From: Phenylobacterium sp. RIFCSPHIGHO2_01_FULL_69_31
GTDB taxonomy: Bacteria; Pseudomonadota; Alphaproteobacteria; Caulobacterales; Caulobacteraceae
NCBI RefSeq assembly: GCF_001824475.1
Contig: NZ_MHXN01000032.1
Coordinates: 113,259 to 177,258 of the forward strand
DNA: 64,000 nt
Direction: 5' to 3'
Shown here: one piece after another, positions 1 through 64,000 of the stretch
Layout: the number at the start of each line of letters is the position of its first letter
Numbering within the stretch: the stretch's first letter is position 1
Program-made: the position numbers and the translations under genes
Notes under the pieces: model-generated
The model's input: the letters and a program-made list of their open reading frames with translations, nothing else
What the model was told of the DNA's origin: nothing
Database searches by the model: none

Positions 1-87
1 CACACGCATGGCGGGAACTCGCTCAGACCCTCCTAACCAAGAAGATTAAGCGTGAGGTGACGGGCGTCATTTACCCTGTGGGCCAAG

Positions 88-489
88 ATGTTCGAACGGC
101 CCCTCTCCCTGCCGGCCCCGTCAGCCCTCCCCCGCGCCTTCTACGCGCCGGTCGGCGCGGCCATGGGCGCGGTCATGCTCGCGCTATCGCTCAGCCCGCT
201 GACCGAGCCGTTTCTGGCGCGGTTGCTGCTGTTCTACGTCGGCACGGCCGCCGCTTACGCGCTGATGCCCTACATCCGTCGCGGCGACATCCCGCTGGTG
301 GCGGCGTGGGTGGTGCTGCTGGCCGAACTGGCGCCCTGCGTGGCGGGCGAGATGATCTCCCCCATCAAGGTCACCGCCGACGTTCTGGGCGTGGCGATGG
401 CTGCTGGCCCGATCTATGTGGCGCGGCTGCGACAGGTCCAGCAGGGCGACGTGCGGCCCGGCGGGCGCCGGGCCACCGAGGCCGGCTAG
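88..489 (+). CDS. Small hydrophobic (membrane) hypothetical protein
   Basis: 133-aa ORF with several hydrophobic stretches (AAMGAVMLALSLSPL, LLLFYVGTAAAYALM). Confidence 0.55.
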   Translation: MFERPLSLPAPSALPRAFYAPVGAAMGAVMLALSLSPLTEPFLARLLLFYVGTAAAYALMPYIRRGDIPLVAAWVVLLAELAPCVAGEMISPIKVTADVLGVAMAAGPIYVARLRQVQQGDVRPGGRRATEAG

Positions 490-492
490 AGC

Positions 493-1263
493 CTAGAAGT
501 TCGCGCGGCTCGAGATCGCGCCGTCGACCACCATGTTGATGCCGGTGGTGAACGCCGAGCGCGGGCTGGCCAGGAACACCGCGGCCGCCGCGATCTCCTC
601 GGGCGTCGCCATGCGGCCGGTGGGATTGCGCTTGATCATCTGTTCGAAGAAGTCGGGCATGCCGGCCTTCACCTGGCCCCAGACGCCGCCCTCGAAGAAC
701 ACCGTGCCCGGCGAGACCACGTTGCAGCGCACCTTCTTCGGGGCCTCTTCCCGCGCCACGCCCTTGGCGAAGTGGATGAGCGCCGCCTTCATGGCCCCGT
801 AGGCGTCAGGCCGGCTGGCCTCGGCCGCCGAGATCGACGAGGTGATCAGGAAGCAGGCGTCGCCAGTCGCTGCCGCGGCCTTCTCCAGGTGCGGACGAGC
901 CGCCTCGAAGGTTCGGACGGCGCCCAGGATGTCGACGTCGAACATCGCCTTCCAGGTGTCCTCGCCGTTGCCATTGACCAGGGCGCTGGCGTTGGAGACC
1001 AGCACGTCGATCCCGCCCAGCGCCTCGGCGGCCGCGCCGATGAAGGCTTTCAGGGCCGGACCGTCGACGATGTCCACCACCTGGCCGAACGCCTTCACGC
1101 CCTTGGCCTCCAGCGCCCCAACCGTCTCGGCGACCTGATCGGCCTTGCGGGCGCAGATGGCCACGTTGGCGCCCTCGTCGGCGAAGCACTCGGCGATCGC
1201 CCGCCCGATGCCGCGCGTCGCGCCGGTGACCACGACGTTCTTGCCCTTGAGCTGCAGGTCCAT
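493..1263 (-). CDS. SDR family oxidoreductase
   Basis: VVVTGATRGIGRAIAE Rossmann motif, YGAMKAAL active site region, C-terminal MVVDGAISS. Confidence 0.93.
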   Translation of the reverse strand: MDLQLKGKNVVVTGATRGIGRAIAECFADEGANVAICARKADQVAETVGALEAKGVKAFGQVVDIVDGPALKAFIGAAAEALGGIDVLVSNASALVNGNGEDTWKAMFDVDILGAVRTFEAARPHLEKAAAATGDACFLITSSISAAEASRPDAYGAMKAALIHFAKGVAREEAPKKVRCNVVSPGTVFFEGGVWGQVKAGMPDFFEQMIKRNPTGRMATPEEIAAAAVFLASPRSAFTTGINMVVDGAISSRANF

Positions 1264-1307
1264 ACCGTTCCCTTCCCTTGGTTGCGGCCGGGAACCTGCC
1301 CGAACTC

Positions 1308-2723
1308 TCAGTCCTCGAACAGGCGTTCGTAGCGCTCGCGCAGCAGGTTCTTCTGGACCTTGCCCATGGCGTTCCGCGGCAGATCGTCCACGAACACCAC
1401 CCGCTTGGGCGCCTTGTAGGCGGCAAGCTGCCGCCGGGCCTCGGCGATGATCGCCGCCTCGTCGCCCTGCCCCATCACCACCGCCACAACGCCCTCGCCG
1501 AAATCCCGGTGCGGCACGCCGATGATGGCGCTCTCGACGACGCCGGGCAATTCATCCAGCACCAGTTCCACTTCCTTGGGATAGACGTTGTAGCCGCCCG
1601 AGATGATCAGGTCCTTGGCGCGGCCCGAGATCCAGACCCGGCCATCGGGGTCCTGGCGGCCCACGTCGCCGGTGATGAAGAAGCCGTCGGCGGTGAACTC
1701 CTCGGCCGTCTTCTCCGGCATCCGCCAGTAGCCGGAGAAGACGCTGGGCCCACGGATCTGGATGACGCCGGTCTCCTCGCCGCCGCCGATGCGAAGCTCG
1801 ACGCCGGGCAGCGGATAGCCCACCGAGCCTGCGATCCGCTCGCCGCGCAGCGGGTTGGTGGTGATGATCACCGCCTCGCTCATCCCGTAGCGCTCCAGGA
1901 TGCGCTGGCCGATTCGCGCCTCGAACTCGGCGAACGTCGAGGGCAGAAGGGGCGCAGAGCCCGAAATGAACAGCCGCACGCCGTCGGCCTTCTCTCGCGT
2001 GAAGCCGGGGTTGGTGAGGAGCCGGGTGTAGAACGTGGGCACGCCCATCATGACCGTCGCACGGTCGAGACCGGCCAGCACCTCCGCATCGGCGAACTTC
2101 GGCAGCCAGACCATGGGGCAGCCGCTGAGCAGCGCGCAATGCAGCGCCACGAACAGCCCGTGGACGTGGAAGATCGGCAGGGCGTGCAGAAGGACGTCGT
2201 CGGAGGTGAAGCCCCAGGCGGAATGCAGCGCCAGAGCGTTCTCCGCCAGGTTCCCGTGGCTCAGGATCGCCCCCTTGGAGCGCCCCGTGGTGCCCGAGGT
2301 GTAGATCAGCGAGGCCAGGTCACCGCCGGCGCGGGGCACGCTCGTTTCGAGAGGCGCGAACGCCGCGGCCTCGGCGATCCAGGCCGGCGGGTCGGTGACG
2401 AACACCTTCGGCTCGGCGTCCTGCAGGAAATAGTCGACCTCGCTCGGCGTGTAGGCGCTGTTGAGCGGCAGGAACACGGCCCCCGCCTTGAGCACGCCCA
2501 GGTAGATCATGATGGCTTCGGCGCTCTTATCGGCCTGCAGCGCCACGCGGTCGCCGGCCTGGACGCCCTCAGCGACCAGCCGCCCCGCCACCTGCGCGGC
2601 GCCCGCTTCCAGCGCCCCGTAGCTGATCTCCCCACCGTCGCTCAGCAGGAAACAGGGTCTCGAACGGTCAGCGGGGAAGCGGCTGGCCAGTAGGTCGTAG
2701 AGATTGGCGGAGGCTTGCGGCAT
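1308..2723 (-). CDS. AMP-binding acyl-CoA synthetase, malonyl-CoA synthetase (MatB)-like
   Basis: SLIYTSGTTGRSKGAILSHGNL, GYNVYPKEVE, LPRNAMGKVQKN; YLGVLKAGAVFLPLNSAYT resembles MatB. Confidence 0.88.
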   Translation of the reverse strand: MPQASANLYDLLASRFPADRSRPCFLLSDGGEISYGALEAGAAQVAGRLVAEGVQAGDRVALQADKSAEAIMIYLGVLKAGAVFLPLNSAYTPSEVDYFLQDAEPKVFVTDPPAWIAEAAAFAPLETSVPRAGGDLASLIYTSGTTGRSKGAILSHGNLAENALALHSAWGFTSDDVLLHALPIFHVHGLFVALHCALLSGCPMVWLPKFADAEVLAGLDRATVMMGVPTFYTRLLTNPGFTREKADGVRLFISGSAPLLPSTFAEFEARIGQRILERYGMSEAVIITTNPLRGERIAGSVGYPLPGVELRIGGGEETGVIQIRGPSVFSGYWRMPEKTAEEFTADGFFITGDVGRQDPDGRVWISGRAKDLIISGGYNVYPKEVELVLDELPGVVESAIIGVPHRDFGEGVVAVVMGQGDEAAIIAEARRQLAAYKAPKRVVFVDDLPRNAMGKVQKNLLRERYERLFED

Positions 2724-2770
2724 GGCGGCCCTCCTAGCGCGCCGGAACGGCGCTTGCGATAGTCCTACTC

Positions 2771-4051
2771 ATGACTCCCGACGAGGCGCTCGCCCGCATC
2801 CGCCGCTACGACGGCCGCCTGAAGGCCTTCGTGCAGGTGTTCGACCCGCCGCTGACGGGCGATGCAGCCACCGGCCCTGTCATCGCGATAAAGGACCTGT
2901 TCGACGTGGCCGACGTGCCCACCGGCGGGGGTGCGCGCGTACCGCTGGATCCCAGCCCGGCGCACCACGCCGCGGTCGTCGAGCGGCTGCTGCAGGCCGG
3001 CTATGTGGCGGTAGGCAAGGCCCATACGGTGGAACTGGCCTACGGCGGCTGGGGCACCAACCGGGCGGTCGGCGCGCCGTGGAATCCCTGGGACTCCGAG
3101 GTGCATCGCGCGCCCGGCGGCTCCTCGTCCGGGTCGGCCGTGGCGGTCGCGGCAGGTCTCTGCGACGCGGCCCTGGGCAGCGACACCGGCGGCTCGGTGC
3201 GCATCCCGGCGGCGACCTGCGGCGTGGTGGGCCTGAAGCCCGGGCGCGGGCTGGTCAGCCTGAAAGGCGTCCATCCGCTCAGCCCGGCCCTCGATACGGT
3301 GGGGGTGCTGGCGCGCGACGTGGCGACGGCGGCGAGGGCCTTGGCGGTCATCTCCGGCCCCGACGGGGAGGCGGCCGTGCGCGGCCCGTTCGACGCCGAG
3401 ACGGCGCTCAGCACCGACGTCCGCGGACGTCGCCTCGCCGCCATCCCACTGGACGCGCTGGGCGAGGTCCATCCGGAAATCGGACGACTTTATCTGGACG
3501 CGCTCGACCGCCTGCGCAGCGCCGGCCTTGCCGTGGAGATCGTCAGCCCGCCACAGACCCTGGATCACTCGTTCACGCCCAACGGCATGCTGATGGCCGG
3601 CGAAGGCTGGCGCATCTGGAAGGACCGGATCGAGGCCTACGGCGAGATCATGGATCCCTGGATCGTCCGCCGGTTCGAAGCCGGCCGTGAGATCTCGGAC
3701 GAGCGCCTCGCCGAGGCGCATCTGCGCCGTGAGGCCGACCAGCAAGAGTTTCACGCCTGGCTGGCGGGCTACGACGCCCTGGCCTGCCCCACCTGCCCGA
3801 TCCCGGCGCCGCCTATCGACGCCGTGGACGAGACGGTCTCGCCGCTCAGCCGCCTCACGCGGGCGGCCAACTACCTGGACCTGCCGGGCATCAGCGTGCC
3901 CTGCGGTTTGACCGACGCCGGCCTGCCGGTGGGGATGCAGATCCTGGGTCGCCCGCGCGATGAGGCCTCCGTGGTGGCGATGGGCGCGGCCTTCGAGAAG
4001 GTTTCAGGCTGGAATGGCCGCACGCCCGACTTGGCGGGTTTCACCAGTTAG
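2771..4051 (+). CDS. Amidase (amidase signature family)
   Basis: GGSSSGSAVAVAAGLCDAALGSDTGGSVRIPAA amidase signature. Confidence 0.93.
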   Translation: MTPDEALARIRRYDGRLKAFVQVFDPPLTGDAATGPVIAIKDLFDVADVPTGGGARVPLDPSPAHHAAVVERLLQAGYVAVGKAHTVELAYGGWGTNRAVGAPWNPWDSEVHRAPGGSSSGSAVAVAAGLCDAALGSDTGGSVRIPAATCGVVGLKPGRGLVSLKGVHPLSPALDTVGVLARDVATAARALAVISGPDGEAAVRGPFDAETALSTDVRGRRLAAIPLDALGEVHPEIGRLYLDALDRLRSAGLAVEIVSPPQTLDHSFTPNGMLMAGEGWRIWKDRIEAYGEIMDPWIVRRFEAGREISDERLAEAHLRREADQQEFHAWLAGYDALACPTCPIPAPPIDAVDETVSPLSRLTRAANYLDLPGISVPCGLTDAGLPVGMQILGRPRDEASVVAMGAAFEKVSGWNGRTPDLAGFTS

Positions 4052-4752
4052 CTGCCCCGCGTTGGGGCGTGCAGCGCTCGGAGCACGATCCAGCCGACCA
4101 GGGCCCAGAGCGCGCCCAGGCACCAGCCGCCCAGCACGTCGCTGGGCCAGTGGACGCCGAGATAGACCCGGCTGAAGCCGACGCCCACGACCACCAACGC
4201 GGCCAGCACATAGGCCAGCGCCTTGCTGCGCCGACGCGGCTCCAGGCTCGCGACCAGCATGGCCAGGGTCAGGAAGGCGGCCGTCGACATGGTCGAGTGA
4301 CCGCTCGGGAAACTCGCCGAATAGACATAGGCCTCATGCGGGACGAGGTCGGGCCGCGGCCGTCCATACAGCATCTTGCTCAGGTCGCTCGACGCCCAGG
4401 CCGCCAGCACCGCGCCCGCCATGACGAGCGCGTGGATGCGCTTCTTATGGAAAAGGAAGGCCAGGACCGAAACGACCGTGATCACCACCACCAGCGCGGT
4501 GCCGCCCAGCGCGGTGATGTCGCGGACCGCCTCCTCGACGTTCCGCGAGCCGATGGGGTCGCTGGGGTCCGCCGGATTGCGCAGCATGAGGATCAGCCGC
4601 CGGTCGACGGCATCGATCTCGCCCTCCGACATCTCCTCGGCGAGATTCAGGAATGTCCAGAGCGCGCCTGTGGCCAGCACGAGTCCGATCAGGACGCGCG
4701 CCTCGAAACGCTTCACGAAACGCCACAGCTGCGCCGGCGTCAGCCTCACCAT
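4048..4752 (-). CDS. PAP2-family phosphatase (membrane)
   Basis: KMLYGRPRPD...SFPSGHSTMST...SRVYLGVHWPSDVLGGW PAP2 motifs. Confidence 0.92.
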   Translation of the reverse strand: MVRLTPAQLWRFVKRFEARVLIGLVLATGALWTFLNLAEEMSEGEIDAVDRRLILMLRNPADPSDPIGSRNVEEAVRDITALGGTALVVVITVVSVLAFLFHKKRIHALVMAGAVLAAWASSDLSKMLYGRPRPDLVPHEAYVYSASFPSGHSTMSTAAFLTLAMLVASLEPRRRSKALAYVLAALVVVGVGFSRVYLGVHWPSDVLGGWCLGALWALVGWIVLRALHAPTRGS

Positions 4753-4790
4753 GTCGTCAGGCTAGTGATCCCGTCCTGTCCGGGCAACGG

Positions 4791-4970
4791 TCACGCCGTC
4801 AGGAAGTCGCTGCCGGCCGACCGGAGGGTGTTGTCGACGGCGGCCTGCGCGGCCGCCTGCGTATCGTGCGCCCCGTCGGCCACCGTCACGCCATCCTCGT
4901 CATATACGGACCAGCGCCAGACATCGGCGTCATGGCTGAGGGAATAGGCGAGGAGTTTTTCGTCACGCAT
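4791..4970 (-). CDS. Small hypothetical protein
   Basis: 59-aa ORF from internal ATG at 4970 (MRDEKLLAYSLSHDADVWRWSVYDEDG...); fills the gap between two strong genes. Confidence 0.45.
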   Translation of the reverse strand: MRDEKLLAYSLSHDADVWRWSVYDEDGVTVADGAHDTQAAAQAAVDNTLRSAGSDFLTA

Positions 4971-5081
4971 GCCCGTCCTCCGAAACCCAAGCGGGTCCAG
5001 AACTCGCAAGGTAGGCAAAGGGTTTCGCACTGCACAATAGAATTCGCCTGATGGCGAACAACGCTCGCGCCAGGCGCGATC

Positions 5082-6224
5082 CTACCCCTCGTCGAGCAGG
5101 CTCCTGCCCGCGTTTCGGACATCGGTGCAGCCGGTGAGGATCATGGCGACCGCCAACTCGGCCCTGAGGACGTCCAGCATCTTCTCGACCGCCGGCTGTC
5201 CGCCCGCACCCAACGCCCACGCCCATGGGCGACCGACGAAACAGGCCTTCGCACCCAGCGCCAGGGCCTTCAGCACATCCAGGCCGGAGCGGACGCCGCC
5301 GTCCATGTAGACCTCCACGTCGCCCCCCACCGCCTGGGCGATGCGCGGCAGGGCGGAGATCGAGGATTTCACGCCGTCGAGCTGGCGGCCGCCGTGGTTG
5401 GAAACCACCAGGCCCTGAGCGCCGGCGCGCACCGCGTCGCGCGCGTCCTCGGGATCCAGGACGCCCTTGACCACGATCGGGCCGTCCCAAGTCTCTCGCA
5501 CCCAGTCCATGTCCTTCCACGTGACCGACCGGTCGAAGTTCTTGGCGATCCAGGCCAGGAAGTCCGTCACCCGCCGCCCCTCGGTCACAGCGCCTTGGAC
5601 CGAGCCCAGGGTATGGGGGCGCCCATGGACGAACACATCCCAGGTCCAGCCAGGGTGGGTGATCCCGTCCCAGGCCTGGGTCAGCGCCGCTCGCAAGGGT
5701 CCAGCGCCCGAGAAGCCGGAGCGGATGTCCCGATAGCGCGAGCCCGGGGTCGGCAGGTCCACCGTGAACACCAGCACCGGCGAGCCCACGGCCTTGGCCC
5801 GCTGCAGCAGCTCGCGCATGTAGCCGCGGTCCTTCAGCATGTAGAGCTGGAACCAGGGCGGCGCGCCGGTGGCCGCGACCTCCTCGACGGAACAGACGCC
5901 TACGGTCGAGAGGCAGAAGGGCACGCCCGCCGCCGCCGCCGCCCGCGCGGCCTGGGTCTCGCCGCGCCGGGCGTACATGCCGGCCATGCCGACCGGCGCC
6001 AGCCCCACGGGCATCTTCAAGGTCTGGCCCAGGGTCTGGACCGTCATGTCGAGCTTGGTGGTGTCGCGCATCACCAACTGGCGCAGGGCGATCGCTTCCA
6101 GGTCGGCCACGTTGCGCCGCAGCGTCTCCTCGGCGTAGGAGCCGCCGTCGATGTATTCGAAGAAGATGTGCGGCAGCCTGCGCCGCGCCAGCTCGCGATA
6201 GTCCGAGACCGAAGCCGCCTTCAT
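5082..6224 (-). CDS. lldD: FMN-dependent alpha-hydroxy-acid oxidase / L-lactate dehydrogenase
   Basis: MKAASVSDYRELARRRLPHIFFEYIDGGSYAEET; VSNHGGRQLDG and YMDGGVRSGLDVLKALALGAKACFVGRP. Confidence 0.9.
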   Translation of the reverse strand: MKAASVSDYRELARRRLPHIFFEYIDGGSYAEETLRRNVADLEAIALRQLVMRDTTKLDMTVQTLGQTLKMPVGLAPVGMAGMYARRGETQAARAAAAAGVPFCLSTVGVCSVEEVAATGAPPWFQLYMLKDRGYMRELLQRAKAVGSPVLVFTVDLPTPGSRYRDIRSGFSGAGPLRAALTQAWDGITHPGWTWDVFVHGRPHTLGSVQGAVTEGRRVTDFLAWIAKNFDRSVTWKDMDWVRETWDGPIVVKGVLDPEDARDAVRAGAQGLVVSNHGGRQLDGVKSSISALPRIAQAVGGDVEVYMDGGVRSGLDVLKALALGAKACFVGRPWAWALGAGGQPAVEKMLDVLRAELAVAMILTGCTDVRNAGRSLLDEG

Positions 6225-6277
6225 GTGGGCCCTCCCCGCCGGGCGGTTGTGGAACCCCCCGGCGCGCGGCGCAAGGC

Positions 6278-7054
6278 TCAGGCGCCTGCCGCCTCCGCGG
6301 CCGGGGCGGCCGTCGCGGGCCGGGGACCCAGCACGATCCACACCTGGTGCGAGCGGGCCACTAGCCGCCCCTGGGCGTCGAACAAGGCGGTGCCGGCGAT
6401 CTCTTTGCGGCCGTCCTTCAGGATCGGCCAGGCGAGGACGATGTACTCCTCCCCCGCCCTGATGGGCGCGACCACCTCGCCGGTCATGGTGCCCAAGAGG
6501 GCCCCGTGGCGGCCTTCCCTCTCGACCCAGGCGAAGTAGCCCGGACAGTCGAGCGCGGCCCAGACCACCTCTGCTCCCACGGTCCCGTCGGCGGCGGCGA
6601 AGTTGCGATGCGGCGTCCAGGTGCAGGCCACGAGGCCGGTCTCCGCACCCTCCAGCTGGCCGGGCAGCACGCGCAGGCCATCACCCTCCTCCCGCCCCGT
6701 GCCGCAGGTGAAACAGATCGGATGCACGCGGTTCGTCAGACCGATATGGCGCTCGGCCGCCGCGCGGGCCGCCTCCAGGCTCGGCGCCGGCGGTGGCTCG
6801 GGCAGCGCCTGGGTCGCCGGCCCCCCTTGGCCGATGACCGCATCGGCCTCGCCCAGCAGGACGTTGGCGCCGCCCCGCGTTTCCAGATTCAATTCGGAGT
6901 CGAGGGGGATCGGCGCGCGGAGGACCGCTGTCACCGGACCGTCCAGTCCCTTGGAAAGCACCCCGCACACATAGCCGCCATTGCCGGAGTTCGGCGGGCC
7001 GCAGAATTGGCGGCCGATCGTGATCTTGCTCAAAGTCGAAGCCCACACGCTCAA
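6278..7054 (-). CDS. Hotdog-like thioesterase-family hypothetical protein with CxxC motif
   Basis: PICFTCGTGREEGDGLRV motif and thioesterase-like C-terminal half (TMTGEVVAPIRAGEEYIVLAW). Confidence 0.5.
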   Translation of the reverse strand: MSVWASTLSKITIGRQFCGPPNSGNGGYVCGVLSKGLDGPVTAVLRAPIPLDSELNLETRGGANVLLGEADAVIGQGGPATQALPEPPPAPSLEAARAAAERHIGLTNRVHPICFTCGTGREEGDGLRVLPGQLEGAETGLVACTWTPHRNFAAADGTVGAEVVWAALDCPGYFAWVEREGRHGALLGTMTGEVVAPIRAGEEYIVLAWPILKDGRKEIAGTALFDAQGRLVARSHQVWIVLGPRPATAAPAAEAAGA

Positions 7055-7205
7055 TGGATCAAATCAATGGGCCGGATTTCTCACGCTGACGCGGCGCGAG
7101 GGAAGCCAAAAACCTCATCCCGGCGTTGGACGGGACCAAGGGTCGCGCTAAAGGGCATGTGACAACCGCCCCGGCGGAATCGGACACCTTCGACGGAGAC
7201 TATCG

Positions 7206-7538
7206 GTGAGCGACCGGATCGAACGACCCTGGGCCCTGATGCGCCATCACGCGGGCTGGGCCGACGTGTTCCACATCGACAGCGAAACCGCCGACTCGAT
7301 CACCGGCTTCTATCCCGATCGCGAGACGGTGGGGCCGCCGGTGAACTATTCCACCCGCGCAGTCCTGGCCCGCTTCGGCTCGCTGGAAGCGGCCCGCGAG
7401 GCGCGTGAAGGCGCGGTCCTGGAATGGCGCAAGCATGACGCCGCGGTCCGCGAGGCCGAAACCAAGCTGCGTGAAGCCGAGAAGCTGCGCGAGGACGCCT
7501 GGCTCAACTGCCTGCGCGACGCCGCTGGCCGCAGCTGA
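7206..7538 (+). CDS. Hypothetical protein
   Basis: 110-aa ORF, GTG start, charged coiled-coil-like C-terminus. Confidence 0.5.
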   Translation: MSDRIERPWALMRHHAGWADVFHIDSETADSITGFYPDRETVGPPVNYSTRAVLARFGSLEAAREAREGAVLEWRKHDAAVREAETKLREAEKLREDAWLNCLRDAAGRS

Positions 7539-7548
7539 TCTCTGGAAG

Positions 7549-7570
7549 ATGGCCGGGCCCGCCCGGCCAT
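7549..7570. repeat. Perfect inverted repeat between convergent genes (possible bidirectional terminator without U-tract)
   Basis: ATGGCCGGGC-CC-GCCCGGCCAT. Confidence 0.5.
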
Positions 7571-7579
7571 CCGCCCAAG

Positions 7580-8251
7580 CTAGAACCTAAAGCCCTTCGA
7601 AAGCGCCCAGGCGATGGCGGTCGCCAGGACGACGCCTGCGGCCAGTCGCCATGCGGGGGCGCGAGTCAGGCCTGGATCGCTGGGGAGCGTCCGTTTGCCG
7701 GTGACCATGGCCCCGATCAGGTTCGTCCGCTTCCAGATCCAGTAGAACAGCACCGCGGCGACGTGCAGGACAACCAGCGCCTGGAGCGCCCGGAAGCTGA
7801 GCTCGTGCCACTCCGCGATCTGCCGGCCGAGATCGAAGCTGACCCGATCCGAGAGCGGCCCACCCTCGAACGCGTCGACGTCCACCGCGAAGAGCCCCGT
7901 GCCGACCTGCACAAGCAGCACGGCGAGGATAGCCAGGACGCTGAGCGCGCCGAGCGGATTGTGGCCCGGCGTCGTCGCCACGTCCCGCCGTCCCACCGTA
8001 GCAGCGTACGCCGCCACGGCCCTCGGCCCCTTCACGAAGCTGGAGAACCTGGCGGCCCCGCCCCCGGCAACGCCCCAGTAGAGGCGGAACACCACGAGCC
8101 CGATGATCGCGTAGCCGCTCCACCGATGCCAGTTCATGTGGTCCTCGGAGGCCCACCAGGAAAACGCGATCAGCACGACCAGCAGCCAGTGGACGATCCG
8201 CACCGGACCGTCCCACAGCGTGGCCCGGACCCCGCCCGAAGGCTCGGCCAC
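7580..8251 (-). CDS. Cytochrome b561-family di-haem membrane protein
   Basis: VRIVHWLLVVLIAFSWW, NWHRWSGYAIIGLVVFRLYWG, LVVLHVAAVLFYWIWKRTNLIGAM. Confidence 0.9.
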   Translation of the reverse strand: MAEPSGGVRATLWDGPVRIVHWLLVVLIAFSWWASEDHMNWHRWSGYAIIGLVVFRLYWGVAGGGAARFSSFVKGPRAVAAYAATVGRRDVATTPGHNPLGALSVLAILAVLLVQVGTGLFAVDVDAFEGGPLSDRVSFDLGRQIAEWHELSFRALQALVVLHVAAVLFYWIWKRTNLIGAMVTGKRTLPSDPGLTRAPAWRLAAGVVLATAIAWALSKGFRF

Positions 8252-8253
8252 CG

Positions 8254-8769
8254 CTAGTCCTTCTTCTCTTGGCGGTACTTGTCGTGGCAGGCCTTGCAGG
8301 CGCCGCCCGTGGCGCGGACCTGCGCCTTCACGCCGTCGATGTCGCCCGCCGCCGCCAGCTGGTTCAGCTTGTTGGTCTGGGTCTGCAGGTTGGAGGACGC
8401 TGCGGTGAAACCGGCGGCGTCGCGCCAGATCTCGGGCCGGGCCTCGCTCATCGGACGAGCTTCCACGCCGCTGCCTCGCGGGAACCAGGTGGGGAGCTGG
8501 TTGGCCAGGCCGGACAGCGCCTTGGCGTTCGTCGCCACCACCGTCTTGTTGGGCGCACCTTTCCGGAGCTCGTCGTTCAGGGCCTTGAAGCTCGCACCCA
8601 TCTTCCGGAAGTTCTCATGCCGGGCGTAGGCAGCCTTGGTGGCCGGACTGGCGTTGGCCGGCAGCTTGTCGTCGTGGGCCACGGCCCCGCCGGCCGCCAC
8701 CGCCGCGCCGATGCCGACCGCGAGGGCCAGCGCCCACCCCTTGCTCATCGCCCACGCCATGCCGCTCAT
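8254..8769 (-). CDS. Class II c-type cytochrome (cytochrome c')
   Basis: Signal peptide plus C-terminal CKACHDKYR haem-binding motif. Confidence 0.9.
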   Translation of the reverse strand: MSGMAWAMSKGWALALAVGIGAAVAAGGAVAHDDKLPANASPATKAAYARHENFRKMGASFKALNDELRKGAPNKTVVATNAKALSGLANQLPTWFPRGSGVEARPMSEARPEIWRDAAGFTAASSNLQTQTNKLNQLAAAGDIDGVKAQVRATGGACKACHDKYRQEKKD

Positions 8770-8806
8770 CCTTTTTGGCCTATTGATGCGGTCGAGATTG
8801 AGGGTC

Positions 8807-10915
8807 TCAACGCTTGGCCGTCAACGCCTTCGGCGCGGACTTGACCGGCGCGCCGTCCGCCTGCGCTTCTCCCAGCAACGCTGCGCAGTTGGCGTCCTTC
8901 GCCAGGCCCGGGTCGATGAACGGCAGGATCGCGGCCAGAGGCGACAGCAATGACCCCAGGGTCACCGCCGCCCCGCCCTGGGCGATGGCCGACCCAGGCT
9001 CGACGCCAAGCTTGGGCGCCATCAGTGGTCCCTTGATCGTGACGGGCATCAGCACACGGACCAGGCGGAACTTCTTATCCTGGCCGCGCAAGCGCAGGTC
9101 CATCCGCTCCGCGCCAAGGTTCACCGAGCCCTTGCCGGTCACGAGCACCGGCCCCGTGTCGAAGACGATGTTGTTGGCCCGCATCACCCCGTCGCGGGTC
9201 TCGAATTGCGCCACGGCGCAGCGGATCGGCGTGGTGTCCTTCTTGTTCAGAAGTCCCAGCCCCTTGACGACGTTGACGCCCATCAGTTCGGCGAACGCCT
9301 TGCGGATCTCCCCGCCCGGCGCCACGACCATAACCTCCCCGTCGGCGCTGGCGAACGCCTTGTGAACGCTGTTGCCTTCCCCCGTCAGCCTGGCGCGGCC
9401 CACGAGCGAGCCCGTCAGAGCCGGCGCACCCTGGAACTGGACCGGTATCAGGGTCTCGATGCGTGAATTCGTCAGCCGCAGGTCGAGATCGGTCACCGGC
9501 GTGGCCTTGCGGGCGTCGAGGTTGACGTGCCCGCTGACCTGGCCGCGTGGCAGATCCAGCTTCAGGGGCTGGGCCCGCAGCAGCCCGCCCTCGAGGCGCA
9601 CCCGCACCGAACCGGAGTTCAGCTTCACCGGCGTGTCGCGGATCGAGACGGCGCGGTAGCTCACATCCGCGTCCATGGCCCGGATCCGGCTGACGTCCAG
9701 CGGCGCGTCCGGCAGCAGCCGCTGCTGCGCGGTCATGGTGCGCGCGATGGCGGCCTGCTCCGGCGAGATGGTTTCGCCAGGCCCCACCTTCGGCGCCGCG
9801 CCGAAGAGCGCGCCCAGGTCGTCCCAGTCCAGGCTTTGGGAGCTGAGGTCGGCTTTCAGGAACGGGCGCTCGCGGCCGGTATCGACCGAGACGTCGCCCG
9901 ACAGGTCGCTGTCACCCACCCGGCCGCCCAGGTTGTCGATCTTCCATACCAGGCCGTCGCGCGAGAGACGCCCGCGCAGGCTGTACGGCGGAGTGTTGGG
10001 CAGGGCGACGCCCGTCAGCGGGAAGAGCTGGGCCATGTCGGGCCCGCGGGCCGTGGCGTTCATATAGAAGCGGCCCATGTCGAAGGGCTTTGGCACCGCG
10101 CCACGAGCGGTGATGTAGGTCTGACCCGCCCGTAGGTCCACATCGAAAGGATACGGCTTGTCGCGCTCGATATTCAGCAGCGGCCCGCCGACCACGTCGG
10201 CGCGGAACGGGGCGCCATTGATCGTGCCGCGGCCGGTCAGTTCGAACCCACGATTGTCGGCGCCCAGCCGTTCGCGGGCGTTGATCGTGCCCTGGAAACG
10301 AATGTCACGCTGGGCGTCTAGGTACTTGAGCTGGCCATCCCGGATGACGAAGCGCTGGACCGGCGGCAGGTTCATAGGCGCCTTCGCCCGGCCGTCCGAG
10401 AAGTCCCAGTTCTTGCGGCCCTTCGCGTCGGCCAACAGGCTGAAGTTGGGCCGCTCCACCGCCAGCACCCGGATGTCGGCCTTGCCCCACAGCAGCGGCA
10501 CGAGCCGGACGCGGACCCGCAGGCGGTCGATGGTGCCCATCTTCCCCTGCCCAGCCCAGGCCGGATTGGCGATGGAGATCCCGTCGACCGTGGCGCTGGG
10601 CCGCCAGGACCAGAGATTGACGTTCAGGTCCCCCGCGATGGTCACCTCGCGGTGCATCCGCGCCGAGGCGATGCGCTCCAGCGGCCCACGGAACCAGTTC
10701 CAGTCCCAGATGAGGATGAGTATGGCGATCGCGAGCGCCAGGACGGCCAGGATCCCGCCGGTCCATCCCAGGGCCTTCTTCGTCGGCGGAGTTAGCTTCG
10801 GGGGCGTGAGCCGCGGATGCGACAGCCGCTCCCGCAGGGGTCGGCGTGCGCCCGGCTGGGGGCGCGCCTTGCTCCCGCGGCGCGGCGGGGCGGAGGGAAC
10901 GGGTTGCTGGCTCAC
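8807..10915 (-). CDS. AsmA family protein
   Basis: Single N-terminal TM then FRGPLERIASARMHREVTIAGDLNVNLWSWRPSATVDGISIANPAW; C-terminal AsmA-like repeats. Confidence 0.88.
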   Translation of the reverse strand: MSQQPVPSAPPRRGSKARPQPGARRPLRERLSHPRLTPPKLTPPTKKALGWTGGILAVLALAIAILILIWDWNWFRGPLERIASARMHREVTIAGDLNVNLWSWRPSATVDGISIANPAWAGQGKMGTIDRLRVRVRLVPLLWGKADIRVLAVERPNFSLLADAKGRKNWDFSDGRAKAPMNLPPVQRFVIRDGQLKYLDAQRDIRFQGTINARERLGADNRGFELTGRGTINGAPFRADVVGGPLLNIERDKPYPFDVDLRAGQTYITARGAVPKPFDMGRFYMNATARGPDMAQLFPLTGVALPNTPPYSLRGRLSRDGLVWKIDNLGGRVGDSDLSGDVSVDTGRERPFLKADLSSQSLDWDDLGALFGAAPKVGPGETISPEQAAIARTMTAQQRLLPDAPLDVSRIRAMDADVSYRAVSIRDTPVKLNSGSVRVRLEGGLLRAQPLKLDLPRGQVSGHVNLDARKATPVTDLDLRLTNSRIETLIPVQFQGAPALTGSLVGRARLTGEGNSVHKAFASADGEVMVVAPGGEIRKAFAELMGVNVVKGLGLLNKKDTTPIRCAVAQFETRDGVMRANNIVFDTGPVLVTGKGSVNLGAERMDLRLRGQDKKFRLVRVLMPVTIKGPLMAPKLGVEPGSAIAQGGAAVTLGSLLSPLAAILPFIDPGLAKDANCAALLGEAQADGAPVKSAPKALTAKR

Positions 10916-10958
10916 GGGCGCTTCAACGCGCCGCGCTCCGGTCCGTTTCGCCGAAAAT

Positions 10959-11522
10959 CTAGTGACTTACGCCACGCGCCGTCAGCGCGGCCCGCGCGGT
11001 GGCCAGGATGATCGCCAGGTCGAAGCCGAACGACTGCCGCTCCAGGTACTCGCGGTCCAGCTTCACCTTTTCCGGAATCGGCAGCTCGTCGCGGCCGTTC
11101 ACCTGCGCCCAGCCGGTGACCCCGGGGCGCAGGCGTTCGACACCCGACTGCGTGCGCAGTTCGATGAGGTCGTACTGGTTGAACAGCGCGGGCCTCGGCC
11201 CCACCAGGCTCATGTCGCCGACCAGAACGCTCCAGAGCTGCGGCAGCTCGTCCAGGCTGGACTTGCGCAGAAAGCGGCCCAGGGGCGTGACCCAACGGCC
11301 CGGGTCCTCCAGCAGGTGCGTGGCGACGTCCGGCGTGTCGGTCCGCATGGAGCGGAACTTCGGCATGACGAATTCGCGGTTGTGCTGGCCAACGCGTCGG
11401 GACCAGTGGATGGCCGGGCCGGGGCTGGTCATCCGGACCGCGAGGCCGAGCGCCAGCAGGACCGGCCAGCCTATGGCCAGCCCGGCCAGCGCCACCACAA
11501 TATCGAAAGCCCGCTTCGCCAC
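10959..11522 (-). CDS. Undecaprenyl-phosphate sugar transferase (bacterial sugar transferase family)
   Basis: KRAFDIVVALAGLAIGWPVLLALGLAVRMTSPGP, KFRSMRTD, SLDELPQLWSVLVGDMSLVGPRPAL, PGVTGWAQVNGR. Confidence 0.93.
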   Translation of the reverse strand: MAKRAFDIVVALAGLAIGWPVLLALGLAVRMTSPGPAIHWSRRVGQHNREFVMPKFRSMRTDTPDVATHLLEDPGRWVTPLGRFLRKSSLDELPQLWSVLVGDMSLVGPRPALFNQYDLIELRTQSGVERLRPGVTGWAQVNGRDELPIPEKVKLDREYLERQSFGFDLAIILATARAALTARGVSH

Positions 11523-11559
11523 CCGCCGTTGTTAGCGTCCGGCGGGCCGCCGCGCCACG

Positions 11560-12084
11560 TCAGGCTTCGGTGGAAGGCGCCTTCTTGCCCCGAGGCTTGA
11601 GGGCGGGCTCGCTGCCGACGGGAGCCGGCTCCTCGATCACGGGCTCGGGGGCGGCTTCGAGCACCGGCTCGGCGGCCGGTTCGAACGGGGCGGGGTCGGC
11701 GATGAGCTCCGGTCCCGGGTCGATCGCCGGCGCTGCGGCGGACTCCATCAGCGGGCTGATCGGCGCGGCTTCGCCGCCGACGGCCAGGGGCGCGGCCTCA
11801 AGCAGCGCGTCGCCGGCATCTTCCAGGACCTGCTCGGTCGCTTCGACCAGCGCCTCGACGACCTCGACGGCGGGTTCGAACAGCGGCTCGGGCGTGGGCA
11901 GCGCCTTCGCGGCGCCCATCAGCGCTTCGAGGTTCACGGGGCGGGCCCACTGGGTCATCCACCAATAGGCCAGCCCGCCGGCGGCGGCAGCCCCGAAGTA
12001 GCTCCAGAGCGGCGAGGCCACGCCGACCAGAAGCGCCGGGCTCACGCGGGGTTGCGGGATTTCGGGAAGGTCGAAGGACGCCAT
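11560..12084 (-). CDS. Membrane-anchored Ala/Pro/Glu-rich hypothetical protein
   Basis: ATG at 12084 (MASFDLPEIPQPRVSPALL...); one hydrophobic segment then low-complexity acidic P/E/A tail. Confidence 0.6.
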   Translation of the reverse strand: MASFDLPEIPQPRVSPALLVGVASPLWSYFGAAAAGGLAYWWMTQWARPVNLEALMGAAKALPTPEPLFEPAVEVVEALVEATEQVLEDAGDALLEAAPLAVGGEAAPISPLMESAAAPAIDPGPELIADPAPFEPAAEPVLEAAPEPVIEEPAPVGSEPALKPRGKKAPSTEA

Positions 12085-12154
12085 GGAAGAGTTCCTTGCG
12101 GCACGGAATTGTGCGCCGCAACATAACACCTGCCGTGGCTTCGCAGTTGCGAAA

Positions 12155-12982
12155 CTATTGTGGCGAAAGGCGGTAGACCCGGGCGCTCCCGCCGGCGCCC
12201 AAGACTTGCGCGGTCCAGCCGCAGATGGCGGCAAGCGGCGCGGTGAGGTCGGAGCCGCCCATCACCACCAGGGCGCAACCGTTCATCTTCATCGGGTCGT
12301 TGAGCGGCCGCATGCGGGTCTCGGCCACCACCATCGGGGCGTCGACCTCGTCCTCGAGGTCGCGGAGGAAGCTGTCGAGGGTCTCCAGGTCCTTGATGGG
12401 CAGCCAGACCAGCGCCTGGGCGTCGGCGTTTTTCCGCCGCAGCGCAGCCAGGGTCTCCACGATCCGCTGGTAGTCGTCGGGCTTCTCGAACGGCGGATCG
12501 ATCAGCACGAGGACCCGCCCGGCCCGGGGGCACTCCGCCACCGCCGCCGCGTAGCCATCCTGGTTCAGGGTGCGGATGTTCTGGCGTCCCCGCAGCGCCA
12601 CGCGCAGCGCATCGTGCTCGTCGGCCCGGAGCTCGCAGGCGATGTAGCGGTCGGCGGGCCGCAGCGCGTCCGCGATCAACCAGGGCGAGCCCGGGTAGCG
12701 CCGAACGCCGCCGTCGGCGTTGAGGCCCCTCACCGCCTGGATGAGGGGCGCAAACTCGGCTGGGGCGTCCTTCGCGTCCATCAGGCGCACGACCCCAGCT
12801 TCCGCTTCCCCCGACTTCTTCGCCTCGCCGCCAGCCAGGTCGTAGAGCCCGCGTCCCGCGTGGGTGTCGATCACGGTCAGCGGCGGGCCCTTGACCGTCA
12901 GGTCCGCCAGGAAGCGCAGCAGTCCGGCATGCTTCACCAGGTCGGCGAAGTTCCCGGCGTGGAAGGCGTGGCGATAGTTCAA
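12155..12982 (-). CDS. rlmJ: 23S rRNA (adenine(2030)-N(6))-methyltransferase RlmJ
   Basis: MNYRHAFHAGNFADLVKHAGLLRFL, DTHAGRGLYDL, VLIDPPFEKPDDY. Confidence 0.93.
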   Translation of the reverse strand: MNYRHAFHAGNFADLVKHAGLLRFLADLTVKGPPLTVIDTHAGRGLYDLAGGEAKKSGEAEAGVVRLMDAKDAPAEFAPLIQAVRGLNADGGVRRYPGSPWLIADALRPADRYIACELRADEHDALRVALRGRQNIRTLNQDGYAAAVAECPRAGRVLVLIDPPFEKPDDYQRIVETLAALRRKNADAQALVWLPIKDLETLDSFLRDLEDEVDAPMVVAETRMRPLNDPMKMNGCALVVMGGSDLTAPLAAICGWTAQVLGAGGSARVYRLSPQ

Positions 12983-13026
12983 GGCGATCCGGGGGTTGAG
13001 GGAGGAACCGGCGTGGCCATACCACG

Positions 13027-14064
13027 TTGCCGCAGCTCCGGTGGAGGGCTGGGATGCCGAAGGACATGAACGAAACGCCGGTCCCCGCGGGACTGACCTA
13101 CGTCACCGACCAGGACCCGGGCCTGCGCCGCAAGCCCGCGCGCGCAAACGGCTTCAACTACGTCGACCCGGACGGCAAGCCGGTCTCGGACGAGAAGACC
13201 CTGGACCGCATCCGCGCGCTCGCGATCCCGCCGGCCTGGACGGACGTGTGGATCTGTCCGCGGGCCAACGGCCACATCCAGGCCACCGGTCGCGACGCGC
13301 GGGGACGCAAGCAGTATCGCTATCACGCCCGCTGGCAGGCCGAGCGCGGCGCAGGCAAGTACGACCGCCTGCTCGCCTTCGGCCGGGCGCTGCCTCGCCT
13401 GCGCAAGCGGGTGGAGGAGGACCTCGCCCGCCGCGGCCTGCCCCGCGAGAAGGTGCTCGCCGCCGTGATCCGCGTCATGGAGATGACCCTCATCCGGGTG
13501 GGCAACGAAGAATACGCCAAGACCAACAAGAGCTTCGGCCTGACGACCCTGCGCGATCGCCACGCCAAGGTGAGGACGACGGGGGCGGTGTTCGAGTTCA
13601 AGGGCAAGAGCGGCAAGGTCCACCAGACCCGCTTCAACGACCGCCGCCTGGCTCGGGTCGTCAAGGCCTGCCAGGATCTGCCGGGGCAGCGCCTGTTCCA
13701 ATACCTCGACGAGGACGGCCAGCGCCGAGCAGTCGAGAGCGCCGACGTCAACGCATACATCCGCGAGGCCCTGGGCGACGACTTCTCGGCCAAGGACTTC
13801 CGAACCTGGGCCGGCACCGTCGCGGCGGCCCGCGCCCTCACCATGCCGGAGTGCGCCGACCTGTCGGCGGCCAAACGCAACGTAAACACCTGCGTGAAGG
13901 CCGTGGCCGGCCTCCTCGGGAACACCGCGGCGGTGGCCCGCAGCGCCTACATCCACCCCGCCATCCTGGACGCGTACGCCGAAGGCAATCTCGACCTGAA
14001 GCCGGGCAAGGAGGAGCGCGCGTTCGAGCTCGCGGTACTCCGGTTCCTGGAGGCGGCGCGCTGA
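13027..14064 (+). CDS. DNA topoisomerase IB
   Basis: GLTYVTDQDPGLRR, AIPPAWTDVWICPRANGHIQATGRDARGRKQYRYH, IRVGNEEYAKTNKSFGLTTLRDRHAKV. Confidence 0.95.
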   Translation: MPQLRWRAGMPKDMNETPVPAGLTYVTDQDPGLRRKPARANGFNYVDPDGKPVSDEKTLDRIRALAIPPAWTDVWICPRANGHIQATGRDARGRKQYRYHARWQAERGAGKYDRLLAFGRALPRLRKRVEEDLARRGLPREKVLAAVIRVMEMTLIRVGNEEYAKTNKSFGLTTLRDRHAKVRTTGAVFEFKGKSGKVHQTRFNDRRLARVVKACQDLPGQRLFQYLDEDGQRRAVESADVNAYIREALGDDFSAKDFRTWAGTVAAARALTMPECADLSAAKRNVNTCVKAVAGLLGNTAAVARSAYIHPAILDAYAEGNLDLKPGKEERAFELAVLRFLEAAR

Positions 14065-14151
14065 CGCTGCGGCAGTCTCGCCGCCCTCGGCAACCATGGC
14101 TATGGTGATCGCCGATAAGGCGCGGGCGAACCGCGCTGTCGGAGGATACTC

Positions 14152-15366
14152 ATGCTCGCCCCGCGCCTGCGCTTCGGCGCCTTCATCGCGCCCTTCCACC
14201 CGGTGGAAGAGAACCCCACCCTCGCCCTGGAACGCGACCTGGAGCTGGTCCAGCACATGGACGCCCTGGGTTTCGAGGAAGCCTGGTTCGGAGAGCACCA
14301 CTCGGCCGGCTACGAGCTGATCGCGAGCCCCGAGGTCTTCATCGCCTTCGCCGCCGAACGGACGAAGCACATCCGGCTGGGCACGGGCGTCTCGTCCCTG
14401 CCCTACCACCATCCGCTGATGCTGGCCGACCGGATCAACCAGCTCGACCACATGACCCGTGGCCGGATGATGTTCGGCGTCGGCCCGGGCGCCCTGATCT
14501 CGGACGCCCGCATGATGGGCATTCCGCCGGATAAGCAGCGCGACCGCATGGACGAGGCGCTGGAGGTGATCGTCCGCCTGCTGCGGGGCGAGGAAGTCAC
14601 CCACAAGTCCGACTGGTTCGAGCTCTGGCAGGCCCGCCTGCAGATGACGCCCTACTCCCGGCCCTCGGTGGAGATCGCCGTGGCCAGCCAGGTCTCGCCC
14701 ACCGGCGCCCGCGCGGCCGGACGGCACGGGCTCGGCCTGTTGTCGTTGGGGGCCACCGGCACGGCGGCCTTTAACGCCCTGGCCTCCAACTGGCACATCG
14801 CCACCGAGATGGCCGGCGACCACGGTAAGACCATGGACCGTTCGGCCTGGCGTCTCGTCGGCCCGATGCACATCGCTCCCACCCGCGAGCAGGCCATGGA
14901 AGAGTGCCGGTTCGGCCTGGACAAGTGGATCTACTACTTCCGCGAGATCGCCAACCTGCCGGTGGTCCCCGAGGGCCCCGATCCGGTGAAGGCGCTGGTC
15001 GAGAGCGGCACGGCCATCATCGGCACGCCGGACGATGCGGCCGCCCGCATCCAGCAGTTGGTCGACCAGAGCGGCGGCTTCGGCGCCTTCCTGCTGATGG
15101 ACCACAACTGGGCGCCTTGGGAGGCCAAGAAGCGCAGTTACGAGCTCTTCGCCCGCTATGTCGCGCCGCGGTTCCAGCAGCTCAACGACAACCGCGAGGC
15201 CTCCATCGCCTGGGTTGGCGGGAACAAGGCGGAGTTCACGGGCCAGACCATGGCCGCCATGGGCGCCCGCATCGCCCAGCACATCGCCGAGAAGGGCGCG
15301 GCCGACATCCGCCCGGAGCTCGCCGCCCTGGTCGGAGCTGCGACGCCACCGGCCAAGGGCGAGTGA
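14152..15366 (+). CDS. LLM-class (luciferase-like) flavin-dependent oxidoreductase, limonene-monooxygenase-like
   Basis: LGFEEAWFGEHHSAGYELIASPEVFIAFAAERTKHIRLGTGVSSLPYHHP. Confidence 0.88.
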   Translation: MLAPRLRFGAFIAPFHPVEENPTLALERDLELVQHMDALGFEEAWFGEHHSAGYELIASPEVFIAFAAERTKHIRLGTGVSSLPYHHPLMLADRINQLDHMTRGRMMFGVGPGALISDARMMGIPPDKQRDRMDEALEVIVRLLRGEEVTHKSDWFELWQARLQMTPYSRPSVEIAVASQVSPTGARAAGRHGLGLLSLGATGTAAFNALASNWHIATEMAGDHGKTMDRSAWRLVGPMHIAPTREQAMEECRFGLDKWIYYFREIANLPVVPEGPDPVKALVESGTAIIGTPDDAAARIQQLVDQSGGFGAFLLMDHNWAPWEAKKRSYELFARYVAPRFQQLNDNREASIAWVGGNKAEFTGQTMAAMGARIAQHIAEKGAADIRPELAALVGAATPPAKGE

Positions 15367-15373
15367 CCCCCGC

Positions 15374-16321
15374 CTAAGGCGACGTCGTGCCCAGGAAGGC
15401 CGTGATCGCGTTCAGGGTCTCGTCGAAGCGGCCGGCCAGCGCATGGCCGCCGGTGGAGAAGACCAGGGCGCGGCCGTCCGGCGCTAGCCGGGCGATCTCG
15501 CGGGCCCGGGCGGCGGTCCCGAACCTGTCGTCCTCTGCGCTGATCGCGAGCAGCGGGCAGTCGACCTCTCCGATGGGATAGGCCCTGCGGCCCGCCGCCG
15601 TCTCGATGTCGAACCGCATCCCGGCGCTGCGCGCGCGGATCGGCAGCAGGTGGTCCAGCACCTGCTGCACGCGGGCCTGCTCCTGCGCGGATGCGCTCCG
15701 CACGACGGCGGCGTCCGTGCCGAGCATCATCTCGCTCAACGCCCCGGGCGCGACGGGCGTCGCCTTGAGCAGCGCCCAGGCCACGAAGTCCGACTTGAAC
15801 ATCGCGTCCGCCAAGGGGCCGCCGCGGATCTTGGTCCCCTCCGGCAGGAAATCGGCCGGAACCAGCAGGATGACCGCCCGGCATCGATCCGGGTGGCGCG
15901 CGGCGAACTGCAGCGCCGACCAGGCGCCAGCGGAGATGGAGACCACCGCCGCCTTCTCCACGCCGAGCCGGTCCAACAGCTCGACATAGGCGTCGGCCTG
16001 CATCTCCGTCGTGAGCGCCGACGGCAGATCCGAGCGCAGGTAGCCGAACCGAGAGGGTGCGATGACTTGATAGCCCCGCGTCGTGAGGGCGCCGGTCATG
16101 TCCAGCGCCTGGTCGAAGCCGCCGGCCGCACCGTGGATGGCGAGGACGGCCGGCCCGGTCCCCGCCACCGCGTATTCCAGCCGCCCGTGCGAGGTCGGCA
16201 TGATCTCGCTGCGCCCCGCGAGCCGATCCTGCGCCGCCGATAGATCGTGGCGGAAGGCGGCGAAGATCGCGGCGCCACCGATCGCCAGCACGGCCAGCGC
16301 GGCATAGAAGGAACGGCGCAT
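15374..16321 (-). CDS. Alpha/beta hydrolase
   Basis: VLAIHGAAGGFDQ, VVSISAGAWSALQ nucleophile elbow, C-terminal FSTGGHALAG. Confidence 0.88.
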   Translation of the reverse strand: MRRSFYAALAVLAIGGAAIFAAFRHDLSAAQDRLAGRSEIMPTSHGRLEYAVAGTGPAVLAIHGAAGGFDQALDMTGALTTRGYQVIAPSRFGYLRSDLPSALTTEMQADAYVELLDRLGVEKAAVVSISAGAWSALQFAARHPDRCRAVILLVPADFLPEGTKIRGGPLADAMFKSDFVAWALLKATPVAPGALSEMMLGTDAAVVRSASAQEQARVQQVLDHLLPIRARSAGMRFDIETAAGRRAYPIGEVDCPLLAISAEDDRFGTAARAREIARLAPDGRALVFSTGGHALAGRFDETLNAITAFLGTTSP

Positions 16322-16406
16322 GGTGCTGCGATCCCCGCGTCAGAGGTCACCAGCTTCGCAGCCGGGCCGCCATCCCGCCTTGATCCATCTCACCCGCCGG
16401 CGCGCG

Positions 16407-18413
16407 TCAGCGCCGGTAGCTGAACCCGATCCGGAGGGTCTGGGGCGCGGAATAGCTCTCGACCCCGTCCGCCGTCTCGCCCACCTCGATGGTCTCGTCG
16501 AACAGGTTCTCGGCGGCCAGGTAGACCTCGGCGTGTTCCGCGATCCGCCAGGCGGCCCGCGCGTCGACCTGCAACCCGGCGGAGAGCCGACGGCTGTTCA
16601 GGTCGTCTTCCCACCGGGCGCTCTCGTATCGGACGTCGCCGCTCAGCGTCAGGGCTTCCAGCGGCTGGAAGCGCAGCCCCCCGGTGATCGTCCATTTCGG
16701 CGTCTGGGCCGGGCGGAGCCCCGTGAGCTGCGGCGTGGCGGTTCCGCCATCCACCTCGGCGTCGGTATAGGCCGCTGCGGCGCGCCACCCGAAGGCGGCG
16801 CCGATATCGCCCGACGCCTCGCCTTCCAGCCCCCAGGCCTCGATCTCGCCGGCGTTGCGGCGCTGGCGCAGGGTTCCGCCGGCGGGCACGAAGCCGGCCA
16901 CCGGGAAGGTCCCCGGCCCGGCGCCAATCGTCACGTTGGCGATAGGGTCCTTGAGCAGGTTGTAGAACGCGCCTGCCGACCAGCGGACCGACGCCGCGGT
17001 CCCGCCAAGGCCCGCCTCGATCCCCTGCAGCGTCTCCGGCTTCAGCGTCGGGTTCGCCTCGGTGATGTCATTGCCCACCCGGAACGGCCGGTGCAGCTCG
17101 TTCAGGGTCGGGGCGCGGAAACCCGCGTAGGCCGCGGCTCGCAGGTGGAGGTCGTCGCTGAACGCATAGCGCACCCCCACGCGGCCGGTGGGCGTCGTGT
17201 CCGAGCGGTTCGGCGAGGCCTGGTCCAGCGTGACCGCGCCCGTGGCCGTGTCGCGCTCGATGCGGACGGCGTCGTAGGCGCGCGAGCGGTCCAGCCGCAC
17301 GCCGCCGGTGAGCAGCCACGGCCCTTGGTCGAGCGCCGCCTCGACATAGGCGCCGGCCACCAGGGTCTTGCCGCCGGCCTCGCGCTCGCGGGTGAAAGCT
17401 CCGTTCATGAACCGGAACCGCTCGTGCTCGGTCCCGTCCGCCAGGCGCACGTCTGCGCCCACTTCCCAGTTGAGCGGCCCCTGCCGACCCTGCCAGGCGG
17501 CGTTCAGGCCGTAGCCGGTGGCGGGGGTGTTGTACTGGTCGTTGGCCGGCGTCGTGGCGACCCGGCCCGCCGCGACCGCCACCGAACTGTTCTCCAGGTC
17601 GCTCTTGCGCACCCAGCCTTGCAGCCGCCAGCCGCCGACGCCCTCGGTCGCAGGCTGCGCCAGAGTGACTGCGGCCGACATCCCTGTGCTGTTCGATCGC
17701 GCGCCGCGCAGGCCCGCCTCCTGGTTCACCTGGAAGGCCGATAGACGAACCGCCGCCTGCACGTCCCCGAGTTCGCGCTGCAACCGCACCGCCACCGAGG
17801 CGTCGTCGAGGCGGAGGCGCGTGTCGGCGGCCCCGCGCCGGGCGCCGCGCACGGCATAGTACCCGTCCGTCCTGGAGCCCGCCGCCGTCACCAGAACACC
17901 TGGGGCGCCGGCCACCACGGCGGCGCGGTAGCTGCCACGCTCCCCGGCCGAGACATCGAAACTTGCCAGGCCTTCAGGCGTGGCCCGCTCCTCCAGCGCC
18001 ACGACGCCGGTCAGGGCGCCCGCGCCATAAGGGCCGGCCCCCGCCCCCCGCACGACGGTGGCGCTCTCGATCCCCTCGGACGGCAGGCCGCTCCAGATCA
18101 CCCAGCCGCCGAACGGATCGTTCTGCGGCGCGCCGTCGAGGGTCACCAGCGCCCGGCCGGCGCCGGAGGGCGCGATGGCGCGAAGCGACAGGCCCTGGGT
18201 CGTCGGATTGGCGGCGCCCGAGCCGGTGCGGCGGAACAGCGAGACGCCCGGAGCGCTCTTCAGCGCCTCGTCCAGGCGCGGCTCGCCTCGGAGGGCCTCC
18301 GGCGCAATGCGGATGGCGCTGAACGCGGCTTCCCCGCCCAGCGGCGCGAGCCGGGGCGGATGGACGACCACGATCTCGACTTCCGGAGCCGGGGGCGGCG
18401 GGATATCGGGCAT
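16407..18413 (-). CDS. TonB-dependent receptor
   Basis: Plug domain (LDEALKSAPGVSLFRR...ATVVRGAGAGPYGAGALTGVVAL), C-terminal beta-barrel ending TLRIGFSYRR; first in-frame ATG downstream of the divergent SDR start is at 18413. Confidence 0.85.
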   Translation of the reverse strand: MPDIPPPPAPEVEIVVVHPPRLAPLGGEAAFSAIRIAPEALRGEPRLDEALKSAPGVSLFRRTGSGAANPTTQGLSLRAIAPSGAGRALVTLDGAPQNDPFGGWVIWSGLPSEGIESATVVRGAGAGPYGAGALTGVVALEERATPEGLASFDVSAGERGSYRAAVVAGAPGVLVTAAGSRTDGYYAVRGARRGAADTRLRLDDASVAVRLQRELGDVQAAVRLSAFQVNQEAGLRGARSNSTGMSAAVTLAQPATEGVGGWRLQGWVRKSDLENSSVAVAAGRVATTPANDQYNTPATGYGLNAAWQGRQGPLNWEVGADVRLADGTEHERFRFMNGAFTREREAGGKTLVAGAYVEAALDQGPWLLTGGVRLDRSRAYDAVRIERDTATGAVTLDQASPNRSDTTPTGRVGVRYAFSDDLHLRAAAYAGFRAPTLNELHRPFRVGNDITEANPTLKPETLQGIEAGLGGTAASVRWSAGAFYNLLKDPIANVTIGAGPGTFPVAGFVPAGGTLRQRRNAGEIEAWGLEGEASGDIGAAFGWRAAAAYTDAEVDGGTATPQLTGLRPAQTPKWTITGGLRFQPLEALTLSGDVRYESARWEDDLNSRRLSAGLQVDARAAWRIAEHAEVYLAAENLFDETIEVGETADGVESYSAPQTLRIGFSYRR

Positions 18414-18476
18414 GCTGGCTCGTCTGGCTGGTGCGGCAGGCGCCGCGAGGGCTAATGAGGCGGGATGGAGAGCGCA

Positions 18477-19220
18477 ATGGCTAAGGTCGCCATCGTCACG
18501 GGGGCGGGCAGCGGAATCGGGCGGGCAGTTTCCTTGGCGCTCGTTCGGTCCGGATGGAGCGTTACACTCGCCGGTCGACGCGCCGATGTCTTGCAGGAAA
18601 CAGCCGATCTTGCCGGGGCGGAAGCCACGTTGGTCCAGCCGACGGACGTGGCCGATCCCGATTCGGTCGACGCATTGTTCGAGGCGACGAAGGCCCGCTT
18701 CGGGCGGCTGGATCTGCTGTTCAACAACGCCGGGACTGGCGCGCCGCCCACGCCGCTGGAGGATCATTCCATCGAGCACTGGCGCCGAGTGGTGGACGTG
18801 AACCTCACGGGCGCCTTCCTCTGCACCCGGGCCGCGTTTCGCCTTATGAAGGATCAGGATCCGCGCGGCGGGCGGATCATCAACAACGGTTCGATCTCGG
18901 CGCACGCGCCCCGCCCGCGCTCGATCGCCTACACCGCCACGAAGCACGCGATCACCGGTCTGACCCGCTCGACCTCGCTGGACGGGCGCGCCTACGACAT
19001 CGCCTGCGGCCAGATCGACATCGGCAACGCCGCCACCGACATGACCCGCGCCATGGCCAAGGGCGTCCCCCAGCCGGACGGTTCGCTGAAGGTCGAGCCG
19101 ACTATGGATGTGCAGGCCGTCGCCGACGCGGTCCTCTACATGGCGGGGCTGCCGCTGTCGGCCAACGTCCAGTTCATGACCGTTATGGCGACTCAGATGC
19201 CGTTCGTGGGCCGTGGCTGA
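18477..19220 (+). CDS. SDR family oxidoreductase
   Basis: [39 protein letters not shown]. Confidence 0.93.
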
Positions 19221-19241
19221 GTTGCGACAGGGCGTCGCAAC
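19221..19241. repeat. Hairpin immediately after the SDR stop codon
   Basis: GTTGCGAC-agggc-GTCGCAAC. Confidence 0.6.
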
Positions 19242-19328
19242 CTTAGCCGTGGAAAGGCGCCCAAATTAACGGGCGTCCGAGGGGCAGGCGCCCGTAACTT
19301 AACGCCGTTCTGTTTGCATCGCACCATT

Positions 19329-19347
19329 GTTGCTGCGTCGCAGCAAC
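19329..19347. repeat. 19-bp near-continuous dyad upstream of the UrcA-like gene
   Basis: GTTGCTGCG-T-CGCAGCAAC. Confidence 0.65.
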
Positions 19348-19480
19348 TTAGCGCTTGCGTCGGGCGCGGAGCGGCGGAATCATGGCGCATCGGTGGTGGA
19401 CACGGTGAGCGTCAGTCTCCCGGCCCATCGAGGGGAACGCCGGAAAGGGGTTTGGCAAACCCTTGTCCCGGAAGAACATC

Positions 19481-19762
19481 ATGATCCGTACCCTGACCAT
19501 CGCCGCCGCGGCCGCCATGCTCGTCGCCGCGCCGGCCAGCGCTCAGTCGATGAAGGTCGCCGTCGCCGGCAAGACCACCGAGCAACTGCACGCCGACATC
19601 GCCAAGGCCGCCAAGAAGGTCTGCCAGCAGGCCGTCGTGGGCGCCTCGTTCCCGCGCGAAATGTACGCCTCGTGCTTCAAGCACGCGGTGGCCGACGCCG
19701 TGACGCGCGCCAACGACCCGGCGCTCGCCGCCGCCGCCGGCCTCGAGCTGGCCTCGCGCTAA
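19481..19762 (+). CDS. UrcA-like small secreted protein
   Basis: Signal peptide MIRTLTIAAAAAMLVAAPASAQS; HADIAKAAKKVCQQA...YASCFKHAVADAVTRAND pattern typical of UrcA family. Confidence 0.65.
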   Translation: MIRTLTIAAAAAMLVAAPASAQSMKVAVAGKTTEQLHADIAKAAKKVCQQAVVGASFPREMYASCFKHAVADAVTRANDPALAAAAGLELASR

Positions 19763-19766
19763 GACC

Positions 19767-20624
19767 CTAGCGAGCGCCGAACGGAACCGGCGCCGGGGTC
19801 TCGACCTCGGCTTCGGTGAAGTTCGGCGCACGCTTCTGCATGTTGGCCATGACGGCCTCGACCTGATTGGGCGAGCCGATGAGCGCCGCCTGTTCACGGC
19901 TCTCTTCCAGCAGGATCTCGTGCTGATCGCCCTGGGCCGCCAAGTTCAGGAGCCGCTTGGCCGCCCGGATCGCGTGCGGGTTGCGGCCTGCGACGTCCTT
20001 CGCATAGGCCAACGCCTCGGCCAGCGGATGCTCGGACACCCGCGTCGCCAGACCCATGGCCAGCGCCTCTTCACCGGTAAAGATTCGGCCTGAGTACGTC
20101 AGGTCGCGGGCCACGTCGTCGCGCACCAGGCCGCGCATCAGCACCATGCCGGCCATGTCGGGCACCAGGCCCCACTTGATCTCCATCACCGACATCTTGG
20201 TGTCGTGCGCCACGAAGCGCATGTCGGGCGCCAAGGCGAGCTGGAAGCCGCCGCCGAACGCCACACCGTGCACCGCCGCGATCACCGGGACCGGAATCTC
20301 GCGCCAGACCATCACGGCGTGTTGCGCGCGGTTCGATCCGCCGGGGGTGCGCTTCGGGGTCAGCAGCGGTCCGGCCGTGCCCTTGCCCCCTTCGCGCTCG
20401 CCCGAGGCCATCGCCTGGAAGTTGCCCATGTCGAGCCCGGCGCAGAACGCCCGCCCCTCGCCCGACAGCACCACCGCCCTCAGACCCTGCTCGCCCTTCA
20501 GCTGCTCGCCCGTCTGGATCAGGGCCTCGAACATGGCGTTGTCGAGGGCGTTCATCTTGTCGGTCCGCACCAGGCGCACGTCGGCGACGCCGTCCTGGAT
20601 CTCCACCTTCACGCGGTCGTTCAT
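19767..20624 (-). CDS. Crotonase / enoyl-CoA hydratase family protein
   Basis: VVLSGEGRAFCAGLDMGNF, AAVHGVAFGGGFQLALAPDMRF. Confidence 0.92.
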   Translation of the reverse strand: MNDRVKVEIQDGVADVRLVRTDKMNALDNAMFEALIQTGEQLKGEQGLRAVVLSGEGRAFCAGLDMGNFQAMASGEREGGKGTAGPLLTPKRTPGGSNRAQHAVMVWREIPVPVIAAVHGVAFGGGFQLALAPDMRFVAHDTKMSVMEIKWGLVPDMAGMVLMRGLVRDDVARDLTYSGRIFTGEEALAMGLATRVSEHPLAEALAYAKDVAGRNPHAIRAAKRLLNLAAQGDQHEILLEESREQAALIGSPNQVEAVMANMQKRAPNFTEAEVETPAPVPFGAR

Positions 20625-20636
20625 GGTCTGCTCCTC

Positions 20637-21548
20637 CTACCGCTTCACGAGGACGTAGCCCGCGCGCGGGAAATGCACGTGGATCACGTCCAGCTCGCCG
20701 CATTCGCGGGCCAGGGTGATCCGGTCGTTGGTCAGGTTCACGAGTACGCCCTCGACGGGGTCGCGCCCATAGTCGTCGGCCTGGACGACCACTGCGTCGC
20801 CCTTCCGAAGCCCGGTGGGATCGTTCGCAGCGCAGACCCCCTCGTCCGCCGGGGCCGCCGCCGTGGCGGCCTGCAGCGCGTCGGACGGCGCCATCTCCTG
20901 GCGCTTCCCGTGCCCGATGGCGCCCAGTCGGTCGCGCCAGGCCTGGGTCCGCGGCAGGCCGACCATCATCTCGTCCGCCACGGCGGGCGCTGCCGCGCCC
21001 AGCCACCAGACGTTCATCCAGGCGGCGACGTCCGCCAGCGACGGCTTCGCCCCGCCGAGGAAGTCCCCGTCGGCCAGCCCGTCCTCCATCCAGCCCGCAT
21101 AGGCCCGCCACTGCTGGCGCATGAACGGCGCCGCCGCCTTCATGGCGGACACGTCGAACGGCCGGCCCGACAGCTTCTCGCGGTCGGCGATGAATTCCTT
21201 GGGGACCCGCTCGCCCATCTCCGCGAAGATCAGAGCCACGCTGGCCTGGAACCAAAGGCGGTCGGCCCACAGGTTCACCGCCCAGTCGACCCCGGTGACC
21301 ACCCGCGGCTCGGGATGGCGCCGCTCGATCTCGGCCAGGATCACCTGGGTGTCGCAGTAGACGTCCGCCCCGATCTGCATCACCGGGATGCGCCGGTAGC
21401 CGCCGGTCAGAGGGATCAGGTCGGGCTTCGGCATGATCACCGGCTGGATCACCGAGCGCCAGGACAGGCCCTTGATGCCGAACAGCAACCGCACCTTCTC
21501 CGAGAAGGGCGAGGTGTCGTAGTGGTGGAGGATGAGCTCGGCGGTCAT
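20637..21548 (-). CDS. Glutathione S-transferase family protein with C-terminal extension
   Basis: ILHHYDTSPFSEKVRLLFGIKGLSWRSV; GST-C-like region; extra ~90-aa C-terminus (DPTGLRKGDAVVVQADDYGRDPVEG...). Confidence 0.85.
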   Translation of the reverse strand: MTAELILHHYDTSPFSEKVRLLFGIKGLSWRSVIQPVIMPKPDLIPLTGGYRRIPVMQIGADVYCDTQVILAEIERRHPEPRVVTGVDWAVNLWADRLWFQASVALIFAEMGERVPKEFIADREKLSGRPFDVSAMKAAAPFMRQQWRAYAGWMEDGLADGDFLGGAKPSLADVAAWMNVWWLGAAAPAVADEMMVGLPRTQAWRDRLGAIGHGKRQEMAPSDALQAATAAAPADEGVCAANDPTGLRKGDAVVVQADDYGRDPVEGVLVNLTNDRITLARECGELDVIHVHFPRAGYVLVKR

Positions 21549-23396
21549 CTAGACGACCACGACCCCCTCGCCTGGCGGGTTGGCGTATATGGCCTCCACC
21601 AGGGCGTGACGGCGCTCCAGAGTGGCCCGCTGGTTCACATAGCCCTTGTCCGTGATCTCACCCGCGTCGATCGACGGCGGCTCCAGCATGACGATGAAGC
21701 GGCCGATCCGGCGCGACGAGCCGCCCGCCGTGGCGTTGAACGCTGCGATGCGTTCCTTGAGCTCGGCCTTGAGCTTTTCGATGGGGTTGTCGCCCAGGGT
21801 CGGCAGGGCCGCCGGGGACGGCCAGATCAGGGCGCTGGCGAAAGGCTTGTCCTGGCCGGCGATGACCATGTCGAAGGCGTAAGGCGTGCAGGCCGCCACC
21901 AGGTCCGGCCGCAGGGTGCCGACCGACACCCAGGTGCCGCTGTCCAGCTTGAAGTCCTCGGTCACGCGCCCGTCGAACACCAGGCCGAGCTCCGGGCGCT
22001 CGGGGTCCAGGAACCGGCAGGCGTCGCCCAGCTTGTAGAACCCCTCCTCGTCGAAGGCCGCGGCCGTCTTCTCGGGGTCGTTGTGGTAGCCGGTGGTGAC
22101 CGTCGGGCCCTTCACCCGCACCTCCAGCTTGGAGCCGTTCGGCACAAGCTTCAGCGTGATGCCCGGCAGGGGCAGGCCGATCAGCCCGACCAGCTCGGTG
22201 ATCCAATGGACCACCGTGATCCCTTGAGTCTCGGTCGCGCCGTACATGGTGGTCAGCGGGATGCGGTGGCCGGTCTCGGCGATCGCCAGGGCCTGCAGCC
22301 GCTCGGAGACGTCGGTCGACAGGGTCGCTCCGCCATAGCCGGCGCTGCGCAGGTTCTTGAAGAAGCTCTTCCGGAGCGCCGGGTCGCGCTCCATCGCCTC
22401 GACCAGCATGCCGAACGCCACAGGCGCCGAGCCGAAGGTCATCGGCGAAATCTCGTAGAGGTTCTTGATGGTGGTCTCGAACATCCCCGGGATCGGCTTG
22501 CCCTCGTCGAGGTGCAGGGTCGCGCCGGACCACATGGCCCCGTTGAAGCTGATGTTGCCGGCCGAGATGTGGCTCCAGGGCATCCATTCCAGCCCCTGCG
22601 GGATCACCTCGGGGTCCGAGGGCTCGTCCCGTAGCCCCTCCATCCCGGCGATCACGCCGGCGAACATGCCATGCGTCTGCGGGACGCCCTTGGGCATGCC
22701 GGTCGAGCCGGAGGTGAACAGGTACTTGGCCACGGTGGCGTGGTTCAGCGCCTCGCGAGAGGCTTCGACCGCCGCCGTCGGCGCGGTGGCGGTCAGCTCG
22801 GACAGCGCCGTGGTCCCGGCCCCGCCGTCGACGGTGACGAAGCGCAGGGTCGGATCCTGCGCCTTCAGCGTCTCGAAGGCGCGGGCGAACATCTCGCTGT
22901 TCTGGGCGAACACCACCCGGGGCTTCACCGTGGCGAAGCAGTGCTTCAGTTTGGCGTGGTCGCTCGAGATGAGGCTATAGGCCGGGCTGATCGGCGCGAT
23001 CGGGACACCGGCGGTGTAGCAGCCCAGCATCATCAGGGCGTGTTCCACCGAATTGGCGGAGAGCACCATCACGCTGTCCTCGCCCGTGAGGCCCTGGTCC
23101 AGGAGCCACTGGGCGATGCCGTCGGCGGCGCGCTTGGCCTCGCCATAGGTCACGCCCTGCCAGGGCCCATGGCCCGGCGCGCGCTGCAGGATGTAGGGGC
23201 GGTCGGGGTGCGCGGCGGCGCGTTCAGCCAGCAGGTGGGCGATGGAGCGCGGACCCTCGGCCGGCGGGTGGTTCGAACGGACGTAGTAGGTCCCGTCGGC
23301 GGATCGCTCGATGCTGACGTCCGGCGCCTTCTGGGGCAACGGCTTGAAGGGCGGCGGCGCGGCGACGGCGGCGCCTTGATCGTCGGCGGGGCTCAT
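21549..23396 (-). CDS. fcs: Feruloyl-CoA synthase-like AMP-binding acyl-CoA synthetase
   Basis: YLFTSGSTGMPKGVPQTHGMF, TMYGATETQG, YKLGDACRFLDPERPELGLVFDGRVTEDFKLDSGTWVSVG (feruloyl-CoA synthetase-type C-terminal pattern); ATG at 23396. Confidence 0.85.
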   Translation of the reverse strand: MSPADDQGAAVAAPPPFKPLPQKAPDVSIERSADGTYYVRSNHPPAEGPRSIAHLLAERAAAHPDRPYILQRAPGHGPWQGVTYGEAKRAADGIAQWLLDQGLTGEDSVMVLSANSVEHALMMLGCYTAGVPIAPISPAYSLISSDHAKLKHCFATVKPRVVFAQNSEMFARAFETLKAQDPTLRFVTVDGGAGTTALSELTATAPTAAVEASREALNHATVAKYLFTSGSTGMPKGVPQTHGMFAGVIAGMEGLRDEPSDPEVIPQGLEWMPWSHISAGNISFNGAMWSGATLHLDEGKPIPGMFETTIKNLYEISPMTFGSAPVAFGMLVEAMERDPALRKSFFKNLRSAGYGGATLSTDVSERLQALAIAETGHRIPLTTMYGATETQGITVVHWITELVGLIGLPLPGITLKLVPNGSKLEVRVKGPTVTTGYHNDPEKTAAAFDEEGFYKLGDACRFLDPERPELGLVFDGRVTEDFKLDSGTWVSVGTLRPDLVAACTPYAFDMVIAGQDKPFASALIWPSPAALPTLGDNPIEKLKAELKERIAAFNATAGGSSRRIGRFIVMLEPPSIDAGEITDKGYVNQRATLERRHALVEAIYANPPGEGVVVV

Positions 23397-23536
23397 GCCC
23401 GTCCTCCCGGTTATGGTTGGTTGTCCCAAGCCTATGCCAACGGCGCGCGCCTGCAACGGGGACGCCACGTCAACGACGCGCCGATTGGGCGCCGCCTGGG
23501 AAACCTTGCCGGGCGACCGGAGCCTTGCAGCCGCGG

Positions 23537-24043
23537 TCAGCGACCGCCTTCGAAAACCACCTGCTGGGGCGCATCGCCGACCCGGAACAGCACGGTTCGG
23601 GTGACCTTGCTCCGCCGGACGTTGACCTGGTTCTCCTGGTCGGCGTGCGCCTCCTCCAGAAGCCCGGAGTCCACCGTCACCGCCTGCACCGGCGCCGGCA
23701 ACTGCGCCGCATAGACCAGCTCCACGCTGTCGCCGGCCAGGTTCGTGCGGCGATGCTGGAGCCTGACGGCCCGGCCCTCGGCGTCCCACAGCCTGAACAC
23801 CCGCCCGGCATAGACCTCCAGCGCCTTGAGGGCGTCGGCGTCGTCCAGGCTCTGCTGGGCGTCGGGCGCGATCACCGCCAGCGCCGGCTCCACGTCGTGC
23901 GCGGCCATCCGGTGCGTGATCGTCACCGCGCCGGTGGCGGCGTCGATCTCCACCACGCTCAGCGAGGCATGGCCCCGGTGCGCGGCGGCCGCGCCCGGCA
24001 GCGCCAGCAAGGCGGCGACGCCGACGGCGAGCAGCCGCCTCAC
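23537..24043 (-). CDS. Secreted hypothetical protein (DUF6702-like)
   Basis: Signal peptide MRRLLAVGVAALLALPGAAAAHRGHAS; overlaps the preceding M1 peptidase gene by 4 nt. Confidence 0.7.
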   Translation of the reverse strand: MRRLLAVGVAALLALPGAAAAHRGHASLSVVEIDAATGAVTITHRMAAHDVEPALAVIAPDAQQSLDDADALKALEVYAGRVFRLWDAEGRAVRLQHRRTNLAGDSVELVYAAQLPAPVQAVTVDSGLLEEAHADQENQVNVRRSKVTRTVLFRVGDAPQQVVFEGGR

Positions 24044-26451
24044 TTCGGTGCGTCCGCCGTCTTGGGCTTCGTCGCGGGCAGCGGCGCCAGGCTGTCGGGC
24101 GCGACGCGCAGCTCGTTGTCCTTCAGCTTGTTCTCGTCGTCCGGGCGGGACGGCGACAGCTTCAGGATCTTGTCGACGCCCGAACCCTCGAACAGGTTGT
24201 TGTCCCGGTCCGCATCAGCCGTCTCCCAAAGCGGGTCCAGCTCCGCGCGCTTCAGGGTCTTGGCGGTGACGTACTGCCAGGTGACCTGCTTGCTGTTGCG
24301 CCGCCAGATCTCGGCCGGGATGCGAACCGTCTCGGTGCTGCCGTCGGTGAAGTCCAGCTTCAGGATCACCGGCATCACCAGGCCGCCAACGTTGCGGAAG
24401 CGGAAGCGGTAGAAGGTGTCGGTCTGGTTCCGGGCCACACGCTCCTGCGGCGTCAGGTCCTCGTCGGCTTCCTTGGCCTTCTTGCGCTGGGCCGCGGTCG
24501 CGTCGTTCCGGTTGATGGTGTCGTAGTAGTCGCGGACCTTCGGGTCGCGCTCGGCATAGGTGGGCTCGGTGTTGCGGCTCTCGGTCAGGCTGGGCGGCTC
24601 GGCGGCGACCCGCTCGCGCCGCGCCTTGGCGCGGGCCTCGGCGTCCGCGGGCTCCACCTTGCCGGCCGTCACCCCGTCCAGGGCGATGTCCACGTGGTCG
24701 GTGGAATAGAACCAGCCGCGCCAGAACCAGTCGAGGTCGACCCCGCTGCTCTCCTCCATGGTGCGGAAGAAGTCGTAGGGCGTCGGCCCCTTGAACCGCC
24801 AGCGAGTGGCGTAATCCTTGAACGCCTTGTCGAACAGCTCCCGCCCCAGCACGGTCTCGCGCAGGATGACCAGGGCCGTGGCGGGCTTGGAATAGGCGTT
24901 CGGGCCGAACTGCAGCAGCGAGTCCGACTGGGTCATCACCGGCACCTGGTTCTGGCTGACCATGTATTCGACGATGTGCCGCGGCTCGCCGTCGTAGGCC
25001 GGGAAGTCCTTGGACCAGCGCTTCTCGGCCTGGAACTCCAGGAAGGTGTTCAAGCCCTCGTCCATCCAGGTCCACTGGCGCTCGTCGGAATTGACGATCA
25101 TCGGGAAGTAGGTGTGCCCGATCTCGTGGATGATGACGCCGATCAGCCCGGCCTTGGTGCGCTCGGTATAGGTCAGGTCCCCGGTCTTCTTGTCCTTCGT
25201 CGGGCGCGGCCCGTTGAAGGTCATCATCGGGTACTCCATGCCGCCGTTGATGCCGTTGATCGACTGGGCCTTTGAGTACGGATAGGGGAACGCGAAGTCG
25301 TTGTAGGTGTCCAGCGTGTGCGCGATCGCCTTGGTCGACCAGGCGTCCCATAGCGGCCGCGCCTCCTTCGGATAGAAGCTCATGGCCATGACCAGCGGCC
25401 GCTCGGCGCTGTCCTGGCGCACGCCCATGGCGTCCCACACGAACTTGCGGCTCGAGGCCCAGGCGAAGTCGCGCACGTTGTCGGCCTGGAACACCCAGGT
25501 CTTCTCGCCCGTGGGCTTGCGGCCTTCGGCGGCCAGCGCCTCGGGCGGGGTGACGATATAGACCGGCTCCTTCGCGGTGCGAGCCTGCTCCAGGCGCTGG
25601 CGCTGGGCGGCGGTAAGCACCGCGCCCGGGTTGGTCAGGTCGCCGGTGGCCGCCACCACGTGGTCGTTCGGCACCGTCAGGGCCACCTCGTAGTCGCCGA
25701 ATTCCAGGGTGAACTCGCCGGCGCCCAAGAAGGCCTTGTTATGCCAGCCCTCGTAGTCGGTGTAGCGCGCCAGTCGTGGGAACCACTGGGCGCCCAGGAA
25801 CAGGCAGTTGCCGTCCTCGTCCGGCTTGGTGAAGCACTCATAGCCGTCGCGGCTGCCCACCACCTTGGTCTCGACCATCCGGTAGGACCATTCGATCGTG
25901 AAGGTCGTGGAGGCGCCCGAGGCCAGGGGCTGGGCCAGGTCCAGCCGCATCAGGCTGTCCACCACCTTGTGGGGGATGGTCCGGCCGCTGCCGTCCTTCA
26001 CCGAGGTCAGCTTGAAGCCGCCCTCCCAGTCCTTGAACATCTGGATCCGCCGCAGGGCCGCGAGACTGACCTCGTCCGCGGAGCCGACCGTCGCCGTGCG
26101 CTCGGCGATGCTGTCCCGCCGGAAGATGTTCTGGTCCAGCAGCAGCCACAGATAGGTCAGCCGATCCGGCGAATTGTTCTTGTAGGTGATCGTCGCCTTG
26201 CCGGTGACCGTCTTGGTCGCCTCGTCCAGGCGGGCCTGGATCCGATAGTCGACCTTCTGCTGCCAGTAGCGGTGGCCGGGCGCGCCGCTCGCGGTGCGAT
26301 AGTCGTTGGGGGTCGGCCACTCCTCGCCTTCCAGCTGACGGAAGGCGTCCTGGAACGGGGCCTTGGTCTGCCGGACCGGATCAGCCATCGCGGCCGAAGC
26401 CGCCAGCGCGCCCACGAGGCCCGCGCACACCCAAACAACGAACCTGTTCAT
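24040..26451 (-). CDS. M1-family (gluzincin) metallopeptidase
   Basis: GVIIHEIGHTYFPMIVNSDERQWTWMDEGLNTFLEF zinc site (HExxH...E); signal peptide from ATG at 26451. Confidence 0.92.
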   Translation of the reverse strand: MNRFVVWVCAGLVGALAASAAMADPVRQTKAPFQDAFRQLEGEEWPTPNDYRTASGAPGHRYWQQKVDYRIQARLDEATKTVTGKATITYKNNSPDRLTYLWLLLDQNIFRRDSIAERTATVGSADEVSLAALRRIQMFKDWEGGFKLTSVKDGSGRTIPHKVVDSLMRLDLAQPLASGASTTFTIEWSYRMVETKVVGSRDGYECFTKPDEDGNCLFLGAQWFPRLARYTDYEGWHNKAFLGAGEFTLEFGDYEVALTVPNDHVVAATGDLTNPGAVLTAAQRQRLEQARTAKEPVYIVTPPEALAAEGRKPTGEKTWVFQADNVRDFAWASSRKFVWDAMGVRQDSAERPLVMAMSFYPKEARPLWDAWSTKAIAHTLDTYNDFAFPYPYSKAQSINGINGGMEYPMMTFNGPRPTKDKKTGDLTYTERTKAGLIGVIIHEIGHTYFPMIVNSDERQWTWMDEGLNTFLEFQAEKRWSKDFPAYDGEPRHIVEYMVSQNQVPVMTQSDSLLQFGPNAYSKPATALVILRETVLGRELFDKAFKDYATRWRFKGPTPYDFFRTMEESSGVDLDWFWRGWFYSTDHVDIALDGVTAGKVEPADAEARAKARRERVAAEPPSLTESRNTEPTYAERDPKVRDYYDTINRNDATAAQRKKAKEADEDLTPQERVARNQTDTFYRFRFRNVGGLVMPVILKLDFTDGSTETVRIPAEIWRRNSKQVTWQYVTAKTLKRAELDPLWETADADRDNNLFEGSGVDKILKLSPSRPDDENKLKDNELRVAPDSLAPLPATKPKTADAPK

Positions 26452-26524
26452 CGACCTGTCACGCCCCCGGCTACTGGACGTGCATTCGGGCAAAACCGGC
26501 CCGCTGGCAAGCGGTCGGAGGCCT

Positions 26525-27319
26525 TCAGCCGAACGGCGGCGCGAAACGGATGTTTCCGCGGTCAAGTCCCTTCAGCACCACCTCCACGCCGCCTGACTTG
26601 ATCATCCATTCCAGGCGATGGTCGCGATACTCGCGCCTGAAGAGCCCCCGCTCCACCAGCTCGGCCACGTCAGTCATGGAGACGCCGGCCGCGTTGAGCG
26701 CGGCGATGTCGGCGACGCAGGCCGCCACCGACGGCCGGGCATTTGCCCGCGCCAGCCAGGCCGCCAGCTTCGAGCCGTCCGGCGGCGGATGGCCGTGGCC
26801 GACCGAGCCGTTGAGATAGGGAACCACCGACAGATCGCCCCAGCCGAACGCCTCGCCGTTGAACCACTCACGGTCGGCGAGTTCCTTCTCCAGCCAGGCG
26901 TAGAAGCCGTCCGTCTGCGCCCGGGCCGCAGCGATGAGCGCCTCTGCCGCCTCACCTTCCGCGCGGCGGAACCAACGGATCTCGGAGAGCCCCCAGTTGA
27001 TGGCCTCGAAGTGAGTGTCCATCACCTCTTCCAGCATCCGCACCCGCGCGCGCTCGGCGGCCGACGCCGGACGCATCGCCGGCTCCGGATACGCGTCGTC
27101 GAGGTACTCCAGGATGATGGTTGAATCGAAGATCCGGACGTCGCCGTCCACCAGCGCGGGCACCTCGGCCCGGGGGCTGGCCTCCACGAACGCACCCTGC
27201 GCGCCGCCCGCCCCGAGCCCGCCCGGCGTCGGCGCCTCGAACGCCAAGCCCTTCTCGCGGAGTGAGATCTTGACCTTCTGGGCGTAGGGCGAGAACGGGT
27301 GGTCGTAGAGCGTGATCAC
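26525..27319 (-). CDS. Glutathione S-transferase family protein
   Basis: ITLYDHPFSPYAQKVKISLREKGLAFE; IFDSTIILEYLDDAYP; GTG start at 27319 overlaps the upstream gene stop. Confidence 0.9.
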   Translation of the reverse strand: MITLYDHPFSPYAQKVKISLREKGLAFEAPTPGGLGAGGAQGAFVEASPRAEVPALVDGDVRIFDSTIILEYLDDAYPEPAMRPASAAERARVRMLEEVMDTHFEAINWGLSEIRWFRRAEGEAAEALIAAARAQTDGFYAWLEKELADREWFNGEAFGWGDLSVVPYLNGSVGHGHPPPDGSKLAAWLARANARPSVAACVADIAALNAAGVSMTDVAELVERGLFRREYRDHRLEWMIKSGGVEVVLKGLDRGNIRFAPPFG

Positions 27320-27951
27320 GACGACAGCGCCTCCGAAAGATCCATCTTCTGCGCCGCCTTCGCCGCCAGGAACGCCGGCCGCGACTTGAGGCGCTGCCAA
27401 TAGGCCTTGGTCGCGGGCGAGATCCTGTCGTCCAGCTTCAGCGAATGCGCGAGCAACAGCGCATAACCCACGGAAATATCAGCGGCCGTGAAGCGCCCGG
27501 CGCAGAGCCAGTCGCTCGTTTCTAGGGCGCGATCCACGTGCCGGAGGCGGCTCAGGAACCACTTCGCATAGTCGTCGGCGACCACCTCGGCCTGGCCCGG
27601 TTCGAACTGGCGGTAGCGGAGCACCAGCGTCTGCGGAAAGGTCAGGGTCGCCTCGCCGAAGTGCAGCCAGTTGAGCCAGGCGCCATAGGCCGGATCGTCC
27701 GCCGGCACGGCCAGATCGCTGGGGCCGTAGCGGGTGACCAGGTACTGCACGATCGCCGCGCTCTCGGTCATGAAGGTCTCGCCGTCCTTCATCGCCGGAA
27801 TGGTTCCCAGCGGATTGACCTCCAGGTATTCCGGCTGTCGCACGCGTGGCGGGAACGGCAACAGGTGCAGCTCGTAGGGCAGCCCCAGCTCTTCCAGCGC
27901 CCACAGCGGCCGGAACGACCGGGCGTCCGGACAATGCCAAAGCTCGATCAT
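27316..27951 (-). CDS. Glutathione S-transferase family protein
   Basis: MIELWHCPDARSFRPLWALEELGLPYELHLLPF; NPLGTIPAMKDGETFMTESAAIVQYL. Confidence 0.92.
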   Translation of the reverse strand: MIELWHCPDARSFRPLWALEELGLPYELHLLPFPPRVRQPEYLEVNPLGTIPAMKDGETFMTESAAIVQYLVTRYGPSDLAVPADDPAYGAWLNWLHFGEATLTFPQTLVLRYRQFEPGQAEVVADDYAKWFLSRLRHVDRALETSDWLCAGRFTAADISVGYALLLAHSLKLDDRISPATKAYWQRLKSRPAFLAAKAAQKMDLSEALSS

Positions 27952-27952
27952 C

Positions 27953-28750
27953 CTAGCTTTCCCGCTGCGCGTAGTTCGGCCGTCGCTTCTCCAGGAACGC
28001 CTGCACGCCCTCCTGGAAGTCGCCGTCCGAGCTGGCCAGGATCTGGTTGCGGTCCTCCATGGCGATGGCCGCCTCCAGCCCCTGGGCGTCGATGGCGTGG
28101 TTCAGCGCCTCCTTGGTCAGGCGCAGGCCTAGCGGCGTGGCGTGCAGCATGTCGTCCACGAACCCTCTGGCCTCCGCCTCCAACTGTTCGGGTTCGACGA
28201 TCCGGCTGACGAGGCCCAGCTGATAGGCCCGCTCGGCGTCGATGAAGCGACCCGTCAGCATGTACTCGGCCGCCACGGATGAGCCGACCATTCGCGGCAG
28301 GAAGTAGCTCACGCCGATGTCGCAGGCGGACAGCCCGATGCGGATGAAGGCGGCGTTCATGCGCGTCTTCGGCGTCGCGATCCGCACGTCGGACGCCAGG
28401 GCCAGGGCAAAGCCGCCGCCGGCCGCCGCCCCGTTCACGCAGGCCACGATGGGCTGCGGGCAGCGCCGCATGGCGATGACGATCTCGCTGATCTCCCGCT
28501 GGCGGGTCAGGCCGGCGCCGATCGAGCGCGAGCCTTGCGGATCGCCCCGCTCTTTCAGATCGAGGCCGGCGCAGAAAGCGTTCCCCGCCCCCTGCAGCAC
28601 CACCACCCGCACGTCGCGGCGCCAGTAGAGGCCGACGAAGAACTCGCGCAGCTCGGTCACCAGGTTACGGCTCAGCGCGTTCAGGCGGTCGGGCCGGTTC
28701 ATGGTCGCCCAGACCACCTCACCTTCCTGGCGCAGTTCCAGATCGGCCAT
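27953..28750 (-). CDS. Enoyl-CoA hydratase/isomerase family protein
   Basis: VVVLQGAGNAFCAGLDLKE, ACVNGAAAGGGFALALASDVRIA. Confidence 0.93.
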   Translation of the reverse strand: MADLELRQEGEVVWATMNRPDRLNALSRNLVTELREFFVGLYWRRDVRVVVLQGAGNAFCAGLDLKERGDPQGSRSIGAGLTRQREISEIVIAMRRCPQPIVACVNGAAAGGGFALALASDVRIATPKTRMNAAFIRIGLSACDIGVSYFLPRMVGSSVAAEYMLTGRFIDAERAYQLGLVSRIVEPEQLEAEARGFVDDMLHATPLGLRLTKEALNHAIDAQGLEAAIAMEDRNQILASSDGDFQEGVQAFLEKRRPNYAQRES

Positions 28751-28752
28751 GT

Positions 28753-29718
28753 TCAGAGCCCTTTCAGCCAGTCGAGCAGGAGTGCGTTGACCTCGGCGGG
28801 CCGCTCCTGCTGGGTCCAGTGCCCGACGCCCGGCAGCACGTGGGCGCCCCGCAGGTCCGTCACGTGCATGCGCATCAGCGCCGACGGATCGGGGATGCGG
28901 CCGAAGCCATTGAACGCCGGATCACGATCCCCGCCGATCAGCAGGCTGGGCTGCTCGATCTTGCGATCCTTGAAGGCCTGCAGCCATTCGAAGTCGCGCT
29001 CGTGGTTCCGGTAGCGGCTGATGGGACCGAAAAAGCCCGACCGCTTGAACTCGCCGACGTAGTAATCGAGGTCTTCGGCGCTCATCCAGGCCGGGAACAC
29101 TTCGGGGTCGGTCATGCCCTCCAGCATGCTCGCGCCGTGCTTCTTCTGCGGCCACGAGCCGTCGGGCGCCTCGCCCGCGATGCCGTAGTAGAACTTGCGC
29201 AGGAAGTCGCGGACGTCCGCCTCCGCCTCGGCCTCCGGCGGCCCCACCTCTTGGAACCAGGCCTGGTAGAAGAAGTGGCCCTTGCTGGTGAACAGCTCGG
29301 TGAAAATCTCGGTGAACGGCCGGGTCGGCACGCCCGTGTAGGGCACCGACAGGCCCGCAACCGCGGAGATCACGTCCGGACGGGTCAGCGCGGTGTTCCA
29401 GACAATGGGCGCCCCCCAGTCGTGGCCGATCAGGATCGTCTTTTGGCCCGGCGCCAGCGCTTCAACCACGCCGGCCACGTCGGCGGTGAGCTCCTGCATC
29501 GAGTAGGCGTCAACGCGCTTGGGTTTATCCGAGCCGCCATAGCCGCGTACGTCGATCGCGGCTACCTGGTAGCCGGCCGCTGCGACGGGACCGATCTGGT
29601 GACGCCAGGAATACCAGCTCTCGGGGAAGCCGTGGACCATGACGACCAGCGGCCCCTCTCCTTCGACGGCGGCGCGTAGCTTTGCCCGACCGGTGTCGAT
29701 GGTGCGGAATTCCGGCAT
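28753..29718 (-). CDS. Alpha/beta hydrolase, epoxide hydrolase-like
   Basis: VMVHGFPESWYSWRHQIGPVAAAGYQVAAIDVRGYGGSDKP; ILIGHDWGAPIVWNTA; HVLPGVGHWTQQERP. Confidence 0.9.
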   Translation of the reverse strand: MPEFRTIDTGRAKLRAAVEGEGPLVVMVHGFPESWYSWRHQIGPVAAAGYQVAAIDVRGYGGSDKPKRVDAYSMQELTADVAGVVEALAPGQKTILIGHDWGAPIVWNTALTRPDVISAVAGLSVPYTGVPTRPFTEIFTELFTSKGHFFYQAWFQEVGPPEAEAEADVRDFLRKFYYGIAGEAPDGSWPQKKHGASMLEGMTDPEVFPAWMSAEDLDYYVGEFKRSGFFGPISRYRNHERDFEWLQAFKDRKIEQPSLLIGGDRDPAFNGFGRIPDPSALMRMHVTDLRGAHVLPGVGHWTQQERPAEVNALLLDWLKGL

Positions 29719-29838
29719 GCGTTTCCCCGTATCGTTTGACCCATGTTCCCCGGCCGTCGGACGCTGGCAAGGCTGACCGTGCGGCAGGATCAGACGCAGC
29801 TTGACCCGGCGCGGCGGCGACCCGATGCATGGTTCAGC

Positions 29839-30432
29839 ATGGCTCGACAGGCAGACCGTAGCGCCGCGACCATTCGGCGGATCCTCGACACCGCGCGCGA
29901 GCTGTTCGCGACGCAGGGCTACGAGGCCGTCAGCATCGATATGATCGCGGCGGCGGCCGGCCTGACGAAGGGCGCCTGCTACCACCACTTCGCCTCCAAG
30001 CAGGATCTGTTCGAACACCTGATCGACGAGGTGCAGGCCACGATCGCCGCGCGGCTCGACGAGCTGGCGGCAGGATCGCGGGGACCACCCTCGCCGCGAT
30101 CCATCGCGACAGGGGCGGTGGCCTATCTGCGCCTGGCGAACGACCCTCGGATCCGCAGGCTCCTGCTCGCGGATGGCCCCTCGGTGATGGGATGGCAGCG
30201 CTGGCGCGAGACCGACGACCGGCACTTCGCCGGGCGCGTCAGGGCTGGTGTCGCCTACCTGCTGGGGCCGGCTGCAGACGCCGAGCAGACTGAGGCGGCG
30301 ACCCGCGTGATCATGGGCGCGATCATGGAGGCCGCCCTCGCCAGCGGCAGCGCCGCCGACCCGGAGCCGGTCGTGGAGCGCTATGGGCGCACTATCGAGT
30401 CACTCCTCGCAGGCCTGGCTGCAAGCAACTAG
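29839..30432 (+). CDS. TetR/AcrR family transcriptional regulator
   Basis: AATIRRILDTARELFATQGYEAVSIDMIAAAAGLTKGACYHHFASKQDLFEHLI. Confidence 0.95.
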   Translation: MARQADRSAATIRRILDTARELFATQGYEAVSIDMIAAAAGLTKGACYHHFASKQDLFEHLIDEVQATIAARLDELAAGSRGPPSPRSIATGAVAYLRLANDPRIRRLLLADGPSVMGWQRWRETDDRHFAGRVRAGVAYLLGPAADAEQTEAATRVIMGAIMEAALASGSAADPEPVVERYGRTIESLLAGLAASN

Positions 30433-30434
30433 TG

Positions 30435-30455
30435 TTGCATACTTCGGGTCTGCAA
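30435..30455. promoter_or_regulatory. Imperfect 21-bp dyad (candidate TetR operator 1)
   Basis: TTGCATACT-TCG-GGTCTGCAA; 7 of 9 arm positions complementary. Confidence 0.6.
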
Positions 30456-30461
30456 GTTGCC

Positions 30462-30482
30462 TTGCATACTGCGAGTATGCAA
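30462..30482. promoter_or_regulatory. Perfect 21-bp dyad (candidate TetR operator 2)
   Basis: TTGCATACT-GCG-AGTATGCAA, 9-bp arms. Confidence 0.75.
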
Positions 30483-30510
30483 CATGGCGTTCCCCAGACG
30501 GAGCACCCCC

Positions 30511-30936
30511 ATGTCGACGGCGACCCTTCAAGTCCCTTCCGCCCAAGCCGCGATGAAAGCAGCTTTCGACCGCTACCACGTGGGATGGGAGACGAGAGAC
30601 GCGGCCCGCATCGCCAGCCTGCACTCGATCGATTCCGTATTCCTTCTGCACGACGGCTCGCCTGCCGTCGTTGGCCGCGAGAACATCCGCCGCCACGTGG
30701 AGGGTCTGTTCGAGACGTATCCTGGCCTGGCGTTCGAGCCCGCCCATCGCACGCTGTTTGGCGATGGCCGCTGGGTCTTCGACTACACCATGGTTCTGGG
30801 GTCCGCCGACAAGAAGGCCCGCGTGAAGATGGTGGACGTCGTGGACGTGAACGCGGCGGGCGAAGTCACGCGCAAGGAAGTCTTCCTGGACCCGGCCGAG
30901 GCCCAGGCGGCGCTCGCGGGCGCCGGTCTCGCCTGA
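30511..30936 (+). CDS. SnoaL-like / nuclear-transport-factor-2 fold protein
   Basis: AAFDRYHVGWETRDAARIASLHSIDSVFLLHDGSPAVVGRENIRRHVEGLF. Confidence 0.85.
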   Translation: MSTATLQVPSAQAAMKAAFDRYHVGWETRDAARIASLHSIDSVFLLHDGSPAVVGRENIRRHVEGLFETYPGLAFEPAHRTLFGDGRWVFDYTMVLGSADKKARVKMVDVVDVNAAGEVTRKEVFLDPAEAQAALAGAGLA

Positions 30937-31019
30937 CGTGGTGGTCGGCGGTGACGGGGCGTCACCGTTGACCTTGCCCTCCCCCGGACGAACAGTCGGC
31001 CGGCAAGGGAGGAGCGCCC

Positions 31020-31832
31020 ATGGTCTCGCTGACCGAGAAGAGCGCCGGTTTCGCGCACGTCCGCTGCACGCTGGATGACCATGTCGCCACCGTCGCGCTG
31101 GATCGCCCGGAGCGGCGCAACGCCCTGAATTACCAAGCCTATGACGAGCTTGAGCAGGCGTTTCGGCTGAGCGCGGCGGACGACGAGGTCCGCTGCGTGA
31201 TCGTGACCGGGGCCGACCCCGCCTTCTGCTCAGGCGACGACGTCGGCGAGATCATGGCCGGGCCCAAGCCGGTGTCGAAGCGCTCGCTGCCCGTCACCTA
31301 TCAGGCCACGCCAGCGGCCATCGCCGCGCTCGAGTGCGACAAGCCGGTGATCGCCGCTGTGAACGGGGCGGCCGTCGGCTGGGGCATGGAACTGGCGCTG
31401 TTCGCCGACATCCGCCTCGCGTCCGAGAAGGCGAAGTTCGGCGAGCTGTTCGTCAAGCGCGGCCTGGTCTGCGACGTAGGCGGCTTCTACCGTCTGCCCG
31501 CCGTCGTCGGCCCGGCCAAGGCCGCCGAGCTGCTGTTCACAGGCGATGTGTTCGACGCCGCCGAGGCCTTGCGTATCGGCTTGGTCAGCCAGGTGACGGC
31601 CCATGAGGCGCTGCTGCCCGCCGCCCGCAACCTGGCCGGCCGGATCGCCGCCAACCCGCCCCTGGCCGTGCGTCACCTTAAGGCAGGTCTCAGCCGTTTC
31701 GCCTACGGCGACCCGCGAGAGATCGGGGCCTGGGCCATAGAGAAGATCCGCCTCCTGATGCAGACCGAAGACCACCGGGAAGGCGTCGCCAGCTTCCTTG
31801 AGAAGCGCCAGCCGGTCTTCCAGGGGCGCTAA
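31020..31832 (+). CDS. Enoyl-CoA hydratase/isomerase family protein
   Basis: VIVTGADPAFCSGDDVGEI, AAVNGAAVGWGMELALFADIRLA. Confidence 0.93.
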   Translation: MVSLTEKSAGFAHVRCTLDDHVATVALDRPERRNALNYQAYDELEQAFRLSAADDEVRCVIVTGADPAFCSGDDVGEIMAGPKPVSKRSLPVTYQATPAAIAALECDKPVIAAVNGAAVGWGMELALFADIRLASEKAKFGELFVKRGLVCDVGGFYRLPAVVGPAKAAELLFTGDVFDAAEALRIGLVSQVTAHEALLPAARNLAGRIAANPPLAVRHLKAGLSRFAYGDPREIGAWAIEKIRLLMQTEDHREGVASFLEKRQPVFQGR

Positions 31833-31835
31833 GGC

Positions 31836-32564
31836 ATGGACCTCGACTTCACCGGCAAGACCGTCCTCGTGGTGGGCGGCTCCAGCGGCATCGGCAACGG
31901 CGTGGCCCACGGCTTCCGCCAGCGGGGCGCTCAGGTGCATGTCTGGGGCACGCGGCCCTCGGCGGCCGACTACGACGGGATCGAAGGCTCCGATCTGGAG
32001 GGCCTGGGCTACGCCAAGGTCGACGTCGGCGTGCGCGAGGAGATCGCCGCCGCCCCGGCGATCGAGCCCCTGGACGTTCTGGTCCTCTGCCAGGGCACGG
32101 TCCAGTACCGCAGAGCCGAGTTCGAGCCCGCGGGCTGGGACCGGGTGATGGCCGTGAACCTCGACAGCCTGATGGACTGCGCGCGGAAGTTCCGGTCGAC
32201 GCTGGCCGCGCGCAAGGGCGTGATCATCATCGTCAGCTCGGTGTCCGGCTATACCTCCAACCGGGGCAATCCCGCCTACGCCGCCTCCAAGGCCGGCGCG
32301 GTCAGCCTGACCAAGACCCTCGGCGAGGCGTGGGCGCCGGAAGGCATCCGGGTCGTCGGCCTCGCGCCCGGCTTGGTGGACACCAAGCTGACCAAGGTGA
32401 CCACCGAACACCCCGAGCGGCTCGAAGGGGCCCTGCGCTCGATCCCTCTGGGCCGCATGGGCACGCCTCAGGACATGGCCGGCGCCGCCCTGCTGCTGGC
32501 CTCGCCGCTGGCCGGCTACGTGGTCGGCCAGACCCTGATCGTCGATGGAGGCCTTTCGCTATGA
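31836..32564 (+). CDS. SDR family oxidoreductase
   Basis: VLVVGGSSGIGNGVAHGF, YAASKAGAVSLTKTLG, LIVDGGLSL. Confidence 0.93.
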   Translation: MDLDFTGKTVLVVGGSSGIGNGVAHGFRQRGAQVHVWGTRPSAADYDGIEGSDLEGLGYAKVDVGVREEIAAAPAIEPLDVLVLCQGTVQYRRAEFEPAGWDRVMAVNLDSLMDCARKFRSTLAARKGVIIIVSSVSGYTSNRGNPAYAASKAGAVSLTKTLGEAWAPEGIRVVGLAPGLVDTKLTKVTTEHPERLEGALRSIPLGRMGTPQDMAGAALLLASPLAGYVVGQTLIVDGGLSL

Positions 32565-33325
32565 CCAGCCGTTCCGTCGCGGGCTCCGTCGTCCTCGTCA
32601 CCGGCGCGGCCTCGGGCATGGGCCGGGCCACCGCCGAGGTGTTCGCCGCGGAGGGCGCGCATGTCGCCTGCACCGACATCGCCGCCGAGAGCGTGCGTGA
32701 GGTCGCTGACGACCTGGTCCACCGCGGCTACAGCGCCGAGGCCTGGACCCTCGACGTGGCGGACGCCGCCGCCATCGCCTTGACCGTCGAGGCCGTAGCG
32801 AAGCGGTTCGGCGGCCTGGACATCCTGGTCAACAACGCCGGGATCTCCGCGTTTTCGCCCATCGATTCCGAGGGCTACGACGCGATCTGGACACGGTCCC
32901 TGGCGATCCTGCTGACCGCGCAGCAGCGGCTGATCCGCGCCGCCCTGCCCCATCTGCGCAAGTCGCACGCCCCCCGCATCGTCAACATCGCCTCCACCGA
33001 GGCCCTGGGCGCCACCAGCCGCGACAGCCCGTACGCCGCCGCCAAGGCGGGGGTCACCGGCCTGACCCGCGCGCTCGCCGTGGAGCTCGGGCCGGAAGGG
33101 ATCACGGTCAACTGCATCTGCCCCGGCCCGATCCTGACCGGCATGACCGAGGCGATTTCCGAAGAGGACAAGCAGGCCTATGCCCGCCGCCGCACGGCGC
33201 TGCGCCGCTACGGCCGGCCGGAAGAAGTAGCCCATATGACGCTAAGCCTGTGCCTGCCGGCGGCGTCCTTCATCACCGGGACGACGATACCCGTCGACGG
33301 AGGCCTGATGGCCCGCAACGCCTGA
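32561..33325 (+). CDS. SDR family oxidoreductase
   Basis: VVLVTGAASGMGRATAEVFA, NNAGIS, YAAAKAGVTGLTRALA, PVDGGLMARNA; ATGA overlap with upstream SDR. Confidence 0.93.
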   Translation: MTSRSVAGSVVLVTGAASGMGRATAEVFAAEGAHVACTDIAAESVREVADDLVHRGYSAEAWTLDVADAAAIALTVEAVAKRFGGLDILVNNAGISAFSPIDSEGYDAIWTRSLAILLTAQQRLIRAALPHLRKSHAPRIVNIASTEALGATSRDSPYAAAKAGVTGLTRALAVELGPEGITVNCICPGPILTGMTEAISEEDKQAYARRRTALRRYGRPEEVAHMTLSLCLPAASFITGTTIPVDGGLMARNA

Positions 33326-33346
33326 GGCCCAGCCCTCGGCCGCGCG

Positions 33347-34447
33347 TCAATCCAGCTTCGGCCCGTCGCCCGCACGCACCGCCTCGGGCCGGACGTGCGC
33401 GACCACGGCGCGCAGCACCAGGCCCGGCTCCTCGACCATGGGCAGGTGCGCCGAGTTCTCGAACCAGAAGACCTGTTTGCGCGGAGCCTTCAGCGCTTTC
33501 ATCCACGCCGCGGTGATGGTCGAGGGCGTGGTGTAGTCGCCCCGGCCCAGCAGCATGTAGACGGGGACGTTGAGTCGCCCGATCTCCGCCATGCTGGTGG
33601 TCGCCAGCGTGGGGAACATGGTCCCGATGGTGAGCTCGCTGCCGGCCCCGATCGCGACCCGCTCTTCCGGCGTGTACTCGGGCGACAGCCGCCGGGCGCG
33701 GAAGTAGAAGTCGGCGTCCTTGCGATGCATGGCCAGGCCCCCGTAGTGGACCGACCACTTCCGCTGGGTGGTCATCTTCGCCACGTCCAGCGGGCCGTCG
33801 CCGGGATAGGGCGCGATGGCCTCCAGTTCACGGACGGCCTCGGCGTTGCCGTCCTTCCGCGCCTGCTCCAGCGACCAGGCGTAGCCCACGCGCTCGTTCT
33901 CCCGGAAGCTGATGACCTGGCCCATCCCGACATAGGCATGGAGCAGGTCTGGACGCTGCGCGGCCACCTTCAGGCCCACCACCGAGCCCCAGCTGTGGCC
34001 CAGCAGGATCACCTTGCGCTTGCCGTAGCGCGCCTTCAGGTGCTCGATCAGCGCGACGGCGTCCTCGACATAGGTCTCCGGCTTCAGGGTCGGTTTAAGG
34101 GCCTCCGGATCGTTGAGCTGATACGACCGCCCCGACCCCCGCTGGTCCCATTGCACGACCGTGAAGAAGTCCTCCCAGGGCCGCTGCCACATCCAGGCTG
34201 TGGGCGTCTCCGGCGCGGCCGGCCCGCCGTGAACCCAAAGCAGGATGGGGTTGTCGCGATCGGCGCCGCGGACGCTGACCGCCTGTTTCGTCCCGTTCAG
34301 CTCGACCTCGAAGCGCTCCTGCACCGCCTTGGGGGACACCAGCTTGTGATGGTCCGCGATGGCGGCCCGGCCCGGCGCATAGGTGTCCGGCGCCGAGGGC
34401 GGGGTGGCGGCGACAGCGGCGGCCATGAAAACGGGGACAAGAACCAC
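33347..34447 (-). CDS. Secreted alpha/beta hydrolase, proline-iminopeptidase-like
   Basis: LLWVHGGPAAPETPTAWMWQRPWEDFFTVVQWDQRGSGRSY; LLGHSWGSVVGLKVA; GTG start at 34447 gives a signal-peptide-like N-terminus (start uncertain). Confidence 0.85.
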   Translation of the reverse strand: MVLVPVFMAAAVAATPPSAPDTYAPGRAAIADHHKLVSPKAVQERFEVELNGTKQAVSVRGADRDNPILLWVHGGPAAPETPTAWMWQRPWEDFFTVVQWDQRGSGRSYQLNDPEALKPTLKPETYVEDAVALIEHLKARYGKRKVILLGHSWGSVVGLKVAAQRPDLLHAYVGMGQVISFRENERVGYAWSLEQARKDGNAEAVRELEAIAPYPGDGPLDVAKMTTQRKWSVHYGGLAMHRKDADFYFRARRLSPEYTPEERVAIGAGSELTIGTMFPTLATTSMAEIGRLNVPVYMLLGRGDYTTPSTITAAWMKALKAPRKQVFWFENSAHLPMVEEPGLVLRAVVAHVRPEAVRAGDGPKLD

Positions 34448-34503
34448 GGACGGCAGACTCCAACGACGGGCGCGCCAAGATTCGGGTGCGTCGCCCCGGG
34501 CGT

Positions 34504-35313
34504 CTAGCCGCCCGTGAACCTGCCCGGCCGTTTCTCGCGGAAGGCCGCCACGCCCTCCCGGTAATCCTGGGTGGAGGTGGCAAGGAGGAACTGGTCGCGG
34601 TCCATGTAGATGGACGCCTGCGCCGTGGCGCCGGCCACCGCGTTCACCGCCTCCTTGGTCATCCGGACGGGGATCGGCGGCAGGACCGCGACCTTTTCGG
34701 CCCACCGGCGGGCGGCCGTGAGCGCCTCACCCGCGGCGACGGCCTCGTCGGCGAAGCCCCAATCCAGGCATCTGGCCGCATCGACCGTCTCACCGAACAT
34801 CACGAACTGCTTGGCCCGCGACGGACCCACGAGGGCGACGATCCCGGGGATGCTGCGCCAGCTCATGTTCATGCCCAGCGGAACCTCCGGCAGGCGTAGG
34901 TAGGCGCCCTCGCCCATCACCCGGAAGTCGCACGACAGCGCCAGCGCCGCCCCGCCGCCGATGCAATAGCCCTCGACGGCTGCGATGGTCACCGCCTCGA
35001 TCTCGCGCCAGGCCCGGCACATGTCGGGACCGGCCATGACGGCGCGGCGGCTCTCGATGAGCGGCAGCGCCGTCCGCGCCTGGCTGGCCGACAGGTCAGC
35101 CCCGGCCGAGAAATAGCTGTCCGCCCCCGTCAGGATCACGGCGCGCACGTCGGTGCGCAGCCGCAGCAGCGCCGCCGCCTCGGTCAATTCCTCCATCAGT
35201 TCGCCGTTCAGCGCGTTACGGGCCCCGGGCCGCGCCAGGGCCACCTCGACCATCGCCTCTCGCCGCTGCACGCGGATCGTCCGCCAATCGGTGTCGAACA
35301 GCTTGTCGCCCAT
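34504..35313 (-). CDS. Enoyl-CoA hydratase/isomerase family protein
   Basis: VILTGADSYFSAGADLSASQ, AAVEGYCIGGGAALALSCDFRV; ATG at 35313. Confidence 0.92.
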   Translation of the reverse strand: MGDKLFDTDWRTIRVQRREAMVEVALARPGARNALNGELMEELTEAAALLRLRTDVRAVILTGADSYFSAGADLSASQARTALPLIESRRAVMAGPDMCRAWREIEAVTIAAVEGYCIGGGAALALSCDFRVMGEGAYLRLPEVPLGMNMSWRSIPGIVALVGPSRAKQFVMFGETVDAARCLDWGFADEAVAAGEALTAARRWAEKVAVLPPIPVRMTKEAVNAVAGATAQASIYMDRDQFLLATSTQDYREGVAAFREKRPGRFTGG

Positions 35314-35374
35314 CGTCGCTTCCCCCAGGATTTGCGCCATCTTGGAACGGAGCCGCCGTCCGGCGGTAGCCCCC

Positions 35375-36304
35375 ATGCGCTGGAACCGACGCGAGATCGT
35401 CTCGGCCGCGGCCCTCGCCGTGGCCGGCTGCGGTCGCGCACACGCCGAGGCGCAGGAGCCGAAGATGCCGACCAAGCCGCTGCTGACGCGCAAGGTCCCC
35501 GCCTCGGGCGAAGCGCTGCCCGTCGTCGGCCTCGGCACCTGGCAGGCGTTCGACGTGGCGACCGGCGGCCCTGACTGGGACCAGGCCGGCGAGGCGCTGG
35601 CCGCCTTCGCCCGCGCCGGCGGCAGGGTGGTGGACTCCTCGCCCATGTACGGCCGCGCCGAGGCGGCCATCGGCGCCCTGGCCGCCGAGCGCGGGCTGCG
35701 GCCGGATCTGTTCCTCGCGACCAAGGTCTGGACCCGGGGACGCGCGGCGGGTGAGGCCCAGATCGCCGCGTCACACGACAAGCTGCGGGCGCCGGTCATC
35801 GACCTGATGCAGGTGCACAACCTGCTCGATCTCGAGGTGCACATGCCGACCCTGCGCGCGGCCAAGGCGGCCGGGACGATCCGGTACGTGGGCGTCACCC
35901 ACTACGACGAGAGCGCCTACGACGCCCTGGAAGCCGCCATGCGCCGGCACGAGCTCGACTTCATCCAGATCAACGCCTCGGTGGCCGAGCGGTCGTCCGA
36001 GGCGCGGATCCTGCCCCTGGCCGCGGAGCGGGGCTTGGCCGTGCTGATCAACCGCCCCTTCGCCGGCGGCGACCTGTTTGGGCGCGTGCGCCGGCTGCCG
36101 CTGCCGGGCTGGGCCGCCGAGATCGGGGCGACCAGCTGGGCCCAGGTGCTGCTGAAGTACGTGCTGGCCAATCCCGCGGTGACCTGCGCCATCCCGGGCA
36201 CGCGGAACCCATGCTACGTGCTGGACAACCTGGGCGCCGCGACCGGACCGCTTCCTGACGCGGCGCAACGGCGCCGGATCGTGGAGGCCGTGGCCGCCGC
36301 CTAG
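35375..36304 (+). CDS. Aldo/keto reductase with Tat/lipoprotein-type N-terminus
   Basis: MRWNRREIVSAAALAVAGCGRAHA leader; VVGLGTWQAFD, DSSPMYGRAEAAIG, DLMQVHNLLD AKR motifs. Confidence 0.88.
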   Translation: MRWNRREIVSAAALAVAGCGRAHAEAQEPKMPTKPLLTRKVPASGEALPVVGLGTWQAFDVATGGPDWDQAGEALAAFARAGGRVVDSSPMYGRAEAAIGALAAERGLRPDLFLATKVWTRGRAAGEAQIAASHDKLRAPVIDLMQVHNLLDLEVHMPTLRAAKAAGTIRYVGVTHYDESAYDALEAAMRRHELDFIQINASVAERSSEARILPLAAERGLAVLINRPFAGGDLFGRVRRLPLPGWAAEIGATSWAQVLLKYVLANPAVTCAIPGTRNPCYVLDNLGAATGPLPDAAQRRRIVEAVAAA

Positions 36305-36939
36305 TTCTCGGGGCGCGCCAGCCCCGGGATTTTCCGCAGCCAGCTCTGCTTCTTCTTCGGCTTGGCAGTCTCGGCCGGAGCCGCCGCGGCGGCCGTTTCG
36401 ACCGGCGCGGTCGCATGGCCCTGCGCGTTCGACGCCGTGGGCGGCGGAGCGGCCTCGGCGGGCGGCGGGTCGTTCACCGCCACCGCCTGCACGCCCAGGT
36501 CGCGATCGCAGCGCTCGTCACGCTTCGGCGTCTCGAACACGGTGGCGGTCAGCACCGGCTGGTGGCCCGGCTTGTTGGTGCTGACGAACACGGCCAGCGC
36601 CCGGCGGCCCGGCAGGTTGCACCAAGTCTCGCGGAACGCCCAGCTGCCGGCCTCCCAGCGCGTCTTGGCCGGGACCAGCAGTTCGGGCCGACGCTTGATG
36701 GCCGCCTGCACCGCATCCTGGATCTGAACGGGCTCGCCCGCTGTCACCCGCACGGTGCAGCTCACCGGGTCCTTGCCGCGGCGGATGGTGACGTCGTCGC
36801 CGTCGATGTCCTCCACCGGCGCATTGTCGATCACCGCGGCAAGGCAGGCCGACGTTGCCGAGCGCGCCTCCTGCAGCGGTTCGGCCGTGGCCGCGGCAGC
36901 GGGGACCGTCAGGATCAGGGCAAGGGCAAGCGTTCGCAT
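36301..36939 (-). CDS. Secreted hypothetical protein
   Basis: Signal peptide MRTLALALILTVPAAAATAEP; low-complexity Ala/Pro-rich C-terminus. Confidence 0.65.
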   Translation of the reverse strand: MRTLALALILTVPAAAATAEPLQEARSATSACLAAVIDNAPVEDIDGDDVTIRRGKDPVSCTVRVTAGEPVQIQDAVQAAIKRRPELLVPAKTRWEAGSWAFRETWCNLPGRRALAVFVSTNKPGHQPVLTATVFETPKRDERCDRDLGVQAVAVNDPPPAEAAPPPTASNAQGHATAPVETAAAAAPAETAKPKKKQSWLRKIPGLARPEN

Positions 36940-36978
36940 GGCGCTGGTTCGCCTAGCATCGCGGCGCCGGTGTGGCGA

Positions 36979-39636
36979 CTAGCCGGTGTTCCTGAGGCCG
37001 GACGCGACGCCAGCCACCGTCAGCTGGATCGCCAGCTTCAGCTGCGGGTCGTCGTCCCCGGCGCGGCGGCGCGCAAGCAGTTCGAGCTGCAAGTGGTTCA
37101 GCGGATCCACCACCTCGGCGGCGAGCGCCACCGACTCGGCCATCTGCGGGTGGTTGTCCAGCAGGCGGGTCCCGCCGCGGATCGCCAGCACCAGTTCGCA
37201 GGCCGCCTCATGCTCGGCCCGGATCCGCTCGAAGATCGCCTTGCCGGCCGCACCCGGATGCAGGGCGGCGTATTTGGCGGCGATCGCCATGTCGGACTGG
37301 GCCAGGGCCACCTCCATGTTGGAGATCATCGAGGCGAAGAGGTTGTCGTCGGCCAGCGCGCGGAGGTCGTCCGCCGACATGCCCGCCTTGGCCGCCCCGC
37401 CGGCGAAGCCGTACCAGGCCGGCAGCATGAAGCGCGCCTGAGACCAGGAGAACACCCAGGGGATTGCCCGCAGGTCCTCGATCCGGCGGCTGGCGGTGCG
37501 CGAGGCGGGCCGGCTGCCGATGTTCAGCCCGACGATCTCGGCGATGGGGGTGGCTCCCCAGAAGAAGTCCTCGAAGCCGGCCGTGTCGTAGACCAGCTCG
37601 CGATAGGCCTCGAACGAGGCGTGGCTGAGCGCCTCCAGCCGCTCCGAGCCGGCCTCCGCATCGTCAGCGGATCGGGCGCTGGCCATGGCGACGGCGGCGA
37701 CCAGGCTGTCCAGGTTCCGCCGCGCGGTGGGCTCGTCCCCGAACCGGCGGGAGATCATCTCGCCCTGCTCGGTCAGGCGCAACCGGCCCTTCACCGTTCC
37801 GGTCGGCTGGGCCATCACCGCCTGCGCGGCCGGCCCGCCTCCGCGTCCCACCGAGCCGCCGCGACCGTGGAAGTACCAGAGGTCGACGCCCTGGGTCCGC
37901 GCCTGGGCCGCCAGCACGGCCGCGGCCTTGGTGACGTTGTAGCGCGAGGCGACGTAGCCGCCGTCCTTGTTGCTGTCGGAATAGCCCAGCATCACCTCGC
38001 GCCACTTCGGCTCGCCGAACATCTCGGGCGGCAGGCTCAGCGACAGCCACTCCTTCAGCAGCACGGGTCCGTGCTCCAGGTCGCCGATGGTCTCCAGCAA
38101 GGGGGCGACCCGGATGGCGCTGCGGCCCTTGTCGCCGCCCTGCACCAGGCCGGCCTGCTTCAGCAGCACCAGCGGCTCCAGCACGTCGGAGAGCGTCGCG
38201 GTCTTGGAGATGATGTAGGCGCCCAGCGCCTTCTCGCCGTAGAGGCGGACCACCTCGGCGGCGGCGTCCAGGACGCCCAGCTCGCGCATGGTCTCGTCGC
38301 TGTAGTCCAGGAACGGCGAGCGCAGCGGACGGTCGTGGCTGAGCTCCTTGGTCAGCACGCGCACCCGCTCGGCCTCGTCCGAGCCCAGGTAGTCGATGTT
38401 GACGCCGGCCCGAACGTACAGCTCGTGGATCATCCGCTCGTGGACGTCGGCGTTCTGGCGCAGGTCGATGGACAGCAGGTGGAAGCCACAGGCCCGCGCC
38501 ACCGCGATCAGGGTCCGCAGGCGCGCGCCCACGACCCGCTCGCCCATGTGGGTGCGGATGGATTGGCGGATCGTCTCCAGGTCCGCCACGAAGTCCGCCG
38601 ACGCCTCATAGTGCGGCGAGGTGGTCGGCCATGATCCGCCCGCCAGGCGGTTGGCGGTGGCGGACAGCCGGTCCCAGACCTCCTGGAGCGCCAGCCGATA
38701 GGGCTCGTCCTTGCGATGGGCGTCGTCGCGGCCCGCGTGCGGCGAGGCCTCGGCCAGGGCCAGCACGCCGGCGCTGGCCGGGGTCAGGTCGACGCTGACG
38801 GCGAGGTCGAACCAGAGCCGGCGTACCTCGTCCGAATAGTGGTTGAGGATCAGGCGCGCCTGCGAGCGCATTGCGAGCTTCAGGGTCTCGCCGGTCACGC
38901 CGGGATGGCCATCGCGGTCGCCGCCCAGCCACGATCCGAGGGTCAGGGGCGTTGCCATCTCGAACTGCTCGCTCCAGCCCTCATAGAGCTCGGAGAGGGC
39001 CGGCAGGATGGACCGCCGGACGATGGCCAGGGAATTGCGGATCTCGTCCGCCGGGCTGATCCGGTCCGGCCGGTGCATCCGCGCCTTCCACAGCAGCGCC
39101 AGCTCGCGGAACAGGTCCTCGCGCAGCCGCTTCTCGATAGGCGGCAGAAGGTGATGGGTGCGCAGGGACATCAGCCGCGCGATCTCGGCCTCCCGTTCCA
39201 CCACCGCCCGGCGGCGGACTTCCGTGGGGTGGGCGGTGAGCACCGGCGCCACGGCCATCCGCGGGACGATCCGCGCCGCAGCCTTCGGGCCCAGACGCTG
39301 GGCGGCGTCGGTGAGCGTGTGAGGCAGTTCACCCGCCTCCATCTCCGCCTCCACCGAGCGGCGGCGGCCGACCACGTCCTCGCCCAGGTTCGACAGTAGC
39401 GAGGCGCAGGTGAAGGCGCGGGCCAGATAGACCGCCTGGTCCGGCCGCAGGGTCGAGAACAGCGCCTCCAGCGCCTCCTCATCGTCCTGCCGGGCGACCT
39501 CGCGCGCGCGCTTGACCAGGGCGGCAGCGTCCTCGCCGTCCAGGTAGCGGATGACCTCCTCGAACAGGTCCTCGAGGTAGTGAACCGCCGCGCCGGCGGC
39601 GGCTTCCGGGACCGGGGCGACCTTCATGTCCATCAT
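36979..39636 (-). CDS. ppc: Phosphoenolpyruvate carboxylase
   Basis: VLTAHPTEVRRRAVVE, GSWLGGDRDGHPGVT, VMLGYSDSNKDGGYVASRYN, FHGRGGSVGRGGGPA, QAVMAQPTGTVKGRLRLTEQGE; C-terminal ..GLRNTG. Confidence 0.98.
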   Translation of the reverse strand: MMDMKVAPVPEAAAGAAVHYLEDLFEEVIRYLDGEDAAALVKRAREVARQDDEEALEALFSTLRPDQAVYLARAFTCASLLSNLGEDVVGRRRSVEAEMEAGELPHTLTDAAQRLGPKAAARIVPRMAVAPVLTAHPTEVRRRAVVEREAEIARLMSLRTHHLLPPIEKRLREDLFRELALLWKARMHRPDRISPADEIRNSLAIVRRSILPALSELYEGWSEQFEMATPLTLGSWLGGDRDGHPGVTGETLKLAMRSQARLILNHYSDEVRRLWFDLAVSVDLTPASAGVLALAEASPHAGRDDAHRKDEPYRLALQEVWDRLSATANRLAGGSWPTTSPHYEASADFVADLETIRQSIRTHMGERVVGARLRTLIAVARACGFHLLSIDLRQNADVHERMIHELYVRAGVNIDYLGSDEAERVRVLTKELSHDRPLRSPFLDYSDETMRELGVLDAAAEVVRLYGEKALGAYIISKTATLSDVLEPLVLLKQAGLVQGGDKGRSAIRVAPLLETIGDLEHGPVLLKEWLSLSLPPEMFGEPKWREVMLGYSDSNKDGGYVASRYNVTKAAAVLAAQARTQGVDLWYFHGRGGSVGRGGGPAAQAVMAQPTGTVKGRLRLTEQGEMISRRFGDEPTARRNLDSLVAAVAMASARSADDAEAGSERLEALSHASFEAYRELVYDTAGFEDFFWGATPIAEIVGLNIGSRPASRTASRRIEDLRAIPWVFSWSQARFMLPAWYGFAGGAAKAGMSADDLRALADDNLFASMISNMEVALAQSDMAIAAKYAALHPGAAGKAIFERIRAEHEAACELVLAIRGGTRLLDNHPQMAESVALAAEVVDPLNHLQLELLARRRAGDDDPQLKLAIQLTVAGVASGLRNTG

Positions 39637-40619
39637 CGGCCCAGCTCCTTCGAACGCACCACGGCGCGCAGCATAGCGCAGGGATAGGGGCCGTCAGCCA
39701 GGATCGCCCGGTGGAAGGCCGGCCAGGCGGCCATGCGCTTCGGCCGCAGGCGCGCGATCTCCAGGGCGCCCAGTCCCTGCGCGGCATAGACGCCCGGCTG
39801 CCGCCGCATCCGCGCCACGTCCGCCTCGATGGTGGTGAAGGCGATCGACCGCCCCTGCAACTCGGTCATGGCTTCCACGGCCCGGTCCGCGCTCCAACCC
39901 AAGGCGCCCTGCCCGGTGTCGGCGACGATCCGCGCCATCCGGAACAGCCGCCAGTGCAAGTAGCCGATCTCGCCCAGGGGATCGCCGGCGTAGGCGCCCA
40001 GGTCGGCGGCGAGTTGTTCGGCATAGGTCGCCCAGGCTTCGGAATAGACGCTGAGAAAGCGCTGCCGGGCCAGATCCGGCGACTGAAGCGCGACCTGCAG
40101 CGCGTGCCCCGGCACGGTCTCATGGAAGGCGACGCTGGGCAGGGTCCACGCCGGCCGCTCGCGGATCGCCTTCAGGTCGACGAAGTAGGCCGCGGGCTCG
40201 CGATAGCCGCCGCGGCCCTGGGCCTCGTCGGCGGGCGACATGCGGCGGACCTCGGCGGCGGGGATCGCGAGCTCGCCGAAAGCCCGCGCCAGCCGGGGAC
40301 GCAGCGCGACGAGCCGGGCGTTCATGTCGGCCACGGCGCGGTCGCGGCCCGCGTCGCCGTCGGCATAGAGATGGCGCTGGTCTGCAAAGAGTGTGCGGAT
40401 CCGCTCGGCCACGCTCCCGCCCGCCAGCCCCTGGGCGCGAAGCAGCCGATCCGCCCGCGCCCGCAGCCGTCGGATCTCGATGAGGGCGTGGTTGTGAGCC
40501 ATACGCGGGTCCACCGGAGCGCCCCAGGCGTCCGCCAGGGCCTGCGCATAGTCGGCGGCGCCGGCAGGACTGCACTTCAGCGCGACGGCGGAGGCCAAGA
40601 GGGATCGGCGAGTCCACAT
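39633..40619 (-). CDS. DUF885-family putative metallohydrolase with Tat-like leader (short form)
   Basis: MWTRRSLLASAVALKCSPAGAADYA leader; FHETVPGHALQVAL motif; ATGA overlap with ppc. Confidence 0.75.
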   Translation of the reverse strand: MWTRRSLLASAVALKCSPAGAADYAQALADAWGAPVDPRMAHNHALIEIRRLRARADRLLRAQGLAGGSVAERIRTLFADQRHLYADGDAGRDRAVADMNARLVALRPRLARAFGELAIPAAEVRRMSPADEAQGRGGYREPAAYFVDLKAIRERPAWTLPSVAFHETVPGHALQVALQSPDLARQRFLSVYSEAWATYAEQLAADLGAYAGDPLGEIGYLHWRLFRMARIVADTGQGALGWSADRAVEAMTELQGRSIAFTTIEADVARMRRQPGVYAAQGLGALEIARLRPKRMAAWPAFHRAILADGPYPCAMLRAVVRSKELGR

Positions 40620-40649
40620 GGGGATGTGTCTAGCCCCCGGAAAACACGA

Positions 40650-40665
40650 ATGCTACCGGTGTCAT
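40650..40665. promoter_or_regulatory. LacI-type operator (pectin regulon site 1)
   Basis: ATGCTACCGGTGTCAT, ends 1 nt before the esterase ATG, between divergent genes. Confidence 0.75.
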
Positions 40666-40666
40666 T

Positions 40667-41629
40667 ATGGATTTGGACCGCCGAACGCTCCTCGCCCTCG
40701 CCTCCACGGCCGCCGCCACGCCGGCGCTGGCCCAGGCCGCCGATCCCACGGAGACCCTCAAGCTCTGGCCCGGTAGACCGCCCGGCGCGCTGGCCGCCCT
40801 GCCCCGCGAGGTCATCACCGACCGCACGCCCACCTCGGGGTTCCGGGACCGCTACGTCACCGGCATCGGCGAGCCCCTGCTGACCGTCTTCCGGCCGGCC
40901 CGGCCCAACGGCGCGGCCTGCGTGATCGCACCCGGCGGCGGCTACATCCGGGTGGTGATCGACAAGGAGGGGTTCGAGATCGCCCGGCGCCTCGCGGAGT
41001 CTGGGGTGACCAGCTTCGTGCTGCGCTACCGGCTGCCGGCCGAGGGGTGGGCCAGCCCCTCCGACACCCCGCTCCAGGACGCCCAGCGCGCCGTCCGCCT
41101 GGTCCGCGCCGCCGCGCCGCGCTACGGGGTCGACCCGGCCCGCGTCGCCTTCCTGGGCTGTTCGGCGGGCGGCCATCTGGCGGCCAGCCTGGCCACGGGC
41201 TACGGCCGCGCGGTCTATGCCTTGGTCGACGAAGCCGACCGCCTGTCGGCGCGGCCGGACCTGTCGGCCCTGCTCTATCCCGTGATCGACATGTCCCTGC
41301 CTCACGCCCACGGCGGATCGCGGACCGCGCTCCTGGGCGCCGCACCGTCGCCACAGGCGGAGGCGGCCTACTCGCCTCACCGCCAGGTCACCGCCGGGAC
41401 CCCGCCGACCTTCCTCATCCATGCGGCGGACGACGCTTCGGTGCCGGTGGAGAACAGCCTGAACTACCTGTCGGCCCTGCACGCGGCCAAGGTCCCGGCC
41501 GAGGCGCACATCTTCGAGGAAGGCGGCCACGGGTTCGGGATCTATCTGGCGCGTGGCAAGCCCGCCCATGGCTGGCCCGACCTGTTCCTGGCCTGGGCCG
41601 CGCGGCGGGGGTGGCTCAAGACGGCCTGA
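40667..41629 (+). CDS. Tat-type exported alpha/beta hydrolase (acetyl esterase-like, candidate carbohydrate esterase)
   Basis: MDLDRRTLLALASTAAATPALAQA leader; VIAPGGGYIRVV, FLGCSAGGHLAASLAT, DDASVPVENSLNY, EGGHGFG. Confidence 0.88.
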   Translation: MDLDRRTLLALASTAAATPALAQAADPTETLKLWPGRPPGALAALPREVITDRTPTSGFRDRYVTGIGEPLLTVFRPARPNGAACVIAPGGGYIRVVIDKEGFEIARRLAESGVTSFVLRYRLPAEGWASPSDTPLQDAQRAVRLVRAAAPRYGVDPARVAFLGCSAGGHLAASLATGYGRAVYALVDEADRLSARPDLSALLYPVIDMSLPHAHGGSRTALLGAAPSPQAEAAYSPHRQVTAGTPPTFLIHAADDASVPVENSLNYLSALHAAKVPAEAHIFEEGGHGFGIYLARGKPAHGWPDLFLAWAARRGWLKTA

Positions 41630-41639
41630 GTCCGGGCCG

Positions 41640-43262
41640 TCAGCGCGCCTGGTCCAGATAGTCGATCAGGGTGGTCATGTTCTGGATGTAGGTCCCGGTG
41701 GAGATCCCCAGGACCGGCTTGTCCGTCGGGTACGGCGAGGTGTCGGTCGCGTCGCCCACGTGGGTGGTCGAATAGTCCCCGTCGGCCTTCGCCGGCGGCG
41801 CGGCGCCGGTGTAGGGATTGCTCGTGGCGACCAGGGGCGTCGGCCAATAGCCCTCCGCGTTCAGCCCGGCGATCAGCTTGCCGGCCGCCTCGCCGCCGAC
41901 CGCCTTGGTCCCGCCCTGCGCGCGGACGTTCAGGTCATAGGTCTCCAAATCGCGCGTGGCGAAGTACTTGGGCAGGGGCACGAGGCCCTTGGCCATCAAT
42001 GGCGAGTCCCGGGTCACGTCCTCGGGGCGCGTCCGCTTCAGGCGCTCGTAGCGGGCGCGCAGGCCGGCGACGTCAATCTTCCGCCAGGCGCCGTAGTGGG
42101 CCAGGGTCTTCTGATCGCTGTAGTCCCAGTAGTACTCGCCGTTGGCGACGTTCGAGCCGCGGCGGTGGACGTAGATCGGCCGGTCCGTGCCGATCTCGAT
42201 GTAGGTGGGATGGGTCCGGCCGTCCGGCCGCGGCTTGGCCAGCTTCACCTTGTCCAGCCAGTCCAGAGCCTCGGGCACGCGGGCCAGGAACTTGGTGTCG
42301 CCGGTCAGTTCGTAGAAGCTCATCAGCTGGCTGACGTTGTTCGCCGTGGTGTGGGTGGCCAGCGCCGTCGGCTCGTAGGTGCGCGCGCCCACGGGCTTGA
42401 GGTCCGGGACGGTGTACTGCAGGCCCCAGCCCGGCTGGGGCTGACCCTGCTGGGTGACGATGAAGCTGTTCATCGCCCGGGTCACGGCGTCCATCGCGCG
42501 CGCGTCCCCCAGCGCGTGGTGGACCATGACCAGGAACTTGATGTTCTCGCCGGCCACGTCGTCGTTGAAGGTGATGAAGCTGGTGTAGTCCGGCTTTCCG
42601 TGGTGGCTGAACTCGTTCTTTAGCGGATAGCGCTGCGGCCAGCCGCCGATCGGGTACTGGCTCTCCAGCACGAAGTTGACCGCCTTCTCGAGGGCCGGAC
42701 GCCACTTCGGATCGCGCTTCTCGACGTACAGCCGCAGCAGGAACTGCATGGCCTCGGACGTGCCGGCGTCGTCGAAGGTGGCGTTGCCCCAGTAGTGCTG
42801 GAATTCCTCCATCCGCCAGGCGTTGCGGCCATAGGTGGCGTACCAGTCCTTCATCGAGGCCTCGCCGCCGAAGTCGATCATGTAGTGCCAGCCGCCGCTG
42901 GGGTGCTGGCCCCAGATCAGCGCCTCGGCGGCTTTCTCCGCCGCGCGGTAGTAATAGTCGTCGCCGGTGGCGTGATAGGCGTCGAGGAACAGGTGGCCCA
43001 TGGTCGCCGTCCCGGGCGGCTGCACCCAGATCATGGTGGGCTTGGCCTCCAGCTCGCCCCACCGGCGCTTCATGTCGGGCGTGTAGGACCAGACGTAGCC
43101 GCCGTTGTAGGCGACTTTCTCGACCATGAAGGTGGTGGCCGTCTTCATGGCGGCCAGCGCCTGATCGCGGCTGGGGGCCGGCGTCGGGGACTGGGCGAAC
43201 GCGGCGCCCGAAAGAACCAAGGCCAAAGCGCCGACGAGCCCGGCCAATACGCCCCGAACCAT
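41640..43262 (-). CDS. Secreted pectate lyase, PL10-like with N-terminal extension
   Basis: Signal peptide MVRGVLAGLVGALALVLSGAAFAQS; SQYPIGGWPQRYPL, FITFNDDVAGENIKFL, ARTYEPTALATHTTANNVSQLMSF resemble Pec_lyase (PL10) motifs. Confidence 0.82.
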   Translation of the reverse strand: MVRGVLAGLVGALALVLSGAAFAQSPTPAPSRDQALAAMKTATTFMVEKVAYNGGYVWSYTPDMKRRWGELEAKPTMIWVQPPGTATMGHLFLDAYHATGDDYYYRAAEKAAEALIWGQHPSGGWHYMIDFGGEASMKDWYATYGRNAWRMEEFQHYWGNATFDDAGTSEAMQFLLRLYVEKRDPKWRPALEKAVNFVLESQYPIGGWPQRYPLKNEFSHHGKPDYTSFITFNDDVAGENIKFLVMVHHALGDARAMDAVTRAMNSFIVTQQGQPQPGWGLQYTVPDLKPVGARTYEPTALATHTTANNVSQLMSFYELTGDTKFLARVPEALDWLDKVKLAKPRPDGRTHPTYIEIGTDRPIYVHRRGSNVANGEYYWDYSDQKTLAHYGAWRKIDVAGLRARYERLKRTRPEDVTRDSPLMAKGLVPLPKYFATRDLETYDLNVRAQGGTKAVGGEAAGKLIAGLNAEGYWPTPLVATSNPYTGAAPPAKADGDYSTTHVGDATDTSPYPTDKPVLGISTGTYIQNMTTLIDYLDQAR

Positions 43263-43300
43263 GCCTGTTTCCTCTCTCGTTGAAACGGATGTAGCGCGGA

Positions 43301-43316
43301 TTGCTACCGGTGTCAT
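43301..43316. promoter_or_regulatory. LacI-type operator (pectin regulon site 2)
   Basis: TTGCTACCGGTGTCAT between divergent pectate lyase and carboxylesterase genes. Confidence 0.75.
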
Positions 43317-43348
43317 AGTGCTCAAAACACGCAAACAGGGCGGATTCC

Positions 43349-44923
43349 ATGGTTGGTGAGCTTACCCGGCGCGGCGCGGTCGTGGCCGGTCTCGGTGTGG
43401 CGGCGATGGCGCTGAGCCCCCGCGCCGCGCAGGCGCAGCCCTCGCCCGTAGCCACGACCCGGCATGGCCCCGTGAGAGGTTATGTGGACGACGGCGTCAT
43501 CGGCTTTCGCGGCATCCGCTACGGCGCCGACACGGGCCCCCGCCGCTTCCAGCCTCCTGTCGCCCCCGCGCCCTGGACCGAGGTCGCGAACGCTACCGCC
43601 TATGGCCCCGCCTCGCCCCAGCGGGGACGCGTCGGCGAGCCGGTCAGCGAAGACTGCCTGTTCCTAAACGTCTGGACCCCCGCCCTGCGCGACGGCGGCC
43701 GGCGACCGGTGATGGTCTATCTGCATGGCGGCGCCTATTCGAGCGGCTCGGGCTCGTCGCCGCTCTACGACGGGGTCCGTCTGTGCCGGCGCGGCGACGT
43801 GGTGGTGGTGACCGTGAACCACCGCCTGAACGCCTTCGGCTACGCCTATCTCGCCCGCCTGGTCCCCGAGCTTGCCGACAGCGGCAACGCCGGCCAGCTC
43901 GACCTGATCCTGGCGCTGCGGTGGGTCCGCGACAACATCGCCGAGTTCGGCGGCGACCCGGGCAAGGTGATGGTCTTCGGCCAATCCGGCGGCGGGGCCA
44001 AGATCGCCACCATGATGGCCACCCCCACGGCGGCCGGCCTCTTCCACCGCGCCGCCACCATGAGCGGCCAGCAGGTCACCGCCTCGGGTCCCGGCAACGC
44101 GACCCGGCGCACATTGGCCTATCTGGACGCGCTGAAGCTGAAGCCCGAGGCGGCCGGCGCCCTGCGAACCCTGCCCGTCGAGCGCCTAGTCGAGGCGCTG
44201 GCCGCCGAGGATCCCGTCCTCGGCTTTGGCGGCCTGTACTTCGGGCCCGTGCTGGACGAGCGCTCCCTGAAGCGCCACCCGTTCTATCCCGACGCCCCGG
44301 CCCAGTCGGCGAAGATCCCGATGATCATCGGCAACACGCATGACGAGACCCGCGCCTTCCTGGGAGGCGATCCGCGGAACTTCTCGGTGACCTGGGATGA
44401 ACTGCCCGGACGGCTGACCCAGGAGACGATGCGGATCGACATCCTGCCGGAGCCGGTGATCGCCGAATATCGGCGGCTCTACCCGACCTACAACCCCTCC
44501 GATGTCCTGTTCAGCGCCACCACCGCCGCCCGATCCTGGCGCGCGGCGATCATCGAGGCGGAGGAGCGCGCCAGGGCCGGCACGCCCGCCTTCGTCTACC
44601 AGTTCGACTTCCCCGCCGCCGGCGAACGACTGCGGGCGCCCCACGCCAGCGACATCCAGATGGTGTTCGACAACCTCGCCAAGCCCGGCGCCTCGGCCAA
44701 GGGCCAACAGGCGCAGGCGATGGCCGACCAGATGAGCGAGGCCTTCCTGGCCTTCGCCCGCAGCGGGGATCCCAACTGCCGGGCCATCCCGCGGTGGGCG
44801 CGCTACGACCTGAAGCGGCGGCAGACGATGGTGTTCGACACGCCGTCGAAGCTGGTCGACGACCCGCGCGGCGCCGAGCGGCGGCTGTTCGAGAAGGTCC
44901 CGTTCGTCCAGGCGGGGACCTGA
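43349..44923 (+). CDS. Tat-type exported type-B carboxylesterase
   Basis: MVGELTRRGAVVAGLGVAAMALSPRAAQAQ leader; SEDCLFLNVWTP, VMVYLHGGAYSSGSG, VMVFGQSGGGAKIATMM. Confidence 0.92.
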   Translation: MVGELTRRGAVVAGLGVAAMALSPRAAQAQPSPVATTRHGPVRGYVDDGVIGFRGIRYGADTGPRRFQPPVAPAPWTEVANATAYGPASPQRGRVGEPVSEDCLFLNVWTPALRDGGRRPVMVYLHGGAYSSGSGSSPLYDGVRLCRRGDVVVVTVNHRLNAFGYAYLARLVPELADSGNAGQLDLILALRWVRDNIAEFGGDPGKVMVFGQSGGGAKIATMMATPTAAGLFHRAATMSGQQVTASGPGNATRRTLAYLDALKLKPEAAGALRTLPVERLVEALAAEDPVLGFGGLYFGPVLDERSLKRHPFYPDAPAQSAKIPMIIGNTHDETRAFLGGDPRNFSVTWDELPGRLTQETMRIDILPEPVIAEYRRLYPTYNPSDVLFSATTAARSWRAAIIEAEERARAGTPAFVYQFDFPAAGERLRAPHASDIQMVFDNLAKPGASAKGQQAQAMADQMSEAFLAFARSGDPNCRAIPRWARYDLKRRQTMVFDTPSKLVDDPRGAERRLFEKVPFVQAGT

Positions 44924-44927
44924 GGCC

Positions 44928-46001
44928 TCAGCGGATGACCGCGGCGCCGGTGGCGCCGATCGCCGCCTCGATCTCGCGCACGTCGACCATCGAGGCGTCG
45001 CCCGGCGTCGTCATCGCCAGCGCCCCGTGCGCCGCGCCGTAGTCGACCGCCGCCTGGGCGCCCTTGCCCTGCAGCAGCGCATAGGCCACGCCCGAGGCGA
45101 AGGCGTCGCCGCCGCCCACCCGGTCGAACACATCGAGGTTCGCGCGCGTCTCCGAGCTCACCACCGTCCCGTCCATCCACAGGACCGCGCCCCAGTCGTT
45201 GGCGCTGGCCGACTGGGCGGTGCGCCGGGTGCTGGCCACGACCTTGAAACCGAACTCGCCGGCCACCGCCTCGGCGAAGGCCGGGAAGTCGGTCGGCGCG
45301 TCGTAGCCGAGGCAGGCCTTGAAGCCGGCCGGGTCGCCGAACATCACGTCCACCTGGGCGGCGATCTCCCGGTTCAGGGCCTGGACCGCGGCCGGGTCGC
45401 CCAGCGCCTTCCAAAGCGAGGCGCGATAGTTGAGGTCGTAGGACACCACCGTCCCGTGACGGCGGGCGGACCGGACCGCCTCAAGCACGACCTGCGGCGT
45501 CTGGGGCGCCAGGGCGGCGAAGATGCCCCCCGTGTGGAACCAGCGAACGCCCTCGGCCCCGAACAGGCCGTCCCAGTCCACCTCGCCCGGCGCGATCTGG
45601 GAGGCCGCGGAGTAGCCCCGGTCCGAGACGCCTAGCGCCGGGCGCAGGCCAAAGCCGCGTTCCGTGAAATTGAACCCGACCCGGGTGTTGCGGCCGACGC
45701 CGTCGTACGCACGCCAGATGACGTGGCTGACGTCGACGCCGCCCTGCAGGATCAAGTCCTCGGCCAGGCGCCCGACGTCATTGTCCGGAAAGGCGGTGAC
45801 CACGGTCGCCCGCAGGCCGAACGCCTTGCGCATGGCGCGGGCCACGTTGTACTCGCCGCCGCCTTCCCAGACCTGGAAGCTGCGCGCATTGCGCACGCGC
45901 CCCTCGCCCGGGTCGAACCGCAGCATGACCTCGCCGAGGGCCGCGCAGTCCCAGCGGCAGTCCGCCGCCGGCCGGATCGTCAGCCCCCCGCCCGCCATCA
46001 C
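44928..46001 (-). CDS. kdgK: 2-keto-3-deoxygluconate kinase (PfkB family)
   Basis: ALGEVMLRFDPGEGRVRNARSFQVWEGGGEYNVARAMRKAFGL; VFDRVGGGDAFASGVAYALL PfkB motif. Confidence 0.93.
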   Translation of the reverse strand: MMAGGGLTIRPAADCRWDCAALGEVMLRFDPGEGRVRNARSFQVWEGGGEYNVARAMRKAFGLRATVVTAFPDNDVGRLAEDLILQGGVDVSHVIWRAYDGVGRNTRVGFNFTERGFGLRPALGVSDRGYSAASQIAPGEVDWDGLFGAEGVRWFHTGGIFAALAPQTPQVVLEAVRSARRHGTVVSYDLNYRASLWKALGDPAAVQALNREIAAQVDVMFGDPAGFKACLGYDAPTDFPAFAEAVAGEFGFKVVASTRRTAQSASANDWGAVLWMDGTVVSSETRANLDVFDRVGGGDAFASGVAYALLQGKGAQAAVDYGAAHGALAMTTPGDASMVDVREIEAAIGATGAAVIR

Positions 46002-46669
46002 TTGCCCCGGATCGTCTTGATGAGTTGCACCGTGTCGCGGACCCGGGCCTCGATGCCCGCATAATCGCCGGCGTCCAGCAGCGCCTTGGTGATCAGGTTC
46101 GAGCCCATGCCGCAGGCGACGATGCCGGCGTCGAACCAGGGCCTCAGCGAGGCCTCAGCCACGTCGACGCCGCCGGTGGGCATGATCTTGGTCCAGGGCA
46201 TGGGGCCCAGCACCGCCTTCACGAACTCCGGCCCGCCCACCGAGCCGCCGGGGAAGACCTTCACGATCTCGCAGCCCAGTTCCTGGGCCTGGCCGATCTC
46301 GCTGGCCGTGCCGCAGCCCGGCGAATAGGGGATCATGCGTCGGTTGCAGACCTTGGCCACGTCGGGGTTCAGCAGCGGCCCCACCACGAAGTTCGCGCCA
46401 TTGGCGATGTAGATCCCCGCCGTCGGCGCATCCACCACCGAGCCCACGCCCATGATCACGCTGGGGTCGGCCTTGGCGAAGTGGCGCGTCACATCGAGGA
46501 AGACCTGGCTGGCGAAATCGCCGCGGTTGGTGAACTCGATGCACTTGGCCCCGCCGTTGGCGCAGGCCTGGATCACCCGCACGCAGACCTCGGGGTCCGG
46601 GTGGTAGAAGACCGGGATCACCCCCTGGTCCATCATGGCGTTCAGCACGGCGAGGCGATCGCGGGCCAT
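45998..46669 (-). CDS. eda: 2-dehydro-3-deoxy-phosphogluconate (KDPG) aldolase
   Basis: GVIPVFYHPDPEVCVRVIQACANGGAKCIEFTNRGD; MPWTKIMPTGGVD; ATGA overlap with kdgK. Confidence 0.92.
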   Translation of the reverse strand: MARDRLAVLNAMMDQGVIPVFYHPDPEVCVRVIQACANGGAKCIEFTNRGDFASQVFLDVTRHFAKADPSVIMGVGSVVDAPTAGIYIANGANFVVGPLLNPDVAKVCNRRMIPYSPGCGTASEIGQAQELGCEIVKVFPGGSVGGPEFVKAVLGPMPWTKIMPTGGVDVAEASLRPWFDAGIVACGMGSNLITKALLDAGDYAGIEARVRDTVQLIKTIRGK

Positions 46670-46700
46670 TGGGCGGTCCTTCCCTACGCTTGGAGCCGGC

Positions 46701-47462
46701 TCAGCGGGCCAGCCAGCCGCCGTCCACGGGGACGATGGCGCCGTGCATGTAATCCGCTGCGCGGCTCGCGAGGAAGACCGCCGCGCCGGCGAGGTCGGCC
46801 GGTTGCCCCCAGCGCCCGGCCGGAATCCGGTCCAGGATCTGCTGGTTGCGGGTCTCGTCGGCCTGCAGGGCCGCGGTGTTGTTGGTGGCGAAATAGCCGG
46901 GGGCCAGGCCGTTGACGTTGATCCCCTTGGCCGCCCACTCGTTGCAGAGGGTCTTGGTGACGCCCGCCAGCCCGCTCTTGGCGGCCGTGTACGAGGGCAC
47001 CCGCATTCCGCCCTGGAAGCTGAGCATCGAGACGACATTGATGATCTTGCCGCCGCGGCCGTCGGCCACCCAGCGCCGGGCCACCGCCTGGCTCAGGAAG
47101 AAGACGGTCTTGAGGTTGGTGTCGATCACCGCATCCCAGTCCTCTTCCGTAAAGTCGAGGCTGTCGGCCCGCCGGATGATGCCGGCGTTGTTGACCAGGA
47201 TGTCCAGGCGGCCGGCCGCGGCATAGGCCTCGAACACGACCCGGCCGATCGGCTCGGTGGTGGACAGGTCAGCGCCCACCGCGTGCAGCTTGCGCCCCGC
47301 CTGGGCCACCAGTTCGGCCGTCTCGTCGGGCGCGCTGCGGCCCACGGCCACGATGTCGGCCCCCGCCTGCGCCATGCCGACGGCGATCGCCTGGCCGAGG
47401 CCCGTGTTGGCGCCGGTGACCAGCGCCACCTGCCCCGTGAGATCGAAGGGGTTCGCGCTCAT
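46701..47462 (-). CDS. kduD: 2-dehydro-3-deoxy-D-gluconate 5-dehydrogenase (KduD), SDR
   Basis: [72 protein letters not shown]. Confidence 0.92.
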
Positions 47463-48295
47463 TTCAGCTGGCAGATGTCGAGGACGTTCATGTCGGTGTA
47501 GTCGAGGTTCTCCCCGCCCATGGCCCAGATGAAGGCATAGTTCGAGGTGCCCGAGCCCATATGGATCGACCACGGCGGCGACATCACTGCCTCCTCGTTG
47601 GCCATCACGATGTGGCGCGCATTGTCCGGCTCGCCCATGAAATGGAAGACCCGGTCGTTCTCGCCGAGGCCAAAGTAGAAATAGATCTCGCTACGGCGGT
47701 CGTGCAGGTGCGGCGGCATGGTGTTCCACACGCTGCCGGTGTTGAGGATCGTCAGGCCCAGCAAGAGCTGCGCCGACTTGCAGGTCTGCGGCACCACCAG
47801 CTGGTAGATCGTCCGCTCGTTCGAGGTCTCGAGCGCGCCGCGCTCCAGCGGGACGGCGTCGGCCAGGGCCAGCTTCTTGGTCTCGAACGCCGCGTGGGCC
47901 GGGGTGGAGACGATGTAGAAGCGCGCCCCTTCACCTTCGAAGGTCACGTTCTTGGCGCCCATGGTCACGTACAGGCAGTCCTTTGGCGCCAGGGGATAGG
48001 CCGTCCCGTCCACCGTCACCGTGCCGGCCACGTCCGAGACATTGATCACGCCCATCTCGCGGCGTTCCAGGAACGGATGGCCCTTGGCGCTCTCAGGCTC
48101 GGTCTGATCGGGCAGCCTGAGGGCGCCCGCACCCGGGGCCGCGCCGCCGATCACGAAGCGCTCGTAGTGGGTATAGTTCAGCACCACCTCGCCGGCGACG
48201 AACAGGTCCTGGACCAGGTAGCGCTGACGCAGGGTCTCGTTGTCGACGCCCTCCATCATGTCCGGATGGGTGGCGTGATAGATGCGTTTGAACAC
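47459..48295 (-). CDS. kduI: 5-dehydro-4-deoxy-D-glucuronate isomerase
   Basis: [56 protein letters not shown] start at 48295 gives the usual ~278 aa. Confidence 0.95.
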
Positions 48296-48308
48296 TTGCG
48301 CTCTCCCG

Positions 48309-49757
48309 TCAGACCAGCTCGGGCGTGCGTTCCGCCGCCGGCTCGTCGAGTTTGTAAGCCCGCTTGGGCAGGTTGTAGGCCAGGTCGACGATGGTCTCGG
48401 CCGCATCGTCCTCGTCCAGGCGGTGTTCGGCCACCAGCTTCGCCAGGAAGCTCGCATCCACCCGCCGGGCCACGTCGTGGCGTGCGGGGATCGACAGGAA
48501 CGCCCGGGTGTCGTCGTTGAAGCCGACCGTGTTGTAGAAGCCCGCCGTCTCGGTGGTCTGCTCGCGGAACCGGCGCATGCCCTCCGGGCTGTCGTGGAAC
48601 CACCAGGCGGGGCCCAGCTTCAGCACCGGATAGTGGCCGGCCAGCGGGGCCAGCTCTCGCGCATAGACGCTCTCGTCCAGGGTGAAGACGATGATCGACA
48701 GCCGCGGGTCGTTGCCGAACCGGTCGAGCAGCGGCTTCAGCGCGCGGACGTAGTCCGTCCGCGTCGGGATGTCGGCGCCCTTGTCGCGGCCGAAGGCGCC
48801 GTGGAGCCCGCGGTTGTGGTTGCGGAAGCTGCCGGGGTGGATCTGCATGACCAGCCCGTCGTCCAGGCTCATCTTCGCCATCTCGGTCAGCATCTGGGCG
48901 CGGAACAGCTCAGCCTCGGCCGGCGTGAACGTCCCGCCGAGGACCTTGCGGAACAGGGCCTCGGCCTCGGCTTCCGAGAGGTCGGCGGTCTGGGCCGTGG
49001 GATGGCCGTGGTCGGTTGAGGTGGCGCCCATCTCCATGAACGCCTGCCGGCGGACCCGATGGGCCGCCAGGTAGCCCCTCCAGGACTGCACATCCTCCCC
49101 GCTGATCTCGCCGAAGCGCTGGATCTCTGCGGTGAAGTCCTCGTGCTCGGGGTCCAGCACGGGATCGGGGCGATAGGCGGTGACCACCCGCCCCTTCCAG
49201 CCCGAGGCGCGCATGGCCTTGTGGTGCTTCAGGGGATCGGTCGGCGCCTCGGTGGTCGCCAGGAGCTCGATGTTGAACCGCTCGAACAGCCCCCGCGGCC
49301 GGAAGGCCGGCGTGGCCAGCGCCTCGCCGATGCGGTCGAAATAGAGGTCGGCGGTCTCGGCGCTCAGGCGCACGTCGAACCCGAACACCTCGGCGAACAC
49401 GTGGTCGAGCCACATGGACGAGGGCGTGCCGCGGAACAGGTGCATGTTGGCCGCCAGGATCCGCCAAGCCGCGCGCGGATCGGCGCCGCTGGGCCCCTTG
49501 CGCGACGGCACGCCCAGGTCCTCGAGCGCGACGCCCTGCGAATAGAGCATCCGGTAGAGGTAGTGGTCGGGCGCCAGCAGCAGTTCGGTGGCGTTGGCGA
49601 ACGGCGCATCGCCCGCAAACCACTCAGGATCGGTATGGCCGTGCGGGCTGATGATCGGCAGGTCCTTGACCTGCGCATAGAGGGGCTGCGCCACGGCCCG
49701 GGTGGCGGGCTCGGCAGGGAACAGCCGGTCCGGGTTCAGCGTCAGGGGCCTTGTCAT
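48309..49757 (-). CDS. uxaC: Glucuronate/galacturonate isomerase
   Basis: [55 protein letters not shown]. Confidence 0.95.
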
Positions 49758-49782
49758 CGGCCGTTCCTCCCTATTGGCGCGT

Positions 49783-49798
49783 AGGTAACCGGTGTCAT
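49783..49798. promoter_or_regulatory. LacI-type operator (pectin regulon site 3)
   Basis: AGGTAACCGGTGTCAT (reverse complement ATGACACCGGTTACCT) upstream of uxaC. Confidence 0.8.
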
Positions 49799-49872
49799 TC
49801 TGCCGCGCAAGCCAATTGCGCCCGCCGTATCCGACTACCGCGTCCTGTGCCGATTGTCTTCTCCGGACCAAA

Positions 49873-49888
49873 TTGACACCGGTTACCT
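49873..49888. promoter_or_regulatory. LacI-type operator (pectin regulon site 4)
   Basis: TTGACACCGGTTACCT upstream of the hydratase-exuT pair. Confidence 0.8.
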
Positions 49889-49991
49889 CTTCGCACAATG
49901 TGCAGCCGACCCGGCCAGGGAGTCCTGGCCCAAGGAAGAGAACAGCGCCGCTAAGTCCTTCGAGACGGACCGGCCGGAGGATAAGAAGCAA

Positions 49992-50861
49992 GTGACCGTT
50001 CCGGCGGCGAAGGCCGCGACCGCGTTTGACCCGCCGGCCGTCGCGCGCCAGTTCGTTGACGCGCGCCTCGGCGCGCGCGCGCTGCCCGACTTCCCCGGCC
50101 CGCTGCCCACGGACATGGACGCCGGCTACCAGGTCCAGGAACAGGCTATCGGCCTGTGGCCAGACCAGGTCGCAGGCTGGAAGGTCGGCCGCATTCCGCT
50201 GGAGCTGCAGGCGGAGCTCAACGCCCAACGGGTCATGGGCCCGGTGTTCGCGCGCAACGTCTGGCAGGCCGACGCCGCCAACCCCACGCCCCTGCCCGTC
50301 ATCCCGGGCGGCTTCGCGGCGGTGGAGGCCGAGTACATCTATCGCATGGGGCGCGACGCGCCGGCCGACAAGCTGGAGTGGACGCCGCAGGAGGCGCTGG
50401 ACTACGTCGGCGACCTCCTTGTCGGGGTGGAATTCGCCGGCAGCCCGCTCGCCACCATCAACGTCCTGGGGCCTCGGATCGTCGCCTCCGATTTCGGCAA
50501 CAACGCCGGCCTGATCCTGGGCCGCGCCGTGCCCGGGTGGCGCGAGCGCCCCGACCTGATCCCGCCCTGCCACGCCTATGTCGAAGGGCAGCTCGTCGGC
50601 GAAGGTTCGCCCGAGTCCATCCCTGGCGGCCCGCCGGGCTCGCTGGCCTTCCTGCTGGCCGCCTGCGCCGCCCGCGGCCGCCCGCTGAAAGCCGGCCAGC
50701 TGGTGACGACCGGCGCGGCGAGCGGCATTCATGACATCGAGGTCGGACAAACGGCCCGCATCACCTTCGGCGACCTGAACGAGATCCGCTGCTTCGCGGT
50801 TCCCGCCGTTCCGACCGAAGGTCCTGGAGGAGAGACCCATGACCACCGCCGCGCGGACTGA
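49992..50861 (+). CDS. 2-keto-4-pentenoate hydratase / FAH-superfamily protein
   Basis: YQVQEQAIGLWPDQVAGWKVGRI, PGGFAAVEAEYIYRMG, LVTTGAASGIHDIEVGQTARITFGDL; GTG at 49992 preferred because the longer ORF would include operator site 4. Confidence 0.8.
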   Translation: MTVPAAKAATAFDPPAVARQFVDARLGARALPDFPGPLPTDMDAGYQVQEQAIGLWPDQVAGWKVGRIPLELQAELNAQRVMGPVFARNVWQADAANPTPLPVIPGGFAAVEAEYIYRMGRDAPADKLEWTPQEALDYVGDLLVGVEFAGSPLATINVLGPRIVASDFGNNAGLILGRAVPGWRERPDLIPPCHAYVEGQLVGEGSPESIPGGPPGSLAFLLAACAARGRPLKAGQLVTTGAASGIHDIEVGQTARITFGDLNEIRCFAVPAVPTEGPGGETHDHRRAD

Positions 50862-52116
50862 CGCTCCCCCCGCCGCCATGGGCCGCTACCGCTGGGTGGT
50901 CGTCGCCCTGCTCTTCATGGCGATGGTCATCAACTACGTCGACCGCCAGACGATCGGCCTCCTGAAGGCCGACCTGACCGCCGAGTTCGGCTGGAGCGAG
51001 ACGGACTACGCGGACCTCGTCCTCTACTTCCAGGCCGCCTACGCGGTGGCCTACCTCGCCTGGGGCGGGATCATGGACCGCATCGGGGCCCGGTGGGGCT
51101 TCGGCATCGCGTTCCTCATCTGGCAGATCGGCCACATGGCCACGGCCGGCGCCCGCGGCTTCGGCGGCTTCATCGCCAGCCGCGTTATCCTGGGCCTCGG
51201 CGAGGCCGGCGCCTTCCCGGCCGGGATCAAGGCGGTGGCCGAGTGGTTCCCCAAGAAGGAACGCGCCTTCGCCACAGGCCTCTTCAACGCCGGCACCAAC
51301 ATCGGCGCGATCGTCACCCCCCTCCTGATCCCAGGCCTCACCCTGGCGTTCGGCTGGCAGATGACGTTCATCGTTACGGGGCTGCTCGGACTGATCTGGC
51401 TGCCGATCTGGCTCCTGGTCTATCGCCGGCCCCGTGAGCACAAGAAGGTCTCGGCGGCGGAACTGGCCCACATCGAGAGCGACCCGCCGGATCCGGTGGA
51501 GAAGGTGAAGTGGACCCGCCTGCTCGGCTACCGCGAGACCTGGGCCTACGCGATCGGCAAGTTCCTGATCGACCCGATCTGGTGGATGTTCCTGTTCTGG
51601 CTGCCGGACTTCCTCGGCAAGCGCCACGGTCTGGACCTGAAGACCTTCGGTCCGCCCCTGGTGGCCATCTACCTGCTGTCCGACGTGGGCAGCGTGGGTG
51701 GCGGCTGGCTGTCGTCGCGGTTCATGAAGATGGGCTGGTCGATCAACCGGGCCCGCAAGACCACCATGCTAATCTGCGCCCTGCTGGCCGTTCCGGTCGC
51801 AGGCGCCGCCATGGCCTCCAACCTGTGGGTCGCGGTGTTGATCATCGGGGTGGCGACGGCGGCCCACCAGGGCTTCTCGGCCAACCTCTACACCCTGCCC
51901 AGCGACGTCTTCCCCCGTTCGGCGGTGGGTTCGGTCATTGGCATCGGCGGCATGGTCGGCGCCGTCGGCGGCATGGCGATGTCGAAGTACGCCGGCTACG
52001 TCCTGGAGCAGATCGGCAGCTATACGCCCATCTTCATCCTGGCCGCCTCGGCCTATCTGCTGGCGCTGCTGGTGGTGCACCTGCTGACGCCCAAGATGGA
52101 GCCGGTGAAGCTCTGA
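50839..52116 (+). CDS. exuT: MFS transporter, hexuronate (ExuT)-like
   Basis: MVINYVDRQTIGLLKADLTAEFGWSETDYADLVLYFQAAYAVAYL; GEAGAFPAGIKAVAEWFPKKERAFATGLFNAGTNIGAI. Confidence 0.93.
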   Translation: MTTAARTDAPPAAMGRYRWVVVALLFMAMVINYVDRQTIGLLKADLTAEFGWSETDYADLVLYFQAAYAVAYLAWGGIMDRIGARWGFGIAFLIWQIGHMATAGARGFGGFIASRVILGLGEAGAFPAGIKAVAEWFPKKERAFATGLFNAGTNIGAIVTPLLIPGLTLAFGWQMTFIVTGLLGLIWLPIWLLVYRRPREHKKVSAAELAHIESDPPDPVEKVKWTRLLGYRETWAYAIGKFLIDPIWWMFLFWLPDFLGKRHGLDLKTFGPPLVAIYLLSDVGSVGGGWLSSRFMKMGWSINRARKTTMLICALLAVPVAGAAMASNLWVAVLIIGVATAAHQGFSANLYTLPSDVFPRSAVGSVIGIGGMVGAVGGMAMSKYAGYVLEQIGSYTPIFILAASAYLLALLVVHLLTPKMEPVKL

Positions 52117-52124
52117 GGCGCGGC

Positions 52125-53177
52125 TCAGTCGTTCGGCGGGGCTCCGGTGGAGTCCCGCACAACCAGGGACGGCAGGCGGCTCTTGGGATCGCGTCCATCG
52201 TCGTCGCGGCCCATCAGCCGCTCCACGGCCAGACGGCCGATCTCGCGGGTCGGGGTGCGGACAGTGGTCAGCGTCGGCCATAGCCGCGAGGCGATCTGGA
52301 AGTCGTCGAAGCCGATGACCGAGACATCCTCCGGCACCCGCAGTCCCGCCTGGCGCGCCGCCTGCAGGACGCCGGCGGCCATCTCGTCGTTACCGGCGAA
52401 GATCGCCGTCGGGCGGGGCGACATGGCCAGCAGTTCGCGGCCGCGCTCGATCCCGGACTCGTAGGTATAGGCGCCCTCCACCGCGTAGGCCTTCGCCAGG
52501 TGAAGGCCCCGCTCCTCGAGCGCCTCTTCGAAGCCGGAGCGCCGCTCGTGCGACGAGCGGAAGGTCGGGGGGCCCGAGACGAAGGCGATGCGCGTATGGC
52601 CCAGCTCGGCCAGGTGCGCCGCCGCCTCGCGACCGCCCAGCCGGTCGCGGGTCTCGATCATGTGTTCCGGCCGGTCCAAGCTGACCGAGGCCACGCGGAC
52701 ATAGGCGCAGCCGATCTCGGCCATCAGGGCCGCGGCCCGTTCGTCCTCGGAGACCGACGGGGTCAGCACCACGCCGAACAGCCGCTGCCGTTCCACGAAG
52801 CTGCGCAGGTCGTCCAGAAACGTTGGGCTCGCGCGATCGCAGGGATGGACCACCAGTTCGAACCCCGAGCCCTTCATGCCGTCGAGCAGGCCGAGCTGCA
52901 TGTTCACGACGTATTGCGGGTTGGGGTTGTCGTAGACTAGGCCGATCAGGAAGGCGCGGCCATAGGCCAAGCCCCGGGCCTGGGGATCCGGCGCATAGCC
53001 CAGCTCCGCGATAACCGCCTCGATCCGCTCGCGGGTGTCGGCGCGCACGAAGGGCGAGGCGTTGATGACCCGCGAGACCGTCTTCTTCGAAACCCCGGCA
53101 AGGCGCGCGATGTCGTTGATGGTCGGCCGGCGGCGCGACTCCACGCCCCCGTCCTCAGGCGCGCGCGGTTTGCTCAT
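52125..53177 (-). CDS. LacI family transcriptional regulator
   Basis: PTINDIARLAGVSKKTVSRVINASPFVRADTRERIEAVIAELGYAPDPQAR HTH; periplasmic-binding-like sensor domain. Confidence 0.96.
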   Translation of the reverse strand: MSKPRAPEDGGVESRRRPTINDIARLAGVSKKTVSRVINASPFVRADTRERIEAVIAELGYAPDPQARGLAYGRAFLIGLVYDNPNPQYVVNMQLGLLDGMKGSGFELVVHPCDRASPTFLDDLRSFVERQRLFGVVLTPSVSEDERAAALMAEIGCAYVRVASVSLDRPEHMIETRDRLGGREAAAHLAELGHTRIAFVSGPPTFRSSHERRSGFEEALEERGLHLAKAYAVEGAYTYESGIERGRELLAMSPRPTAIFAGNDEMAAGVLQAARQAGLRVPEDVSVIGFDDFQIASRLWPTLTTVRTPTREIGRLAVERLMGRDDDGRDPKSRLPSLVVRDSTGAPPND

Positions 53178-53286
53178 AGGAGGCTTCACGGGCAGTCGGA
53201 CCGATCCTTCGAACGCGCAGCGCGCTATCCATATTCCCTGGCCTGCGCCGGGCCGCAACTGCAAGCCGGCCAAGCTTGAGATTTGG

Positions 53287-53302
53287 ATGACACCGGTTAC
53301 CA
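53287..53302. promoter_or_regulatory. LacI-type operator (pectin regulon site 5)
   Basis: ATGACACCGGTTACCA, 7 nt upstream of uxaA ATG (53310), between divergent lacI and uxaA. Confidence 0.8.
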
Positions 53303-53309
53303 TCGCGCG

Positions 53310-54794
53310 ATGAGCGACCTTTCCGCAACCCTCGTGATCGATCCGCGGGACGACGTGGCGGTCGCCCTGCGTCCGGTCGCGGCTGGGGATCGGGTCGCGG
53401 ACGGCGTCGTCGCTGCGCGAGACATCCCGGCCGGACACAAGGTGGCGCTGCGGGCGATCGCCGCCGGCGAGCCGGTGCGCAAGTTCGGCTGGCCCATCGG
53501 CCGGGCGACCCAGGCCATCGCGCCGGGAGCCCACGTCCATAGCCACAACCTGGCCACGGCGCTTGCGGGCGTGGAGACCTATGCCTACGAGCCGGCCCCC
53601 GCCGAGACGCTGCCGCCCCCCTCGCCCGCCACCTTTCAGGGCTATCGCCGCGCGGACGGCCGGGTGGGCGTCCGCAACGAGATCTGGGTGCTGTGCACGG
53701 TGGGCTGCGTGGCGCGGACGGCGCAGAAGATCGCGGAGGCCGCCGACCGCCGGTTCCGCGGCAGGGTCGACGGCGTGCACGCCCTCACCCACCCGCTCGG
53801 CTGCTCCCAGCTCGGCGGCGACCTCGACGCCACCCGCACGATGATCGCAGCCCTGGCGGGGCATCCCAACGCCGGCGGCGTGCTGATCCTGGGCCTCGGC
53901 TGCGAGAGCAACCAGCTGCAGGCGCTGCTCGACGCCGCCCCCGACCTGGACCGCTCCCGCCTGCGCGCCTTCACGGCCCAGTCGGCCGGCGACGAGATCG
54001 AGGAAGGCCTGGCGGCCGTCGGGGAACTGGTGGCGGTCGCCGAGCACGACCGGCGCGAGCCCTGCCCCGTCTCGGACCTCGTCCTCGGGGTGAAGTGCGG
54101 CGGGTCCGACGGCTTCTCCGGACTGACCGCCAATCCCCTTGTCGGGCGCATCGCCGACCAGGTGTGCGGCTCGGGCGGAACCACGATCCTCACCGAGATC
54201 CCCGAGATCTTCGGCGCCGAACGCCTGCTGATGGCCCGCGCCACCGACCGCGAGGTGTTCGAGGACGTCGCCGCCGTGGTCAACGACTTCAAGGGCTACT
54301 TCCTGAGCCATGGCGAACCGGTCAGCGAGAACCCCTCCCCCGGCAACATCGAGGGCGGCATCACCACCCTCGAGGAGAAGTCACTGGGCGCCGTGCAGAA
54401 GGGCGGCCGTGGTCCGGTGACCGAGGTCGTGCGCTATGGGGGCCAGGCGCACGCGCGGGGCGTCGTGCTGTTGGAAGCGCCGGGCAACGACGCCGTTTCA
54501 TCCACTGCGCTGACGGCCGCCGGAGCCACGGTGATCCTGTTCACCACCGGCCGCGGCACGCCGCTGGGCTTCCCGGCTCCCACGCTCAAGATCGCCACCA
54601 ATTCGGGCCTGGCCCAGCGCAAGCCGCGCTGGATCGACTTCGACGCCGGCCGCATCGTCGCCGGCGAGAGCGTCGAGGCCGCCGCCGACCGGCTGATGGA
54701 CCTCGTCCTGGCCACGGCCTCCGGGCAACCGACGCGCGCCGAAGAGAACGGGGAGCGCGAGATCGCCCTCTGGAAGCGCGGCGTCACCCTCTAG
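53310..54794 (+). CDS. uxaA: Altronate dehydratase (UxaA family)
   Basis: SAF-like N-terminus (DIPAGHKVALRAIAAGEPVRKFGWPIGRAT), YRRADGRVGVRNEIWVLCTVGC, LGVKCGGSDGFSGLTANPLVG, NPSPGNIEGGITTLEEKSLGAVQKGG. Confidence 0.95.
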   Translation: MSDLSATLVIDPRDDVAVALRPVAAGDRVADGVVAARDIPAGHKVALRAIAAGEPVRKFGWPIGRATQAIAPGAHVHSHNLATALAGVETYAYEPAPAETLPPPSPATFQGYRRADGRVGVRNEIWVLCTVGCVARTAQKIAEAADRRFRGRVDGVHALTHPLGCSQLGGDLDATRTMIAALAGHPNAGGVLILGLGCESNQLQALLDAAPDLDRSRLRAFTAQSAGDEIEEGLAAVGELVAVAEHDRREPCPVSDLVLGVKCGGSDGFSGLTANPLVGRIADQVCGSGGTTILTEIPEIFGAERLLMARATDREVFEDVAAVVNDFKGYFLSHGEPVSENPSPGNIEGGITTLEEKSLGAVQKGGRGPVTEVVRYGGQAHARGVVLLEAPGNDAVSSTALTAAGATVILFTTGRGTPLGFPAPTLKIATNSGLAQRKPRWIDFDAGRIVAGESVEAAADRLMDLVLATASGQPTRAEENGEREIALWKRGVTL

Positions 54795-56219
54795 ATGCGT
54801 CTCTCGAACCTCACCCTCGCGCAGGTCCGCGCGCCCGTCCGGACCCCCGCCTATGACCGGACGGCCACCCGTGTTGGCGTCGTCCACTTCGGCCCCGGCG
54901 CGTTCCACCGCGCGCACCAGGCCTGGTACTTCGACCGGATGCTGGCCTGGCAGCCGGACCTGGCCATCTGCGCCGTATCCCTGCGCAGCCCGGATGTCCG
55001 GGACGCCCTCGCCCCGCAGAACGGCCTCTACGCCCTGGCGGAGAAGGAAGCCGACCCGGCCGTGCAGGTCATCGGCTCCATCGCGGAGGTGCTGGTGGCG
55101 CCGGAGGATCCGGAGGCCGTGTTCGCCCGGCTCGACCAAGCGCGCTACGTGACCTCGACCGTGACCGAGAAGGGCTACTGCCTGACGACCGGCGGCGAGT
55201 TGGACCTCGGTCACCCCGACATCCGCCGCGACCTCGAAACGCCCGGTCGGCCCGTGAGTCTCGTGGGCTGGATCACCGAGGCGCTGCGTCGCTGCAAAGC
55301 CGCCGGCCGGCCGCCGTTCACGACGATCAGCTGCGACAACCTCTCGGACAACGGCCTGAAGCTGCGGCGCGGCGTGATCCGCTTCGCCGAAGCGCGCGGC
55401 GAGGTCGACCTGGCGGCGTGGATCGAGGCCAAGGCCGCCTTTCCGTGCAGCATGGTCGATTCGATCACCCCGGCGACCGACGACGCCCTGCGCGAGCAGG
55501 TCGCGGCCGCGCTCGGCCTCACGGACGCCTGGCCGGTCCAGCGCGAGCGCTTCGTCCAATGGGTCGTGGAAGACAGCCTGGGCGCCGACGCTGCCCTGTT
55601 CGCGCGCGCCGGGGTCACTGTCGCCCGCGCCGTCGCGCCCTTCGAGCGGGCGAAGCTGCGCCTGCTGAACGGCGCCCACTCCACCCTGGCCTACGCCGGG
55701 CTGGACCTCGGCCACGAGACGGTGTCCGGCGCCATGGGCGACCCGCGTCTGGCCAGCTTCGTCGAACGGATGATGCGCCAGGACGTGGCGCCCAGCCTCG
55801 ACGCTCCGGAACTCGATGTCCCCGCCTATGTCGGCGAGGTGCTGACCCGATTCCGCAACCCCGCCATCGTCCACAGGCTGTCCCAGATCGCCTGGGACGG
55901 TTCCCAGAAGCTGCGCTTCCGCCTGCTGGAAACGGCTTCGGAAGCCCTGGCGGCCGGCCGTCCGGTGGACCGCTTGGCGGTGGGCGTCGCCGCCTGGATG
56001 CGCTTCGTGGTCCGCCAGCATCGCGCCGGCGCCGCCCTGGTCGACCCTCTGGCCGACACCCTGGCGGCGGTCGCTGCATCCTGCGATGGCTCGGACGCGG
56101 ACGTGGACCGCTTCCTGGCGCTGGAGAGCGTCTTTCCGCCGGCGCTCGTCGGGCAACACCCGTTCCGCAGCGCCGCGGCCCACGCCTACGCCGACCTGGA
56201 AGCCGCGCTCAAGCTCTAG
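54795..56219 (+). CDS. uxuB: Mannitol-dehydrogenase family protein, fructuronate reductase (UxuB)-like
   Basis: VGVVHFGPGAFHRAHQAWYFDRML; VTEKGYCL; CDNLSDNG; KLRLLNGAHSTLAYAG. Confidence 0.9.
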   Translation: MRLSNLTLAQVRAPVRTPAYDRTATRVGVVHFGPGAFHRAHQAWYFDRMLAWQPDLAICAVSLRSPDVRDALAPQNGLYALAEKEADPAVQVIGSIAEVLVAPEDPEAVFARLDQARYVTSTVTEKGYCLTTGGELDLGHPDIRRDLETPGRPVSLVGWITEALRRCKAAGRPPFTTISCDNLSDNGLKLRRGVIRFAEARGEVDLAAWIEAKAAFPCSMVDSITPATDDALREQVAAALGLTDAWPVQRERFVQWVVEDSLGADAALFARAGVTVARAVAPFERAKLRLLNGAHSTLAYAGLDLGHETVSGAMGDPRLASFVERMMRQDVAPSLDAPELDVPAYVGEVLTRFRNPAIVHRLSQIAWDGSQKLRFRLLETASEALAAGRPVDRLAVGVAAWMRFVVRQHRAGAALVDPLADTLAAVAASCDGSDADVDRFLALESVFPPALVGQHPFRSAAAHAYADLEAALKL

Positions 56220-56506
56220 GCGGCGCGTTTCAGCGCGCCCAGCCGCTCGGCGATCCGGCAGACCAGCGCGTCGGCCGAAACTCCCAGACTGTCGGCGATG
56301 CGGCAGAACTCCAGCAGGTCGACACGGCGCTGGCCCCGCTCGATCATCGCCACGTGCGACCCCGTCTTGCCCAGGCGCGCGGCCAGGGCGCGCTGGCTCA
56401 GCCCCGCCTCTCGGCGGGCGCCGATCAGTACGGCGCGCACGACCTCGTACTCGTCGGAGAACACGGGGTTCGGGCGTCTGGGCGTCCGGGCAAGTGACGC
56501 CGTCAT
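56216..56506 (-). CDS. Small XRE-family HTH regulator
   Basis: LIGARREAGLSQRALAARLGKTGSHVAMIERGQRRVDLLEFCRIADSLGV; ATG at 56506 chosen because the upstream ATG (56536) would place operator site 6 inside the CDS. Confidence 0.88.
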   Translation of the reverse strand: MTASLARTPRRPNPVFSDEYEVVRAVLIGARREAGLSQRALAARLGKTGSHVAMIERGQRRVDLLEFCRIADSLGVSADALVCRIAERLGALKRAA

Positions 56507-56510
56507 GATG

Positions 56511-56526
56511 TTGACACCGGTGTCAG
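56511..56526. promoter_or_regulatory. LacI-type operator (pectin regulon site 6)
   Basis: TTGACACCGGTGTCAG, immediately upstream of the XRE gene. Confidence 0.8.
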
Positions 56527-56590
56527 CCAAAGGCATGTTCCCTCCACGCCTGGATTGGTTCCAAATCGGAGCGCATGATTCCAGGCTAAT

Positions 56591-56606
56591 ATGACACCGG
56601 TGTCAT
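56591..56606. promoter_or_regulatory. LacI-type operator (pectin regulon site 7, perfect palindrome)
   Basis: ATGACACCGGTGTCAT, ~80 bp upstream of the TonB receptor gene. Confidence 0.85.
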
Positions 56607-56687
56607 GGCAACGTGCGCCGGCCGAGGACAACAAGGCCGCGAGGACGGTCACCCGGGGGCGTAGCTTCCGTGGCAGGGGAGGTATCT

Positions 56688-59519
56688 ATGATGCGACCGG
56701 GCGACATCCGCCTGCGCCAGCTGGTTTGCGGCGCGTCCATTCTGGCCCTGGGCGTGAGCGTTGCGGGCCAAGCCGCCGCTCAGACGGCGCCGGTAGCCGA
56801 GCCGGCTGAGGTCGACGAGATCGTCGTCACCGGCTTCCGGCAATCGCTCGACGCCGCGATCAATGTGAAGCGCGAAGCCGTCTCCTCCGTCGACGTGGTC
56901 GTCGCCGAGGATATCGCCAAGTTCCCGGACCAGAACCTCGCCGAGTCGCTGCAGCGCATTCCCGGCATCTCGATCCAGCGCGACGGCGGCGAAGGCCGGG
57001 CCATCACGGTTCGCGGCCTCTCCGGCCAGTTCACGCGCGTCCGCGTCAACGGCCTCGAGGCCATCGCCACCTCGACCGACGGGGCCAGCCCCAACCGTGA
57101 GCGGGCGTTCGACTTCAACGTCTTCGCCTCCGAGCTCTTCAACTCCCTGGTCGTTCACAAGACCGCCGAGGCCTCGCTCGACGAGGGCTCGCTGGGCGCC
57201 GTGGTCGACCTCAACACGGGCAACCCCCTCGCCGGCAAGGACGGCCTGACCTTCGTGGCCTCGGCCCAGGGCCAGTACAACGACCTCAGTGACGACATCG
57301 GGCCGCGACTGGCCGGCCTGGTGGCGTGGCGTTCCGAGGACGGCGTCTTCGGCGCCTCGCTCTCGGCCGCCTACACCCAGAACAACACGCTAGAGCTCGG
57401 CAACAACACCGTCCGCTGGGCGCAGGCGCGGTTTGACTCGGTCGACGGCGTCCGTTGCTTCACGACGCCAAACAGCGGCGGGACCTATGTGCCGAGCGCC
57501 GGCTGCAACGCCGCCGCCCTGGCGTTCCACCCCCGGATCCCGCGCTATGGCAAGGTGGGCCACGATCGTGAGCGGATCGGCCTCACCGGCAGCCTGCAGT
57601 GGGCGCCGACCGAACGCACCAAGGTCTCGCTGGACGGCCTCTACTCGCGGTTCCGCGAGACGCGCACCGAGCAGTGGGCAGAGGTCCTGTTCCGCTCCAA
57701 CGAGCGCTCGATCGACGCGCGGAATCTGACCATCGATCCCACCACCAACGACATCGTCGCCGGCACGTTCGACGACGCCTGGGTGCGGACCGAGAACTAC
57801 CTGCGCAAGTCCGAGACCGAATTCTACCAGTTCAGCGTCAACGCCACGCACGAGTTCACGGACAACTTCCGGGGAACCCTGCTGGCCGGTATCTCGAAGT
57901 CGGCGGCCGACATCCCCGTCGAAACGACCTTCGTGTTCGATGATCGCGACGCGGCGGGCTACCGCTACGACTATACGGACTCCCGCAGCCCGCTCCTCAC
58001 CTTCGGCACCAGCGTGACCGATCCTGCGAACTTCCAGCTCTCCGAGCTGCGCGACCGGCCATCGAACAACACCAACAAGTTCAAAACCCTGTCCGGCAAC
58101 GTCGAGTGGGACCTCACGGACGGCATTCAGATCGTCGCGGGCGCCGTTTACCGCCGCTTCGACTTCGACCTGGAGGCCTACACCCGCGACACCGTCGTCT
58201 GCCCGACCCGCACGACGGCGGGACCGGACGTGGTGCTCGGAACCATCACCTGCACGCCCTCCAGCGTGTTCGGCGCCAACGCGGTCTACGGCTATCGCGC
58301 GACCTCGGCGCTGAGCCGGACCGTGAACCTGGGCAGCGCCGGTCAGCCGTCGGGGACCACCACGACCTGGATCGTGCCGGACATCGACGCCGCCGCGAAC
58401 CTGACGGGCCTCTATGGCCGCACCGCCGCCATCGACGCCGGCAACATCCGCTCGGTGCGCGAGGAAGACACCGGCGGGTTCGTGCAGGGGAACTTCAAGG
58501 GCGAGATCGCCGGCCTGCGCTTCGCGGCCAATGCCGGTCTCCGCTACATGGAGACAGACCAGTCCTCCACGGGCCTGAACAACGGCGTCGCCGTTACGGT
58601 GAAGCGCAAGTATCACGACTGGCTTCCGGCCGTGAACCTCGCCATCTTCCCCACCGAGGACATCATCATCCGCGCCGCGGCGTCCGAGGTGATGACCCGG
58701 CCGAACCTCGGTAACCTGACGCCGGGCGGCACCGTCGACGGCTTCAACTACCGCGTCAATTTCGGCAACCCGAACCTGGATCCGTTCCGGGCGAAGGCCT
58801 ACGACGTGGGCCTGGAATGGTACTTCGCGCCCCAGGCGCTGGCGTCCGTCGCGTTCTTCAAGAAGGATATCCAGTCCTTCCCCCTGGGCGTCACGCGGAC
58901 CGGCACCTTCGCCTCCACCGGCCTCCCGACCTCGATCATCAACCCGAGCTCGCCGGCGGCGTCGAACCCTGAGGGACAAGCCTGGACGATCTCTTCGATC
59001 GAGAACGGCAGCGGCGGCAGCCTGAAGGGCGTCGAACTGGCCATCCAGGCGCCGTTCAGCTTCCTGCCGGGCTTCTGGGCCAACTTCGGCGGCATCGCGA
59101 ACGCCACTTTCGTGGACTCTAACGTCACCTATCGCGTCTCGGGTCCGGCAACGACGCCGGGCGGCGCCCTGCCGGGCACCGACGTCGACTCAACGCTCTA
59201 TGGCCTGGCCAAGCGCGCCTACAACGCCACCCTCTACTACGAAGAGGGCAAGTTCAGCGCCCGCGCCTCGATCGCCTATCGCTCGGGCTTCGTCGACAAC
59301 GCGAGCGGCACCGGCAACATCTTCGAGGGCTACAACTCGTCGGTGAACGTCGACGCCTCGGTGAAGTATCGCGTGACCGAGCAGCTCGAGCTGTCGCTGG
59401 AGGGGATCAACCTGACCGACGACTACCGTGACCGCTACGTCGATAAGGAGGCCAACCGCGCGTACGAGAACAACCACTTCGGCCGCACGATCATCTTCGG
59501 CGTCCGCTATCGGATGTAG
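56688..59519 (+). CDS. TonB-dependent receptor (oligosaccharide-type)
   Basis: Signal peptide; VDEIVVTGFRQSLDAAINVKREAVSSVDVVVAEDIAKFPDQNLAESLQRIPGISIQRDGGEGRAITVRGL; C-terminal FGRTIIFGVRYRM. Confidence 0.95.
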   Translation: MMRPGDIRLRQLVCGASILALGVSVAGQAAAQTAPVAEPAEVDEIVVTGFRQSLDAAINVKREAVSSVDVVVAEDIAKFPDQNLAESLQRIPGISIQRDGGEGRAITVRGLSGQFTRVRVNGLEAIATSTDGASPNRERAFDFNVFASELFNSLVVHKTAEASLDEGSLGAVVDLNTGNPLAGKDGLTFVASAQGQYNDLSDDIGPRLAGLVAWRSEDGVFGASLSAAYTQNNTLELGNNTVRWAQARFDSVDGVRCFTTPNSGGTYVPSAGCNAAALAFHPRIPRYGKVGHDRERIGLTGSLQWAPTERTKVSLDGLYSRFRETRTEQWAEVLFRSNERSIDARNLTIDPTTNDIVAGTFDDAWVRTENYLRKSETEFYQFSVNATHEFTDNFRGTLLAGISKSAADIPVETTFVFDDRDAAGYRYDYTDSRSPLLTFGTSVTDPANFQLSELRDRPSNNTNKFKTLSGNVEWDLTDGIQIVAGAVYRRFDFDLEAYTRDTVVCPTRTTAGPDVVLGTITCTPSSVFGANAVYGYRATSALSRTVNLGSAGQPSGTTTTWIVPDIDAAANLTGLYGRTAAIDAGNIRSVREEDTGGFVQGNFKGEIAGLRFAANAGLRYMETDQSSTGLNNGVAVTVKRKYHDWLPAVNLAIFPTEDIIIRAAASEVMTRPNLGNLTPGGTVDGFNYRVNFGNPNLDPFRAKAYDVGLEWYFAPQALASVAFFKKDIQSFPLGVTRTGTFASTGLPTSIINPSSPAASNPEGQAWTISSIENGSGGSLKGVELAIQAPFSFLPGFWANFGGIANATFVDSNVTYRVSGPATTPGGALPGTDVDSTLYGLAKRAYNATLYYEEGKFSARASIAYRSGFVDNASGTGNIFEGYNSSVNVDASVKYRVTEQLELSLEGINLTDDYRDRYVDKEANRAYENNHFGRTIIFGVRYRM

Positions 59520-59553
59520 TCTCGAAAGCCGCAACGGCTCTTGGAAGCAGAAC

Positions 59554-59584
59554 AGGCCGGGCGATCCTTCGCCCGGCCTTTTTT
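59554..59584 (+). terminator. Rho-independent terminator after TonB receptor
   Basis: AGGCCGGGCGA-tcct-TCGCCCGGCCT followed by TTTTT. Confidence 0.92.
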
Positions 59585-59592
59585 GTCGCCGC

Positions 59593-61425
59593 TCAGTCCG
59601 TCGGCGGCTCGGTAGGCGGGGCCGCCTGGGCCGGCTGCGGCGCCTCCTCCACATGCGTCGTCGCCACCTCCACGGGTGGGGTCGGCACGGGCGCGGGCGG
59701 GCCGGGCGGGATCGCCTGCGCCGGAACACGCTTCAGCGCCGTGGTCATGAAGCTGCGCCACATCTCGGCCGGCGCGGTCGCCCCGCTGATCCGCCCCATG
59801 GGGCGGGCGTCGTCGCGCCCCATCCAGGCGCAGGCTGCGAACCCGCCCGTGTAGCCGCAGAACCAGGCGTCCTTGTAGTCGGAGGTCGTCCCCGTCTTGC
59901 CCGCTAGGTCGTAGCCCGGCACGACGGCGCGGCTACCGGTGCCGGAGACCATCACCGTCCGCAGGATCCGGTTCAGGTCGCTGAGCGCGGGGTTGGCGAC
60001 CGCCTGGACGGGCGCGGGCGGCCGCTTCTGGTAGATCACTGTCCCGCCCTGCCGGATGCGCTCGATCCCATAGGCCTGCACCCGGGCGCCGCCATTCGAG
60101 AACGCCGCATAGGCCTGGGTCATCTCCAGCGGGGAGACCAGCGTCGTGCCGAGCGACATGGCGGGATCGGTGTTCACGGCCGAGGCGATACCGATGCGGC
60201 GGGCCGTCGCCGCCACCTGCGGGCGACCCACCTCGTCGGCCAGGCGCGCAGCCACCGTATTGACCGACTTGGCCAGCGCAGTCTCCAGCGTGATCGGGCC
60301 CAGATAGTTGCCCACCTCATAGTTGCTGGGCGTCCAACCGTTGATCGTCACCGGTTCGTCGATCACCGGCGTCTCGGGCGTACGCCCCTGCTCCAGGGCG
60401 GTCAGATAGACGAACGGCTTCCAGGCCGACCCCGCCTGCCGCCGTGCGCTGACGGCGCGATTGTACGGCGCGGCCGCGTGGTCCGTGCCGCCGACCAGCG
60501 CCCTCACCCGGCCCGAGCCGTCCATGGCCACGATCGCCGCCTGCTCGGCCGACTGCGCCTTGTAGCGGGCCGTGACGCTGCGCGCCGCCTCGCCCGCCGC
60601 ACGCTCCATGGTCTGGTCCAGGGTCGTCTCGACGACGAGATCGCGGGTCAGCTTCGGGACCATCCGGCGCACCTCGCCATCCACCCAGTCCACGAAGTAT
60701 TGCGACGGGCCCGCCGGGGGCGTCTTCCAGACTTTCGGCTTCTGGGCCGCGGCCTTGGCACGCTGCGCGGGCGTGATCGCTCCGGTCTCGACCATGGCGG
60801 CCAGCACCAGGTTGGCTCGCTCCAGGCATCGCTCGGGCTGGTCCACCGGATTATAGCCGCTCGGCGACTTCAGGACGCCGGCCAGCATGGCGGCTTCCTT
60901 GATCGAGAGCTTCGCCGCCGGTTTGTTGAAATAGCGCTGGGCGGCCGCCTCCAACCCGTAGGCCCCGGCGCCGAAATAGACGCGGCTGAGGTAGAGGCCG
61001 AGGATCTGCTTCTTGCTGTAGGTGCGCTCCAGCTCGACCGCGTACACCAGCTCTGTCGCCTTGCGTTCCAGCGTCCGCTCCTGGGTCAGGAACAGATTGC
61101 GGGCCAGCTGCTGGGTGATCGTGGAGGCGCCTTGGGTCGCCCGCCCCTCGCTCAGCCCCGCCACCACGGCCCGCGCTATGCCCCGCGGATCGAAGCCGGT
61201 GTGCTCGTAGAACCGCCGGTCCTCGATGGCGACGAAGGCGGCCGGCACGTGGGCAGGCAGCTTGCCGACGTCCACGGGCAGCCCATACCGCCCGCCGCGT
61301 ACGCCGATCTGTCCGCCGTTGCGGTCGAGGTAGGTGATCTGCGGCGCCCGCTCGATCGGCGGCATGCGCGGCAACTCGGGCGCCTGCGCGAACTGCAGGG
61401 ACGAAGCGGCGAGAAGGGACAGCAA
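59593..61425 (-). CDS. Penicillin-binding protein 1A family (transglycosylase/transpeptidase)
   Basis: VAIEDRRFYEHTGFDPRGIARAVV, QGASTITQQLARNLFL, RQAGSAWKPFVYL, GKTGTTSDYKDAWFCGYT. Confidence 0.95.
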   Translation of the reverse strand: MLSLLAASSLQFAQAPELPRMPPIERAPQITYLDRNGGQIGVRGGRYGLPVDVGKLPAHVPAAFVAIEDRRFYEHTGFDPRGIARAVVAGLSEGRATQGASTITQQLARNLFLTQERTLERKATELVYAVELERTYSKKQILGLYLSRVYFGAGAYGLEAAAQRYFNKPAAKLSIKEAAMLAGVLKSPSGYNPVDQPERCLERANLVLAAMVETGAITPAQRAKAAAQKPKVWKTPPAGPSQYFVDWVDGEVRRMVPKLTRDLVVETTLDQTMERAAGEAARSVTARYKAQSAEQAAIVAMDGSGRVRALVGGTDHAAAPYNRAVSARRQAGSAWKPFVYLTALEQGRTPETPVIDEPVTINGWTPSNYEVGNYLGPITLETALAKSVNTVAARLADEVGRPQVAATARRIGIASAVNTDPAMSLGTTLVSPLEMTQAYAAFSNGGARVQAYGIERIRQGGTVIYQKRPPAPVQAVANPALSDLNRILRTVMVSGTGSRAVVPGYDLAGKTGTTSDYKDAWFCGYTGGFAACAWMGRDDARPMGRISGATAPAEMWRSFMTTALKRVPAQAIPPGPPAPVPTPPVEVATTHVEEAPQPAQAAPPTEPPTD

Positions 61426-61585
61426 GGCTCAGGCAGCTCCTCAGGGCGAAGCTCCCTCAAGCCCGCCCTTGCGGCTCTTGTGTGTCCCGCCCCGCCGGTG
61501 GGGCCAACATAATTCGCGGTAATGGAGGCGGCTGCGCGGCAACCGGACGCCGTCTGCACGCCGCCTCCACGGCCGGCCTCGGCCT

Positions 61586-61936
61586 TCAGAGCTCCATGAA
61601 GCTCTGGAACCCGCCGAAGATCATCCGCTTACCGTCGAACGGCATCTGGTCGGGGCTCTTCAGGCGCTCGTCCGCCATGACCTTGGCCATCACCGCATCA
61701 CGCGTCGCGCGGTCGGCATAGGTGACCCACGAGAACACGACCACCTCGTCGTCCTTCGCCTGGACGGCGCGGGGGAACGACGTCAGTTCGCCGTACGGCA
61801 CGTCGTCGCCAATCGTCTCGACGTAGCTGAGCGCACCGTGCTCCATCCACACGTCGCCCGCCGTCCGAGCCATGGCCTTGTAAGCCTCGATATTGGTCTT
61901 GGGCACCGCGAGCACGAAACCATCGACGTAGGGCAT
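61586..61936 (-). CDS. DUF1428 family protein
   Basis: MPYVDGFVLAVPKTNIEAYKAMARTAGDVWMEHGALSYVE; MPFDGKRMIFGGFQSF. Confidence 0.9.
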   Translation of the reverse strand: MPYVDGFVLAVPKTNIEAYKAMARTAGDVWMEHGALSYVETIGDDVPYGELTSFPRAVQAKDDEVVVFSWVTYADRATRDAVMAKVMADERLKSPDQMPFDGKRMIFGGFQSFMEL

Positions 61937-62091
61937 CGGGATCCTCCATCCGTTGTGACTTGATCCTAGGACGCAGAACGCGGCGAATGTCCGACATCGC
62001 GAAACAGAATGTTTCGCCGGCGGTTCCTTGCTGGCAGATGCCCGTGACGTAAGGTTACGGACCTGGATTCGGGGACAGAAAAGGAAACCGC

Positions 62092-63519
62092 GTGGCTGAA
62101 GCGATCCGACGGCGCCGGCGGGTGAAGATCGTGGCCACGATCGGGCCGGCGTCCTCCAGTCCCGAGCGGCTCGAGGAGCTGTTTCGCGCGGGCGCGGACG
62201 TCTTCCGCCTGAACTTCAGCCATGGCGCCCAGGAGGGCCACGCCGAGGTCATCCAGCGGATCCGCAAGGTGGAGAAGAAGACCGGCCGGCCGATCGGCAT
62301 CCTGGCCGACCTGCAGGGGCCCAAGCTGCGCGTGGGCCGCTTCGCCGGGGGCGCCGTCGTTCTGCAATGGGGCCGGACCCTTCGCCTCGACCTGCAGGAG
62401 CGGCCGGGCGATGGCCAGCGGGTGCAACTGCCGCACCCGGAAATCATGACGGCCGCCAGCCCGGGCTCGGTGCTGCTGCTGGACGATGGCCGGGTGCGCC
62501 TCGAGGTGACGCGCCAGACGCCGGAGTTCCTGGACACGCGGGTGATCGCCGGGGGCCGGCTCTCGGACCACAAGGGTGTGAATCTGCCGGGGCTGACCCT
62601 GCCCATTCCGGCGCTCACCAAGAAGGACCGCTCGGACCTGGCGTTCGCCCTCGAACATGGCTGCGATTGGATCGGCCTGTCGTTCGTCCAGCGTCCCGAA
62701 GACGTGTCCGAGGCGCGCGAGCTGGTCGGCGACCGCGCCTTCATCCTGTCCAAGATCGAAAAACCGGGGGCGCTGGCCTCGATCGACGAGGTGCTGCGCC
62801 TGTCGGACGCCATCATGGTGGCCCGCGGCGACCTGGGTGTCGAATTGCCGGCCGAGGACGTGCCGCTGATCCAGAAGCGCCTGATCCGCGCCGCCCATCG
62901 CTACGGTCGGCCGGTGGTGGTGGCGACCCAGATGATGGAGAGCATGATCGAGAACCCGACGCCCACCCGGGCGGAGGCGTCCGACGTCGCGACGGCCGTC
63001 TTCGACGGGGCCGACGCGGTGATGCTCTCGGCGGAGAGCGCCACTGGGAAGTATCCGGTCGAAACGGTCCGGATGATGGATCGCATCATCGCCCGCACCG
63101 AGGACGACGATGACCTGAAGGCCGCCCGGGCCGCCATGCGCCCGACGCCGGAAAAGTCGGCGGGCGACGCCATCTGCGCCGCCGCGCGCCAGGTCGCCGA
63201 GACGATCGACGCCAAGGCGGTCACGGCCTTTTCCCTGTCGGGCCGCACGGCGATGCGGATCGCCCGCGAGCGTCCCGACGTGCCGATCCTCGGGCTGACG
63301 CCAAGTCTAGATACCGCCCGCCGGCTGGCGCTCGTGTGGGGCGTGCATGCCCTGACGTCCGAGACGGCGCACACCATGACCGAGACCGTGGCCCAGGCCG
63401 CGGCGCTCGCCCTGAAGAGCGGCTTCGCCAAGCGGCGCGAGGAGATCGTGGTCATCGCCGGCGTCCCGTTCGGCCGCTCCGGGGGCACCAACTCGCTCCG
63501 CGTCGCCCAGGTCACCTGA
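62092..63519 (+). CDS. pyk: Pyruvate kinase
   Basis: VKIVATIGPASSSPERLEELFRAGADVFRLNFSHG; IMVARGDLGVELPAEDVP; TQMMESMIENPTPTRAEASDVATAVFDGADAVMLSAESATGKYP. Confidence 0.97.
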   Translation: MAEAIRRRRRVKIVATIGPASSSPERLEELFRAGADVFRLNFSHGAQEGHAEVIQRIRKVEKKTGRPIGILADLQGPKLRVGRFAGGAVVLQWGRTLRLDLQERPGDGQRVQLPHPEIMTAASPGSVLLLDDGRVRLEVTRQTPEFLDTRVIAGGRLSDHKGVNLPGLTLPIPALTKKDRSDLAFALEHGCDWIGLSFVQRPEDVSEARELVGDRAFILSKIEKPGALASIDEVLRLSDAIMVARGDLGVELPAEDVPLIQKRLIRAAHRYGRPVVVATQMMESMIENPTPTRAEASDVATAVFDGADAVMLSAESATGKYPVETVRMMDRIIARTEDDDDLKAARAAMRPTPEKSAGDAICAAARQVAETIDAKAVTAFSLSGRTAMRIARERPDVPILGLTPSLDTARRLALVWGVHALTSETAHTMTETVAQAAALALKSGFAKRREEIVVIAGVPFGRSGGTNSLRVAQVT

Positions 63520-63580
63520 GCGGCGCTTGACGCGCACGCCTCGCGGCCACAGGCTCGGCGCCGACATCAAGGAGCATCAC

Positions 63581-63919
63581 ATGCGGCTGTTCGCCCTCGT
63601 CTCCGGTCTCGCCGCGCTGGCCGCCACGCCTTGCTTGGCGCTGACGATCTCTTCCGCCCCGCCCAGCCGCGACGCCGCGCAGCACCTTAAGCCGGCCGAT
63701 GGCTCCGCGCCTCGCCTGCAGGACGGGTGGGCCGGCGGTGGGCGCCCCGCCGCCGGGGGCCCGTCAGGCTTTTCGGGCTCCACGTCCGTCTATCGGAATA
63801 CGACGACCTATGGCTTCGGCGACGTCCAGACGACGATCCGCAGCGGACAAGACGATCCCCTGTGGGGTCGCGAAAGGCGCGAAACCCCCGCGCCGCTCGG
63901 CCTGTCGCCGCGCCGCTGA
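63581..63919 (+). CDS. Small secreted hypothetical protein
   Basis: Signal peptide MRLFALVSGLAALAATPCLAL; ATG at 63581. Confidence 0.6.
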   Translation: MRLFALVSGLAALAATPCLALTISSAPPSRDAAQHLKPADGSAPRLQDGWAGGGRPAAGGPSGFSGSTSVYRNTTTYGFGDVQTTIRSGQDDPLWGRERRETPAPLGLSPRR

Positions 63920-63972
63920 GGGCCGCGGGGGCCGCTAGCGTGGCGCTGTCGATCGGTCTGATCGCCGGCCAA

Positions 63973-64000
63973 CAAAAAAGCCCCGCGTTTCCGCGGGGCT
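63973..64000 (-). terminator. Intrinsic terminator hairpin reading on the minus strand, at the window edge
   Basis: AAAAAAGCCCCGCG-tttc-CGCGGGGCT; A-tract on + strand is a U-tract for minus-strand transcription. Confidence 0.8.

Follow-up and report, generated by a model that had tools for sequence, protein, structure and literature searches.

A predicted LacI-family regulon for pectin and galacturonate use with two function-sorted kinds of operator half-site in Phenylobacterium and its relatives

The LacI-family hexuronate regulators ExuR, KdgR, UxaR and UxuR are encoded beside galacturonate and glucuronate genes and have even palindromic motifs with a central CG and a probable autoregulation (PMC4052901). 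All of these features return in the Phenylobacterium locus described here. Nonetheless, the motifs of the known regulators are palindromic, whereas mixing is obligatory in the catabolic operators of our locus, which are also polar and sorted by gene function. The half-site degeneracy reported in a LacI recognition-code study (PMC2978694) also fits the locus, given that two half-site species per recognition helix, and mixtures of them, are foreseen; however, both orientations of a mixture are equivalent in that scheme, whereas a single orientation is used here and the palindrome of the second species is missing. With E. coli lac O1 and further asymmetric operators found in nature the locus shares unequal halves that overlap a promoter, although an inserted base is part of the asymmetry in lac O1 (PMC2978694) and ours is a two-position letter change at even spacing. 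In the same bacterial family the Caulobacter GluR regulon (PMC4052901) is likewise a LacI-family regulon, but it has a 20-bp consensus, concerns central carbon genes and belongs to a different regulator. We conclude that the kind of system is known, and that the strict operator grammar and its polarity appear to be new.

The window (the whole stretch of 64,000 nucleotides that was analysed) contains the genes and operators listed in Table 1. The original prediction had read seven 16-mers as a single operator family, and this reading is borne out: all seven are found at their coordinates (in the reading used there, on the minus strand at 40650, 43301 and 49783 and on the plus strand at 49873, 53287, 56511 and 56591), and the 10-mer TGACACCGGT has 9 exact matches in the window against 0.08 expected, with the two palindromes counted twice. 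A genome-wide motif scan, which had been proposed along with the prediction and was carried out by pattern search like all genome-wide motif counts given here, returned 14 matches at 11 sites in the 4.88-Mb genome (2 for a reversed-pattern control), and 7 of these sites lie in the 16 kb of the locus. With one mismatch tolerated, TGACACCGGTTWCC occurs three times in the genome, every time within the locus. Given these counts, chance can be ruled out for the clustering. The palindrome TGACACCGGTGTCA at the TonB receptor and the XRE gene is even with a central CG, and the mixed sites retain its ACCGGT core.

Table 1. Genes, operators and predicted promoter elements of the locus (window coordinates).
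Feature	Position	Strand	Remark
Operator ATGACACCGGTAGCAT, type 1/type 1 variant	40650..40665	-	Directly upstream of esterase gene at 40667
Secreted esterase gene	40667..41629	+	Nearest model pectin acetylesterase PaeX, score below model cut-off
Pectic acid lyase	41640..43262	-	Pfam PF09492
Operator ATGACACCGGTAGCAA	43301..43316	-	Common to divergent pectic acid lyase (minus) and carboxylesterase (plus)
Carboxylesterase type B	43349..44923	+	Pfam PF00135
Catabolic operon	44928..49727	-	Sugar kinase 44928-46001, KDPG aldolase to 46669, kduD 46701-47459, kduI 47459-48289, uxaC 48309-49727
Predicted -10 (TACCTA) for uxaC	49782..49787	-	Within TTACC half-site; 17-bp spacer from conserved TTG
Mixed operator ATGACACCGGTTACCT	49783..49798	-	uxaC-kduI-kduD-kdgA-kdgK operon; gene-proximal half TTACC
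Predicted -35 (TTGCGC) for uxaC	49805..49810	-	12 bp upstream of operator
Mixed operator TTGACACCGGTTACCT	49873..49888	+	Upstream of hydratase-like/MFS transporter operon
Hydratase-like protein (49935-50834) and MFS hexuronate-type transporter	49935..52116	+	
LacI-family repressor gene, proposed regulator	52125..53177	-	Recognition helix VSKKTVSRVI
Mixed operator ATGACACCGGTTACCA	53287..53302	+	Between lacI and uxaA, facing uxaA; 117 bp upstream of lacI
Predicted -10 (TACCAT) for uxaA	53298..53303	+	A start at the ATG of 53310 would be leaderless
Altronate/galactarate dehydratase-type uxaA and mannitol-dehydrogenase-family uxaB	53310..56219	+	
Small XRE-type HTH protein	56216..56506	-	Pfam HTH_3
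Palindromic operator TTGACACCGGTGTCAG	56511..56526	.	XRE/TonB-receptor intergenic region
Palindromic operator ATGACACCGGTGTCAT	56591..56606	.	Centre 86 bp upstream of TonB-receptor start used; 80 bp from 56511 palindrome
TonB-dependent receptor	56688..59519	+	TonB-Xanth-Caul subfamily

The hydratase-like protein has no match in Pfam or NCBIfam, and its label FAH is our own reading of the sequence alone; in several relatives, too, its gene adjoins the transporter gene. The XRE gene, divergent from the TonB receptor, is found near such a locus in just two other loci. The palindromes had been placed at these two genes, and both do lie in the region between them, but since the genes use one divergent intergenic region neither palindrome can be assigned to one of them. 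In one relative (L012) the XRE gene stands apart from the receptor and each retains its own palindromes.

Outside the window, a GH43 glycosidase gene at a great distance from the locus is preceded by a palindrome (L094, G000:C28:127216-137216, site 5000) and is a probable extra member of the regulon. TTGACACCGGTATCAA is found 21 bp ahead of a gene for a small secreted-looking protein (L095, G000:C31:116284-126284, site 5000); this protein has no Pfam match and a ParA-like ATPase gene is nearby. Further matches are located on C11 and C34, and a near-match on C33 was set aside as an operator because it sits within a coding frame.

The adjacent LacI gene is well supported as the predicted regulator of the operator family, as the original prediction had proposed. 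By Pfam its product combines a LacI HTH (PF00356) with a periplasmic-binding-type sensor (Peripla_BP_3, PF13377); no NCBIfam LacI-family model scores above its cut-off for this protein. The closest relatives, mostly from Phenylobacterium, are 86-94% identical, and among the relatives encoded in the 80 loci that we collected the recognition helix is kept in nearly all. The operators are situated upstream of neighbouring pathway genes and co-occur with the regulator across genomes: among 60 Caulobacteraceae genomes, the 23 with a LacI ortholog (about 50% identity or more) have 5-20 motif matches, against 0-3 in the 37 without (6 in one genome; p=4e-11), and genomes of the same genus that lack the ortholog have few or no matches. 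That another co-inherited factor would be the regulator is very improbable. Its case is that binding by LacI is a prediction and that the exceptional genome (G042) combines 6 matches with a LacI relative just 35% identical; against it, the genome profile and the gene adjacency both point to LacI, and an even palindrome with a central CG is typical of this family (PMC4052901). The genome encodes four LacI-family proteins. A heterodimer with a paralog was considered and rejected, given that two of the three other headpieces were read (VSPMTVSR and VSTATVSR) and are unlike VSKKTVSR.

Counting from +1, the first base right of the operator centre, the second half of the operator comes in two kinds. 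Type 1 halves (RNCA: GTCA, ATCA, AGCA and GGCA) have A or G at +4 and A at +7, and in type 2 halves (TNCC) these positions hold T and C. The two positions are coupled: in the 80 loci and the window, T at +4 goes with C at +7 in 142 of 144 sites and A or G at +4 with A at +7 in 117 of 133, whereas T with A, or A with C, was never seen there. Twelve held-out loci gave 26 T/C sites and no T/A site. Searches of 149 genomes found TGACACCGGTTNCC in 87 of them and TGACACCGGTTNCA at 10 sites (10 for a reversed control); TGACACCGGTRNCC is present in 44 of the 149, so that the coupling is strong, yet not absolute in that direction. Among the sites that match the core, 169 are mixed, 104 are type 1 pairs and none is a type 2 pair, and the type 2 palindrome GGTWACCGGTWACC was found once in the 149 genomes, against 12 for the control. 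The idea that such a palindrome serves a different regulator was dropped, as the palindrome is absent.

The choice between the two kinds follows gene function. Type 1 is found at all 61 sites of the TonB receptor (50/50), XRE (6/6), carboxylesterase (2/2), lyase (2/2) and esterase (1/1) genes, and type 2 at 127 of the 134 sites of catabolic and transporter operons, operators common to divergent genes being counted once under each gene. Just two loci supply the secreted-enzyme sites, which leaves that part of the sorting thin. Type 2 with one polarity holds for UxaC (54/54), KduI (10/10), KduD (4/4) and FAH (12/12), where in the divergent UxaC/FAH region sites of opposite orientation were credited to the other gene; UxaA has 47 type 2 sites and 7 of another form, all with identical polarity. 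In every assigned type 2 site TGACACC is gene-distal and the type 2 half gene-proximal. The sorting is conserved over about 20 LacI clusters, although orthologous sites share descent, so that the counts are not independent and clustering merely lessens the kinship.

The original prediction had sorted the variant halves into three functional classes. The sorting itself stands, and is conserved, but the classes shrink to two because AGCA, GGCA and ATCA swap among relatives at the TonB-receptor and lyase/esterase sites (in L013, for example, GGCAA occurs at the counterpart of the lyase/carboxylesterase operator at 43301), so that AGCA does not form a separate class. Polarity had been missed because all sites had been set in one orientation. 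Nor do both halves agree, as in strictly symmetric LacI operators: those of uxaC, uxaA and FAH are mixed in nearly all relatives.

An affinity hierarchy had also been proposed, in which one LacI dimer binds the palindromes tightest and the TACC and AGCA sites more weakly, resulting in a graded order of derepression. We regard this as unlikely, even though palindromes and operator pairs are found at the TonB receptor and single mixed sites at the catabolic genes, and weaker-binding mixed sites are foreseen by the recognition-code study (PMC2978694). A merely weakened half is expected to vary in sequence and orientation, whereas in the uxaC-class operators (68 sites in 17 clusters, drawn at 85% LacI identity) all 14 core positions reach 2.0 bits against 0.23 in the flanks: the TACC half is conserved to the same degree as the TGACACC half, without decay, and it is polar and tied to the spacing of a predicted promoter. 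As stated, the hierarchy is therefore not supported and leaves the invariant type 2 half unexplained, which looks like the product of specific selection; for the variable type 1 halves (AGCA, GGCA, ATCA) graded affinity is possible.

Alternatively, a single headpiece could bind in two modes, the lysine pair of VSKKTVSR reading either the purine at +4 (type 1) or the G opposite the C at +7 (type 2), so that both positions would change together. The coupling counts, including those of TGACACCGGTTNCC and TGACACCGGTTNCA, agree with this, and we hold it to be quite possible, if short of probable. It leaves the polarity without a reason, however, and if type 2 were a good half, type 2 palindromes would be expected, which the absence of type 2 pairs and the rarity of GGTWACCGGTWACC contradict. 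Two-mode reading is compatible with the promoter explanation given below and covers operators which that explanation leaves out. It is clearly improbable that a second DNA-binding protein recognises the type 2 halves of catabolic promoters, through an overlapping site or a heterodimer. Halves that are never self-paired and have a fixed polarity are what the site of a different protein should look like, but the genome has just four LacI-family genes, the two other headpieces that were read are unlike VSKKTVSR, XRE was found in just a few close relatives, and type 2 follows the genomes with a LacI ortholog.

Upstream of the uxaC-class sites one element stands out, a TTG 12 bp ahead of the site. 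A spacer of 16-18 bp between a TTG and the T at +4 is present in 15 of the 17 clusters (shuffles: mean 0.73, maximum 4.0); this rule was derived and first scored on the same loci, and the independent check is a held-out set from the same bacterial family, in which 10 of 11 sites have the TTG at precisely -12. Caulobacter RpoD promoters have TTG at -35 and GCTANAWC at -10 (PMC4287350, PMC8144410), and given the conserved TTG at fixed spacing, TACCW(A) is the likely -10 of the uxaC-class operons. The match of TACCW(A/T) to the RpoD -10 consensus is poor, and C at +7 is preferred by neither that consensus nor the type 1 half; it is likelier to be due to recognition by the repressor than to a -10 role. 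RpoN was also considered at uxaC, where an upstream CTTGC recalls its motif (PMC4287350), and rejected as no GG lies at a fixed distance.

At uxaA the TTG spacing fits in 4 of 11 clusters with TT halves and in none of 3 with GTC halves. Four uxaA LacI clusters have the ATG at one fixed offset, 12 bp past the T at +4, which would be compatible with a leaderless start; at several uxaA promoters the -10 is located elsewhere than in the type 2 half. The promoter geometry of the hydratase/transporter operator at 49873 is unlike that at uxaC: in this operon the type 2 half lies in the promoter spacer, with a TTG at -6 or a TTGACA inside the operator, and TTGAAA often precedes the operator. Type 2 thus persists without a -10 role, and a single promoter explanation for every type 2 site fails at the hydratase/transporter operon and at several uxaA promoters. 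A fused -10 would account for the uxaC class well, for uxaA partly and for FAH not at all.

At the TonB receptors, a TTG lies 35 bp (6 of 9 clusters) and a TA 11 bp (5 of 9) ahead of the distal operator, which places the receptor operators at or past the predicted start. The spacing of the receptor pair is 33-35 bp in 16 loci, 22 in 3, 80 in 2 and 100 in 3. In a Caulobacteraceae genus (g13), the loci L132-L137 have extra sites of the form TTGAAA-ATGACACCGGTTTCCT-ATA ahead of further genes, which suggests a larger regulon in that genus.

Taken together, in this Caulobacter-like bacterium of soil and water pectin use appears to be under one repressor, with a sugar acid as its presumed effector, that acts through two kinds of operator whose sorting is conserved across the family. 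We consider it probable that the local LacI-family protein governs a pectin/galacturonate regulon in which the type 2 half of the uxaC class also serves as the -10 box for RpoD. The dimer would read the strong half TGACACC, found at nearly every site, together with a second half of either kind. Type 1 halves would act at the genes for the TonB receptor, XRE and secreted enzymes; the two type 1 operators that lie, in relatives, at or just past the predicted receptor start may block initiation or early elongation. Type 2 halves would face the gene at catabolic and transporter promoters, and at the uxaC/kduI/kduD operons such a half would form the -10 box, with the -35 TTG 17 bp upstream. Repressor and polymerase would then compete for the same bases, and one sequence serving both may be the origin of the asymmetry and polarity of these operators. 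It might be argued more generally that two grammars with coupled positions separate uptake and secretion from never self-paired, gene-facing catabolism, and that polarity itself carries regulatory information (for instance by steering competition or cooperation between repressor and polymerase), but this we regard as doubtful.

LacI-family operator models usually assume symmetry and independent positions. In this regulon, a natural example with deep conservation, +4 varies together with +7, the operators keep one orientation and the kind of half follows gene function; the regulon would allow the needs of the repressor to be separated from those of RNA polymerase. It also warns that catabolic operators are missed or misread by symmetric motif models, and it provides a ready set of predictions for pectin regulation in Caulobacter-type bacteria.
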